Positions 1-43,761 of a stretch of DNA of 43,761 nt are shown piece after piece. Source of the DNA: Clostridium sp. (GTDB lineage: Bacteria; Bacillota; Clostridia; Lachnospirales; Lachnospiraceae); assembly GCA_023664385.1 (NCBI GenBank), contig JAMPFU010000026.1, forward strand, positions 1 through 43,761, given 5' to 3'. The first letter of the stretch is position 1. Every line of letters begins with the position of its first letter. Both the position numbers and the translations under genes were made by a program. The notes below the pieces were generated by a model, which saw nothing but the letters and a program-made list of their open reading frames with translations, was not told where the DNA came from and did no database searches.

Positions 1-53
1 CCTGTGACCCTCTGCTTGTAAGGCAGATGCTCTCCCAGCTGAGCTAAGATCCC
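1..53 (-). tRNA. tRNA-Val (anticodon UAC), 3' part cut off by the window edge
   Basis: Read on the minus strand, the sequence starts with GGGATCT, the 5' half of an acceptor stem. A D-arm follows (GCTC, a loop containing AGCTGGGA, then GAGC). The anticodon stem TCTGC/GCAGA closes the loop CTTACAA, so the anticodon is TAC, which reads the valine codon GUA. The variable region and the start of the T-arm follow, and the window then ends, so the T-loop and 3' acceptor strand are not visible. It is a normal chromosomal tRNA and lies far from the integrase, so it does not look like the attachment site of the mobile element. Confidence 0.9.
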
Positions 54-135
54 ATTTGTTTTTGACACCTTTGCTAGTATACTATTAGAACATATAAATG
101 TCAAGTTGTTTTTCAAAAATATGTGTTTCTTTTTT

Positions 136-166
136 CAAAAAAGAATGGACCGGTGCACCGGTCCAT
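136..166 (-). terminator. Rho-independent terminator of the small membrane protein gene
   Basis: Positions 145-166 form a perfect 22-base palindrome with core GGACCGGTGCACCGGTCC. On the minus strand it is followed by a run of six T. It lies 27 bases past the stop of the 79-aa membrane protein gene and would end that transcript before the tRNA. Confidence 0.8.
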
Positions 167-192
167 CCCCTTTATACTGAAAACGATTCAGA

Positions 193-441
193 CTACTTGT
201 CCTCCTCGTCAGTTTTAACAGGCTCCTCGATTTCATCCTCGTCAAAGAAGCTGTCGTCAAAATCATCAAAGTCATCGAAATCATCAAGATAATCAGGAGT
301 GAGGTACTTGTATACTGCAATACAAATTCCTACAATAATTGTAATAACACCTACAATAAGCGCTACAGACAAGAAAGCATTTTTAGCTTCTTTCACGCAT
401 TCATCTTCCTGTACTACCGTAACTTCATCAATCTTCTTCAT
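193..441 (-). CDS. Small single-span membrane protein with acidic Asp/Phe tail
   Basis: I do not recognise a family. The start at 441 (MKKIDEV) is chosen because an AAGGGCGG-like ribosome site precedes it; the earlier in-frame ATG at 477 has no such site. The product has about 82 residues. A short charged N-terminus is followed by one hydrophobic helix (roughly residues 20-43, rich in V, I, G and A). After KYLTPDYL comes a very acidic tail with repeated D-D-F units and a closing run of Glu, Asp and Lys. It resembles small anchored membrane proteins of Clostridia with low-complexity cytoplasmic tails. It sits just downstream of pcrA but has its own likely promoter and its own terminator, so it is probably a separate unit. 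Confidence 0.7.
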   Translation of the reverse strand: MKKIDEVTVVQEDECVKEAKNAFLSVALIVGVITIIVGICIAVYKYLTPDYLDDFDDFDDFDDSFFDEDEIEEPVKTDEEDK

Positions 442-514
442 ATTCGTTACCGCCCTTTCTCTAATTATATAGTTCATGTCTTTAAGGGTAAAATAAAACC
501 CATCTCATGTAAAG

Positions 515-523
515 ATTATATCA
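515..523 (-). promoter_or_regulatory. Extended -10 promoter upstream of the small membrane protein
   Basis: The minus strand reads TGATATAAT, an extended -10 (TG-n-TATAAT). It lies about 75 bases before the start at 441. No convincing -35 box is seen, which is common for extended -10 promoters. Confidence 0.45.
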
Positions 524-551
524 TAACAAGAATGTTATTTCTACTGTTATA

Positions 552-2798
552 TTATATTTTTTTCATTTTTACCAATGACATAAACATTCTCTTTTCGCCG
601 ACTCGCTCAAAGTCAACGATTATCTCCTTGTCATTTCCGGCAGGAGTGATTGATTTTACAACTCCCTTTCCAAACTTAATGTGCTTTACCGTATCTCCTT
701 CCGAGTAGCTGTCCGCATCAGTGCCGCCCATAGGAAAGGCTTTTCCAAAGCCCGGATTGGCAGATGGATTTCCCGCAAGCTTTGTATACGGATTATTTTT
801 TGAATAATCATTTTGCACCATTTTGGGTCTTCCGTAGCCGACATTTGAAAATATTTTCGGCTTGCTTACAAATGTATCGTCGGAATCCAAATAATGCTTC
901 GGAATCTCCTTTATAAATCTTGAAACATCGTTCATACAGGTTACTCCCCGCATCATACGTTGGCTTGCAGCAGACATATACAGCTTTTCCATTGCCCTTG
1001 TAATACCCACATAGCAAAGCCTTCTTTCCTCCTCAAGCGCATCAGGGTCCTCAGAATCAATGGACAAACCGCTTGGAAAAAGCCTGTCCTCCATGCCGAC
1101 CATAAATACATAGGGGAACTCCAAGCCCTTTGCACTATGCAGTGTCATAAGGGTAACCTTTTCGCTTTCATCCACAACATCAGACTCCTCTGCATCGGAG
1201 ACAAGCGCAATTTCCTCAAGCAGCTCCGTAAGCGTTCCTCCCTCGTGCTGCTCCTCGAAAATAACAACCTTATTTTTCAGCTCACCAATATTTTCTATTC
1301 TTGCCTTTGCCTCGTCTGTGCCCTCTGCATTCAGCTCCATAACATAACCGGTTTTCTCAATTACCTCATCGAAAATTGCCTCCAAAAAGCCCTCGCTGAC
1401 TTTACTTCTGATGCTCTCCATCATATCCGTAAATTTATTAATCTTGTCCACAGAGCGGGACATACCCGGAATTTCCCCAACATCAAGCAGTGCGTCATAA
1501 ATGCTCATACCATTATTGTCAGCAAAATCAGAAACCTTGGCTACGGTTGTATCGCCAATTCCACGCCTTGGAACATTAATGATTCTCCTAAGTGCATTTG
1601 CATCACTTGGATTTGCAAGCACCTTAAGATACGATACAATATCCCTTACTTCCTTCCTTGCATAAAAGTTTGTTCCGCCTACAAGCTTATATGGGATATT
1701 TTCATAAATAAGCTTTTCCTCCAGCACACGCGACTGTGCATTTATTCTGTAAAGGATTGCCATATTTCCATAAGACACACCACTGCGCTTTGCAGATTTT
1801 ATTTTTGATATGGTACCTTCTGCTTCCCTGTATTCATCATTATATTTTGTGAAGGTTATTTTTTCTCCGTCCTCCTTATCTGTCCAAAGCGTTTTGTCCT
1901 TACGTCCCTCATTGTTTGCAATAACTGCATTTGCCGTATTCAATATGTTTGCCGTAGAACGATAATTTTGCTCCAGCTTTACAACCATAGCGTCAGGATA
2001 TTCCTCCTCAAAATTGAGAATGTTATATATGTTGGCGCCACGAAATTTATATATGCTCTGATCATCATCACCAACCACGCATAAATTTCTGTATTTAGCG
2101 GCAAGCTGTTTTACAAGAATAAACTGTGTGTGGTTTGTATCCTGATACTCGTCAACCATTATGTACTTAAATCGTTCCTGATATTCAGCAAGAACGTCAG
2201 GATTTGTCTCAAATAAAAAAATGGTCTGGTAAATCAGATCATCAAAATCTAAGGCATTATTTATTCTAAGGCGTCTTTGATATTCTCTGTATATTTTTGC
2301 TATCTGCTGATCTCTAAAGCTTGTGGCGTTTTCCTTTTCGTAATCGTCAGGTGAAAGGTAATTTTCCTTCGCCTTTGATATGGCAGCAAGCATAGCCTTC
2401 TCCGGATAAAGCTTAGGGTCAAGATTTAAGTATTTAATTGTCTCTTTCATGACAACCTTCTGCTCGTCCGTGTCATAAATGGAAAAATCCTTTGTGCCTC
2501 CTATACATGCAATGTGCTTTCTGAGTATTCTGACACACATGGAATGAAATGTGCTTACCCAAACTCCCTCAGCACCCTCTTTTACTATTCTGTCTACTCT
2601 TTCCCGCATTTCCTTTGCAGCTTTATTGGTAAATGTGATTGCCAATATATTATATGGGTTTACGTTATGTTCTTCCATAAGGTATGCGATTCTGTGAGTA
2701 ATGACGCGGGTCTTGCCGCTTCCAGCTCCCGCAAGAATAAGCAGAGGCCCGTCGGTATAGCAACAGGCCTCTGACTGCTTATCATTTAAACCGTTCAA
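552..2798 (-). CDS. pcrA: ATP-dependent DNA helicase PcrA/UvrD (SF1A)
   Basis: This is a 3'-5' DNA helicase of repair and rolling-circle replication. All SF1A motifs are present in 748 residues. They are the Q-motif (Q8), Walker A AGAGSGKT (23-30), motif Ia TFTNKAA, Walker B DEYQDT (about 216), GDDDQSIY, motif IV QNYRS, TLHSAKGLEF (about 556) and YVGITRA (about 599). The last 50 or so residues (GDTVKHIKFGKGVV and what follows) match the C-terminal Tudor-like domain that binds RNA polymerase in Gram-positive PcrA. The start is TTG at 2798, directly after the pspA TAA and in the same frame, so no other start is possible ahead of Walker A. PcrA translation therefore probably depends on ribosomes finishing pspA. 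Confidence 0.97.
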   Translation of the reverse strand: MNGLNDKQSEACCYTDGPLLILAGAGSGKTRVITHRIAYLMEEHNVNPYNILAITFTNKAAKEMRERVDRIVKEGAEGVWVSTFHSMCVRILRKHIACIGGTKDFSIYDTDEQKVVMKETIKYLNLDPKLYPEKAMLAAISKAKENYLSPDDYEKENATSFRDQQIAKIYREYQRRLRINNALDFDDLIYQTIFLFETNPDVLAEYQERFKYIMVDEYQDTNHTQFILVKQLAAKYRNLCVVGDDDQSIYKFRGANIYNILNFEEEYPDAMVVKLEQNYRSTANILNTANAVIANNEGRKDKTLWTDKEDGEKITFTKYNDEYREAEGTISKIKSAKRSGVSYGNMAILYRINAQSRVLEEKLIYENIPYKLVGGTNFYARKEVRDIVSYLKVLANPSDANALRRIINVPRRGIGDTTVAKVSDFADNNGMSIYDALLDVGEIPGMSRSVDKINKFTDMMESIRSKVSEGFLEAIFDEVIEKTGYVMELNAEGTDEAKARIENIGELKNKVVIFEEQHEGGTLTELLEEIALVSDAEESDVVDESEKVTLMTLHSAKGLEFPYVFMVGMEDRLFPSGLSIDSEDPDALEEERRLCYVGITRAMEKLYMSAASQRMMRGVTCMNDVSRFIKEIPKHYLDSDDTFVSKPKIFSNVGYGRPKMVQNDYSKNNPYTKLAGNPSANPGFGKAFPMGGTDADSYSEGDTVKHIKFGKGVVKSITPAGNDKEIIVDFERVGEKRMFMSLVKMKKI

Positions 2799-3482
2799 TT
2801 ATTTAAGTCCCATCTGAGCCTTCAGAGCCTCAAGCTCGCTCTGTATGGCTGTGTCAGGAGCGGCGTCATACTTAGCTGCCAAAGCATCAACTCCGCTGTC
2901 CTCTGCTGATAAATTAAGCTCAGACATTGCATTTGCCTTATCAAGCATACTGTCTGCCTTCGCTTCCATTCTCTCAAATGCACTCATGCTTCCTGACGTA
3001 TCCCCAATCGAGGAATTAAGCTTATTCAGTCTTTGCTGGGTTTTTGCAACCTTCATCTTTGATTTGATTGCATCTCTCCTTGTGTTAAGCTCATTGATGT
3101 CATTTACAAGCTTATCATGCATCTGTCTCATCTTCATTGCATTTGCAGATGCCACATCATACGTCTGCTGTAAGCTTGCCTGCTTAGCCGTAAGCTGTGC
3201 CTTCTGCTGAAGGAATTTTGTTGCATCTCCCTCATTGCCTGCAAGCAGTGCTTTCTCTGCATATGACTGCATCTTTGCAATCTCGCTGTTGCACTCCTCA
3301 AGCTCTCGCCTACATCTTTGCTCATCAGCCATAACTGCAGCAGTCTCCTCCTTGACGGAAGCAAGATCCTTTGTAAGATTTCTCATGGTTTGGTCAATCA
3401 TCTTCTCCGGATCCTCTGCCTTATCAAGAAGGGCATTGATATTGGCTGCCATTATGTCCTTAAATCTGCTAATGATACCCAT
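2799..3482 (-). CDS. pspA: PspA/IM30 family protein
   Basis: The 227-aa protein is almost wholly helical. It starts with the typical MGIISRFKDIMAANINALLDKAEDPEKM, split here as MGIISRFKDIMAANI and NALLDKAEDPEKM, which matches the amphipathic membrane-binding helix and hairpin start of PspA/IM30/LiaH. A long coiled-coil region rich in Glu, Lys, Gln and Ala follows. These ESCRT-III-like proteins coat and stabilise stressed membranes. A strong AGGAGG site precedes the ATG. A promoter lies at 3567-3595, so the gene heads a two-gene unit with pcrA, whose UUG start touches its stop. Coupling an envelope-stress protein to a helicase is not an obvious functional pairing, and the link may be only transcriptional. 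Confidence 0.93.
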   Translation of the reverse strand: MGIISRFKDIMAANINALLDKAEDPEKMIDQTMRNLTKDLASVKEETAAVMADEQRCRRELEECNSEIAKMQSYAEKALLAGNEGDATKFLQQKAQLTAKQASLQQTYDVASANAMKMRQMHDKLVNDINELNTRRDAIKSKMKVAKTQQRLNKLNSSIGDTSGSMSAFERMEAKADSMLDKANAMSELNLSAEDSGVDALAAKYDAAPDTAIQSELEALKAQMGLK

Positions 3483-3566
3483 AAATTTGTTTACCTCCTA
3501 ATTATGTATATGTTTTGTGTTAAAATACATTCAATATATTAGCGCAATGTAATTTATCATAGGTCA

Positions 3567-3595
3567 ATTATACCCAATGACCCCATTTTATTCAA
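3567..3595 (-). promoter_or_regulatory. Sigma-A type promoter of pspA-pcrA
   Basis: The minus strand reads TTGAAT, a 17-base spacer, then a perfect TATAAT. It leaves a leader of about 78 bases before the pspA start. The rest of the 3483-3678 gap is AT-rich, and I see no clear terminator for purC in it. Confidence 0.65.
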
Positions 3596-3678
3596 TATGA
3601 AAAAAATAAAGTTATATTTTATTTTACATAAAAATGGTGTTTTATTGTTTATTTTTTGCACGATAGAACACATTTGCA

Positions 3679-4383
3679 CTACTTGCTCTGCATACGTGCA
3701 AGCACTTCCTTGTATGTTTCAATAAGGTCGCCTATATCCTGTCTGAATACATCCTTGTCATATTTCTTATTTGTATCAACATCCCAAAGGCGGCATGAAT
3801 CAGGCGATATTTCATCTGCAAGAAGTATCTCGCCGTCAGCAGTCTTACCAAACTCAATCTTAAAATCAACAAGCTTTAGGTTAAATTTCAGAAAAAACTC
3901 CTTGAGAAGCTCATTTATCTTGAGGGTTGTTTTCTTGATGTATGCATATTCCTCACGTGTACAAAGCTTAAGTGCCACTGCATGGTCCTCATTAATAAGG
4001 GGATCGCCGTAATCGTCATTCTTGTAGCTTATCTCAAATATAGGCTCATCAAGGACAATTCCCTCCGGTGCGCCAAGCCTCTTACAAAATGAGCCTGTGG
4101 TGATATTTCTTATAATTACCTCAAGTGGGAATATCTCAACCTTTTTCACCCTGATGTCCCTGTCATTTAACTTTTCAAGCATGTGGGTTTTGATACCCGC
4201 CTCCTCAAGCATATCAAATATGATACAGGAAATGGTATTGTTCAATACGCCCTTTCCTTCAAACTGATCGTGCTTAACACCGTTTCCTGCGGTGGCATCA
4301 TCCTTATAGTGAATCAGGTATTCATCTGCCTTATCTGTCTCGTAAACCTGCTTTGCCTTTCCTTCATAAAGTAAATTAGCCAT
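3679..4383 (-). CDS. purC: Phosphoribosylaminoimidazole-succinocarboxamide synthase (SAICAR synthetase)
   Basis: This enzyme joins CAIR and aspartate with ATP to give SAICAR in purine synthesis. Its 234 residues match the usual bacterial length. Visible signatures are the N-terminal nucleotide-binding strand LYEGKAKQVYET, the central EVIIRNITTGSF, and near the C-terminus LADEISPDSCRLWD. It starts 18 bases after purE with a GAAGGAG site, so the two form a purE-purC operon. The product of PurE isomerisation is the substrate of PurC. Confidence 0.97.
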   Translation of the reverse strand: MANLLYEGKAKQVYETDKADEYLIHYKDDATAGNGVKHDQFEGKGVLNNTISCIIFDMLEEAGIKTHMLEKLNDRDIRVKKVEIFPLEVIIRNITTGSFCKRLGAPEGIVLDEPIFEISYKNDDYGDPLINEDHAVALKLCTREEYAYIKKTTLKINELLKEFFLKFNLKLVDFKIEFGKTADGEILLADEISPDSCRLWDVDTNKKYDKDVFRQDIGDLIETYKEVLARMQSK

Positions 4384-4401
4384 TTTTTATACTCCTTCAT
4401 A

Positions 4402-4890
4402 TTAATTATATTTTGCCATTACTTCCTCATTTGCCTTCATCGCCGACTTCTCCATTTCTTTTCTGTCAGCGAAAAGCCTGTCCTTTAATTCCTGATTGCC
4501 ATTTGCCATTATCTGAAGTGCAAGATGTGCTGCATTTTTGCTTCCGTTTATGGCAACCGTCGCAACAGGTATTCCTGGCGGCATCTGGACGATTGATAAC
4601 AGTGCATCCATTCCGTCAAGGACAGAGCCTGATATGGGAACACCAATAACAGGTATTACCGTCTGTGAAGCAACAACTCCGGGAAGTGCCGCCGCCATTC
4701 CAGCCGCTGCTATAATAACCTCCGTACCATTCTCATTTGCCTCACGGATAAATGCTGAAAGTCCCTCATGCGCCCTATGTGCAGAAAGGCATCTCACATC
4801 CACCGTAACGCCGTAATCCTTCAGTATCTGTATGGCAGGCTCAACCTTTGGCAAATCACTTGTCGAGCCCATGATTATCGCTGTTCTCAT
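4402..4890 (-). CDS. purE: N5-carboxyaminoimidazole ribonucleotide mutase (PurE)
   Basis: PurE converts N5-CAIR to CAIR in purine synthesis. The 162-aa protein shows MGSTSDLP near the start, the catalytic-histidine block SAHRAHE, and the GMAAALPGVVAS loop of class I PurE. I choose the ATG at 4890 because GAGGAG lies seven bases before it. The upstream in-frame ATG at 4905 would put that ribosome site inside the coding region. It is first in the purE-purC operon, with a likely promoter at 4973-5001. Confidence 0.96.
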   Translation of the reverse strand: MRTAIIMGSTSDLPKVEPAIQILKDYGVTVDVRCLSAHRAHEGLSAFIREANENGTEVIIAAAGMAAALPGVVASQTVIPVIGVPISGSVLDGMDALLSIVQMPPGIPVATVAINGSKNAAHLALQIMANGNQELKDRLFADRKEMEKSAMKANEEVMAKYN

Positions 4891-4972
4891 ATAAAATCTC
4901 CTCATCTATTGTAGATTGTAATATAGCAGACCTAAGGAAACCCTCCGGCTGCGCCAATACTCCATCGGTCAT

Positions 4973-5001
4973 ATTATATAATAGTTTGCAGGGTTTGAAA
5001 A
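4973..5001 (-). promoter_or_regulatory. Promoter of purE-purC
   Basis: The minus strand has TTTTCA, a 17-base spacer, then a perfect TATAAT, giving a leader of about 80 bases. The -35 box overlaps a small hairpin (AGGGTTT/AACCCT, 4990-5005) just after the aminopeptidase stop. I see no purine riboswitch fold or obvious PurR box in the leader. Confidence 0.5.
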
Positions 5002-5008
5002 CCCTTAA

Positions 5009-7084
5009 TTATTGTTCAAAGGGCTTATTCAACCCTTCCGTGCCTGCGAGAACAAATCTTCCATTTTCTATGATTGCAGCTTTCTCTCCGTCAGGCTTAA
5101 CCGCATAGATACCACCGATTTCCTCGTAAGGTATCGTTATGTCAGTATGACAATTAAAATATGCCTTTGCCCGTTCCTCGTCCTCCTCACTTGTTCTAAG
5201 AAGGGAACACTCATTATCCTTTGCTATGATTTCCTTTCCATCAGGATTGTAAAGCCTGTTTTCCTCACTGTAGCTGTAGCATGTGTCTCCCACAGCAAAA
5301 TGTGGTCCCATTTTCTCAGCAATGAGTATCGGAAGCTTATAAATGATGTCATACTTATGTGCCATAACATATGCCGTCGTGTTTGTTCCGATTGCAAATT
5401 CACCGATTGGCAGCGTGTCATGTCCAAACATCAGATTTTCCTTTATAAAGCTTTTATTTTCCTGTTCATCGGAAAAATTATCACAGGTGTATGATGAAAT
5501 TTTCCCATCCTTAAATTCTATTGTAAGATTTGTATATTTCAGCTCATTTAAGTAAACCTCGCTGACATTTAAAATTCCATTCGTTCCCGTTAAACGGGGC
5601 GACGTAAACACCTCCCCAACAGGTATGTTTACATCTGCAAGACAGTTTTCAAAATTTGTTTCCTTTGCAGGCTCATTCAGCTTATGAAGCATAACCCTCA
5701 TGTCAGTTTTATTGCTTCCTCTTCCCACAACATGCACATACTCCGCCTTGTCAAGTGCATCAATCATACACTGCTGCATGCTTCGGTACAAGTCATTGTC
5801 CAGCGTATTTACCTTTACAATCTCATCAAACAGTTCCTCAAAGTTATCACCTATCTCGGGTATCGGATAAGCTATGATTGTAAAGCTGTATTTATCCCTC
5901 GGGATGTATTTGTTTGTTATTTCTGCCGACTTAGCGGAAAATTCCACGGAAAGCTTCTGCTGTCTATCATCAAGCTTTATGACCGTTTCCTTATTCTCAG
6001 GCTGAAAGGGAGCCTCGCCAAAGGTTTCAATCACTGCAGGTCCTGCATATACATATGCCATCTCCTTATTTTTTTCATAGGCTTCCTCAATAACCTCAAG
6101 CTTCCTTTGTATCAATGCCTTATCATAAAATAATGCCTCGTCCATTCTGTGATCGTAGTCATACTGCTTATTTGCAGGACTTCCCACAAATCCTGTGCGC
6201 AGGTTAAGCTTTCGGTTGATACGGCTTACTGCATACCTGAAAATAACAGGGCGAAGTCCATGCTCTCCAAACATTTCTATGGCATATTTTACCATTCGCT
6301 CCTGACCGATTGCATATCTTATGTTGACTGACTTTTTGGGACTTAAATCAATTCTCATTGTCTCAAAGCCTTTGATAAAACCGTTTACATAGGTTGCCGC
6401 CATTGCACGTACCTTATCCTCGGATAAGCCGTTTAAATATTTTGCGGTTTTTATTTCATTTTCACTGATAAATTCTCCATAATAATACAAGTATCTTAAA
6501 TCGCTCAAATCACTGTCCATAATGATGCGGACTGCAAAGGTATTTGTATAATCTATGCCCTCAAGCGTTCTTCTCTCCACTAAAACATCTGCATAATCAT
6601 ACATATAGTAATAAATTGCATTTTTAATTTCCTGCGGTTCGGGAAGCCTGTCATTTTCTGAAAACATACAGTAAACCTGTATGAATAGCTCGCATAGAGA
6701 TACAAATTCCTCCATTTTGTTCTCATAGCAATAGACAATACAGCCTCTTATTTCAGAATAAAGAAAGCACAGCAAATTTCCGTAAGCCTTTCCAAGCCGT
6801 TTTACCGCATAATCAGGGTTGCCAAAGCTTTTCCCATAATGTTCAGGAAGTATGTCCTCATAGAGCCTATGATTGATCTCCCTAAGCGCTTCCTCCTCCA
6901 TCAAAGCCTTGTCTATCTCATAAACATCATAAACATAGAGCATAAACTCTGACACGAAATCAAAGTATTCCTTCAGTGCTGCATTTAGCTCCTTATCACC
7001 ACTTATCGTATCGTTCCACGTTTCATTTGAAATTTCTCCAAGCCTTTCTACTATGAGCTCCAATCTCTCCCAAATATCTTCCAT
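5009..7084 (-). CDS. M29-family aminopeptidase with a long N-terminal extension
   Basis: The C-terminal half carries M29 (AmpS/AmpT/PepS) metal-site signatures: GEVFTSP, IGEFAIGTN, GPHFAVGDT, and a final HTD (in CHTDITIP). These supply Glu, Glu, His, and His/Asp ligands for two metal ions. The family removes N-terminal residues from peptides in the cytoplasm. Standard M29 enzymes have about 370-410 residues. This one has about 691, with about 300 extra N-terminal residues rich in helix and Tyr/Glu that I do not recognise. I start at ATG 7084 because AAAGGA lies eight bases upstream; the GTG at 7099 would include that site. Its substrate range is unknown. Confidence 0.88.
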   Translation of the reverse strand: MEDIWERLELIVERLGEISNETWNDTISGDKELNAALKEYFDFVSEFMLYVYDVYEIDKALMEEEALREINHRLYEDILPEHYGKSFGNPDYAVKRLGKAYGNLLCFLYSEIRGCIVYCYENKMEEFVSLCELFIQVYCMFSENDRLPEPQEIKNAIYYYMYDYADVLVERRTLEGIDYTNTFAVRIIMDSDLSDLRYLYYYGEFISENEIKTAKYLNGLSEDKVRAMAATYVNGFIKGFETMRIDLSPKKSVNIRYAIGQERMVKYAIEMFGEHGLRPVIFRYAVSRINRKLNLRTGFVGSPANKQYDYDHRMDEALFYDKALIQRKLEVIEEAYEKNKEMAYVYAGPAVIETFGEAPFQPENKETVIKLDDRQQKLSVEFSAKSAEITNKYIPRDKYSFTIIAYPIPEIGDNFEELFDEIVKVNTLDNDLYRSMQQCMIDALDKAEYVHVVGRGSNKTDMRVMLHKLNEPAKETNFENCLADVNIPVGEVFTSPRLTGTNGILNVSEVYLNELKYTNLTIEFKDGKISSYTCDNFSDEQENKSFIKENLMFGHDTLPIGEFAIGTNTTAYVMAHKYDIIYKLPILIAEKMGPHFAVGDTCYSYSEENRLYNPDGKEIIAKDNECSLLRTSEEDEERAKAYFNCHTDITIPYEEIGGIYAVKPDGEKAAIIENGRFVLAGTEGLNKPFEQ

Positions 7085-7111
7085 TTTTATTCCTTTCACA
7101 AACCATAAATT

Positions 7112-7702
7112 TCATTCATTCTTTAAATTTCCAAGCTCCGTATTCTTTTGAATAAGTCCCCTTGCATATTCCCACAATGCATCCGAGCCCTCTCCTATTT
7201 TTTCATTTCTTTTCATTACCTGACTTTTTTTAATTTCATGCTCCCTCCATGAAAGACCTTTCGATGCGTCATTTAACAAAAGAGGCTGCACATGGTCAAG
7301 GGTATCGGCAAATTTTGCCTCGGCAGTTTCTCTTGCCTCAAATTCCTCCCACAGCTCTCTCATATATTTTGCCTGGTCAGGAGGAAGAATATTAAATATT
7401 CTGTCTGCCGCCCTTTCTTCACGCTCACGTTTACTTTCATTTCCTGCACTGTCATAAGCGAAAGTGTCCCCTGCATCAATCTCCACCACATCATGTATAA
7501 GCACCATTGTAACAGTCTTAAGAACATCTATTTTTTCATTTGCCTGCTCCGCTAAAAGAACTGCCATAATGGCAAGATGCCAGCTATGCTCGGCGTCATT
7601 TTCCTTCCTGCTGGCATCTGAAAGATAGGTCTGTCTGCCTATCTTTTTTATCTTATCCAATTCCAAAATAAATGCTAACTGCTTTTTTAACCGTTCATCC
7701 AC
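7112..7702 (-). CDS. HD-domain hydrolase, YfbR/HDDC2-like nucleotidase
   Basis: The metal ligands of an HD phosphohydrolase are in order: H in DAEHSWHLA, HD in LIHDVVEID, and D in FADTLDHVQP. The AEHS...HD...D layout fits the HD_3 group (YfbR, HDDC2), which removes phosphate from deoxynucleoside monophosphates. I set the start at GTG 7702 because GGAGGA lies seven bases upstream. The ATG at 7723 would place that site inside the gene. The product has about 196 residues. It lies 27 bases upstream of the aminopeptidase start and is probably co-transcribed with it. The exact substrate cannot be read from sequence. Confidence 0.85.
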   Translation of the reverse strand: MDERLKKQLAFILELDKIKKIGRQTYLSDASRKENDAEHSWHLAIMAVLLAEQANEKIDVLKTVTMVLIHDVVEIDAGDTFAYDSAGNESKREREERAADRIFNILPPDQAKYMRELWEEFEARETAEAKFADTLDHVQPLLLNDASKGLSWREHEIKKSQVMKRNEKIGEGSDALWEYARGLIQKNTELGNLKNE

Positions 7703-7732
7703 AACGCTTCCTCCATCAAACATTACCGCAGC

Positions 7733-8083
7733 CTATAATATGATTATTGCCAGCGGAATTACAAAGGAAATAATATTTAACAATATTGAAATCCTTTTCC
7801 CTCTCACTCCACCTTCCTCTGCCTTGTTGCCCCACATGGCAAAAATTCCACCCACAACAGATAAAATTATGGCTATAATGTAAAGCAGACCAAACAGCTC
7901 CGGTGCATGCCCTCTCGTGGCGATTGAGCATATAACACCCGATATTTCAATTAAAAGTGCAGCTGCCGCCATGATATAAGCAATCACCGTATCTACTGCA
8001 ATTGATGTATCTGTAAAATAATACCGCCTTTTCTTAATTATGCACATAACTTTATATTTTCCCCTATATTCACTATACTTCAT
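7733..8083 (-). CDS. Small three-helix membrane protein (DUF6142-like)
   Basis: The protein has up to 116 residues. It has an RRYYFTD motif near the N-terminus, then three hydrophobic segments (about 35-52, 64-85 and 95-115) with a GNKAEEGG loop before the last. From memory this layout recalls the DUF6142 group of small Lachnospiraceae membrane proteins, but I could not check. The start is unclear: ATG 8083 and the internal ATG at 8047 are both possible, and neither has an ideal ribosome site. The gene is the last chromosomal one before the integrase, and the element end lies within about 40 bases of its 5' end. Insertion may therefore have replaced its natural promoter or N-terminus. Confidence 0.65.
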   Translation of the reverse strand: MKYSEYRGKYKVMCIIKKRRYYFTDTSIAVDTVIAYIMAAAALLIEISGVICSIATRGHAPELFGLLYIIAIILSVVGGIFAMWGNKAEEGGVRGKRISILLNIISFVIPLAIIIL

Positions 8084-8100
8084 CTCGAAATTTTAAATCG

Positions 8101-8120
8101 GTGTACCATTTAGTGTACCA
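8101..8120. repeat. 8-bp direct repeat abutting the int stop: likely element end
   Basis: GTGTACCA occurs at 8101-8108 and again at 8113-8120, separated by TTTA. The second copy touches the integrase stop codon (8121-8123). In Tn916-type elements the terminal recombination region lies next to int, so these repeats are probably recombinase binding sites or part of the attachment core. The matching far end is outside the window, so the core cannot be defined. Confidence 0.5.
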
Positions 8121-9248
8121 CTAAATACCCAGCAAAGAATGCTCCACCAATTCAATTTCATTTACTTTTTCTTCTTCCGTAGTATGCACATACAAATTCA
8201 TAGTAATCCCTATGTTACTATGACCCAGTATCATCTGAAGCGTTTTAGGTTTCATTCCCCCTTCAATACATCTTGTTGCGAATGTATGCCTCAGTGTATG
8301 CATTGAAAATCGAGGAATTCCAATTTTTTCACAAATCATTAATAAGCTCCTATCATAAGTACAGTTTCTTACCGGAAAACCTTTGTCGTTCACAAAGACA
8401 TGATCCGTCCATTCAATAGGGGCATCATTTCTACCCCTATTATTTTCTTGATGCTTCAGAATTGCTATAGCTTCAGCTGTGAGTGGTACAGTCCTATACC
8501 CTGATTTGCTTTTTGGTGGACCACTCTCTAACATACCTGTCTTATAATTATACCATATCGTTCGCTGAATTTTTACATTCCTCTTGGCAAAATCAATATC
8601 TTCCCATTTTAAACCACTTAATTCGCCAATACGGAGTCCCGTCTGCAAAACGAACTTGAAATGATTTTCATAGCGGTGCCCTTCTATTTCCTGTAAAAAT
8701 AACCTCTGCCTTTCTTTTGTAAGAACTTCTTTCTTCTCTGACTCCCTTCCAATATCACTCCTTACCAATCTCTTACACGGATTACTCATTATAATATCAT
8801 TCTCTTTTGCCAACTCAAGCATATTAAATAGGATAACGCGTGTTAAGTTCATAGTAGTTGTACAATAACCTTCACCAGCCATATCGTTAAATATCTTTTG
8901 ACAATGCATAGGCTTGACATCTGCAATCTTCAAAGAACCTATTACGCCTTTAATATTACAATTGTATCGTTCTGCATAACACTTCACAGAACCCGGTCTT
9001 ACTGTTTTCTTTTTCATATCAATCCAGTATTCAAACCATGCATCCACAATCATATCTGTCGGTGCATTTAAATTACTATGCTTATCTGTATAAGTAGCAT
9101 TAGCAATCCATTGTCTGGCTTCTTGAAGCTTTTTAAAACGTTTACTCTGCCTTTTGCCAAATCTGTCAACAAATCTTGCCACGTATAGTCCGCTTTTTTC
9201 TTGTGAAAGTCCTACTCCTAATTCTTTGCCTTTTAAATCTTTACCCAT
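8121..9248 (-). CDS. int: Tyrosine recombinase (Tn916-type integrase)
   Basis: This site-specific recombinase inserts and removes the element. The 375-aa protein has a small N-terminal arm-binding domain (LYVARFVDRFGKRQSKRF), a SAM-like core-binding domain (about 65-165) and a C-terminal catalytic domain. The catalytic residues are all visible: Arg in TGLRIGEL (about 206), Lys in PKSKSGYR, H-x-x-R in HTLRHTFATR (about 318), His in LGHSNI, and Tyr in NLYVH (about 352). AAAGGAG precedes the ATG. A short excisionase-like gene lies upstream, as in Tn916. It marks the left end of the element that fills the rest of the window and appears intact. Confidence 0.95.
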   Translation of the reverse strand: MGKDLKGKELGVGLSQEKSGLYVARFVDRFGKRQSKRFKKLQEARQWIANATYTDKHSNLNAPTDMIVDAWFEYWIDMKKKTVRPGSVKCYAERYNCNIKGVIGSLKIADVKPMHCQKIFNDMAGEGYCTTTMNLTRVILFNMLELAKENDIIMSNPCKRLVRSDIGRESEKKEVLTKERQRLFLQEIEGHRYENHFKFVLQTGLRIGELSGLKWEDIDFAKRNVKIQRTIWYNYKTGMLESGPPKSKSGYRTVPLTAEAIAILKHQENNRGRNDAPIEWTDHVFVNDKGFPVRNCTYDRSLLMICEKIGIPRFSMHTLRHTFATRCIEGGMKPKTLQMILGHSNIGITMNLYVHTTEEEKVNEIELVEHSLLGI

Positions 9249-9348
9249 AGTTACTCCTTTCTGTTATTACAACAAAAAAGAGTTTGATACAACATACTAT
9301 GATACCATAATACCTGAGTAATTGAAATAACTATTTTAGCTGTGCCTC

Positions 9349-9546
9349 TCAAATCTCCACACTTCTTGAAATATACTGTTCAAACTCTTTCCGTTTTATC
9401 AACCTTTTAGTACCCACAAATAATACAAAATTACACCCGGGCTGCCTTATCAAATTTCTAATTTTAACGACACCTATATTTGAGTAAGCTGCAGCTTCCT
9501 CAACCGTTAAAGTAATTTTGTCTTTAATTGGTACTTCTGCATCCAT
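9349..9546 (-). CDS. xis: Excisionase-like small DNA-binding protein (Tn916 Xis type)
   Basis: The 65-aa protein has the plan of Tn916 Xis: a short lead (PIKDKITL), then TVEEAAAYSNIG (first helix of a winged helix), a KIRNLIR recognition helix, a wing with FVLFVGTKRLIKRKEFE, and a basic C-terminus. Such proteins bend the element ends so that Int cuts it out instead of inserting it. A strong GGAGGTGATTTT-ATG start is present. The 100-base gap to int has AT-rich sequence with an imperfect dyad near TATGGTATCATA that could bind Xis or host a promoter, but I cannot prove it. Confidence 0.85.
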   Translation of the reverse strand: MDAEVPIKDKITLTVEEAAAYSNIGVVKIRNLIRQPGCNFVLFVGTKRLIKRKEFEQYISRSVEI

Positions 9547-9603
9547 AAAATCACCTCCAAAGACATAATGTAAACAGAGCGAACCAATTACCCCTTCTTA
9601 CTG

Positions 9604-10290
9604 TTAATTTTTTATTTCATTTAATCCTTGGAAAAGTTTGAACTTAGAAATGTTCTCCGAACTGTACAGTTTGTTAATCTGGTTTATGTATGCATTGGTC
9701 ATTGCATCCCCTAACTCAGCACACTCATACTTCATAAAGCACTCATCAAAAATACCATTAGATTTCGCTTCCCATATAAGCCTGACAAATTCAGTACTCA
9801 TTTCATCAGTAACCCATGAAAACTCTAAACCAATATCTCTTGTCTTATCCAATAGCAGCAGACTGTTTATCAATTCCTCATGTGGTATAAGCGTGCTATT
9901 CTCTAAAAACCAGTTGTATGGTATTTCCTTGTAAATGCAATCCCGCATAACAGCTATTTCACTTCTAGTTCTATCCGCTGTTAAATCATTAGGAATTTCC
10001 TTGCCGTCTTTAATTAAATCTAAAGCCAGCCTTAATGCCTCGGCACTGGTATACTCCGGAAATACCTCCAGCAGATTAACGTCATCCAACAGACCCTGCA
10101 TTACGACCTTAATTTTGTCATAATCCCAATCCTTATCTGCAAAAATATCAACATTTACCCCAGCTTCAAAGCCAGTTACAATAACGTGTGCTGCGCCTGA
10201 AGTAAAACCCTTCTGATTGACTAGAAAGTCAATTACTTCGCTGCGTTTCTCTATCTCTCGTGAACGCTGATAAATTTCTTCTTTTATCAT
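9604..10290 (-). CDS. Cytoplasmic helical-repeat protein, function unknown
   Basis: I do not recognise a named family. The 228-aa protein has no signal peptide or membrane helix. Residues about 28-95 contain degenerate units of the kind 'GF..GVNVDIFAD..WDYDKIKVV..GL', then 'VNLLEVFPEYTSAEALRLALDLIKDG'. They recall helical repeats seen in many proteins of Clostridia mobile elements, with the pattern F-x2-(Q/K)-(M/I)-x2-I-x2-G-L-x2-(G/D)-V-(D/N)-(V/L). The rest is helical and acidic. Its start lies 62 bases inside the upstream gene in another frame, so the two are tightly packed. Confidence 0.7.
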   Translation of the reverse strand: MIKEEIYQRSREIEKRSEVIDFLVNQKGFTSGAAHVIVTGFEAGVNVDIFADKDWDYDKIKVVMQGLLDDVNLLEVFPEYTSAEALRLALDLIKDGKEIPNDLTADRTRSEIAVMRDCIYKEIPYNWFLENSTLIPHEELINSLLLLDKTRDIGLEFSWVTDEMSTEFVRLIWEAKSNGIFDECFMKYECAELGDAMTNAYINQINKLYSSENISKFKLFQGLNEIKN

Positions 10291-10900
10291 AAATACTTAG
10301 CTCCTCATAGTCTCCATTCTTCTCTAATGCTTTTACTGCGTTGTCTTCATTTTTCTCCAATACTATTATCCCACCATCTTCGTCCGTACTGCTGATAACT
10401 TCTGTATTACATTGCTGAACAGTACTGCTCTGTGTAACTATTGCTGCGTTACTCTTTCCTCGCATATCGCCTCTGAGCAATTCCTTCTCTACCTGGTACC
10501 TTGCCACAATATCCGATACTCCACGGATTGCTACCACTACAGCCACCAATGTGAACAACACATCAAACGCATTTCCCATAGCAGTAGGAAGCCACATTAT
10601 AACAGTTTCAATTAAACTGCCTACTGCATTTGTTAATTTAAATGGTGCCCCCAGTATACCACCAACTAGAGGAATTTTACCAAGAGTGCTGCCTATTGAA
10701 TTAACTGCATTTCCTATACCATCAAACGAGTCAAACACACCCTGCATAGAATCCCTGACAGTGTGTCCGGTAAGCTTAATACCTGCTAAAATTGCTATTG
10801 GTATAAAGGAGGCGTAACTAAGACCTAAGTTAAATTTCTCTTTAGCGGTTTCACTAGCATTTTTATTTTTACGTTGAAATGCTCTACTAAACAGCCCCAT
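10229..10900 (-). CDS. Membrane protein with Gly-rich hydrophobic core and polar tail
   Basis: I do not recognise this 223-aa protein. There is a basic N-terminus (FSRAFQRKNKN), then a hydrophobic helix at about 28-44. A Gly/Ala/Ile-rich stretch (about 60-95, including GKIPLVGGILGAPFK) and a second strong helix (about 110-128, VLFTLVAVVVAIRG) follow. The remaining 95 residues are polar and charged. There is no cleavable signal, so it is probably an inner-membrane part of the element's machinery with a cytoplasmic tail. GGAGG lies before the ATG, and it starts 12 bases after the 93-aa membrane protein gene, within the same operon. Confidence 0.72.
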   Translation of the reverse strand: MGLFSRAFQRKNKNASETAKEKFNLGLSYASFIPIAILAGIKLTGHTVRDSMQGVFDSFDGIGNAVNSIGSTLGKIPLVGGILGAPFKLTNAVGSLIETVIMWLPTAMGNAFDVLFTLVAVVVAIRGVSDIVARYQVEKELLRGDMRGKSNAAIVTQSSTVQQCNTEVISSTDEDGGIIVLEKNEDNAVKALEKNGDYEELSIYDKRRNLSAFTRDRETQRSN

Positions 10901-10912
10901 ACTTGTACCTCC

Positions 10913-11194
10913 TTAGAATTTATCAAGCTCTTTTAATTCCGATGGACAGCCCTTCGTATCCGAGCCATCTGAGACTTTAGGCATGCTACTTGAAGTTGCC
11001 TTAATCCTTCCCTGTTTAACACGTACAGCACTGGAAGATGCTCCCAGTGCTTTCTCAATATTCCTGAAAATACCGACAGCAAGAGCTATCTCGTCAACAA
11101 ACGGAATTGGGTCCACAACAAGCATATCTATCACAAAAAGCATAACAAAGATAACCAGTATTTTTACATAATAGCCCGTATCTTTCTCATTCAT
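10913..11194 (-). CDS. Small membrane protein with a DPIPFVDE motif
   Basis: The 93-aa protein has one N-terminal hydrophobic segment (about 9-30) that runs into DPIPFVDEIALAVGIF. That spacing of Pro, Asp and hydrophobic residues recalls the DUF1232 motif ('DLIPD...lGylDDl'), a short membrane-associated fold. A polar Ser/Lys-rich tail follows. It has a GAGGG ribosome site and only 12-base gaps to its neighbours, so it belongs to the operon. The family link is only a motif resemblance. Confidence 0.65.
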   Translation of the reverse strand: MNEKDTGYYVKILVIFVMLFVIDMLVVDPIPFVDEIALAVGIFRNIEKALGASSSAVRVKQGRIKATSSSMPKVSDGSDTKGCPSELKELDKF

Positions 11195-11206
11195 ATCTTA
11201 CACCCT

Positions 11207-11401
11207 CTATTCCGCGATTTCTTCCATTACCTCTGAAGAAATTATAACCCCATATGGCTGATCACCATTAGGGTCTTCAGTTGTTGTTTCCGAGTTTTCT
11301 TTTGTGCCACTTAGGCATATAGCTATAACCACTCCAAGCACTGCTAATACCACCAGTACCACTACTACTTTCCTTATTGTATCTTGTTTAAAATTTTGCA
11401 T
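11207..11401 (-). CDS. Small single-span membrane protein
   Basis: The 64-aa product starts at ATG 11401, because GGAGAG lies six bases upstream and just after the RNase Z stop. The in-frame ATG at 11452 would lie inside the RNase Z gene and lacks a ribosome site. A basic start (KQDTIRK) is followed by one Val/Leu/Ile-rich helix (about 11-30, ending AICL). An acidic external or cytoplasmic tail closes it. I do not recognise a family. Confidence 0.65.
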   Translation of the reverse strand: MQNFKQDTIRKVVVVLVVLAVLGVVIAICLSGTKENSETTTEDPNGDQPYGVIISSEVMEEIAE

Positions 11402-11411
11402 TATATCTCTC

Positions 11412-12323
11412 CTACTCGTTGCTAAAAACCAATTCATCAGTAAGTCCGTCATACCCCATGCTGACCTTTGAGAAAGTATACTGCAGTTCCTTCAGAAACT
11501 GCTCCGGCTTACAAACACTCGGGCTATAATGTGTCAGAATAAGCTTCTTCACCCCCGCTTTTGCTGCGAGTGCTGCGGCTTCCTGCATCATCATATGTTT
11601 ATTTTTCTCAGCATTGGATTTCTGGTCGCTATCACCATACATTCCTTCACAAATAAGCAAATCAGCGTTCTTAGCTGCCTGGCTAATGCTATCACACGGT
11701 CTTGTATCAGTGGTGTATACAACCTTTATACCCTTTCGTTCATATGAAACAATAAGGTCTTTTGTAAGAACCCTCCCATTGTATTGTATAACCTCATCCT
11801 TCTGCAGTCTGTCCCAAAATTCAACTGGTACGTCATTCATTTCAGCCTTCTCTGGGTCACACTTTCCAAACCTTGACAGCTCCAATTTGTAACCAAAACA
11901 GGTTGTGGTATGCTCTACTGGAAATGGTGTTATTTTTAAATCCTGAATAGAAATAGTCGGTGCTTCGTCAACTATTTCTATTGTTTTCACTATGTATGGA
12001 AGCTTTGAAACCAACTTTTTTGAAGCTTCCACAATACGATTTACCCCCTTTGGACCTACAATAGTAAGAGTACTTGTTCTGTCACTATTAGCAATGCTCG
12101 CAAGTAATCCCGGCAAACCGCCAACATGGTCCGTGTGGTAATGTGTAAATAGCACATAGTCAATCTTCTTCAAACTAATGCCACACTTCTTGATAGCAAT
12201 CTGCGTCCCCTCGCCTGCATCAATCAGAATATTAACCCCATTGTAAGAAAACATGCAGGAGCTCAGATGCCTGTCAGGCAATGGTACCATTCCTGAAGTA
12301 CCCAGCACACAATAATTAAGCAT
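11412..12323 (-). CDS. rnz: Ribonuclease Z-type metallo-beta-lactamase fold nuclease
   Basis: RNase Z cuts tRNA precursors at the 3' end. The 303-aa protein has GTSGMVPLPDR near the start, the metal motif THYHTDH (H61, H63, D65, H66), VEHTTTCFGY, TTDTRP and a final LTHYSP. This is the full set of zinc ligands in the order of long bacterial RNase Z. The ATG at 12323 is chosen because GGAGG precedes it; the ATG at 12335 overlaps that site. It sits inside the element, between unknown small genes, and overlaps no host gene. A second, element-borne copy is unusual, because the host must already have one. It may process element RNAs or repair tRNA, but that is inference. Confidence 0.88.
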   Translation of the reverse strand: MLNYCVLGTSGMVPLPDRHLSSCMFSYNGVNILIDAGEGTQIAIKKCGISLKKIDYVLFTHYHTDHVGGLPGLLASIANSDRTSTLTIVGPKGVNRIVEASKKLVSKLPYIVKTIEIVDEAPTISIQDLKITPFPVEHTTTCFGYKLELSRFGKCDPEKAEMNDVPVEFWDRLQKDEVIQYNGRVLTKDLIVSYERKGIKVVYTTDTRPCDSISQAAKNADLLICEGMYGDSDQKSNAEKNKHMMMQEAAALAAKAGVKKLILTHYSPSVCKPEQFLKELQYTFSKVSMGYDGLTDELVFSNE

Positions 12324-12335
12324 ATAAACCTCCAT

Positions 12336-12758
12336 CTACTGTACAACATAATTATACGCTGTACAAATATCATCCTCTAACTCAGCATCAGATACATCAT
12401 CATAAAAACTACTCTGAAGCATACTAATCATAACTTCCGTAACAAGCCTTTCATCATTAGTATCTAAAACCTCTCTTATTTTTGCCGCTATAGCTTCCTT
12501 GCTTCTGAAATGGTTTGATGGTTTCCAGTATGTATCCACGCCAGTGCAGGCATTCTCAGTCCTTAAAATCTCAGAAGCAATCTGAACAAGGCTCTCCGAA
12601 TTAAGCACTTTTTCTATTACCATTTCACCAGAACGCAGCATAAAATGTGAAGCACTATCAATGTCAGAACCGGACTCCACACGCTTTATCAAATCATTAA
12701 CTCCGTTGTATACCTCAATATCCAGATTTCCATTGCTATTTTCATAATAAACTATCAT
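12336..12758 (-). CDS. Hypothetical acidic protein, co-operonic with RNase Z
   Basis: I do not recognise this 140-aa protein. It starts at ATG 12758, with AAGGAGAGAG just upstream; the ATG at 12779 includes that site. The N-terminal part (MIVYYENSNGNLDIEVYNG) looks like beta-strands. The rest is mostly helical with many Glu, Asp and Ser, and ends in an acidic segment. There is no signal peptide or membrane helix, so it is probably cytoplasmic. Its stop is 12 bases before the RNase Z ATG. Confidence 0.6.
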   Translation of the reverse strand: MIVYYENSNGNLDIEVYNGVNDLIKRVESGSDIDSASHFMLRSGEMVIEKVLNSESLVQIASEILRTENACTGVDTYWKPSNHFRSKEAIAAKIREVLDTNDERLVTEVMISMLQSSFYDDVSDAELEDDICTAYNYVVQ

Positions 12759-12788
12759 TACTCTCTCTCCTTTTATCACTTTGAATTT

Positions 12789-12821
12789 AAAAAAATACCA
12801 GCAGTTCTTACACTACCGGTA
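12789..12821 (-). terminator. Intercistronic hairpin with T run
   Basis: Minus-strand stem TACCGGTAGT/ACTGCTGGTA (10 pairs, two of them G-U) closes the loop GTAAGA and is followed by seven T. It begins just past the stop of the gene at 12823 and ends about 30 bases before the start of the next one. It would act as a terminator or attenuator inside the operon. Confidence 0.65.
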
Positions 12822-12822
12822 C

Positions 12823-13236
12823 CTATACCTTATCAATATCAAAAACTCTCACATTATCAGAAAATCCATTTAATGATACACTGTCATTTTCTGAAACTGC
12901 TACGGCTAGACTAATACCGTACTGCTCCAATACGTATTCAATACCCTGATTTAGCCGAATTTGAAGCCCACCGTCATTATCTAAAACTTCCCGTTGTAAT
13001 ACTACTATTTCCGCTCCCAGTGGAGTCTGCATAATAGCGTATGTAAAAAAACCAAGAACTTTGTAATCTTCCTCAACCATAAAAAGCATATAATACAACT
13101 CAGGTCTGAACATATTGTACAACCAGCCGTAAGCACTCCTATGGATTGTCTGTATTGGTCTAATTGCTGTTAATACATCCGATGTCAACTTGACGTCATA
13201 CCTTAAAAGTTCATCAGTCGTAATAAAATCCATCAT
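12823..13236 (-). CDS. Hypothetical cytoplasmic protein
   Basis: I do not recognise a family. The product has about 137 residues from ATG 13236, which follows GGAGAG by seven bases; ATG 13233 is nearly as good. It mixes strands and helices, with an aromatic stretch RPELYYMLFMVEEDYKVLGFFTYAIM in the middle, quoted here as RPELYYMLF and KVLGFFTYAIM. This could be the core of a small alpha/beta fold, such as an acetyltransferase-like domain, but no acetyl-CoA loop is visible. Hairpins lie on both sides of the gene. Confidence 0.58.
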   Translation of the reverse strand: MMDFITTDELLRYDVKLTSDVLTAIRPIQTIHRSAYGWLYNMFRPELYYMLFMVEEDYKVLGFFTYAIMQTPLGAEIVVLQREVLDNDGGLQIRLNQGIEYVLEQYGISLAVAVSENDSVSLNGFSDNVRVFDIDKV

Positions 13237-13249
13237 ACTATTCTCTCCT

Positions 13250-13280
13250 AAAAACACTCTGCAGTCCTTACGCCGCAGAG
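13250..13280 (-). terminator. Intercistronic hairpin overlapping the next ribosome site region
   Basis: Minus-strand stem CTCTGCGG/CTGCAGAG (8 pairs, one G-U) with loop CGTAAGGA is followed by TGTTTTTA. The T run touches AGGAGAG, the ribosome site of the next gene. Its loop and right arm share GTAAG-R-ACTGC with the hairpin at 12789-12821. Confidence 0.6.
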
Positions 13281-13288
13281 AGCTGTTG

Positions 13289-13573
13289 TTAAAATAAATT
13301 CATATCTGTCGCATTACTTTGGTCAGATTTTTGCGAGACCATCTGTGCACTACTCCCGCCTATAGAGTCCTCATATACCCTTTTTTCCATATCAGCAATC
13401 CTTCCGTATGCGTTCCTAGTTCGAACTCCTAATAGCGAAATAACAAAAAGAATAATACACAGCGCAGCTAATAGGCGGTGTTTTGTTAACCAGAGCAACA
13501 ATGCAGCAATCACCAAAACTACAACCAAAAAATTATTTTTCAGAAACCTTTTAACAACACCTTTTCGTTTCAT
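13289..13573 (-). CDS. Small two-helix membrane protein
   Basis: The 94-aa protein has a very basic N-terminus (MKRKGVVKRFLKNN), then two hydrophobic segments (about 14-30 and 33-50) separated by a short basic turn (TKHR). The cytoplasmic-looking tail has about 40 residues and ends in DMNLF. A GGAGGTGCGAT-ATG start is present. I do not recognise a family. Size and shape resemble small pore-ring or VirB3-like inner-membrane proteins of transfer machines, but no specific motif supports this. Confidence 0.62.
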   Translation of the reverse strand: MKRKGVVKRFLKNNFLVVVLVIAALLLWLTKHRLLAALCIILFVISLLGVRTRNAYGRIADMEKRVYEDSIGGSSAQMVSQKSDQSNATDMNLF

Positions 13574-13585
13574 ATCGCACCTCCA

Positions 13586-14122
13586 TTAACTATCGTATTT
13601 ACCCGGTTCCTCAAATACGGTAAGCTTATTCAACCTATCAGAAGACACCTTCTCTAACTTTGGAGTTTTGACTTCTGGTAAATCATTTGTCAATATCTCT
13701 ACAATGCCCCCACCACTATTGCCTTCAACAATACTGTCCCCAGCATCACTATTTTCGCTGCTAAGACCTCTTAATTTTTCCCGCATCTGTAAACGGGTAT
13801 CCTTGTAAATCTCCTTAGATGCAAGGTACTTAGCTGAAAAAGCTAAACTTATAAGGAGTACAACCCCAGCAACTACAAAACTTGAAAGCAATGGGTTAAA
13901 TGCAACATCCTGTTTAAAATTATCAAGACCTATTAACCATTTTAATGGATTAATTCTTCCATATCCTTTGATTCGAAAGTTCCACCCCATTGCCTGCATT
14001 CGGCTATTGAAGTTACGCCTTTGGATTGTGCCCCATACAAATACAGCAACACCAGTTACAAAAGGAGCTATGGCGATCTTGCATTTTTTTAGAAAGCTGA
14101 TAAAGCTATCCCGATATTTCAT
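13586..14122 (-). CDS. Two-helix membrane protein
   Basis: I do not recognise this 178-aa protein. A basic N-terminus precedes helix 1 (about 15-32), and a basic loop of about 45 residues (IQRRNFNSRMQ and WNFRIKGYGRINPLKWL) follows. Helix 2 spans about 78-96 (SFVVAGVVLLISLAFSA). The last 80 residues are polar. Its ATG overlaps the stop of the LRR gene in an ATGA junction, so the two are translationally coupled. Its ribosome site GGAGG lies inside the upstream gene. Confidence 0.65.
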   Translation of the reverse strand: MKYRDSFISFLKKCKIAIAPFVTGVAVFVWGTIQRRNFNSRMQAMGWNFRIKGYGRINPLKWLIGLDNFKQDVAFNPLLSSFVVAGVVLLISLAFSAKYLASKEIYKDTRLQMREKLRGLSSENSDAGDSIVEGNSGGGIVEILTNDLPEVKTPKLEKVSSDRLNKLTVFEEPGKYDS

Positions 14123-14979
14123 TTCACCGCCTCCTCCATTAAATCCTTATACTGCGAATAGTACCCACTATAAACAAAAACGCTGACATCTCTTGACAAC
14201 TTCAGATATTTCATATCCTTGACAGGTGCGTTGCTAAAGTATATTCTCCTTATACCACAATCCCTAAATGCGTTCTGGTCTATACTCTCAATTCCGGGAG
14301 GAATCTCTATACTGCGTAATTTAGGACAATGGTAAAACAAGCCTTTCGGTAAGTATTTCAAATATACAGGTAACTGCAGACTCTCAATACCATTAAAAGC
14401 TTCTTTAACACTATCCAAAGTCTTCAACTGAATGCCACCCTGTTTAAATACGCCAAGTGCATTTTTTATCCTTGTGGATGTTGCAAAGGTTCCCTTACTG
14501 AAAGCCCCGCTCCGTATAAAAGTAACTGGAAGCTCTCCCACTACATCAGGAATAATCACCTCATTAGCAATACCCATATACTTTACAAGCATTAGCTGTT
14601 TCTCAGCCATAAGAAATTTAAAATCACCTGAAATTACATATTTACCTTTTTCAAATACCCTGTTAACATTCCTATAATTGACCTTGGACATAGCCCCGTT
14701 CAACAGTTTTTTCATTCCACGAACAATACTGGAAAATCCTTTGTAAGCTGCTTCATTTATAGTGCTGTATGTCTCATCGAATCGACTGCAATCAACAGTG
14801 TTACTTCCAGAGTACTGCTCGCCGATTCCGTTAATCCTGGATTCTGTTCTGTCCCCTGTGGCACCGTATTGAGCATATTGCACTGTGTCTGCTGTACTTT
14901 CATTCTGTACAGTCTGCAATACCGGCTGTATATGTACTTCATCAAATTCTTCCATAAATTCAGGAAACTGCCCATCCAT
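14119..14979 (-). CDS. BspA-like leucine-rich-repeat protein without signal peptide
   Basis: The 286-aa protein carries an LRR_5 (BspA-type) region in its second half. The signs are LPVYLKYLPKGLFYHCPKL, RSIEIPPGIESIDQNAF and RDCGIRRIYFSN, which show the repeat pattern 'A/LF..C..L..I.IP..(V/I)..I...AF..C'. The first 100 residues are polar and acidic with no signal peptide, so unlike secreted BspA proteins it is probably cytoplasmic. The LRR could bind a partner of the membrane complex. It starts 11 bases after the NYN gene and overlaps the next gene by 4 bases. Confidence 0.75.
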   Translation of the reverse strand: MDGQFPEFMEEFDEVHIQPVLQTVQNESTADTVQYAQYGATGDRTESRINGIGEQYSGSNTVDCSRFDETYSTINEAAYKGFSSIVRGMKKLLNGAMSKVNYRNVNRVFEKGKYVISGDFKFLMAEKQLMLVKYMGIANEVIIPDVVGELPVTFIRSGAFSKGTFATSTRIKNALGVFKQGGIQLKTLDSVKEAFNGIESLQLPVYLKYLPKGLFYHCPKLRSIEIPPGIESIDQNAFRDCGIRRIYFSNAPVKDMKYLKLSRDVSVFVYSGYYSQYKDLMEEAVK

Positions 14980-14990
14980 TCTATCACCAC

Positions 14991-15761
14991 CTAACTGCCT
15001 TGCTCTAAAATGCTCTCCATATCCTGCTTAGTTAATGATGACCCAAAAATCTTTTGGGTGTATCTGCTCAAGTTATCAAACTCATCAGTAAAACCGTGTA
15101 GTTTTAACCAATGATTGTACTCCCAAAAAGAGTATGTCATAACACTGCCATCGTCAATGCCCTCGTACTCAATTCCAAATTTAGTACACGTACCCCTAAG
15201 TAGACGTTCTATCTTATTTCTTAAATATACGAGCACGATAGTCTTATCCAGACTGACATTAGCTATCATATCCACCACATACTCATATAACACAGCAGTA
15301 GCATTTTCTTTACTTACTGGGAAAAAACCACGAGCCGTCAGATAGTGTGACAACTCGTTTAATGTACTTATGCAGTTAAAGCTATCAACTGCTGCAAATG
15401 TTATTGGAATTCCCAGTGATTTCAACTTGTAAACAAGTGGATTAAAATCACAGTCGTTACTCAGCACATAAACTGCTTTAAGATGCCCACTGTAAGTACA
15501 CAAAACATCGTATAAGCAATCTACCACCATCTTCATATCCGTAAGGTTTTTCTTCTTTGTTGTGAGCACGCTAGTTTCCACGTATTCCAGCCCTAAATTC
15601 AGATAGTATTCAATTAAAGAATTTAAGGCAGCCCGTGCACCATAAAACTTACCGACAAAATCGCCACAGTTACCAGTTAACTTCATTGCATCAGCCATAA
15701 ACATATCCACCTGGCTTTTAGATACATTTTCGGCATCTACGTAAAACAATACTTTATCCAT
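14991..15761 (-). CDS. NYN-domain (PIN-like) ribonuclease
   Basis: The first 140 residues form a NYN domain (LabA/DUF88 type), a PIN-like fold that cuts RNA with a metal ion. Key acidic residues are present: D9 in FYVDAENV, D75 in TDMKM, D81, and D103/D105 in LSNDCDF. 'DxxN..K...DMKMVVD' and 'VLSNDCDFNPLVYKLKSLG' follow the usual NYN order. The C-terminal 110 residues are helical and not recognised. They may be the RNA- or partner-binding part. AAGGAGG lies before the ATG. A NYN nuclease inside the same operon as RNase Z suggests an RNA-processing role for the element. Confidence 0.82.
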   Translation of the reverse strand: MDKVLFYVDAENVSKSQVDMFMADAMKLTGNCGDFVGKFYGARAALNSLIEYYLNLGLEYVETSVLTTKKKNLTDMKMVVDCLYDVLCTYSGHLKAVYVLSNDCDFNPLVYKLKSLGIPITFAAVDSFNCISTLNELSHYLTARGFFPVSKENATAVLYEYVVDMIANVSLDKTIVLVYLRNKIERLLRGTCTKFGIEYEGIDDGSVMTYSFWEYNHWLKLHGFTDEFDNLSRYTQKIFGSSLTKQDMESILEQGS

Positions 15762-15782
15762 GATTACCTCCTTGATTATTTA

Positions 15783-16793
15783 TTATTTTAATTTCAGCTG
15801 ATAGATTTCACTTGCTGTTTCATCATACCAGACTAAAAAATCATGGTTAAAGATTATTGCATCCTTCACTGCTACTGTAGAACCGGCTGGAACGTTGTAC
15901 TGTTTAGGCACTCCACTGAAGGTAAAATCACTATAGTATAACTCCAGCTCTTTTGTATCTGCATCATAAAATCTGCTCGAAAACACCATATCCCTGCCAC
16001 TATAATTAGTTATTTCATACTCCAAGTATACCGTGTTAACTCCCGTTAAGCCTTTATTGTTCTCACTTAATGACTCTATCTTACCCTGTGCATCCGTATC
16101 TCCAAGTATTTCTGTAATTTTTATACTAATCGGCGTTATTGTACCACCTTCACAGTAATTCATAACTGTGACACGGTCTTTTTCCAATATTTTATACTCA
16201 AATGAGTCTGCATCCGTAGTTGTATGTATTTCCTCCCAATTTAAAGCATACTGCTCCAAATCGTATACCAGCTTACTGATAGAAACCTCCAAGTCCTCTA
16301 GTAAAGGTTTGTTATCCGTAAAAATTAACGGAGCTTGCGTGTATTGAGTCAGTGTGCATTTTACTGAATGGCTTTCCTTATTGCAATTTGTAATCATCTT
16401 TACAAGATAATCATATACATAATCATTGATAACATTAGCAGACACACCTAAATCCTGTAGATTGCGAACATCAGAAACGAAGCCGGAAACATCTGTAGTA
16501 ACCTTTGAGTATACATCATTGTAAGACCAGTAAATAAACTTTAAAGTAACCTCCTCACTGCCTGCAGACTCTAGCTCAATAGTACTGGATTTCCAAATAC
16601 TTTTAAACAGCAATGCATAGCTGCTGGAATAGCCACCCAGCTGTTCTTCCAAGCTGTCCGTACTAAATCCTGATTTATCAGAATTCACCTCGGCTATAAG
16701 AGCTTTTAATTCTCTGTCATAATCAAAGGAGTCATCAGTAGTGCACCCAGTTACTAAGCATAGTAACAACAGCATAATCACAAATCTCTTCAT
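15783..16793 (-). CDS. Lipoprotein with beta-rich C-terminal domain
   Basis: A short signal peptide ends in LVTGC, with Cys17 as the lipid-bearing residue, so the 336-aa protein is anchored to the outer face of the membrane. Residues about 45-190 look helical. The C-terminal 110 residues are beta-rich, with 'ITPISIKITEILGD', 'TVYLEYEITNYSGRDMVF' and 'VPAGSTVAVKDAIIF'. This resembles the immunoglobulin-like DUF4352 or DUF5105 domains of Firmicutes lipoproteins. Its ATG overlaps the stop of the upstream lipoprotein gene by 4 bases, so the two are made together. Confidence 0.75.
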   Translation of the reverse strand: MKRFVIMLLLLCLVTGCTTDDSFDYDRELKALIAEVNSDKSGFSTDSLEEQLGGYSSSYALLFKSIWKSSTIELESAGSEEVTLKFIYWSYNDVYSKVTTDVSGFVSDVRNLQDLGVSANVINDYVYDYLVKMITNCNKESHSVKCTLTQYTQAPLIFTDNKPLLEDLEVSISKLVYDLEQYALNWEEIHTTTDADSFEYKILEKDRVTVMNYCEGGTITPISIKITEILGDTDAQGKIESLSENNKGLTGVNTVYLEYEITNYSGRDMVFSSRFYDADTKELELYYSDFTFSGVPKQYNVPAGSTVAVKDAIIFNHDFLVWYDETASEIYQLKLK

Positions 16794-17980
16794 CGCGGAG
16801 CCACCTCCAATGTGCGCACATCAAGCGGCAACTGATATACTAAATATCTGCCGTTAAAATTTCGCATCTCGTTAAAATCCCTGGCTTTAGCTTCCGAAGG
16901 AAATTTCAGAACTACCCTCACATACGCAGGCTTAACGCTATTGTCATTTTGTATCATACGATTTGTACTTACCGTACAGGTTTCGCCAAACTGCAACATC
17001 CCTGGAAAATCCCATGTGTAATTTTCAGTAATAGATCTGTCACTGTAAACAAGCCTCTGTGCATTGTGATTTGGGTCGTATAACTTAGTATCATCCGTGT
17101 CGCTGTATACTTCCATAACAGGCAATGCAGTGATTGCGAAGTTATTAAAACTATCAAAAGACAAAACGCTCCTTGAACCGTCAGCGACCGCAGTATCATA
17201 AGTAACATCATATTGAAAATCATAGAATTTGTACGTGCCATCCCTGTACTTTGAGTCGCCTTTAACTTTATGTTGTTCCAAGTACACATCATGAAACTGA
17301 ATAGTGTAGGAAGCACCATTGATACTGCTTATTCTAGCTGTGTCATTAATCGTCAATAAATGGGCACCATCCGGGGCATTATCAAGGCACTTTAAGTCCA
17401 CATATAAATCGTCAAACTGTATCTGATTAGTCGCATCGGCTAAATGAAATACCAAGTATTTCCATTTTTCACGTTCAGGAACTATAGGCTGTAAAACAAC
17501 TTCGAAATTGCTTTCCACTGTGTTTTCATATAATTCAGCACTTTCAGGATAACCCGACCACCCTACATATCCGGAAGTTCCGACTACACTGCTGTCGTAC
17601 CCCAGTATTTCCGGAGTGAGTATCACATTAATCATCTCATTCGGTACAACATAATCCTGCATATCAATACTGCAATTAATAGCGTAACTAAAACGAACCC
17701 CGTTTTGATTTGCTTTGTAGTTACTCAAATCCCAGATGCCAAGTTTTTCTGCAAAATTTATTTTTATCTGACCATACAACGTGCCGTTCTTAACTATAGG
17801 CATGGCATAGTCGCTGTCAAAAACAACAGGCTCAGATTGAAAAAGAGAATACTCCTGTAAAAGAGTATTCTCCTGAACATAAACAGAAGTTGTAGTTTCA
17901 GTAACCTCCGACTTTTCTGAACAGCCTGTTAAAACTATAGCCAGTACTACAGTAAGGGCTACACTGAAACTTCTATTCAA
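16790..17980 (-). CDS. Lipoprotein, beta-rich, unknown family
   Basis: The N-terminus has a classic lipoprotein signal ending in VLTGC (Cys20), followed by a Thr/Glu-rich linker. The 396 residues are beta-strand-rich with several Tyr/Asp stretches; I do not recognise a family. The start is TTG at 17980: the frame has a TGA two codons earlier, and no ATG or GTG lies before the signal sequence. It overlaps the end of the 549-aa gene by 8 bases and the next lipoprotein by 4 bases. The paired lipoproteins are likely outer-face parts of the same membrane complex. Confidence 0.72.
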   Translation of the reverse strand: MNRSFSVALTVVLAIVLTGCSEKSEVTETTTSVYVQENTLLQEYSLFQSEPVVFDSDYAMPIVKNGTLYGQIKINFAEKLGIWDLSNYKANQNGVRFSYAINCSIDMQDYVVPNEMINVILTPEILGYDSSVVGTSGYVGWSGYPESAELYENTVESNFEVVLQPIVPEREKWKYLVFHLADATNQIQFDDLYVDLKCLDNAPDGAHLLTINDTARISSINGASYTIQFHDVYLEQHKVKGDSKYRDGTYKFYDFQYDVTYDTAVADGSRSVLSFDSFNNFAITALPVMEVYSDTDDTKLYDPNHNAQRLVYSDRSITENYTWDFPGMLQFGETCTVSTNRMIQNDNSVKPAYVRVVLKFPSEAKARDFNEMRNFNGRYLVYQLPLDVRTLEVAPR

Positions 17981-19622
17981 AATACATCACATCTCCCTTC
18001 AAGTAAGGATGTAATGTATCACGGTTATTCTGCAGGATTTCTAACAGAGTTTTATCGCCTGAAAATACACCCAAAATATCATGTTCCTTGCCGTTAACTA
18101 CTACCGTTTCCTGTAATGACTTACTTATACAGTTAGCATTGTATTGAGTCCGCAAACCAGCCATAACCATAATATACCTCAAAACTGCAGAATAAAAATT
18201 ATCATCAGAACGTACAAACCACCGTAACCGTTGAAAGCCAGAGCTAAAGGAGTCCTGCCGTTTGAACAGCGTCTGATATTCCTCGGAGTCCTGCAAAATC
18301 AACACCTGTATAAATGCCAATACAGTCTGAATATCCAATCTGTCTATTATACTGGTATCTTTTTCATGCTTCTTAAAATGCCGGTATAACATACTTTTCA
18401 AAATGGGGCAGGTTACTCTTGACTCCTCATTAAAAATAAGTTCTTTCTTCGTGGCTAAATCAGCATAAATTCCTATATGGTTATTTCGAATAGTCGCCTT
18501 ATTAGTGCCTTTCTTAGTGAAGAAAATACACAGCACCCTACTGTGCTGACCGACACTGTAGACTTCTAAACAGCATTGATTTGGCTGATAGTTCTTAACC
18601 CACTTCGTAAATTCATTTTCGTATTCATTGAAAAAATCAATCGGGAAGTGGAACATAACTCCCTCATCACAGTTAATCTGAACTTCATCGTATTTGGAAC
18701 TTACTCTATTGTGCACATAATCATTATCCACCGAGTAAATTACTAAAGGACGCAGGCTCTGTAACCATCTATAGATAAAATCACCGTACATATTACCATG
18801 CCGTACCGCAGCAGAGACAGACGTTTCATCAAACTCTTCAAAGTAAATACTCCGAATGACCTCAAACACATAATCAGCCGAAAGAAAATCACAACGTTTC
18901 CCCCCAACTACAATACACTCAGTCAATGCCCTGTCTTTGCTAACAGCATCATTAACATTCTCCAAGTATGTCAGTATCTTTGCGAGCCGCTTAAATGTTC
19001 CATCGCCATAGTCCTCGTGCAAGTATGAAATTGTAAAGCCTGCACGGTAAAATTGTTTCAAGGCAGCAAGATGCGCCTCCAGCACATTACTATGCTCAAG
19101 CATGGCGTCTAATGGTATAACTGAATTAGCCCGTATTTCATATCTCAGCATAACCTCGAGAGTGCTTGAGCATTCTGGGACGTTATTAGTCCTAAAGCAA
19201 CCTTTAAAGGCTCGGAGAGACTCGTACGTATACCCCTTGCCAACAAAAGGCTCATATTCAGCTATGGCACTTGCTCTGTCTTTACCCTCATTAAGCAGGC
19301 ATGCTACATTGTACACATCAAGACATCTAACAGCCTTGTCCGTACCATCCCGCTCAGTAATAATAAATAAAATCTCGCGGACAGTAAAGAAACCATCTTC
19401 AGTCAGCAACTCCTTCAGTAGCTTCATTTCTGCCCTCATATTCAATGTCTGCTCATCCAATAAGTATACGAGCTTATCAACGCTAATAATACTATCCTTT
19501 ATTTCAAGAATATCCTCCATCAATGAAGAAAATTCATAATCTATATTAAACGTACCACGCTGTTTCAAAAACTCAGAAAGTTTCTCTGTTTTGTCTCCAG
19601 CAATAAGCATAATATTAATCAT
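17973..19622 (-). CDS. Large soluble protein, possibly a receiver-like N-terminus, unknown function
   Basis: I do not recognise a family for this 549-aa protein. The first 105 residues (MINIMLIAGDKTEKLSEFL, then FFTVREILFIITERD) look like an alternating alpha/beta fold, perhaps like the atypical receiver domains of TadZ-type or conjugation-linked proteins. No Walker A is present, so it is not an ATPase as it stands. The remainder is mixed alpha/beta with no membrane helix. Its ATG overlaps the stop of the upstream 326-aa gene by 4 bases, so translation is coupled and a physical partnership is likely. AAGGAG lies eight bases before the ATG. Confidence 0.68.
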   Translation of the reverse strand: MINIMLIAGDKTEKLSEFLKQRGTFNIDYEFSSLMEDILEIKDSIISVDKLVYLLDEQTLNMRAEMKLLKELLTEDGFFTVREILFIITERDGTDKAVRCLDVYNVACLLNEGKDRASAIAEYEPFVGKGYTYESLRAFKGCFRTNNVPECSSTLEVMLRYEIRANSVIPLDAMLEHSNVLEAHLAALKQFYRAGFTISYLHEDYGDGTFKRLAKILTYLENVNDAVSKDRALTECIVVGGKRCDFLSADYVFEVIRSIYFEEFDETSVSAAVRHGNMYGDFIYRWLQSLRPLVIYSVDNDYVHNRVSSKYDEVQINCDEGVMFHFPIDFFNEYENEFTKWVKNYQPNQCCLEVYSVGQHSRVLCIFFTKKGTNKATIRNNHIGIYADLATKKELIFNEESRVTCPILKSMLYRHFKKHEKDTSIIDRLDIQTVLAFIQVLILQDSEEYQTLFKRQDSFSSGFQRLRWFVRSDDNFYSAVLRYIMVMAGLRTQYNANCISKSLQETVVVNGKEHDILGVFSGDKTLLEILQNNRDTLHPYLKGDVMYFE

Positions 19623-20599
19623 AACTTACGCTCCTTTGTTCTAAATCTATCTGTTACGGTGTCATCATTAACCCTATAAGTTTTACCATCGGTTGACCTA
19701 AGGCTGTACAACTGCATAACATGTGTGTAACTCTTGTCCAAATCTGTGGACAAATCAATGGCTTTCATCATTGCTAAATCAATTGCTTCGATATTATAAA
19801 AATCCCTGTAAAACTCTAGTAACTCATCAATACCTAAAATAGCTATCTCTCTAAAGCACGTGACATTTTCTGATAAAATTTTCATAATCTCGTTTAAAAT
19901 ACTATTAAGCATTTCAACATCACCAGGCATTTTAGAAGTTATAGTTAAGTACAACACATCCGTATTGCTTTGCTGCTTTGATATCTTCAAAGCAGTGTCA
20001 GAAAGAAGCCTTAAATTAAATGACAGTTCTTTGTCGGCTATACTATTAATCTGCTGTAAATGCTTCTTGTATTCTTTTGAATTTTCAAACGAGCCTGTCA
20101 TTGTATCAGTGCGAAAAATAAAATTATAATTACTTATAACCCCATAAATAAGCTCCAAAACCCTTCTCGTGTTCGCTGCTATAACGTCATCATTACTTCC
20201 GAACTTAAACCTGATGGTTGCCATAACGCACCCATTCGTGTATTCAAACATTTTTGCAGAGACTCCCTGTACTTCCGTATTTCTTATATTATCCTTTCTC
20301 ACATATAAAAACCTCGCAAAAGAATCTCCCTGCTGATCCTGATATTCCTGTATTTTCTCGTCTTCCCTAAAAATAAAAACACGAAAAATAACAATACCAA
20401 CAGCAATAAATAAAATCAGCTGCGTCACTAAAGCCCATAAAACACTGAGCCCTAAAAATCTTGTGAATAACAATCTGAGCGCAAAGAAAAGAACAATATT
20501 TGCAATAAAAAACAGTTGAATGACTATAGCTGTTTTATCCTGGGCAAGAAGCTTTTTAGCATTAGCAGCTCTTTTGTGCACATTATCAGGAAAAATCAT
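19619..20599 (-). CDS. Two-helix membrane protein with VirB4 N-terminal-like soluble domain
   Basis: The 326-aa protein has two adjacent hydrophobic helices (about 25-45 and 52-75), then about 250 cytoplasmic residues. The layout recalls the small VirB3/PrgI-type membrane proteins. The soluble part (LYLTITSKMPGD, then NEIMKILSENVTCFREI and DELLEFYRDFYN) recalls the N-terminal domain of VirB4/TrbE, which precedes the ATPase motor. No Walker motifs are present, so any motor must be a separate protein. The similarity is by pattern only and could be chance. The start has AGGAGGG seven bases upstream and follows a hairpin. Confidence 0.65.
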   Translation of the reverse strand: MIFPDNVHKRAANAKKLLAQDKTAIVIQLFFIANIVLFFALRLLFTRFLGLSVLWALVTQLILFIAVGIVIFRVFIFREDEKIQEYQDQQGDSFARFLYVRKDNIRNTEVQGVSAKMFEYTNGCVMATIRFKFGSNDDVIAANTRRVLELIYGVISNYNFIFRTDTMTGSFENSKEYKKHLQQINSIADKELSFNLRLLSDTALKISKQQSNTDVLYLTITSKMPGDVEMLNSILNEIMKILSENVTCFREIAILGIDELLEFYRDFYNIEAIDLAMMKAIDLSTDLDKSYTHVMQLYSLRSTDGKTYRVNDDTVTDRFRTKERKL

Positions 20600-20609
20600 A
20601 AAACCCTCC

Positions 20610-20644
20610 TAAAATAGCGAGCCAACCCTTGCAGGTTAGCCCGC
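20610..20644 (-). terminator. Intercistronic hairpin between the giant SGNH gene and the 326-aa gene
   Basis: Minus-strand stem GCGGGCTAACC/GGTTGGCTCGC (11 pairs, two G-U) with loop TGCAAG is followed by TATTTTA. The T-rich run touches AGGAGGG, the ribosome site of the next gene. This is likely a leaky terminator that lowers downstream expression. Confidence 0.65.
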
Positions 20645-20648
20645 CAAA

Positions 20649-23600
20649 TTACTGAAAATTCCGGTCACTGTAAATGCTATCTACTGAAGCATCTATGCTG
20701 TAACGAGAATCTTTACTACTATTGTGCCTGTAAGGCACTGCATTATTTTGTTTTTGATGTGTGAGATTGACAGTGTTAAACTTCAGGTTGTTAAACAAAT
20801 CCCCAAATCTGAACTTGTCACCTAAATTGGTTATCTTTGCTGATATCTCCCTATCACCAAAATCCAATACATTCATGAATACTGCAAATACGGTCTGTAG
20901 TACTACGTACAGCGAAACTGACGCCACCAGTACAGCCAATACGATGGACCAGACAGAGCCATCCATACTAGCGAATAGCCAAAAGCTCAGGTTAAAAATC
21001 GTGTATACCATAAACAGAGAACCTGATACCTTCAAATACCCTTTTATTGGTGTTTTCAGATTACCTAGCGAAATAAACCGTATAAACAGTATCACACCAA
21101 ACAGTAAGTATAGTACAGGGACCATAATCTTTATAACATTTGTTATTAAGAACATCAGAATAACCAGCACATCGAAAACTATAAGAACAAACCAGCTATG
21201 CTTATCTGCAACGTATTCCGCCATATTTCGTTCATTCACTACGTATTTACTGTAGTTGTCAACAAACACAGCATTCAATAAATCACCGAGTTCTATCTCA
21301 GCGTAATCTATGCTAAACGGGTACAACCAATGCTTGAATTGGCTTACACGTTGGTTGAAAGCTGTCAAAGCTCTCAAAGAAATAATTTTTATCATCGTTT
21401 CGTCAGAGATAGTACCGATTAAATCCTCCATATCGAAAACAAAATCTTTAGTCTGCGTGTTCACATAGTAAATCAAATCATTTATCTTGTCTTCGTTAGG
21501 AACCCAGTTTTCGTCATAGTAACCGTTATCCTGCATAGTCAAAGCCCAAAGAGTTCCTTTATCCTCCTCAGACAAATCAGTAAATACTGGTGCAATTCCA
21601 AGCCAGTCCGTGTTATCCCCAAATACTGCTGTCAGTACGGCTTTAAGTTCGTCAGACTCAGCAAGAAACGCCTGGTAATCCTCCATATATTCCTCAGCAT
21701 CTTCAGGCTCTGTGACACCGTAATTGCCCGGCGTCAGGAAAACAGGACTGTTGACATATGAATATACCAAGTAATTATCAGGGTTTTCGCCCTCTACCCA
21801 AGTGATGGTGCTTCTAGGTAACTCGTATACTTGAGCCAGCAAATTCAACTTGTTAATAAAATTATCCACAAAGTAATAATATGGCGTGTAGTAATCCATA
21901 TTATTACTCACAGACTTCATAGCTGATAACTGCCAGCTGTACCCGCCATTCACTGTGACGTATCTTCCTGTTATAGGCAATGTGTTAAACAGTATATCAA
22001 CATTAACTTTTAAGCTGTCACCCTCCACAAACAAACCGGACTCCTGATTTATCACACTCGTCTTTCCGGCTGTTACATCTTTGGCTTCAATATTTAAATT
22101 ATCATAAAAATCTGAAAGTTCGTTCACACTGACTTTGTACAGAGTTAAACTTGCCGTGTTGTACTTGTAATTACCATTAGAGTCAATATTAATGCTAAGA
22201 TTTTTAGAAGCCCTTTCCTCATCCGTTGTTAAAGCCAGTACCTTATACGCTGTTATTGTACTTGTTTTATCCAGTAAGAAATTATACACCATTGGCAAGT
22301 ATACTGGCAAAATCCACACGAAAACTGCTAAGATACCTAATACAACACCCGACGTAACTAACAACTCCATAAAATCCCTATGGTATTTCATAAACGCTAC
22401 CAGCAGCACTAGAAATACCAGTACAGCAAGCATTGCGAAATTCTCACGCAATATTCTCAAAACTCTGCCAAGTATAGGGTCTTCAAAACTGGAGTCCATT
22501 CCAATAGTCCCAGATGTAGTCGCTACACTCTCTACCATATCATTACTAAAGTTTACAAGTTGTTCCTTTAGCTGCTCACCTTTTGTCGAAACAAATTGTT
22601 TGTACTCCAATGCTTTGTCATTTGTGTACGCTATAGGGTTTTTATTTCCGAAACTGCCTGAAATTATAAACACATGAGTCAAGTAATTATCATTGAGGTT
22701 TAATACATTATCGTATGTGTAATCAGTCCGACTGTAGCTGAAATACTCATACATATTTCTGGCAATAACCCCCGCTATGATAAAATCCGTGTCTTCACTG
22801 GAATTATACGGAAAAATCAACATCTCATTTACTATTGGATTAGACGTCTTCTGTACAACATTATAACTATAAATGCCGGACTGCGTCCAAGATGCGAAAG
22901 ACCTAAAGATACTTCTACGTCCCGACAGTATTTTATTGGAATCCGTTGTGTTAGTGTAAAATACCGGTTCCAATGGCATACTAGAAAGCAGTTTGGTATC
23001 CTCAATATTATTACTATCCACAACCAAACTGCATTTAATAGTAGCATCCCTGACGTCTTCGTTCACATTCTCTGACAGAAAAACATATTTACCAATATCA
23101 CTTTCAGAAGCAACCCTGAAGTATGAGCCTCGGTTCATAACATTAGGGTATGCATTCATAAAAGCAACCGTGTATGGATTGTAGCTAACCCCGCTTCGGT
23201 AAATAATAGGGTTAGAACTACCCGGAAGTACAACTAAATTGTCATCCGTTACGATATCTCCAAATACATTCACATATAAATATCGTGAATCTTTATTTTT
23301 AATGGCACTTAAATTAGCCGTGTTAGCTATAACATTCTTCATTATAGCCGTTGTCATATTATCCCTGTCCCTGGAATATCCAATACCATAAAACATTACA
23401 GGCTGCGTCAGATAATTCACATCCGTTATAGTATCGTATGCATAAATAGCTGAGTCTAAATCATCGGCTACCAACTCTGTATCCTGCTTATCATTTTTTG
23501 AATCTTCCGTATTGTCATCTGTACTCTCTGTAGTAACAGGACTGAGTCCCTCCGCTGTCTGACTACCGGACTGTTGATTTGTATCTACTATTTTAGGTAA

Positions 23601-25595
23601 CAGTTCTCGCAGTATCTTTAAGTATGTATTGCTGGTGTAATGAATACCATCCGTACTTGCATATCCTGACTGTAGACCGGAAGCATCACTGTTCAGCATA
23701 TCCTTCGTTGTATCAACGAACTGTATATCCTGACTCAGCCCTGCCTCCATGGTAGAATTAAAACTTACTATAAGACTATTAGATGCAGATGAACCTGTAT
23801 CAGCTGCTTTTTGGTCGTCGACTGCTCCAACAGATTGAACTACAACGTTGCTACTGGACCACTCATCTGTAGCAAGACGGTTTAATTCTTCGTAGTATTC
23901 CTTGCTATGTCCTAAATCGTTGACACCCAGATTAATTACTATGGTAAATTTTACGCCAGGGTTCGCCTGTAAAATAGAATTTATTGTGATTTCTGCTGTG
24001 TTCTTTAGCCATGCGTAACCGGCACCGTCCTTATCCACAAAGTATACATTATTACTATTCAGCTCAGCAATCGAAACTCCCTGTGTAATTACAGCACTCT
24101 GCAAGCCATTACACCGGGAGTCCCCGACAAAAATAATATTCTCCAAAGTTTTAATCATAGTCTTATTATCTGACAAATCCACCTCATTGTACACAGGCAA
24201 CTCACTTGCATTAACCGTTACGCTGTCCCCTAAATCTAACCTGGTGCTGTTATCGGGCTCGCTCGCAGGTGTTTTAGTATCTGATTTATTATCATCAGTT
24301 TCCTGTTCTTTGAATTGTGTACCTATACTGTAATCATATGTCAGTTCATTCTGTGAATAAATCCAAGCTTGCACTTCCGAATTATAATGAAAATCCCCCT
24401 GCACTGTGACTAATGCCCCGTTACTTCCATTCTCTATATCCTCTATAAATTCCTCAATTGTGATAAGCTTTGCTGGTCCGGTTGTGGCACCATTGCTATC
24501 AATTTCACGTTTGTACAGTGGTTTCCTATAATCTTTCACGGAATTGTAAGCTTTTACCAATGCATTACCCTGTGTATCGTTATCTGCCAGGCTCATAAGT
24601 GCATTTGTAAACTCAGGTGAACCCACATAACTTTTGAACGGCGTGTAAACTGAACTGGTAGCCAGCATAGCCAAGTATGTCTGACTAAGTTCCACCTCAC
24701 TAGGAAACACATATTCCCCATTCCCATCCAGCTCAATATTAGTAAACATCTCAATAGGCGTTTCATCCGTATTTACATCCAAGCTCTCATCTGATGTTTT
24801 TTGACTTACTTTTCTTCCGTATTGCAGTAATTCTTCATGAGCCTCTACTATAGCTGTTATCTTTTGCTTAAGCGAATTGTTATTTCCAGAACCATCCACA
24901 GAGTATGTCGGGTGTGTTGAAGACCCCACCTGAATTGGTGTTATATTTGTAAGAGTTATTGGAACATCCTGAAAAACAATAATACATTTGTATAACTGCT
25001 CCAATACCTGAGAATGCTCCCGCAGATATTGTGCTTTATCTTCATCACCACTTGGCTTGTCGTTATCTAAAGACGCCAGCACACTACTGTAGTAACTGGG
25101 AATGGTGTTACTCAGAGCTTGCGTACAGTAACTCATCAAATTATTATATCTTGAGTCTAACGTAGCATTTTCATCTCCAAAAGCTAATGTCAGACTTTTG
25201 TATTTATCTTCGGTGGAAGAACTAGTAACCCCATTGTAATCGGATTTACCATCGTATTTGCCATTAAAAAGATCCACATATGCAACAATCCTCTGTCCAT
25301 AATACACTACTTCTTTATCTGAAAAGCCTAAATCTTCAGCGTACCTGCTTATCACCTGCCAATACATCATATACTCTGACAAGTTTCTTAAATCATACAG
25401 CAGCCCTATTTGATTGGAAAGTTTGTTATTAAGATTTCCCTCTATTGTACTCAAGCGAGAAACAATTGCTAACTTGTATTGTTGTAGAGTTTGTTGATTT
25501 TCATTGGTAGCTGCTGACACATTAAAGCTTGAGCTAAGGTTTAAACACAGTGCTAATGCTAGTACAAGTGAAACTGCAACTTTTTTAATTTTCAA
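20649..25595 (-). CDS. Giant polytopic membrane protein with an exported SGNH-hydrolase domain
   Basis: The 1648-aa protein starts with a signal peptide ending near VSAA (28-29). A helical region (30-300) follows. Residues about 485-670 form an SGNH/GDSL hydrolase with all four blocks: GDSR (S493), GVND (N559), and STDGIHY (D649, H652). SGNH enzymes cut or move acyl esters, for example O-acetyl groups on peptidoglycan. After an unrecognised beta-rich stretch there are membrane helices near 1042-1110. A large external-looking loop and at least four further helices (1467-1575) precede a polar tail of 70 residues. The start is TTG at 25595, nine bases after GAGGGGG. I expect it to sit at the centre of the transfer apparatus, with the hydrolase on the outside. 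Confidence 0.85.
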   Translation of the reverse strand: MKIKKVAVSLVLALALCLNLSSSFNVSAATNENQQTLQQYKLAIVSRLSTIEGNLNNKLSNQIGLLYDLRNLSEYMMYWQVISRYAEDLGFSDKEVVYYGQRIVAYVDLFNGKYDGKSDYNGVTSSSTEDKYKSLTLAFGDENATLDSRYNNLMSYCTQALSNTIPSYYSSVLASLDNDKPSGDEDKAQYLREHSQVLEQLYKCIIVFQDVPITLTNITPIQVGSSTHPTYSVDGSGNNNSLKQKITAIVEAHEELLQYGRKVSQKTSDESLDVNTDETPIEMFTNIELDGNGEYVFPSEVELSQTYLAMLATSSVYTPFKSYVGSPEFTNALMSLADNDTQGNALVKAYNSVKDYRKPLYKREIDSNGATTGPAKLITIEEFIEDIENGSNGALVTVQGDFHYNSEVQAWIYSQNELTYDYSIGTQFKEQETDDNKSDTKTPASEPDNSTRLDLGDSVTVNASELPVYNEVDLSDNKTMIKTLENIIFVGDSRCNGLQSAVITQGVSIAELNSNNVYFVDKDGAGYAWLKNTAEITINSILQANPGVKFTIVINLGVNDLGHSKEYYEELNRLATDEWSSSNVVVQSVGAVDDQKAADTGSSASNSLIVSFNSTMEAGLSQDIQFVDTTKDMLNSDASGLQSGYASTDGIHYTSNTYLKILRELLPKIVDTNQQSGSQTAEGLSPVTTESTDDNTEDSKNDKQDTELVADDLDSAIYAYDTITDVNYLTQPVMFYGIGYSRDRDNMTTAIMKNVIANTANLSAIKNKDSRYLYVNVFGDIVTDDNLVVLPGSSNPIIYRSGVSYNPYTVAFMNAYPNVMNRGSYFRVASESDIGKYVFLSENVNEDVRDATIKCSLVVDSNNIEDTKLLSSMPLEPVFYTNTTDSNKILSGRRSIFRSFASWTQSGIYSYNVVQKTSNPIVNEMLIFPYNSSEDTDFIIAGVIARNMYEYFSYSRTDYTYDNVLNLNDNYLTHVFIISGSFGNKNPIAYTNDKALEYKQFVSTKGEQLKEQLVNFSNDMVESVATTSGTIGMDSSFEDPILGRVLRILRENFAMLAVLVFLVLLVAFMKYHRDFMELLVTSGVVLGILAVFVWILPVYLPMVYNFLLDKTSTITAYKVLALTTDEERASKNLSINIDSNGNYKYNTASLTLYKVSVNELSDFYDNLNIEAKDVTAGKTSVINQESGLFVEGDSLKVNVDILFNTLPITGRYVTVNGGYSWQLSAMKSVSNNMDYYTPYYYFVDNFINKLNLLAQVYELPRSTITWVEGENPDNYLVYSYVNSPVFLTPGNYGVTEPEDAEEYMEDYQAFLAESDELKAVLTAVFGDNTDWLGIAPVFTDLSEEDKGTLWALTMQDNGYYDENWVPNEDKINDLIYYVNTQTKDFVFDMEDLIGTISDETMIKIISLRALTAFNQRVSQFKHWLYPFSIDYAEIELGDLLNAVFVDNYSKYVVNERNMAEYVADKHSWFVLIVFDVLVILMFLITNVIKIMVPVLYLLFGVILFIRFISLGNLKTPIKGYLKVSGSLFMVYTIFNLSFWLFASMDGSVWSIVLAVLVASVSLYVVLQTVFAVFMNVLDFGDREISAKITNLGDKFRFGDLFNNLKFNTVNLTHQKQNNAVPYRHNSSKDSRYSIDASVDSIYSDRNFQ

Positions 25596-25691
25596 AGTAT
25601 AATGCCCCCTCTCATTAAAACTTTAGAATTACTATTAGCATTATTAATAAAAGAGTTATTGATTTTACTCACACAACTCCTGTCCATCCCA

Positions 25692-25750
25692 TTAAAATTA
25701 AAAAGAGACAGAGTGTTCTTTGTTTACACTCTGTCTCTTTTTAATTTTAA
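25692..25750. terminator. Bidirectional terminator: perfect 25-bp stem
   Basis: Positions 25692-25716 and 25726-25750 are perfect inverted repeats closing a 9-base loop (TCTTTGTTT). The stem core is AGAGACAGAGTGT, with A-rich and T-rich flanks in both directions, so it can stop transcription from either side. It lies just after the PD-(D/E)XK gene and ahead of the giant SGNH gene. It could therefore separate that gene's expression from its upstream neighbours. Confidence 0.8.
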
Positions 25751-25767
25751 ATATTATCATATTCCCT

Positions 25768-26748
25768 CTATTCTGAAAAGAACTGCATATCTTTTGAATT
25801 ATCGTCACTGTTATGGGCTACACTACTGATAATATCTTTTACTTTCTCAATAGGCATCTTTACAATCTTAGCTATACGCTCTACTGAATCTCCATCTTCA
25901 TACATACTTATAACTATTTCTTTTGCTTTTTTTTCCTCGCCTTTTTCATAAATCGCTTCTGATAAATTACACATAACACTCACACCCTTCTTTATATTGC
26001 CTTCTGTCTCTATTTTGTATTCCGTTTTAATAATATCAAGTTTACCCTTTACCGAGAGATTATCCGATAGCAGAGCCCCTAAAAGGCGATGCAGCTTATA
26101 CCCCTTACTAACATCAGGAAGTTCTTTTGCTACTCCAATTAACACAATATTAATCAAATCAAGATTACCTTCCCAGTCACACGAACCTAAAACAGCGTCT
26201 TTTGTAAGATGAACATAAGCCATACTGTTTTCGTCTGCATTCAAACAGACCCAAATACTAAATACTCTTTTAATATCATCATAATTAGTATTTACAAAAT
26301 CTCTTTCTTTCTGTGAAGAAATTAGACGACTTGCATAAAAAATTGCCCTGTTTAGTAAATTGTATGCGTATGGTATCTCTTTTTGAATTTCCACATTAAT
26401 AATAACCTGAGACAATCCGTCCTTCATCCACACGTAAAAAATAATATCAAACCTGACTAATCCTTCATTAATCTCGCTATTTTCAGTATTTAATCCTACA
26501 ATACGTTGCCCTTTTGGGTAAGTGACACTATTAGTCAGTCCAGGCTCTACGGGAACCCGTCCTATTTGCGGTTCACCTTCAATAAGCTTCACTACATCCG
26601 GTATCTCCATACCATAAAATTCTTCTATTGTATTTATTAAAATATGTGCCAGTATTTCCTTATTACCTATCAGCCGTTTTGCCTGTTCATCATATTGGGC
26701 ATTTATATCTGCCGCATTAATTGCATTTTTTATCTCTGTACTCATCAT
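25768..26748 (-). CDS. PD-(D/E)XK nuclease family transposase-like protein (Rpn type)
   Basis: The 326-aa protein has the usual plan of the Rpn/PDDEXK_2 group: an N-terminal helical region, then RFDIIFYVW (Asp) and IINVEIQKE (the E-x-Q/K pair) as nuclease core. A 'NLLNRAIFYASRLI' helix follows, and the charged C-terminal helical tail (EKGEEKKAKE, IAKIVKMPIEKVKDI) resembles the repeat tails of these proteins. Family members are thought to promote recombination. It has its own promoter and a strong terminator on its far side. That marks it as an insertion inside an otherwise continuous operon. No clear terminal inverted repeats or target duplication are visible. Confidence 0.85.
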   Translation of the reverse strand: MMSTEIKNAINAADINAQYDEQAKRLIGNKEILAHILINTIEEFYGMEIPDVVKLIEGEPQIGRVPVEPGLTNSVTYPKGQRIVGLNTENSEINEGLVRFDIIFYVWMKDGLSQVIINVEIQKEIPYAYNLLNRAIFYASRLISSQKERDFVNTNYDDIKRVFSIWVCLNADENSMAYVHLTKDAVLGSCDWEGNLDLINIVLIGVAKELPDVSKGYKLHRLLGALLSDNLSVKGKLDIIKTEYKIETEGNIKKGVSVMCNLSEAIYEKGEEKKAKEIVISMYEDGDSVERIAKIVKMPIEKVKDIISSVAHNSDDNSKDMQFFSE

Positions 26749-26792
26749 TCACACCTTTTATCGCTCGTTAAAATTCTTATGAATTTATTACC

Positions 26793-26821
26793 ATTGTAAC
26801 CTAAATTCCATGATTAATCAA
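26793..26821 (-). promoter_or_regulatory. Promoter of the PD-(D/E)XK gene
   Basis: The minus strand has TTGATT, a 17-base spacer and TACAAT, followed by a leader of about 45 bases and an AAAGGTGT ribosome site before the ATG. It is one of the best promoter matches in the element region. Confidence 0.6.
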
Positions 26822-26850
26822 CTTAAATTCATAGTTTCGCCAACCACGCT

Positions 26851-27048
26851 TCAAAAAGTACCCATAGCTTCTACCTGGTCTTGTACCCGTCTGATGCAGT
26901 ATTCCTTCATAAACTTAATAATTTTATCGTCGTATCCTGTTTCATAAAACTTAAGTAACATTCCTTCAAATTTATTATACAAAGCATAAATCAGATGCAC
27001 AATACTATTTTTTGCTGAATTTAAACCCATTAATTGTAATACTGCCAT
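26851..27048 (-). CDS. Doubtful short reading frame overlapping the 109-aa gene
   Basis: A 65-aa frame overlaps the end of the small membrane protein gene by 44 bases in another frame. No ribosome site precedes its ATG. Still, its sequence (KFYETGYDDKIIKFMKEYC and following) is protein-like, helical and basic. It might be the remnant of a gene disrupted by the PD-(D/E)XK insertion, or a frameshift extension of the upstream gene through the six A at its stop. I keep it at low confidence. Confidence 0.3.
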   Translation of the reverse strand: MAVLQLMGLNSAKNSIVHLIYALYNKFEGMLLKFYETGYDDKIIKFMKEYCIRRVQDQVEAMGTF

Positions 27049-27334
27049 TTTTCTTATCGTAAATACCCCGCATATCCTCCTCAGAGCACTCCAACACTAT
27101 CTCATTACCTTCCTTGCGGTATTTCCCTGAAAGTGTGTTACGGCTATCACTATTACCCATAGTCAGCGTAAACTCCTTCATATCGAGCTTCAGACTAAAC
27201 TCAATTCCGAGTTCCTCGTAACTGTCGCATGAGTAAACACCACAGTATTCATACCTAACTAACACCACTGCTATGCTTAACCAAAGCACAACCACCAAAC
27301 TTATCACTATTGCGTATTTTATTCCCTTTTTCAC
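27005..27334 (-). CDS. Small membrane-anchored protein with exported beta domain
   Basis: The start is set at GTG 27334 (MKKGIKY), eight bases after GGAG; the frame is also open to a TTG at 27355. The product has about 109 residues. One signal-anchor helix (about 8-30, VISLVVVLWLSIAVVLV) is followed by an exported domain with short strands: EFTLTMGN, SGKYRKEGNEIVLECS and GSITINGFKF. It looks like a small lipocalin- or META-like beta unit, but I recognise no family. It lies after the hairpin that follows the 370-aa gene. Confidence 0.6.
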   Translation of the reverse strand: MKKGIKYAIVISLVVVLWLSIAVVLVRYEYCGVYSCDSYEELGIEFSLKLDMKEFTLTMGNSDSRNTLSGKYRKEGNEIVLECSEEDMRGIYDKKNGSITINGFKFSKK

Positions 27335-27357
27335 ACTGCTCACTCCATTCTTCAATA

Positions 27358-27385
27358 AAGTGTATGGTTGTTATGCCATACACTT
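27358..27385 (-). terminator. Hairpin after the polytopic protein gene (copy A of a duplicated element)
   Basis: Minus-strand stem AAGTGTATGG/CCATACACTT with an 8-base loop is followed by TATTGAAG. It matches the hairpin at 37995-38018 at 29 of 36 aligned bases, with one compensated base-pair change. It lies 5 bases past the stop of the gene at 27391. Confidence 0.6.
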
Positions 27386-27390
27386 CGACT

Positions 27391-28503
27391 TTAGTAACCG
27401 GTCGGTGCTTTTTGGTTACCGTTTTTGTTATTACTGCCACTGCCATCATTGACACCGTCGGTAGCCTCATTATCATCTACCTCAAAGTAATTGGTTTCAT
27501 CTGCATTAGACTTCTTGGTTATAAAGACGTGCATATAATACTTACCTGCAGAGTCACCAGTAATTCCAAAACTATCCATCGGAATACCACTACCACCTAA
27601 CTCAGAATTAATAGTCCCTCCACTGTAAAACTGTGTGGCATTTACGACTGTAGATACCTGCAGATTTTTACAGTCTCTGTCGGAGCCATCAAATCCCGGA
27701 ACTTCAGCACTGCCTACATACCCCTCACTAATAGAGACATTGTTATTAACGTACTGCTCAATCATCTGCCCGATATATAGCTTTGCATTAGTTGACAAAT
27801 CATTGGTTTTAGCCAGTATTTTACTATACATATCCTCCGCCAGATTCTGTCTGAACTTTCCAAATTCAGAGCCATCAGCATCGTAAGCAAACTTGTAAGC
27901 TGAACCGGAATTCATCCATTTACGCACAGTCCCCGTCAAATCAGTTGATACAATTTCATCGGCTGCAGTAGCCATAGCATCTACTAATACACCGTATGCT
28001 TTGAACAACGTGCCGTTAAACCCTATAGAATAGAAGAACACTATCATTATAGTCGGCAGCGCTTTCTTCAGCATATAAGTAGTCACCGTGTCATCATCAG
28101 ACAACCTGTAGCTCCTACGCTCTGGACCGTAATCTGAATACATTTTAACATCAGGCAGTAAAGTAAGAAGGAAAGAGAAAATAGCATCCAAGCCAGTCCC
28201 ATTATTAGCAGTCGCAATATTATCCTTAAACAGGTTTGGTAGTCCTAAAAACTTTCCTCCATTCCCGGCATTCTTTAAATCATGTATCCTGTCGAACATC
28301 GAACGGGAGCTTAAGTACAACAACGTAACTACCAACTGGTACATTGTCATTACAAGCCCTATAAGACAAAATGCCGAAATAACAAACTGGAATAGTGCAC
28401 CAAGCCAATTGAATTTACTGAACACTTCCCATGAACCAGAAAAAGCACTGGTGTAAAATAAATCAGTTAACGGTTTTTCATAAAGAATTAAATTTGTACC
28501 CAT
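27391..28503 (-). CDS. Polytopic membrane protein of the transfer-like operon
   Basis: I do not recognise a family. The start at 28503 is fixed by AAGGAGG six bases upstream; an earlier ATG at 28560 lacks a site. The product has about 370 residues. Two or three membrane helices lie at about 30-60 (FQFVISAFCLIGLVMTMYQL), and another at about 150-175 (TIMIVFFYSIGFNGTLF). The last 150 residues are polar and Asn/Gly-rich, ending in a low-complexity tail (DGVNDGSGSNNKNGN). It is flanked by the two giant proteins' genes and could be a channel subunit linking them. Confidence 0.68.
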   Translation of the reverse strand: MGTNLILYEKPLTDLFYTSAFSGSWEVFSKFNWLGALFQFVISAFCLIGLVMTMYQLVVTLLYLSSRSMFDRIHDLKNAGNGGKFLGLPNLFKDNIATANNGTGLDAIFSFLLTLLPDVKMYSDYGPERRSYRLSDDDTVTTYMLKKALPTIMIVFFYSIGFNGTLFKAYGVLVDAMATAADEIVSTDLTGTVRKWMNSGSAYKFAYDADGSEFGKFRQNLAEDMYSKILAKTNDLSTNAKLYIGQMIEQYVNNNVSISEGYVGSAEVPGFDGSDRDCKNLQVSTVVNATQFYSGGTINSELGGSGIPMDSFGITGDSAGKYYMHVFITKKSNADETNYFEVDDNEATDGVNDGSGSNNKNGNQKAPTGY

Positions 28504-28577
28504 AGTAACCTCCTTTCTATTGGTAACTCTAAAGCATTTATAACGATTGGAGTAACCCAATTATTACTGTATTAATT

Positions 28578-31500
28578 TTAAGGTCGCCACATTACAATAG
28601 CGTAACTTATAAAGAAACTGATAAAGCTTGTGACAAATGTTCTTGCTAGAGTTGGTTCCGAGTCAATATTGTAAATACCGAAAGTCAATATCTTAATTAG
28701 ATCAAAACCATGCCGCATCATACTGTTCTGCTTAGACGGCAAAGTAATTGTTTCAAACAACTTTCTACCATAACCTTCCGTAAGAATCGCCCACATTATC
28801 CACGATACAATAGCCAAGTAAACTGCGAAGTAGAAAGCAAACATCCAAAGCACCGTTATTACATCACCTTTAAAAGCATCCCTCATCATCTGTTTGTATT
28901 TAGTCTTTGTAGCTTTAAACCACTCAGATGGGAAAAATCTTGAACTCGTAACAGCAACAGTTGCAGCAGACCCTTCTTCGTAGACTAAAGACTCCCGAAA
29001 AAACGGTATTTCATCCACGTATGTATTCGGCGTGACAGAGCTTGTCAGTAAAGCTACGTATCTGTTAAGCTTTTTAGTTGTTGGTCTGACATATAGCCCA
29101 TCATCTAACTGTATTGTGATACACACCGATGTTGGTGTCATAGTCGAAGCATCCTGTGCCTGATTGGTTCCATCCAAGTATACAACAGGAGCACCACCTT
29201 TCTTACCATTACCGCTATACAAAACACCGGATTTACCATCAGGATTATACAGAGAACCTACGTATGCATTATTTATAAAACTGCTCAGGTAAAATTGCTG
29301 ACCCCCACAGACCACTGGTATTCCAACAAACAAATGACTTTTAACGGCTGTTAATTTATCTTCATCGGTAGCAGAACTATTTAAAACGGAAATAAGGTCT
29401 GTATCGCTGATGGGTTCTGAAACAAAAAGAGGAGCCCCTTTGTTAGAAGAAGCAACACGCACAAAATTAATATCAGCTATTGTTATTACTTGTTTTTCGA
29501 CTAAATTGTTAATAGGTACCGTGTTCGTGTTTGCATAAATTATACTATCCCTTACAGCCTGAGAGATGCCATTCGTGTAAATACCATTTACATTCAATGC
29601 ATTTACGAGAGCCCCTGAATTCAAATAGTATTCCCCTTGTGACTCATAAAAGTAGTAATCGCTCACTTTAAGAAAGAATACTGGAATAGCTTGTATGCTC
29701 TTTCCACGTAATTTTTCAAACTTTTTTGTTGTAAAAGATTCTTTAGTCTCTCTGCCATCAGTGAGAGTTTTGTTATTCACATACCAGCACTTTCCGTAGA
29801 CATCCCTAAACTTTGTTGCTACTGTAGTAGGCTGTGCTTCATACAAAAATGAACTGTCAGTAACCTGTATTTTATTAGTCGTTCCCACAGTGCTGGTCGC
29901 AAGCATCGGCATACCAAAAAAATCAGCGTATAACTCATTCAGCTTAGTGATACAATCGTTCAAAACAGCACTGTTTGGTTTAGTACTGCTGAGGTTAGAA
30001 ACTGGGAGAATACCCAGTTTGTCATCCACAACAACGCCGCTGATTGTAAATCTCGAATCCTCGAACAAGGGCTGCACACAATAGTATGCTTCGTGATTAA
30101 TTCTGCGGGAGCCAGTCAAAATCCATTTTTGTCCATTATAATTAAACTCCTTCCCAATTGGAGTTTCTGAGCTGCCTTTTACTCGTCTAGTCTGTATATT
30201 CAGCTGTCCGTCCTTGTACAGTACACTATCGTTGGTTTGTACATTCTCATAAATAACACCAGCTCTTGTGACAAAAAAACTGTCTGAGTAAGTCTTACCG
30301 TCAGCCATATTCTTTCCATTAAGCAGTTTATACCCCCGGGTACCTGCTGCTAATGCTTTGGTGTATGTGTCGCTCAATGTACTCCCACTGTAAAACACTT
30401 CCCACCATTTAGTTGTACTACCGCAGTACTTTAATCCAGTTTCATCAAGCTTAAAGCCGTTTTGCGTAAATATCTGCGAAATAGTACCATCTGTAACACC
30501 TTCAGGACGCAATATTGTAATACTTGGAGCCAGGTATCCTGACTTCACGTATTCCACACCGGAAGTTCCGTACATAAAATTAGCAAGTGAATTGGAAACA
30601 CTAAGATTAGAGTCCCACCACTCTTGTAAAATAGCACTGCCGGTAGGGCGTGTGTAAATAACACTATTCACATCCTGTAAAGTGAGGCTATCCGTGCCTT
30701 CTTCAATACTGCTAACATAATTCGCAATATCCTCATTTGCGAGTATTTCGTTATCAGGTATCACGTAATTCCAATCCACGATTACATAAACCTGTTCATC
30801 CGCCGTACCGTTTTTAACAGTGAAAGCCCTAGTCAATCTGTTAGTTCCTACTTCCATGTTATCAACATTAAAGCACCCTGCATCTTCACTTATCCTCTCA
30901 TCGTTGCTAAATCCCGACTCTCCCAAATCAATATCGACTACATATGCATCACGTAATCTAGTCCCATAGTATCCGTATACAGGAACTTTCTTTTCATTTT
31001 GGACAGCACTGCAAACGTACATAACATTGTTTCTTGCCAAACGAGACAGGTATACATTGCCAAGCAGACAGCTTATTATCTCCAAATTGTAGTATACATT
31101 GCCTGAAGTGTCCAAGTATTGCAGCAATCCATCAGCTTTGTATACAGAATATATCTCCACATCATTATCCGACAATGTTAATTCTATTGCATTGTCTAGC
31201 AAGTTTGATGTATTATCAGCATTAAGTGTGTACCCTGCAAACTCAAAGCTTGTATTACCGCTGTACTCAAGCAGCTCATAATCCTTTTCAGTTTCATTAT
31301 TATAAAATGAAACTACATCCTCAGCCATAACGCCATCACAGTCATGGTAGGCAACAGACATGTCTTTCCTGTAAATTGCATATAATGTAATATCCCCTGT
31401 GACATCCTCTATGGCAGTCAAATCATCATCAACAGTAAAACCAGCTGTTGCATCTTTGTCAGTGTTCCAGCCGACAAATTCATATCCTGCTTTTGATGCC

Positions 31501-34500
31501 GTCGGCGTTATATCAACTTTCTCTCCTTTTCTGACTGCAACTTTTTCCTGTTCTCCATCCCAAGAAGTGCCCCCGTTGTACTCCCAATCATACGTAACGT
31601 AAATGCCTTCGGCTAAAGAGATGGTTGCAGTAGGCTTTGCCCCGGTTACTGTCTGGTATACTGCTTCTGCTATCCACCCATCCTTAATTACCTCCACTTC
31701 AAGCTTTTTACACTTTTCCCGATAAAAGGTCATTACACCTTCATCAAATTCTTCAGTTCTGCTCATGCTGACTATAACAGGCTTTCCCTCGTAGTATCCT
31801 GCATCCTCTCCTACAAAGAACATTGCAGGGAAGTTAGGGTTTCCTATAGGTATACTGTTATAACCTATTTCTAAGTATGAGTCTGCGTCCGTGTATGACT
31901 CATCTTTACTAAAACTGAATACGTCGCCTACCTGAGTTGACAGTCTGCCCTCAACATGCACATTTCTTTCATTGCCCTCAAATACCATAGGTGCGTAGAC
32001 ATTCACCGTACTGCCTTCATCACACTTTACACCGGTGCCGTTATCTTTTGCGAGAAACCCTCCCTGACAATTTAAAGTGGAAGACCCCTTTGTGCAAAAA
32101 CCTGTTTCATTATCATGGCAGCTTAAACTCATCAAATACAAACTTCTACTTCCGTCAAGTACAAAGCCTTCGTCACAGCCATATATTTCAAGATTGTACA
32201 GCCCGTCTGGCAGCATATTGACAGACACCTGTCCACTTGTGTATAACCCTGTATCACAATCATAGATTATATTCGTTGTTTCCCTACTAGAAGTTATCGG
32301 ATAAACAAAGAAACCACTTGAGCTTGTATTATTTACACCTATTGTACAGTTGTAAATCTCATTAGAATCTTTGTATTGTACTTGCCCGCTGCCCCTGCTT
32401 ATTCCGTTATCGGACCAATATCCTACTTGTACACCTGTTTCGCAATCATGTATACTTGTATAAAATATATTAGTTGTGCCGTCGACCGAAACACCGTATC
32501 TGAAATTTGAAATTTCAGATTTCTCATCTAAATTAATATATTCATCCACTATACCTTTTAGCCCGCCTATATCGCTTATATTGCTCCCGGCAGGGTATCC
32601 ACTCTTAAAGGCTATACCTAGCAACAGCTCAGAATAATTGGCAGACGTTCCATAACTAACCTGTCCACATATACCGGCAACAGCATCATCTCCAATACCC
32701 TCTATTAAAGTATTATAAACTGAAAAACTGGCAGTTCCCCTTACTCCATATTGTTTCGCCGTAACATGGCATCCTACTAATGCACTGACATACATTTCTG
32801 CACCAATATCTGCATTTATTATATCCGTATTTACCCAGCACATATGTCCGCTGGAAGAACCGACACAGTTAGATACACCCACATGAAAACCGTTAAAGCT
32901 GTTATTGTAGCCTGCTCCACCACCGTTGGAGACAGCTACGCCGTATGAGTAATCATTCTTATCTTCTTTTGCTGTGAAATGTGAGTTGCACACAAAAGCC
33001 ATTCCCTGTGCCCTTGAACCCTCGCCCGAATTAATGCCGCTATTTACATTTGTTGCTGTCACATTATCTACGTATACCGTAAATGCGTGATGCATATTAA
33101 TAGCATTATAACAGTTTGTAATTATAGTGTCCTTTACTACATACCCGTAGTTATCTTCATTTGTATTGCCGTTTCCAAAGGCACTACCTCTACTGCCGCC
33201 ACTTGTATCTATTCCGTAGCAGTTTGCGTCTGAGCTATTTTTACCTGTAATTTCACAATTTTCTATTCTGCTGAGTCCGTCTCCACCGCCTGTGTTAGTC
33301 TTAACGGCAGTCATATTATTTTCAAAAGTACAGCCCGATACCAAATGATTTCCATATCCTGTTTTTATAGCCGCATCAAAATCCTTAAAAATGGCATCGT
33401 GTACTTCAACAGGGAAATAACTTCCATCATAAACTGTTGTGCCAATAGTATACTCAAATCCGACGCTGCTTCCATTGCCAGCGTAGTTCCCACCATTTAC
33501 ACGCAGGTTATCTCCCGCTCTGCCTTCCACATAGTATACCTTGCCGCATCCCTCAGAAGTACAGTTATTAAACTCAATAGTGCTCTGACCTGCGCTGCTG
33601 ACCATAGCAGACATATCATTTCTCATACCGTGCTCCAGCCCGCTAAATGAGCAGCTGTTCAGAGTAATATCCGTGCCCTGCTCTATCAGTATTCCGGTTC
33701 CTGTTCCGCTGAATGAGGTATTGTTAATGGTTATGCCGTTTCCCTGTTGTTTAATATTCATTCCCGTATCAGCTATATCGGCAAAAGTACAGTTGTCCAT
33801 AGTGACAACCCCGGCATTACTTTCAATAGTAACAAGACCATTAAAAGACACATTATTGAATACCGCCGTCGTACCGTTATCTATCGTGATACTGCCTATC
33901 TGACAGTCATTGTAGGTAATGCTACTCACATCTGTAGTCACATCAAACACATGACTGTTACCATTTATCACAACACCTGCATCCGAACCAGCTATTTGTG
34001 TAAAACTACTGTTGGTATCACACTCCATATTAATTACCAACGGTTCATTTCCTATGTATATGTCTCCTGAAAACAACTCACTATTTGCCTTCATATTAAT
34101 CCAGTCGATTAAAGAAGTTATTATAATCCCAGTGACTGTTTCTCCAGCATCGGCGTTACCTTCAGAAACTAATTGAACATCATCATACAGAACTATATCT
34201 ACCATATCTTCTGTTGCTGCTTCAGTAATTTCTTCTGTTGCAGTCACATCAGTATTCTCCTCTGTAACCTCTGTTACTTCAGAGTTTTCCTCTGCAACTT
34301 CTGTTGCAGCACTCTCCTCAGTAACCTCTGCTGTGGTAACTTCGGTACTCTCCTCAGTTATCTCTGTTACTTCTGAGTTTTCCTCTGTTACCTCTGCTGC
34401 TTCCAAAATTTCTTCAACAACATATTCCTCATCTCCCAACTCGCTACCTGCCCCGTAACTGATGGGTGTGGTTGAAGTAATAGCTACCGCTGTAGCTAAT

Positions 34501-34523
34501 AACCACATTAATGTTTTTCTCAT
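28578..34523 (-). CDS. Giant beta-helix surface protein with C-terminal membrane anchor
   Basis: The 1981-aa protein has a signal peptide (1-25, ending YGAG). A Thr/Glu/Val-rich repeat region (43-106) follows, then a long right-handed beta-helix (about 165-900). In the helix, short turns such as 'ITINNTSFSGTGTGILIEQG' and 'INGNSHVFDV' recur with the Asn/Gly/Cys spacing of parallel beta-helices. Next come one or two Listeria-Bacteroides-type repeats (about 970-1130: YEFVGWNTDKD, ITLYAIYRKD). A long, unrecognised beta-rich region follows (1130-1880). The last 100 residues hold two membrane helices (about 1885-1910 and 1955-1978) rather than a sorting motif. It is probably an adhesin or contact protein held directly in the membrane, perhaps joined to the channel by its helices. 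Confidence 0.85.
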   Translation of the reverse strand: MRKTLMWLLATAVAITSTTPISYGAGSELGDEEYVVEEILEAAEVTEENSEVTEITEESTEVTTAEVTEESAATEVAEENSEVTEVTEENTDVTATEEITEAATEDMVDIVLYDDVQLVSEGNADAGETVTGIIITSLIDWINMKANSELFSGDIYIGNEPLVINMECDTNSSFTQIAGSDAGVVINGNSHVFDVTTDVSSITYNDCQIGSITIDNGTTAVFNNVSFNGLVTIESNAGVVTMDNCTFADIADTGMNIKQQGNGITINNTSFSGTGTGILIEQGTDITLNSCSFSGLEHGMRNDMSAMVSSAGQSTIEFNNCTSEGCGKVYYVEGRAGDNLRVNGGNYAGNGSSVGFEYTIGTTVYDGSYFPVEVHDAIFKDFDAAIKTGYGNHLVSGCTFENNMTAVKTNTGGGDGLSRIENCEITGKNSSDANCYGIDTSGGSRGSAFGNGNTNEDNYGYVVKDTIITNCYNAINMHHAFTVYVDNVTATNVNSGINSGEGSRAQGMAFVCNSHFTAKEDKNDYSYGVAVSNGGGAGYNNSFNGFHVGVSNCVGSSSGHMCWVNTDIINADIGAEMYVSALVGCHVTAKQYGVRGTASFSVYNTLIEGIGDDAVAGICGQVSYGTSANYSELLLGIAFKSGYPAGSNISDIGGLKGIVDEYINLDEKSEISNFRYGVSVDGTTNIFYTSIHDCETGVQVGYWSDNGISRGSGQVQYKDSNEIYNCTIGVNNTSSSGFFVYPITSSRETTNIIYDCDTGLYTSGQVSVNMLPDGLYNLEIYGCDEGFVLDGSRSLYLMSLSCHDNETGFCTKGSSTLNCQGGFLAKDNGTGVKCDEGSTVNVYAPMVFEGNERNVHVEGRLSTQVGDVFSFSKDESYTDADSYLEIGYNSIPIGNPNFPAMFFVGEDAGYYEGKPVIVSMSRTEEFDEGVMTFYREKCKKLEVEVIKDGWIAEAVYQTVTGAKPTATISLAEGIYVTYDWEYNGGTSWDGEQEKVAVRKGEKVDITPTASKAGYEFVGWNTDKDATAGFTVDDDLTAIEDVTGDITLYAIYRKDMSVAYHDCDGVMAEDVVSFYNNETEKDYELLEYSGNTSFEFAGYTLNADNTSNLLDNAIELTLSDNDVEIYSVYKADGLLQYLDTSGNVYYNLEIISCLLGNVYLSRLARNNVMYVCSAVQNEKKVPVYGYYGTRLRDAYVVDIDLGESGFSNDERISEDAGCFNVDNMEVGTNRLTRAFTVKNGTADEQVYVIVDWNYVIPDNEILANEDIANYVSSIEEGTDSLTLQDVNSVIYTRPTGSAILQEWWDSNLSVSNSLANFMYGTSGVEYVKSGYLAPSITILRPEGVTDGTISQIFTQNGFKLDETGLKYCGSTTKWWEVFYSGSTLSDTYTKALAAGTRGYKLLNGKNMADGKTYSDSFFVTRAGVIYENVQTNDSVLYKDGQLNIQTRRVKGSSETPIGKEFNYNGQKWILTGSRRINHEAYYCVQPLFEDSRFTISGVVVDDKLGILPVSNLSSTKPNSAVLNDCITKLNELYADFFGMPMLATSTVGTTNKIQVTDSSFLYEAQPTTVATKFRDVYGKCWYVNNKTLTDGRETKESFTTKKFEKLRGKSIQAIPVFFLKVSDYYFYESQGEYYLNSGALVNALNVNGIYTNGISQAVRDSIIYANTNTVPINNLVEKQVITIADINFVRVASSNKGAPLFVSEPISDTDLISVLNSSATDEDKLTAVKSHLFVGIPVVCGGQQFYLSSFINNAYVGSLYNPDGKSGVLYSGNGKKGGAPVVYLDGTNQAQDASTMTPTSVCITIQLDDGLYVRPTTKKLNRYVALLTSSVTPNTYVDEIPFFRESLVYEEGSAATVAVTSSRFFPSEWFKATKTKYKQMMRDAFKGDVITVLWMFAFYFAVYLAIVSWIMWAILTEGYGRKLFETITLPSKQNSMMRHGFDLIKILTFGIYNIDSEPTLARTFVTSFISFFISYAIVMWRP
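34205..34397 (-). repeat. Tandem Val-Thr-Glu-Glu repeats in the beta-helix protein
   Basis: The protein stretch 43-106 is built from degenerate units like VTEENSEVTE and VTEESAATEV. It is an extended acidic spacer after the signal peptide. The DNA also repeats (CCTCTGTTACTTC and variants), so slippage could change its length. Confidence 0.8.
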
Positions 34524-34555
34524 CCTTTCACTCCTTCTTTATTTATTTACATAAA

Positions 34556-34584
34556 AATAAGAGCGGACTAAATCCACTCTTATT
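34556..34584 (-). terminator. Terminator after the Fic gene, before the beta-helix protein gene
   Basis: Minus-strand stem AATAAGAG...CTCTTATT with inner pairs (TGGA/GTCC region) is followed by TTTATG. It is 22 bases past the Fic stop and separates the toxin cassette from the giant gene. Confidence 0.65.
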
Positions 34585-34606
34585 ACTACGTTCCTTAAAA
34601 CTATAC

Positions 34607-35368
34607 TTATTCTGCAAAGAAGTATTGCAGTTTCTGCCTGAATTCTGTCTGATTATCTGTAAACAGCTTAACTAAATCTTTGCTGTCTCCGCTTTGTGCA
34701 AGCCTCAGGCTCTGGACATATCTCATCCTTTGTTCATCTTCTATAATGATTGGACACATACCATTTAGTAAACTTTCCCTAAAAAGTATAAGCCTGCCTA
34801 CCCTGCCATTACCATCCTGAAATGGATGTATTTTTTCAAAACGAGCGTGAAACTCTGCTAAAACTTTAACTGACTTCTCTTGATTGTCGTACCATACAAG
34901 CAATTCTTTCATATCATTCGCAACGTCTTTTGGCAATGATGTTGTAATATCCCCAACTATATTAGGCTTTTTCTTATAATCCCCGATAGCATACCCATTT
35001 ATACGGTCTTCGAATACCCCAGCTTTCAAACAATAATGCAGAGCCTTAACCAGCTCCTCAGACAAGGTTTCATCCATTGTTTTTATTAAGTGATTGAATG
35101 CTAAAAAATGACCCTGTGCTTCTTCTACATCTTTTACTCTGTAGACAGTCTTATCAGGTGTCAAAGTCTTTGTATCAAACAAGCATACTGTTTGGTCTTT
35201 TGTCAGAGTGCTTCCCTCTAAATGATTTGAATTGTACGCTAAGCTCACTTGAAGAAAACCGTACACTCCATTCTTGTATTGTGCCTGAAATTCATCTATC
35301 AATGCAGCCTTTATATCACTGCACAACTGTCTGTCAGATCCAAACAAATTCATATCATTCATTATCAT
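34607..35368 (-). CDS. Fic-family AMP-transferase with N-terminal inhibitory motif
   Basis: The 253-aa protein has the full catalytic motif HPFQDGNGRVGR (H181 to R192). His181 and the GNGR loop are the residues that move AMP from ATP to a target hydroxyl. Near the N-terminus SNHLEG (S47 to E51) fits the self-inhibitory [S/T]xxxE[G/N] helix that blocks the ATP site in class II Fic proteins. It may therefore act without a separate antitoxin, or be switched on by a signal. The start may be at 35368 or at the ATG at 35362, which has a better-spaced AGAGG. It is the last gene of the toxin cassette, starting just after the upstream HEPN gene. The target is unknown. Confidence 0.9.
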   Translation of the reverse strand: MIMNDMNLFGSDRQLCSDIKAALIDEFQAQYKNGVYGFLQVSLAYNSNHLEGSTLTKDQTVCLFDTKTLTPDKTVYRVKDVEEAQGHFLAFNHLIKTMDETLSEELVKALHYCLKAGVFEDRINGYAIGDYKKKPNIVGDITTSLPKDVANDMKELLVWYDNQEKSVKVLAEFHARFEKIHPFQDGNGRVGRLILFRESLLNGMCPIIIEDEQRMRYVQSLRLAQSGDSKDLVKLFTDNQTEFRQKLQYFFAE

Positions 35369-35376
35369 ACCTCTTA

Positions 35377-35799
35377 TTATTCCTCCGGAAACCTTTCCAT
35401 TTTACTTAGAGGCAATTGCTGTATGCTATTATCCGCAAAAGCAATAATATCATCTGCAATACTAATAGCCTTATCTAAATCTTCTATAGAAGCTGTAAAA
35501 GACTCCGAATACCATGCTTCCATTTTCCAGTTATTTAACGTATTGGCTAAATTGTGTAATTCACTTACCCTTGGAATATTCACAGGCGACTCTAGTAGTT
35601 TATTTAATTGTACATATGCATCATAATCCTCAGTATGCACGCCACCATAAATTTCTATCAAAAATTTTAATGCCTGCTCTATAGCCTGCTGAACGTTAAA
35701 ACAGCAACTGTCTAAGTAAGCATCATCTGTGCTTATCAGCTTGTAATTATCTGCCACGATTTTACGATTTACTTTCGCCCTATTCAGTAGCTTGCTCAT
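35377..35799 (-). CDS. HEPN-domain protein
   Basis: The product starts at ATG 35799, with GAGG six bases upstream; the ATG at 35817 lies inside the previous gene. Its 140 residues form a helical HEPN domain. The visible core is CFNVQQAIEQALKFLIEIYG, whose 'QQAxExALKxLI' helix is typical of the COG2250 group, with later WYSESF. HEPN domains often act as RNases in toxin and defence systems, but the RX4-6H nuclease motif is not clear here. It lies between the AbiEi-like gene and Fic, so it may belong to either partner. Confidence 0.75.
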   Translation of the reverse strand: MSKLLNRAKVNRKIVADNYKLISTDDAYLDSCCFNVQQAIEQALKFLIEIYGGVHTEDYDAYVQLNKLLESPVNIPRVSELHNLANTLNNWKMEAWYSESFTASIEDLDKAISIADDIIAFADNSIQQLPLSKMERFPEE

Positions 35800-35800
35800 A

Positions 35801-36235
35801 TTAAACCTCGCAGTCATTTCTGGCTTCTTCTAACCAGTAATCAAGGGTTTCTTTGGAATACTTATAAAAATCAGCGACTCTATATAACTCAGACATGTCA
35901 CAAAAATTATTTAAATAATCCTTCAAAGCATCAATGGCAACACCCTCATCGCACCATCTCTCATTCATTAAATAATCAATAATGGCTCTTTCCCTTGATG
36001 GGATAAGTATCAAAGGATTATCTACGTCGTGCCTAATCCAATTTACCCTATCAATATATGTGTAATAATAATAAGAAAGAAAGACAACATCACAACCATC
36101 AAGTTCTTTGTATTGTGTCATTAATCGTAAATGAGGGCTGCTATAGGTTGTCATACCATTATATGTCAGAGCTGTAGTGCCACATACAACCATTTCCTCT
36201 GTGACTAAATTCTTAGCTACTTCAGTAGTAAACAT
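35801..36235 (-). CDS. AbiEi-like antitoxin of a type IV toxin-antitoxin pair, apparently lacking the HTH
   Basis: ATG 36235 follows the AbiEii stop, with GGAGG inside the end of that gene. The 144-aa product resembles the C-terminal part of AbiEi: 'LIPSRERAIIDYLMNERWCDEGVAIDAL' (quoted in two parts as LIPSRERAIIDYLM and CDEGVAIDAL), then a helical end. Full AbiEi proteins usually have about 190-290 residues, with an N-terminal winged helix that controls the operon. That part is missing or very reduced here, so it may not regulate by DNA binding. It sits directly after its presumed toxin, the reverse of the common order. Confidence 0.72.
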   Translation of the reverse strand: MFTTEVAKNLVTEEMVVCGTTALTYNGMTTYSSPHLRLMTQYKELDGCDVVFLSYYYYTYIDRVNWIRHDVDNPLILIPSRERAIIDYLMNERWCDEGVAIDALKDYLNNFCDMSELYRVADFYKYSKETLDYWLEEARNDCEV

Positions 36236-36237
36236 AT

Positions 36238-37062
36238 TTACCTCCAAGATAATAAAGTATGCTGCCACTTTTCATGAATTTCATCATATTTTAATGACAT
36301 TGCAATATCATAATATCGTTTCAGCACTATGTTGAATGCAGGCTTATTTAAATTTTCACCAAGCATATTTGTTAAAATCAATTTATCCCAAGCATGCTCA
36401 TATTGTACCAAAATTTCTTCTGAAAATGGTAAATTCTCCCACTGAACAGTATCATGCATAGCTACATATTGCTGCAACTTCTTATAATCGAAATCGAAAT
36501 TGGATGTTATAACAAAGACATCATATAAATCTTTAGTTCTTCTGAAACGCTTTCTTGTTGTAATTGCAGTAACCTTATCACTCAGCATACGTTCAACTTC
36601 AAAAGCTTTCGAGGTTACTATTTTAAAATCATATGATTTTACTCCCCAGCTAATATCATGAAGTCCAACATCTACGCCCAAAATTTTTACTCCCTGCATA
36701 TCATAAATATCAATTCCGCCGGAGCTAGTCTCTGTTATTTCATCCTTTACTTTATATGTTTTTATTAAGCCGTTCTTTTTAAATTTTTGTGCAATTTTAA
36801 CCAATATATTTTTTATCTCATCATAGTCTTCTTTTTTAGCTATGCTAAAATCGGCGTCATGTGTCATTCTGCTCTCCGACGGCAGAAGCTGGTTCAGCAT
36901 ATACCCGCCCTTAAACGCCTTATCGCAGCTTACATACCTGGCAATCACCAGCACCATATAATCCAGCATATCCTGATTAGTCGGATTATCCGGTAATTCT
37001 ACCCATTTATCAGTGTTGTCATCATTATGTTCAACACTGCCAAATAAATTCATTTCTTCCAT
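36238..37062 (-). CDS. AbiEii/AbiGii-family nucleotidyltransferase toxin
   Basis: The 274-aa protein has the nucleotidyltransferase core of AbiEii toxins: FKGGYMLNQLLP (GGY at 52-54), then RMTHDADFS, with D69 and D71 as metal-binding acids. Further along is 'LSDKVTAITTRKRFRRTKDLYDVF', quoted as DKVTAITTRKRF and RRTKDLYDVF, the K-x-x-A...R...D-x-Y-D block of the family. In known cases these enzymes modify tRNA or RNA ends and stop growth. AGGAG lies eight bases before ATG 37062. It begins MEEMNLFGS, very like the start of the Fic protein two genes on. Confidence 0.85.
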   Translation of the reverse strand: MEEMNLFGSVEHNDDNTDKWVELPDNPTNQDMLDYMVLVIARYVSCDKAFKGGYMLNQLLPSESRMTHDADFSIAKKEDYDEIKNILVKIAQKFKKNGLIKTYKVKDEITETSSGGIDIYDMQGVKILGVDVGLHDISWGVKSYDFKIVTSKAFEVERMLSDKVTAITTRKRFRRTKDLYDVFVITSNFDFDYKKLQQYVAMHDTVQWENLPFSEEILVQYEHAWDKLILTNMLGENLNKPAFNIVLKRYYDIAMSLKYDEIHEKWQHTLLSWR

Positions 37063-37145
37063 ATCATCACTCCTAAGATAAGTACATTCTGTAATTGAAC
37101 AATTTCCTGTTGGCTCTAATTTTATCCCTCCGAAAAGCTTTCCGG

Positions 37146-37604
37146 TTAAAATTTTTTTAAATCTTTTAGACTGCTGGCTTGTTTTTTACGTTCCTGATTT
37201 ACTGCTTCTAGCACTGTATCCGCATCTTTTTGAATATTCTCTACAATTCTGATACACTCACATGCATCTTCTTTCGTAACAACAGTGAAATTATCGCCGG
37301 GGTACCTTGCATCATAATAAAAATTACCAAGCCATACGCAGTCTTTTGAACTAATACTCAAATCATATCTGGTCTTTAATTTATTATATAAACTCCTCAG
37401 GTTATGCGTACGTAGTAACCTGACAACTTCCTCATCCTCAGAAAAAGAAACCTCTAAAACAGCTTTGAGGTACTTTTCGGCTGCCTGTTCACAAAGAGCA
37501 GCAACATTGTTATAATCATTAAATTTTTCTCCAATAGGCATACTATGTTTAGCGTATCTGTAGTCACTTAATGCCCTGCCGTAGTATGAATTCATTTCTT
37601 CCAT
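37146..37604 (-). CDS. HEPN-domain protein paired with a minimal nucleotidyltransferase
   Basis: The 152-aa helical protein shows CEQAAEKYLKAVLE (38-51) and YYDARYPGDNF (96-106), the two best conserved blocks of HEPN proteins in the COG2250 group. Its ATG lies 13 bases inside the upstream nucleotidyltransferase gene, so the two are co-translated. MNT-HEPN pairs form type VII toxin-antitoxin systems, in which the transferase adds AMP to a Tyr of the HEPN RX4HXY motif. That exact motif is absent here: the Arg/Tyr block lacks the His. Nuclease activity is therefore uncertain. The weak AGGAAGGA site is about 11 bases upstream. Confidence 0.82.
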   Translation of the reverse strand: MEEMNSYYGRALSDYRYAKHSMPIGEKFNDYNNVAALCEQAAEKYLKAVLEVSFSEDEEVVRLLRTHNLRSLYNKLKTRYDLSISSKDCVWLGNFYYDARYPGDNFTVVTKEDACECIRIVENIQKDADTVLEAVNQERKKQASSLKDLKKF

Positions 37605-37924
37605 AGCAGTATACCATCCTTCCTAATCTCATTTACAAGCATACAAGTCGACTGCTCAAGCTGCTCCTCAGTGTAAAAAATAACATCAGCATTACAGTCA
37701 TCGAAAACGCTTGACAATTCACCACGTGTACCCTGAGCCAGCTTTTCAGTTGTCACTACCAATAAATCCAAATCACTTGTCACTTTATAATCACATCTGG
37801 CATAGCTACCAAATAAAACAACTTTAATTACGCTATCAGTAGTGCTTACTATTTTATCAATCAGAAACTCTAATTTTTCTTTTACGGAATTTGAAAATGG
37901 TAAAACCCCTATATTATTTTCCAT
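37592..37924 (-). CDS. Minimal nucleotidyltransferase (MNT) of an MNT-HEPN pair
   Basis: The 110-aa product starts at ATG 37924 (AGGGG nine bases upstream); the ATG at 37945 carries that site inside it. It has the compact pol-beta fold with GSYAR (39-43) and SDLDLLV (50-56), which give the glycine-serine loop and the two catalytic acids D51 and D53. It is the first gene of the six-gene toxin cassette and overlaps the HEPN partner by 13 bases. It probably modifies the HEPN protein. I see no clear promoter, although the 38018-37946 region has no gene. Confidence 0.88.
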   Translation of the reverse strand: MENNIGVLPFSNSVKEKLEFLIDKIVSTTDSVIKVVLFGSYARCDYKVTSDLDLLVVTTEKLAQGTRGELSSVFDDCNADVIFYTEEQLEQSTCMLVNEIRKDGILLWKK

Positions 37925-37994
37925 ACTGCCACCCCTCACTGCCATTTTATCACACCCTTCCCTAAAAAGGTAGTGTAAATTCTCCTTGAATAAA

Positions 37995-38018
37995 GTGCAT
38001 GGCTTTTATACCATGCAC
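37995..38018 (-). terminator. Hairpin after the pilin gene (copy B of a duplicated element)
   Basis: Minus-strand stem GTGCATGG/CCATGCAC with an 8-base loop is followed by TTTATTCAAGGAG. It lies 8 bases past the stop of the pilin gene. It resembles copy A at 27358-27385 in stem, loop length and 3' flank, and one stem pair is C-G here and T-A there. Confidence 0.65.
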
Positions 38019-38026
38019 CTCCTTAT

Positions 38027-41000
38027 TTAACCTTTACGCCTGAAGACTATCGCCGTAATAAATCCCGACGCAATCATTACAAAACCTGCAATAATTACTA
38101 TTGAAAAGTCACCAAGCTTCGGCACTGTCTTATTAGAAATAGTAACGGTCGCTATCTCGTTGTTATTCCTTACGGAAACCTTAAATTTGGTGTCAACTCT
38201 TTGGTATCCTTTAGGGGCTTCCGTTTCCACCAGATAGTAATCCCCGTATGGAAGCTCATCTATCATTGCATACCCGTCAGAACCTGTCGTAATGCTGCCC
38301 CATAGTACATCCTTGCTGTCATACACATCAAACTTAGCATCTGCAAGCGGTGCCTCCGTGTTCGCATCAATCTTGTAAACCCGTACAAAACCTCGCACCA
38401 GCTTGTTCTTAAGCGGCGTCGTTTCATTCAGGTTAAAAGAATCAATTGCATTGTTCTTAAGTACTATCTCAAACTTGTGGTTCTCCTCATCCGGCACGTA
38501 TTCAGGTCCTGCCGTCTTAAGCTCCCTGTAGTAGTATTTACCACGGAGAAGCTGCACGTTAAAGCTTGCAATTCCCGCACTGTCCGTAACTGCATAACCT
38601 ACGCACGTGTCCTGTGGTACTAATGGATTACCACTGTAATCCTTAATTTCCTCGTCTGCGTAAATACCGAACAGCACCTTTGGCAGAGGTGTCTCCACTA
38701 CGCTGTACTTGCCGTCCTTCTCTATCAGCCCTTCACCGGTCTTGTATACATTTACCTGTGTATTGCATGCCTCGTTGTCTACCGTGAGCGTTCCTACCAA
38801 ATCTGCCGTTTCAATATCCTCGCTCCACTCGTATTCAACCGTGTATACGACACGCTTATCTACGTACCCATCAGGAACAATCTCCTTTACCTTGTATACA
38901 CCAAAGTCAAGCTGCTTGCTGTATGCCTTTCCAGTCTCATCCGTCACAAGCTTCTCAACAAGGTTGCCGTCCTCATCCGTTATATCAAACTCCACGCCCT
39001 CCATGGCTGCGTCTTCCCACTCGAGCTTTACATAGCTTCCATACTCGCATTCCTGCGTGGAAGCACTCGTCAGAACCTCGCCGTGCTTGTCAATAATAAG
39101 CCAGCACTTGATAGGCTCGTCATACATAATCACGCTCTCCGGCTCCTTGTGGTCGCTTACCGTAAATGCTATCGGCTTTGACTTCGTGTAACCGTATGGT
39201 GTTTTCTCCTCTACCAGCAGGTAATCACCCGGGTACAGCTTCTCAATCACATGCACTGTTCCGTCTGTCACCCATCGTTCAACTAAAGTGCCGTAATTCT
39301 CATCTGTTCCAGCATCAGTTTCCGTGGAAGCCTCCTCTGTCTCTGCTTCCTCAATAGTAGTCTCCTCTGCCTGCATAGAGTCATCTGCATCTGAAGGAGT
39401 AGCATTACTGCTCCCGTCCTCATCCCTGCTTTCGTCACGTGCGGGACCGTCGCTTACCCTGTATAGTGCCAGAGTTGCCCCTTCCACAAAGTCCTCTGCC
39501 TCTGAACTCTCCTTACTGAACCGTACAACTATCGGATGGTTCACCATATCACACTTCTGAACTACCTGAGAGTCCTCCACATCAAACTCAATCGTGTCCT
39601 GCTCGGTTCTGTAGCCTAATGGAACCGTGTTCTCATATAGCTTGTATCTTCCCGGCTGCAGATATTTCACTACATGAGGCTCATTCCCACTTACCCATGT
39701 ATCAATAAGCACATCATCATCCTCATCAATGCGGTACAACGTAAGTTCTGCCCCCGGAAGCTCGTTTCCATCTGTAGCGTCAACCTTGCTGACCGATACG
39801 GTTATCGGCTTGTCACGCAGTGCAACTTCCTGTTTCTTTGCATTCACTTCAATGCTGTCAGACTCCTTGTAAACAACACCACCGTCACGCTTCTCAAAAC
39901 TGTATAGTATCGTGTCGTCTCCCGTAATAGCCTGTATACCGTCCGGAGCCGTCTCATCGTCATTGCCCACGTACAGCGTAACATCATCCATGGTAGCATA
40001 TCCTGCTTCTACCGGGGCTTTTGTCTCCCGAATTACATACCATCCTGCAGGCACTACCTCAAAATGCTTAAATCCTTCCGATGTGTTCCATACAGCCTGT
40101 ACCTTTTCTCCACTCTCATCTCTTGCTTCCAGTATCGCCGGATTACCGTCTTCATCAACTGCTAAATGTCCTTCGGAGTCCAACGCCTTGTATATCGTCA
40201 GTTCTGCATCCGGAACCCAGTCTCCGGTTTCCGCATCGTTCTTTGCAAGATTAAGCTCAAAAGGTGTGTCCGAAACCACCACTTCCCAGTAACTGTATAC
40301 TGTCGTTGCCGTAGTGTTCGTGTAGATGCCTGCTTTTACCCACCTGTTGTCAAACCACAGGTAAACGCCCTCGGAACGCACGCTGAAAAATACTGGGTCC
40401 GCCTTGTCGTAACCGTCAGGTGCCTTCTCCTCGACTACCGCATATTCACCGTAACCGAAAGGCTCGTACAGCACGAGGTATCCTTCACTGTTTGTCTTAA
40501 ACTCATCTACGTTTACCATGCCGTTTTCCGTCTGCTTGTCCTGTGCTACCCGTTTCCCGTAAGCGGACGGGTCATCCTTGTATAGGCTTGTATTGCTTCC
40601 CGAAACATCCCAAATAGAGAATACTGCTTCACTGTCTAAAACAAAATCGCTCGTATTTGCATCCAGCTTGTTAATCTTTAAGTATTGCTCAACAGGCGCA
40701 TTAAGAGGGGAAATGCTGTTGGTCGCATAAATAGTAGGCTCCCTGTCCTTATCTGGCACAATATCCCCATTCACATCCACCTTGTATTTCGGCATTGAAA
40801 TAACTATTGGCTCCACCGGCTCCAGACCTGCTGGTGTCTTCGTCTCTACTACTACGTATTCTCCCGGCATTAATGGAATAGAGACTACCTCTCCATCATC
40901 ACCTCCGTCCGAACCTGTTACCAGTGCCGTGCCGCCGTCTGCCGTAACAATTATCGGCTGTTCTTTGCTAAAATCATAGTTGGCAAAATTGTACGATGTA

Positions 41001-43555
41001 CTTCCGTTGCCGTTCGTAATCCTGAAGGACTGGTCTTTCAGGCTGCTAATAAGGAATACACGGAACTCAGCGCCGTTAAGCCCCTCAATACCCTTGTGCT
41101 GTCCCTCCTCTACGTATTCGTATTTCTTCACGTGCAGGGGCTGCTCTATCGGATTATTATTTGCATTTACTGTTGCATCAATGCTTTTGTAATTAACATC
41201 CTGCTTCTGCGTATCTGTACGCTTGTCCCTTAAATCAACCTCTATCGGATTATGGTCCCTGTAGAATCCTTTTGGTGCCGCAAGCTCTACTACATAGTAA
41301 TCATCCTTTTGTTTAGCCACATATAAATCTTCCAGCTTTGTCTTTCCGTCAGCATCCGTAGGCGGAAAAATAGCTACTGGTATCTTATCACCTGCTTCTG
41401 CCCATACTACCTGCCCTGTGGTCCTGTCGACTACAGGTGTTCCGTCAGGATATACTATTGCAGTCTTTACAGCGTAGCTTCCACTTGCAGGAACGTCCAC
41501 TTCACCGGATGCAGGGTCCACGACATCCCGTCTTGCGTATAGAGCGTATACTGCCCCTTCAACGGACAAATCACCTGTGTTACCCTGCCTCGGATTTGTG
41601 TTCGCATTGCCCTTTGTCAGCTCAACATCTACCTTGATTGGTGCATCTGCTACTACAGGTGAGTTTTCTTCCTGTATGCCTCCTGTGAGAAGTACGTCTT
41701 CGCCGTTCTTGCCCTCTTTGTATAGAAGTGCATTGCCACTGCCCATTGACTCCTGCAAAACCTTGTAAACAAAATGCTTCGGACTCTTTAAATAGCCCGT
41801 CGGTGCCTGTTCCTCATAAATAACTACTGTTCCGAGAGGAAATTGTGGAATACCTAAATTCATATAAAAACTACTTTGTGTATACCCCGACGCTAAGTAT
41901 GGTGCATCAAACATAGCTCGACCATTTGTATCAGTCTTCAGATACCACTTGCTTACGCTGCCGCTGTGGTTATTCTTAGCCTCAGTTTCATTGTAGGTCT
42001 GAATACCTGGATAGAACTCTACGCAGTAAATGGCTCCCTGCAGCCCAACCTTAGTTTCATTGCTCTGTTTAGTAAGTGCAATATTAACAGGGTCACTTAC
42101 AGGTGCGTCCTCTGCTGTGACTACAGCAGTCTTTCCCGGTGCGACAGTCACCTGATGTATGGTACTGTCTAAAACTAAACCTCTACCAGCTGTCGTTTCC
42201 TTAACCCAATAGTCCCCTGCCAGCATATCCAGCTCATTGCTCGTTCCATCAGCTCCTACAGTCAACGTGGCGTCCTTGCCTGCCAAATCCTTTGCCTTTT
42301 TTGTACACTCTGCATTGCTGTATACCGTGTATACTGTTCCCTCTAAGCTGTAGCACTTATTATCCTTCGTCAGACCATCAGCATCACTGATTGACTTTGT
42401 AAGCTTGAGCTTGCCGTTGCCTTCCCATTCCAGCGTAAAGTTGGCATTTACGGTTCTCGGTGCAACATATAAAACAGCCTGATTGCCTGCGGCTGAACCC
42501 GTAGGTGTTGCAACCCATGGCTGTAGCAGTTGACTACCACTGTAACTTGAAGTTAGTTCCTGCCCATCACTGCCCTGTGCACTCAGAAAAGTGCTGTTTG
42601 CCGTAACATAAAATTTATCTCCACCTGTTAAACTAACTGTCCCGGTGTGCGCACCAGTGTCACCTGCTTTGTCTTCAAAGTAAAGAGACTGACCGGAAGC
42701 TAATGTAATGCTGCCTGTTAAACGGCTGTCTGCATTAAACGTGATGGTCTTTGTTCTCACTACCCCATTCTCCGTGTAGCTTTTCCAGTCATTATCCTCT
42801 ATGGTAAACTCGTATGTATCAGCAGGCGGTCGCTTTTCCGAACTACTTACAGCGTTATAAAATGAATATCCGCTGCTGCTAGTTCCCCAAGTAAGTCCAC
42901 TATTACCTGCACTGTGACCATTATTTTTAAAATAGTAGGATAGTGCTTTGTGTGTATCAAATTCGCCATTACTGCTAAATTCATCCTTGCCTGGTCCCAA
43001 ATAACTGTAATATACTAATCTATACCCTAAATCATTTGGGTCTGTCGTCATTGCAGTTGTTGTAAATACTGTGTTCACAGGGGCAGCACCACGGCTATTC
43101 TCAATACACACCCCGTTGTATGCACCACCCATAACAAATGTGTGGTATGTCACTGAGGTTGAACCAAAGTTTATTGTATGTGGTGTGCTACCTGTCATTG
43201 TGATGGTGCCGTTCACCATTACATTCTCTGCACTCATTGACCCGCTTATGGTATCGAACAAGTCATAGTATCGCAAAAATACTTCCTTGCCCATCCCATA
43301 TTTGTTTTCGAACTCCTCGTCACTGTAATTGTCCATCCATGCCACATCTGCATTTGTGTACAGCGACGGGTTCAGGTCGTAGATACTGTCCGTAACCTCC
43401 GTTGCCTCCTCCGTACTGCCTGGTTCGGCATCCGTATCTGTGGCTATCTCGCCTGCTAAAGGTATTTTCTCCTTTCCGGCAAGCCCTATCGGAACCAGGC
43501 ACAGCGTAAGTGCCAGCATAATCTTCAGTAACATTCTTTGTTTGTTTTTTCGCAT
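38027..43555 (-). CDS. Giant Cna_B/SpaA-type surface protein with thioester-domain-like head
   Basis: The 1842-aa protein has a signal peptide (about 1-36) and an acidic linker. Residues about 140-260 recall a thioester adhesin domain: YNGVCIEN with Cys150, YYSYLGPG, and THKALSYY (H202) at the place of the usual TQxA. About ten Cna_B/SpaA modules follow. Each ends in a motif like (E/A)APxGY: TGYLKS, KGFYRD, DGYDKAD, LGYRTEQ, YGYTKSK, DGYVDKR, KGYQRVD. These modules often hold isopeptide cross-links that make rigid stalks. The C-terminus has VPKLGD (1811-1816), a membrane helix and RRKG, a sorting-signal shape with Leu and Gly in unusual places. The helix could equally be the anchor itself. 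It is probably a long adhesive stalk. Confidence 0.9.
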   Translation of the reverse strand: MRKNKQRMLLKIMLALTLCLVPIGLAGKEKIPLAGEIATDTDAEPGSTEEATEVTDSIYDLNPSLYTNADVAWMDNYSDEEFENKYGMGKEVFLRYYDLFDTISGSMSAENVMVNGTITMTGSTPHTINFGSTSVTYHTFVMGGAYNGVCIENSRGAAPVNTVFTTTAMTTDPNDLGYRLVYYSYLGPGKDEFSSNGEFDTHKALSYYFKNNGHSAGNSGLTWGTSSSGYSFYNAVSSSEKRPPADTYEFTIEDNDWKSYTENGVVRTKTITFNADSRLTGSITLASGQSLYFEDKAGDTGAHTGTVSLTGGDKFYVTANSTFLSAQGSDGQELTSSYSGSQLLQPWVATPTGSAAGNQAVLYVAPRTVNANFTLEWEGNGKLKLTKSISDADGLTKDNKCYSLEGTVYTVYSNAECTKKAKDLAGKDATLTVGADGTSNELDMLAGDYWVKETTAGRGLVLDSTIHQVTVAPGKTAVVTAEDAPVSDPVNIALTKQSNETKVGLQGAIYCVEFYPGIQTYNETEAKNNHSGSVSKWYLKTDTNGRAMFDAPYLASGYTQSSFYMNLGIPQFPLGTVVIYEEQAPTGYLKSPKHFVYKVLQESMGSGNALLYKEGKNGEDVLLTGGIQEENSPVVADAPIKVDVELTKGNANTNPRQGNTGDLSVEGAVYALYARRDVVDPASGEVDVPASGSYAVKTAIVYPDGTPVVDRTTGQVVWAEAGDKIPVAIFPPTDADGKTKLEDLYVAKQKDDYYVVELAAPKGFYRDHNPIEVDLRDKRTDTQKQDVNYKSIDATVNANNNPIEQPLHVKKYEYVEEGQHKGIEGLNGAEFRVFLISSLKDQSFRITNGNGSTSYNFANYDFSKEQPIIVTADGGTALVTGSDGGDDGEVVSIPLMPGEYVVVETKTPAGLEPVEPIVISMPKYKVDVNGDIVPDKDREPTIYATNSISPLNAPVEQYLKINKLDANTSDFVLDSEAVFSIWDVSGSNTSLYKDDPSAYGKRVAQDKQTENGMVNVDEFKTNSEGYLVLYEPFGYGEYAVVEEKAPDGYDKADPVFFSVRSEGVYLWFDNRWVKAGIYTNTTATTVYSYWEVVVSDTPFELNLAKNDAETGDWVPDAELTIYKALDSEGHLAVDEDGNPAILEARDESGEKVQAVWNTSEGFKHFEVVPAGWYVIRETKAPVEAGYATMDDVTLYVGNDDETAPDGIQAITGDDTILYSFEKRDGGVVYKESDSIEVNAKKQEVALRDKPITVSVSKVDATDGNELPGAELTLYRIDEDDDVLIDTWVSGNEPHVVKYLQPGRYKLYENTVPLGYRTEQDTIEFDVEDSQVVQKCDMVNHPIVVRFSKESSEAEDFVEGATLALYRVSDGPARDESRDEDGSSNATPSDADDSMQAEETTIEEAETEEASTETDAGTDENYGTLVERWVTDGTVHVIEKLYPGDYLLVEEKTPYGYTKSKPIAFTVSDHKEPESVIMYDEPIKCWLIIDKHGEVLTSASTQECEYGSYVKLEWEDAAMEGVEFDITDEDGNLVEKLVTDETGKAYSKQLDFGVYKVKEIVPDGYVDKRVVYTVEYEWSEDIETADLVGTLTVDNEACNTQVNVYKTGEGLIEKDGKYSVVETPLPKVLFGIYADEEIKDYSGNPLVPQDTCVGYAVTDSAGIASFNVQLLRGKYYYRELKTAGPEYVPDEENHKFEIVLKNNAIDSFNLNETTPLKNKLVRGFVRVYKIDANTEAPLADAKFDVYDSKDVLWGSITTGSDGYAMIDELPYGDYYLVETEAPKGYQRVDTKFKVSVRNNNEIATVTISNKTVPKLGDFSIVIIAGFVMIASGFITAIVFRRKG

Positions 43556-43608
43556 TATTTAGCTCTCCTTTACAAATTTTTATTAAGTTGATAAACACTG
43601 CCTTAACC

Positions 43609-43638
43609 TAAAAAAGGATAGACAAAATTGCCTATCCT
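43609..43638 (-). terminator. Hairpin with T run in the pilin leader
   Basis: Minus-strand stem AGGATAG/CTATCCT with a 10-base loop (inner part partly paired) is followed by six T. It is 54 bases before the pilin ATG, and no gene lies between. It may end the upstream transcript or serve as an attenuator for the pilin. Confidence 0.65.
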
Positions 43639-43659
43639 AATTTAAATTTCGGTAAATAA

Positions 43660-43684
43660 AAGGGCCAGCGGTTAAACTGACCCA
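43660..43684 (-). terminator. Second hairpin in the pilin leader
   Basis: Minus-strand stem GGGTCAG/CTGGCCC (7 pairs, one G-U) with an 8-base loop is followed by TTTTATTT. It lies just upstream of the previous hairpin, so two stop signals stand in tandem. The remaining sequence to 43761 shows no gene I can support. Confidence 0.5.
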
Positions 43685-43761
43685 AGAGTTAAATAATGCC
43701 GTTTGTAGTTAGGGTAAAGTTTTTGTAGGAAAAATAAATAGATAAAGGAAAGAGCACCCAT

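Follow-up and report, generated by a model that had tools for sequence, protein, structure and literature searches.

The exported membrane proteins encoded in the analysed window, a stretch of 43,761 nucleotides from a Clostridium sp. of the Lachnospiraceae, probably form the envelope-spanning part of a T4SS-like transfer apparatus that belongs to integrative elements of approximately 150 kb, and the window most likely carries a reduced or decaying copy of it. The element family is, provisionally, an undescribed one: the first-pass annotation of this DNA knew of no system with such a gene set, and none was found in the open-licence PMC literature (preprints being outside its scope).

All the genes located below lie on the minus strand. 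A tyrosine integrase (8121–9248; Pfam Phage_integrase, E 8.5e-31) presumably marks the left border of the element, which runs off the contig at the other side, in keeping with the integrative nature first attributed to it. There follow a metallo-beta-lactamase fold protein (11412–12335; Lactamase_B_2, E 6e-25), an LRR_5 protein (14119–14979; Pfam LRR_5, E 4.2e-10), two lipoproteins (15783–16793 and 16790–17980), a 549-aa protein (17973–19622), a 326-aa protein made of two N-terminal helices and a soluble domain (19619–20599), and the first of three giant proteins (giant 1, 1648 aa; 20649–25595). A PDDEXK_2-like gene (25768–26748; Pfam PDDEXK_2, E 4.9e-5, below cut-off) separates giant 1 from a 389-aa membrane protein (27391–28560), and is absent from the corresponding place in two relatives of the element, G235 and G495. 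Giant 2 (1981 aa; 28578–34523) comes next, then a toxin/antitoxin-type cassette (34607–37945) with Fic, HEPN, AbiEii nucleotidyltransferase, HEPN and Polbeta nucleotidyltransferase genes and one 155-aa protein without a match, and finally giant 3 (1842 aa; 38027–43555). The open frames of the giants and of the 389-aa protein are uninterrupted. In Pfam the 389-aa protein has no match at all, and the 326- and 549-aa proteins have none that passes the cut-off. The assembly breaks at 43761, within the 54-bp end of a multicopy repeat (43708–43761) that is common to the ends of five other contigs (C62, C75, C78, C3 and, over 50 bp, C11), with abrupt divergence after it; the repeat is probably insertion-sequence-like.

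The domains described for the giants were found again, some of them at or under the limit of detection. Giant 1 contains the blocks GDSR (491), GVND (557) and DGIH (649), which answer to the GDS, GxND and DxxH blocks of SGNH/GDSL hydrolases and fall in a domain of about residues 470–690, while its GDSL match is below the Pfam cut-off (E 0.0076, 17.2 vs 32.9 bits). The beta-helix match of giant 2 lies exactly at the Pfam cut-off (25.9 bits), and its Flg_new repeat is clear in the Pfam scan. Giant 3, beyond the toxin cassette, is a surface protein with SpaA repeats in 10 stretches (E 2.4e-101) whose C-terminus (VPKLGD, a helix and a final RRKG) may be a variant of the LPxTG-type sorting signal. 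Signal peptides and C-terminal helices had been claimed for both giants 1 and 2. Membrane helices called by Kyte-Doolittle (threshold 1.6) in giant 1 are a signal-like one at the N-terminus, a pair at 1053–1096 and four at 1470–1577, a pattern that suggests a signal-like start, six helices spanning the membrane within the C-terminal half and large extracellular parts. In giant 2 the two C-terminal helices were recovered; its N-terminus resembles a signal peptide by eye and is under the threshold.

The 389-aa length counts from a TTG start, and an internal ATG gives the protein of about 370 aa previously described as polytopic and placed between two giants. Its position was borne out; it is less polytopic than described, with one helix over the Kyte-Doolittle threshold of 1.6; the two full-length relatives have three helices each, including an N-terminal one that is missing from the window copy. 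It is the best conserved protein of the block (47% to G235 and 36% to G495), and its predicted model is unusable (pLDDT 30). In the 326-aa model, 129–138 residues of the soluble domain align to N-terminal residues 14–214 of 8rtd_T, 8rtb_A and 7o42_A, alignments that are not significant alone. The 7o42_A entry carries the name TrwK/VirB4, 8rtd and 8rtb are T4SS complexes, and their chains 8rtd_T and 8rtb_A are taken for VirB4, judged from length and range. These hints from the model suggest that the 326-aa protein may combine VirB3-like helices with a domain like the N-terminal one of VirB4, an arrangement reminiscent of the R388 inner-membrane complex (TrwM/VirB3–TrwK/VirB4), from which it differs in having no ATPase domain and in carrying the two helices on the same chain.

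The same gene order was found in other genomes. Homologues of the trio (giant 1, the 389-aa protein and giant 2) occur in this order, near a VirB4-like ATPase, in G235, a Lachnospiraceae MAG, and in G495, a genome from a family other than the window's, inside elements of roughly 145 kb and 156 kb, respectively. The trio is a real conserved block and not a chance cluster. A third fragment (G669:C35) holds giant 2, a clamp loader and T2SSE together, and in none of the three loci do the genes occur singly in unrelated surroundings. The window and G235 have nine element genes in common, eight of them in the same order, a count that leaves out the flanking UvrD, a HEPN/nucleotidyltransferase pair (outside the element in G235) and weak SpaA-repeat and SGNH cross-matches. 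The sole shared gene out of order is the LRR_5 protein, whose G235 relative is weak (23% identity, E 1.2e-8). The shared genes also include the metallo-beta-lactamase fold protein (42% identity over 306 aa, G235 154666–155676), the first lipoprotein, in the same order (23% identity, E 1.4e-6), the second one (31% identity over 403 aa, E 2e-52) and giant 2 (27% over 915 aligned positions, query 1127–1977). The first ~104 residues of the 549-aa protein match a 449-aa G235 protein that adjoins the homologue of the 326-aa protein; the remainder has no Walker A and no convincing match in G235, G495 or G669. Between G235 and G495 (124 and 126 ORFs of at least 60 aa in the element intervals) there are 42 reciprocal best matches, 40 of which fall within both intervals in perfect order (Spearman −1.0) at 22–40% identity, the other two lying outside both.

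Taken together, the alignments indicate that the membrane cores of the giants are conserved and that the SGNH domain and the beta-helix are not. The SGNH domain was found only in the window copy (it is absent from the homologous G235 giant, and G495 gave no SGNH match). The conserved part of giant 2 is its C-terminal half, of ~850 aa, which ends in two membrane helices, and its G235 homologue has a SpaA-like/other N-terminus in place of the beta-helix region. It had been proposed that the lytic and adhesin functions of Gram-positive conjugation are here built into the membrane complex itself. This idea is weakened, since G235 encodes a separate NlpC/P60 protein (702 aa) and a sortase, and giants with LPxTG-like ends are present in both relatives. 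The G495 homologue of the NlpC/P60 protein (875 aa, 24% over 183 aa) has no Pfam match, and G495 also has a relative of the sortase gene; no VirB1-like wall hydrolase was recognised in the window.

Besides the giants, each of the two large elements encodes a VirB4-like ATPase close to them, a T2SSE-type ATPase, a DNA replication set, HSP70 and a fused RpoB-RpoC; the relatives also carry a paired FtsK-type ATPase and an integrase or recombinase, with a large serine recombinase and a TubZ-type tubulin in G235. The VirB4-like ATPases (659 aa in G235 and 635 aa in G495), both with the Walker A motif GxTGSGKT, show weak matches to VirB4 proteins (E between 5e-7 and 8e-4); searched by themselves against Pfam and PDB, they matched nothing. 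A profile of the two (A5) found matches in 3/381 genomes of a class search, and the 659-aa protein in 3/397 of a family search; all six long frames matched look like VirB4 ATPases by eye, and the two that were scanned both carry P-loop_TraG. The fused polymerase measures 2752 aa in G235 and 2586 aa in G495, with NADFDGD in each and with Rpb2 and Rpb1 domains in one frame (G495) or in the two halves of a single frame (G235). A conventional integrative conjugative element whose surface genes have become enlarged would account for the integrase, the SpaA adhesin and the toxin/antitoxin cargo, but is extremely unlikely in view of this polymerase, of the lack of P-loop_TraG in the window's own genome and of the lack of Pfam matches above cut-off for the 326-, 389- and 549-aa proteins.

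Multisubunit or giant RNA polymerases are carried by jumbo and crAss-like phages, and the relatives resemble these in their beta/beta' polymerase, their replication set and, in G235, the TubZ-type tubulin. The large elements could be proviruses of an unusual phage, with the giants as part of the virion or of an entry structure, and the perfect gene order at low identity, the large replication and transcription set and the many PHROG replication-type matches are indeed virus-like. Among the 25/51 PHROG families listed for 96 G235 proteins, however, there is no head, tail or packaging family (no capsid, portal, terminase or tail gene); the VirB4-like ATPase has weak helicase and terminase matches (terminase E 0.0065), scans of viral contigs gave one chance match, and exported SpaA-type giants accompanied by a sortase are not virion-like; T4SS-like genes are present as well. 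A viral origin is judged highly improbable.

Among the known systems closest to the relatives are the Gram-positive conjugative T4SS (MPF-FA/FATA; Tn916, pCW3, pCF10, pIP501), with which they share a VirB4-like ATPase that has a two-helix protein and further membrane proteins nearby, as well as a wall hydrolase (in G235), a surface adhesin and an integrase or recombinase. They differ in the size of the giants (1472–1981 aa, against 700–900 aa given in a review for VirB6 of MPF-FA) and in that the VirB4-N-like protein is separate, no relaxase or VirD4 was found and the window has no motor. The search for a relaxase or a VirD4 coupling protein was negative in Pfam for 26/28 window element proteins and 48/124 G235 ORFs, and among the 25/234 NCBIfam families listed. 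This result, the very large surface proteins and the paired FtsK-type ATPase could also fit a surface or protein-export apparatus (for instance, for effector release or contact-dependent competition) instead of one for DNA transfer. Such a role is considered unlikely, given that the relatives have what one expects in mobile elements, namely an integrase or recombinase together with genes for replication.

The window copy lacks the VirB4-435-NlpC block at its conserved position, and the sole Walker A among the 36 listed proteins belongs to the flanking UvrD. Nor does a complete standard transfer module appear elsewhere in the genome: neither the 659-aa protein nor the A5 profile has a VirB4-like match there, and P-loop_TraG, matched in 7/14 control genomes, has none. 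RpoC matches fall within one 1327-aa frame only, presumably the chromosomal gene, and the genome gave no RNA polymerase belonging to the element. Because neither motor nor polymerase was found, the window copy is most likely, on these searches, a reduced or decayed derivative. It is also conceivable, with a rather low probability, that the element of this strain is complete and that the genes for its motor, RNA polymerase and replication are on contigs past the repeat or outside the assembly. The presence of the repeat at the ends of five other contigs, the uninterrupted giants and the fact that the large contigs of this genome were read only in small part would agree with this, but the genome-wide searches and a completeness given as 100% would not, and a contig break does not explain a block missing from inside the window.

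If the reading as a transfer apparatus is correct, the VirB4-like ATPase of the relatives would sit near a platform in the membrane. This would consist of a 326–343 aa protein (with VirB3-like helices and a VirB4-N-like domain), a membrane protein of 402–411 aa and two giants that would reach across the thick wall with their extracellular parts. The wall would be opened, and the partner cell kept in place, by the wall hydrolase (seen in G235) and sortase-anchored SpaA-type giants. The relatives would replicate themselves with their own DNA polymerase, and their transcription by the fused RpoB-RpoC is probable. The window copy, which keeps platform and surface proteins and has no motor, would be immobile or helper-dependent. 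Another way of looking at this family, which we put forward tentatively and at somewhat less than even chances, is as a third kind of giant mobile element beside phages and standard conjugative elements: integrated in the chromosome, of ~150 kb, moving by way of a T4SS-like envelope machine of giant exported membrane proteins, equipped with a sigma factor, DNA polymerase, tubulin and chaperone besides its own fused multi-subunit RNA polymerase, and thereby able to establish itself in part without host transcription, the window being a stripped descendant that keeps the surface machine. We know of no non-viral bacterial mobile element with its own multi-subunit RNA polymerase. Such a family would give genes a new path between Firmicutes-type bacteria and would be an example from nature of transcription that depends on the host only in part. 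It would also suggest, in a form open to testing, how a transfer channel gets across a thick wall, namely through giant membrane-anchored proteins with a conserved membrane core and exchangeable outer domains (SGNH, beta-helix, SpaA-like). A large conjugative plasmid with a novel transfer system, pXO16, is found in Bacillus thuringiensis. By description it is likewise a large element with unusual transfer properties (PMC9673590).

Homologues of the genes in the block of the window that contains the giant proteins are found in the same order in two relatives, G235 (Lachnospiraceae) and G495 (from another family). In G235 the order is a giant (1745 aa), a 402-aa protein, a second giant (1472 aa), proteins of 326, 449 and 435 aa, a VirB4-like ATPase (659 aa) and an NlpC/P60 protein (702 aa); in G495 it is a giant (1709 aa), a 411-aa protein, a giant (1494 aa), proteins of 343 and 422 aa, the VirB4-like ATPase (635 aa) and an 875-aa protein. 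The window order is giant 2 (28578-34523), the 389-aa gene, a 116-aa gene, a PDDEXK_2-like gene, giant 1 (20649-25595), the 326-aa and 549-aa genes and two lipoprotein genes, and the three giant frames described by the first-pass annotation, together with the 389-aa frame, are indeed open. The start of the 389-aa gene adjoins the end of giant 2 (28520-28580), and the N-terminal membrane helix present in both full-length relatives is missing from its product.

Alignment with G235 showed that giant 1 is conserved in its N-terminal domain, its membrane helices and the regions between and around them, but not in its SGNH segment, and that giant 2 is conserved in its last ~850 residues but not in its beta-helix. 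In G235 an SGNH-like domain belongs instead to a protein of its own, a lipoprotein of 486 aa whose C-terminal domain is VgrG3-like. This SGNH-like domain keeps the GDS and GVND motifs; its activity is uncertain because SGIH replaces the DGIH of the window. The fusion of this domain to a giant in one lineage and its presence as a separate gene in another suggest, without proving it, that enzyme and giant act together, with wall polymers as the probable target.

Gene order, homology, membrane segments and the nearby VirB4-like motor of the relatives indicate that the block most likely forms that part of a DNA-transfer machine which lies in the cell envelope. In such a machine the giants would cross the cell wall, the SpaA-type giants may hold the partner cell and DNA would be the cargo; this transfer is the weakest step of the mechanism, since a relaxase was looked for and none was found in Pfam scans of 26 of 28 window element proteins and 48 of 124 G235 ORFs. 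Compared with the conjugative systems covered in a recent review (PMC12857230), the relatives differ by giants of 1472-1745 aa in the block and by a T2SSE/VirB11-like ATPase, found in G235, G495 and a third relative, G669 (loci L041:5161-6867, L157:100-1722 and L162:16276-17958). The presence of this ATPase beside a Gram-positive T4SS-like block is unusual, and no description of such an element was found in the literature covered, which is partial.

The window copy appears to be incomplete. The start of its 549-aa protein resembles the 449-aa protein of G235, and the two lipoprotein genes come directly afterwards, with their G235 counterparts about 27 kb further on; given this direct junction, the VirB4-like, 435-aa and NlpC/P60 genes are missing from their conserved place. 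Neither a VirB4-like gene nor a standard VirB4 (P-loop_TraG) was found in the whole genome that holds the window, and a comparison of 126 proteins from G235 with 1.31 Mb of its other contigs yielded nothing closer than distant matches, at 23-31% identity. The copy may thus be inert or helper-dependent.

The window is an entire contig (43761 bp) of an 80-contig assembly. Positions 1-8083 carry genes of chromosomal type, among them UvrD, PurC and PurE as recognized by eye, and the element starts with an integrase (8121-9248) and extends to the contig end; GC content is nearly equal in flank and element (0.403 vs 0.394). The last 54 bp (43708-43761), upstream of the SpaA giant, are the end of a multicopy repeat common to six contig ends, and part of the element may therefore be unassembled, although the absence of the motor inside the window is independent of this. 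Giants 2 and 3 are separated by a tightly packed cassette of toxin/antitoxin type (34607-37945), made up of Fic, two HEPN, AbiEii and a Polbeta nucleotidyltransferase, and an NYN-domain protein (14991-15761), flanked by lipoproteins and an LRR protein, matches none of the G235 proteins.

Judged by sequence similarity, the block is rare in the genomes searched. The 326-aa protein matched only its own genome among 200 family genomes and, at E<=0.001, among 37 genus genomes (seven others gave E 0.0098 or worse). Against genome contigs, the 1648-aa query had no match and the 389-aa query a single locus (L039). The 389/402 alignment, run against 392 order genomes, matched G495 and G669 strongly and G632 weakly, besides its own genome, and a three-row alignment found nothing beyond that genome among 386 phylum genomes. 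Seven scans of viral contigs produced a single match, taken as chance.

In the relatives, G235:C1 was read from 105.5 to 310.3 kb and G495:C1 completely (196 kb), and gene content placed the elements at about 143-289 kb and 6-164 kb, respectively; attachment repeats were sought and none were found. There are 42 reciprocal best matches, two of them outside both intervals; the 40 inside both follow a perfectly inverse coordinate order at 22-40% identity, the contigs being oppositely oriented. Pfam identifies in the G235 element a 1341-aa DNA polymerase A together with another, weaker relative of 594 aa, DnaB-like and SNF2-like helicases, DHH and 5'-3' exonucleases, a CHC2 zinc ribbon, DNA ligase, FtsK-type and T2SSE ATPases, HSP70, NlpC/P60, a sigma factor, a sortase and a TubZ-type tubulin (L044:10278-11393), and in that of G495 HSP70 and T2SSE, many further counterparts being recognized by homology. 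The FtsK-type ATPase of the relatives is adjoined by small proteins of ~100 aa and one of 838-983 aa (L155:15751-19458, L042:7462-10425), an arrangement that recalls the loci of type VII secretion; in three of the small proteins Pfam gave no WXG match.

Both elements also encode a fused RpoB-RpoC according to Pfam, of 2752 aa in G235 (G235:C1 261706-269964, L046/L051) and 2586 aa in G495 (L154:160-7920). These polymerases share 26% identity over 2108 aligned positions and the catalytic NADFDGD, and resemble the RpoC of the genome holding the window (1099 residues compared) only in short stretches (27-32%); throughout that genome, RpoC matches are confined to one 1327-aa frame. An rpoC-like sequence is also present in twelve Clostridioides difficile "plasmid" records (NZ_CP149721.1 and similar), which are probably chromosomal pieces.
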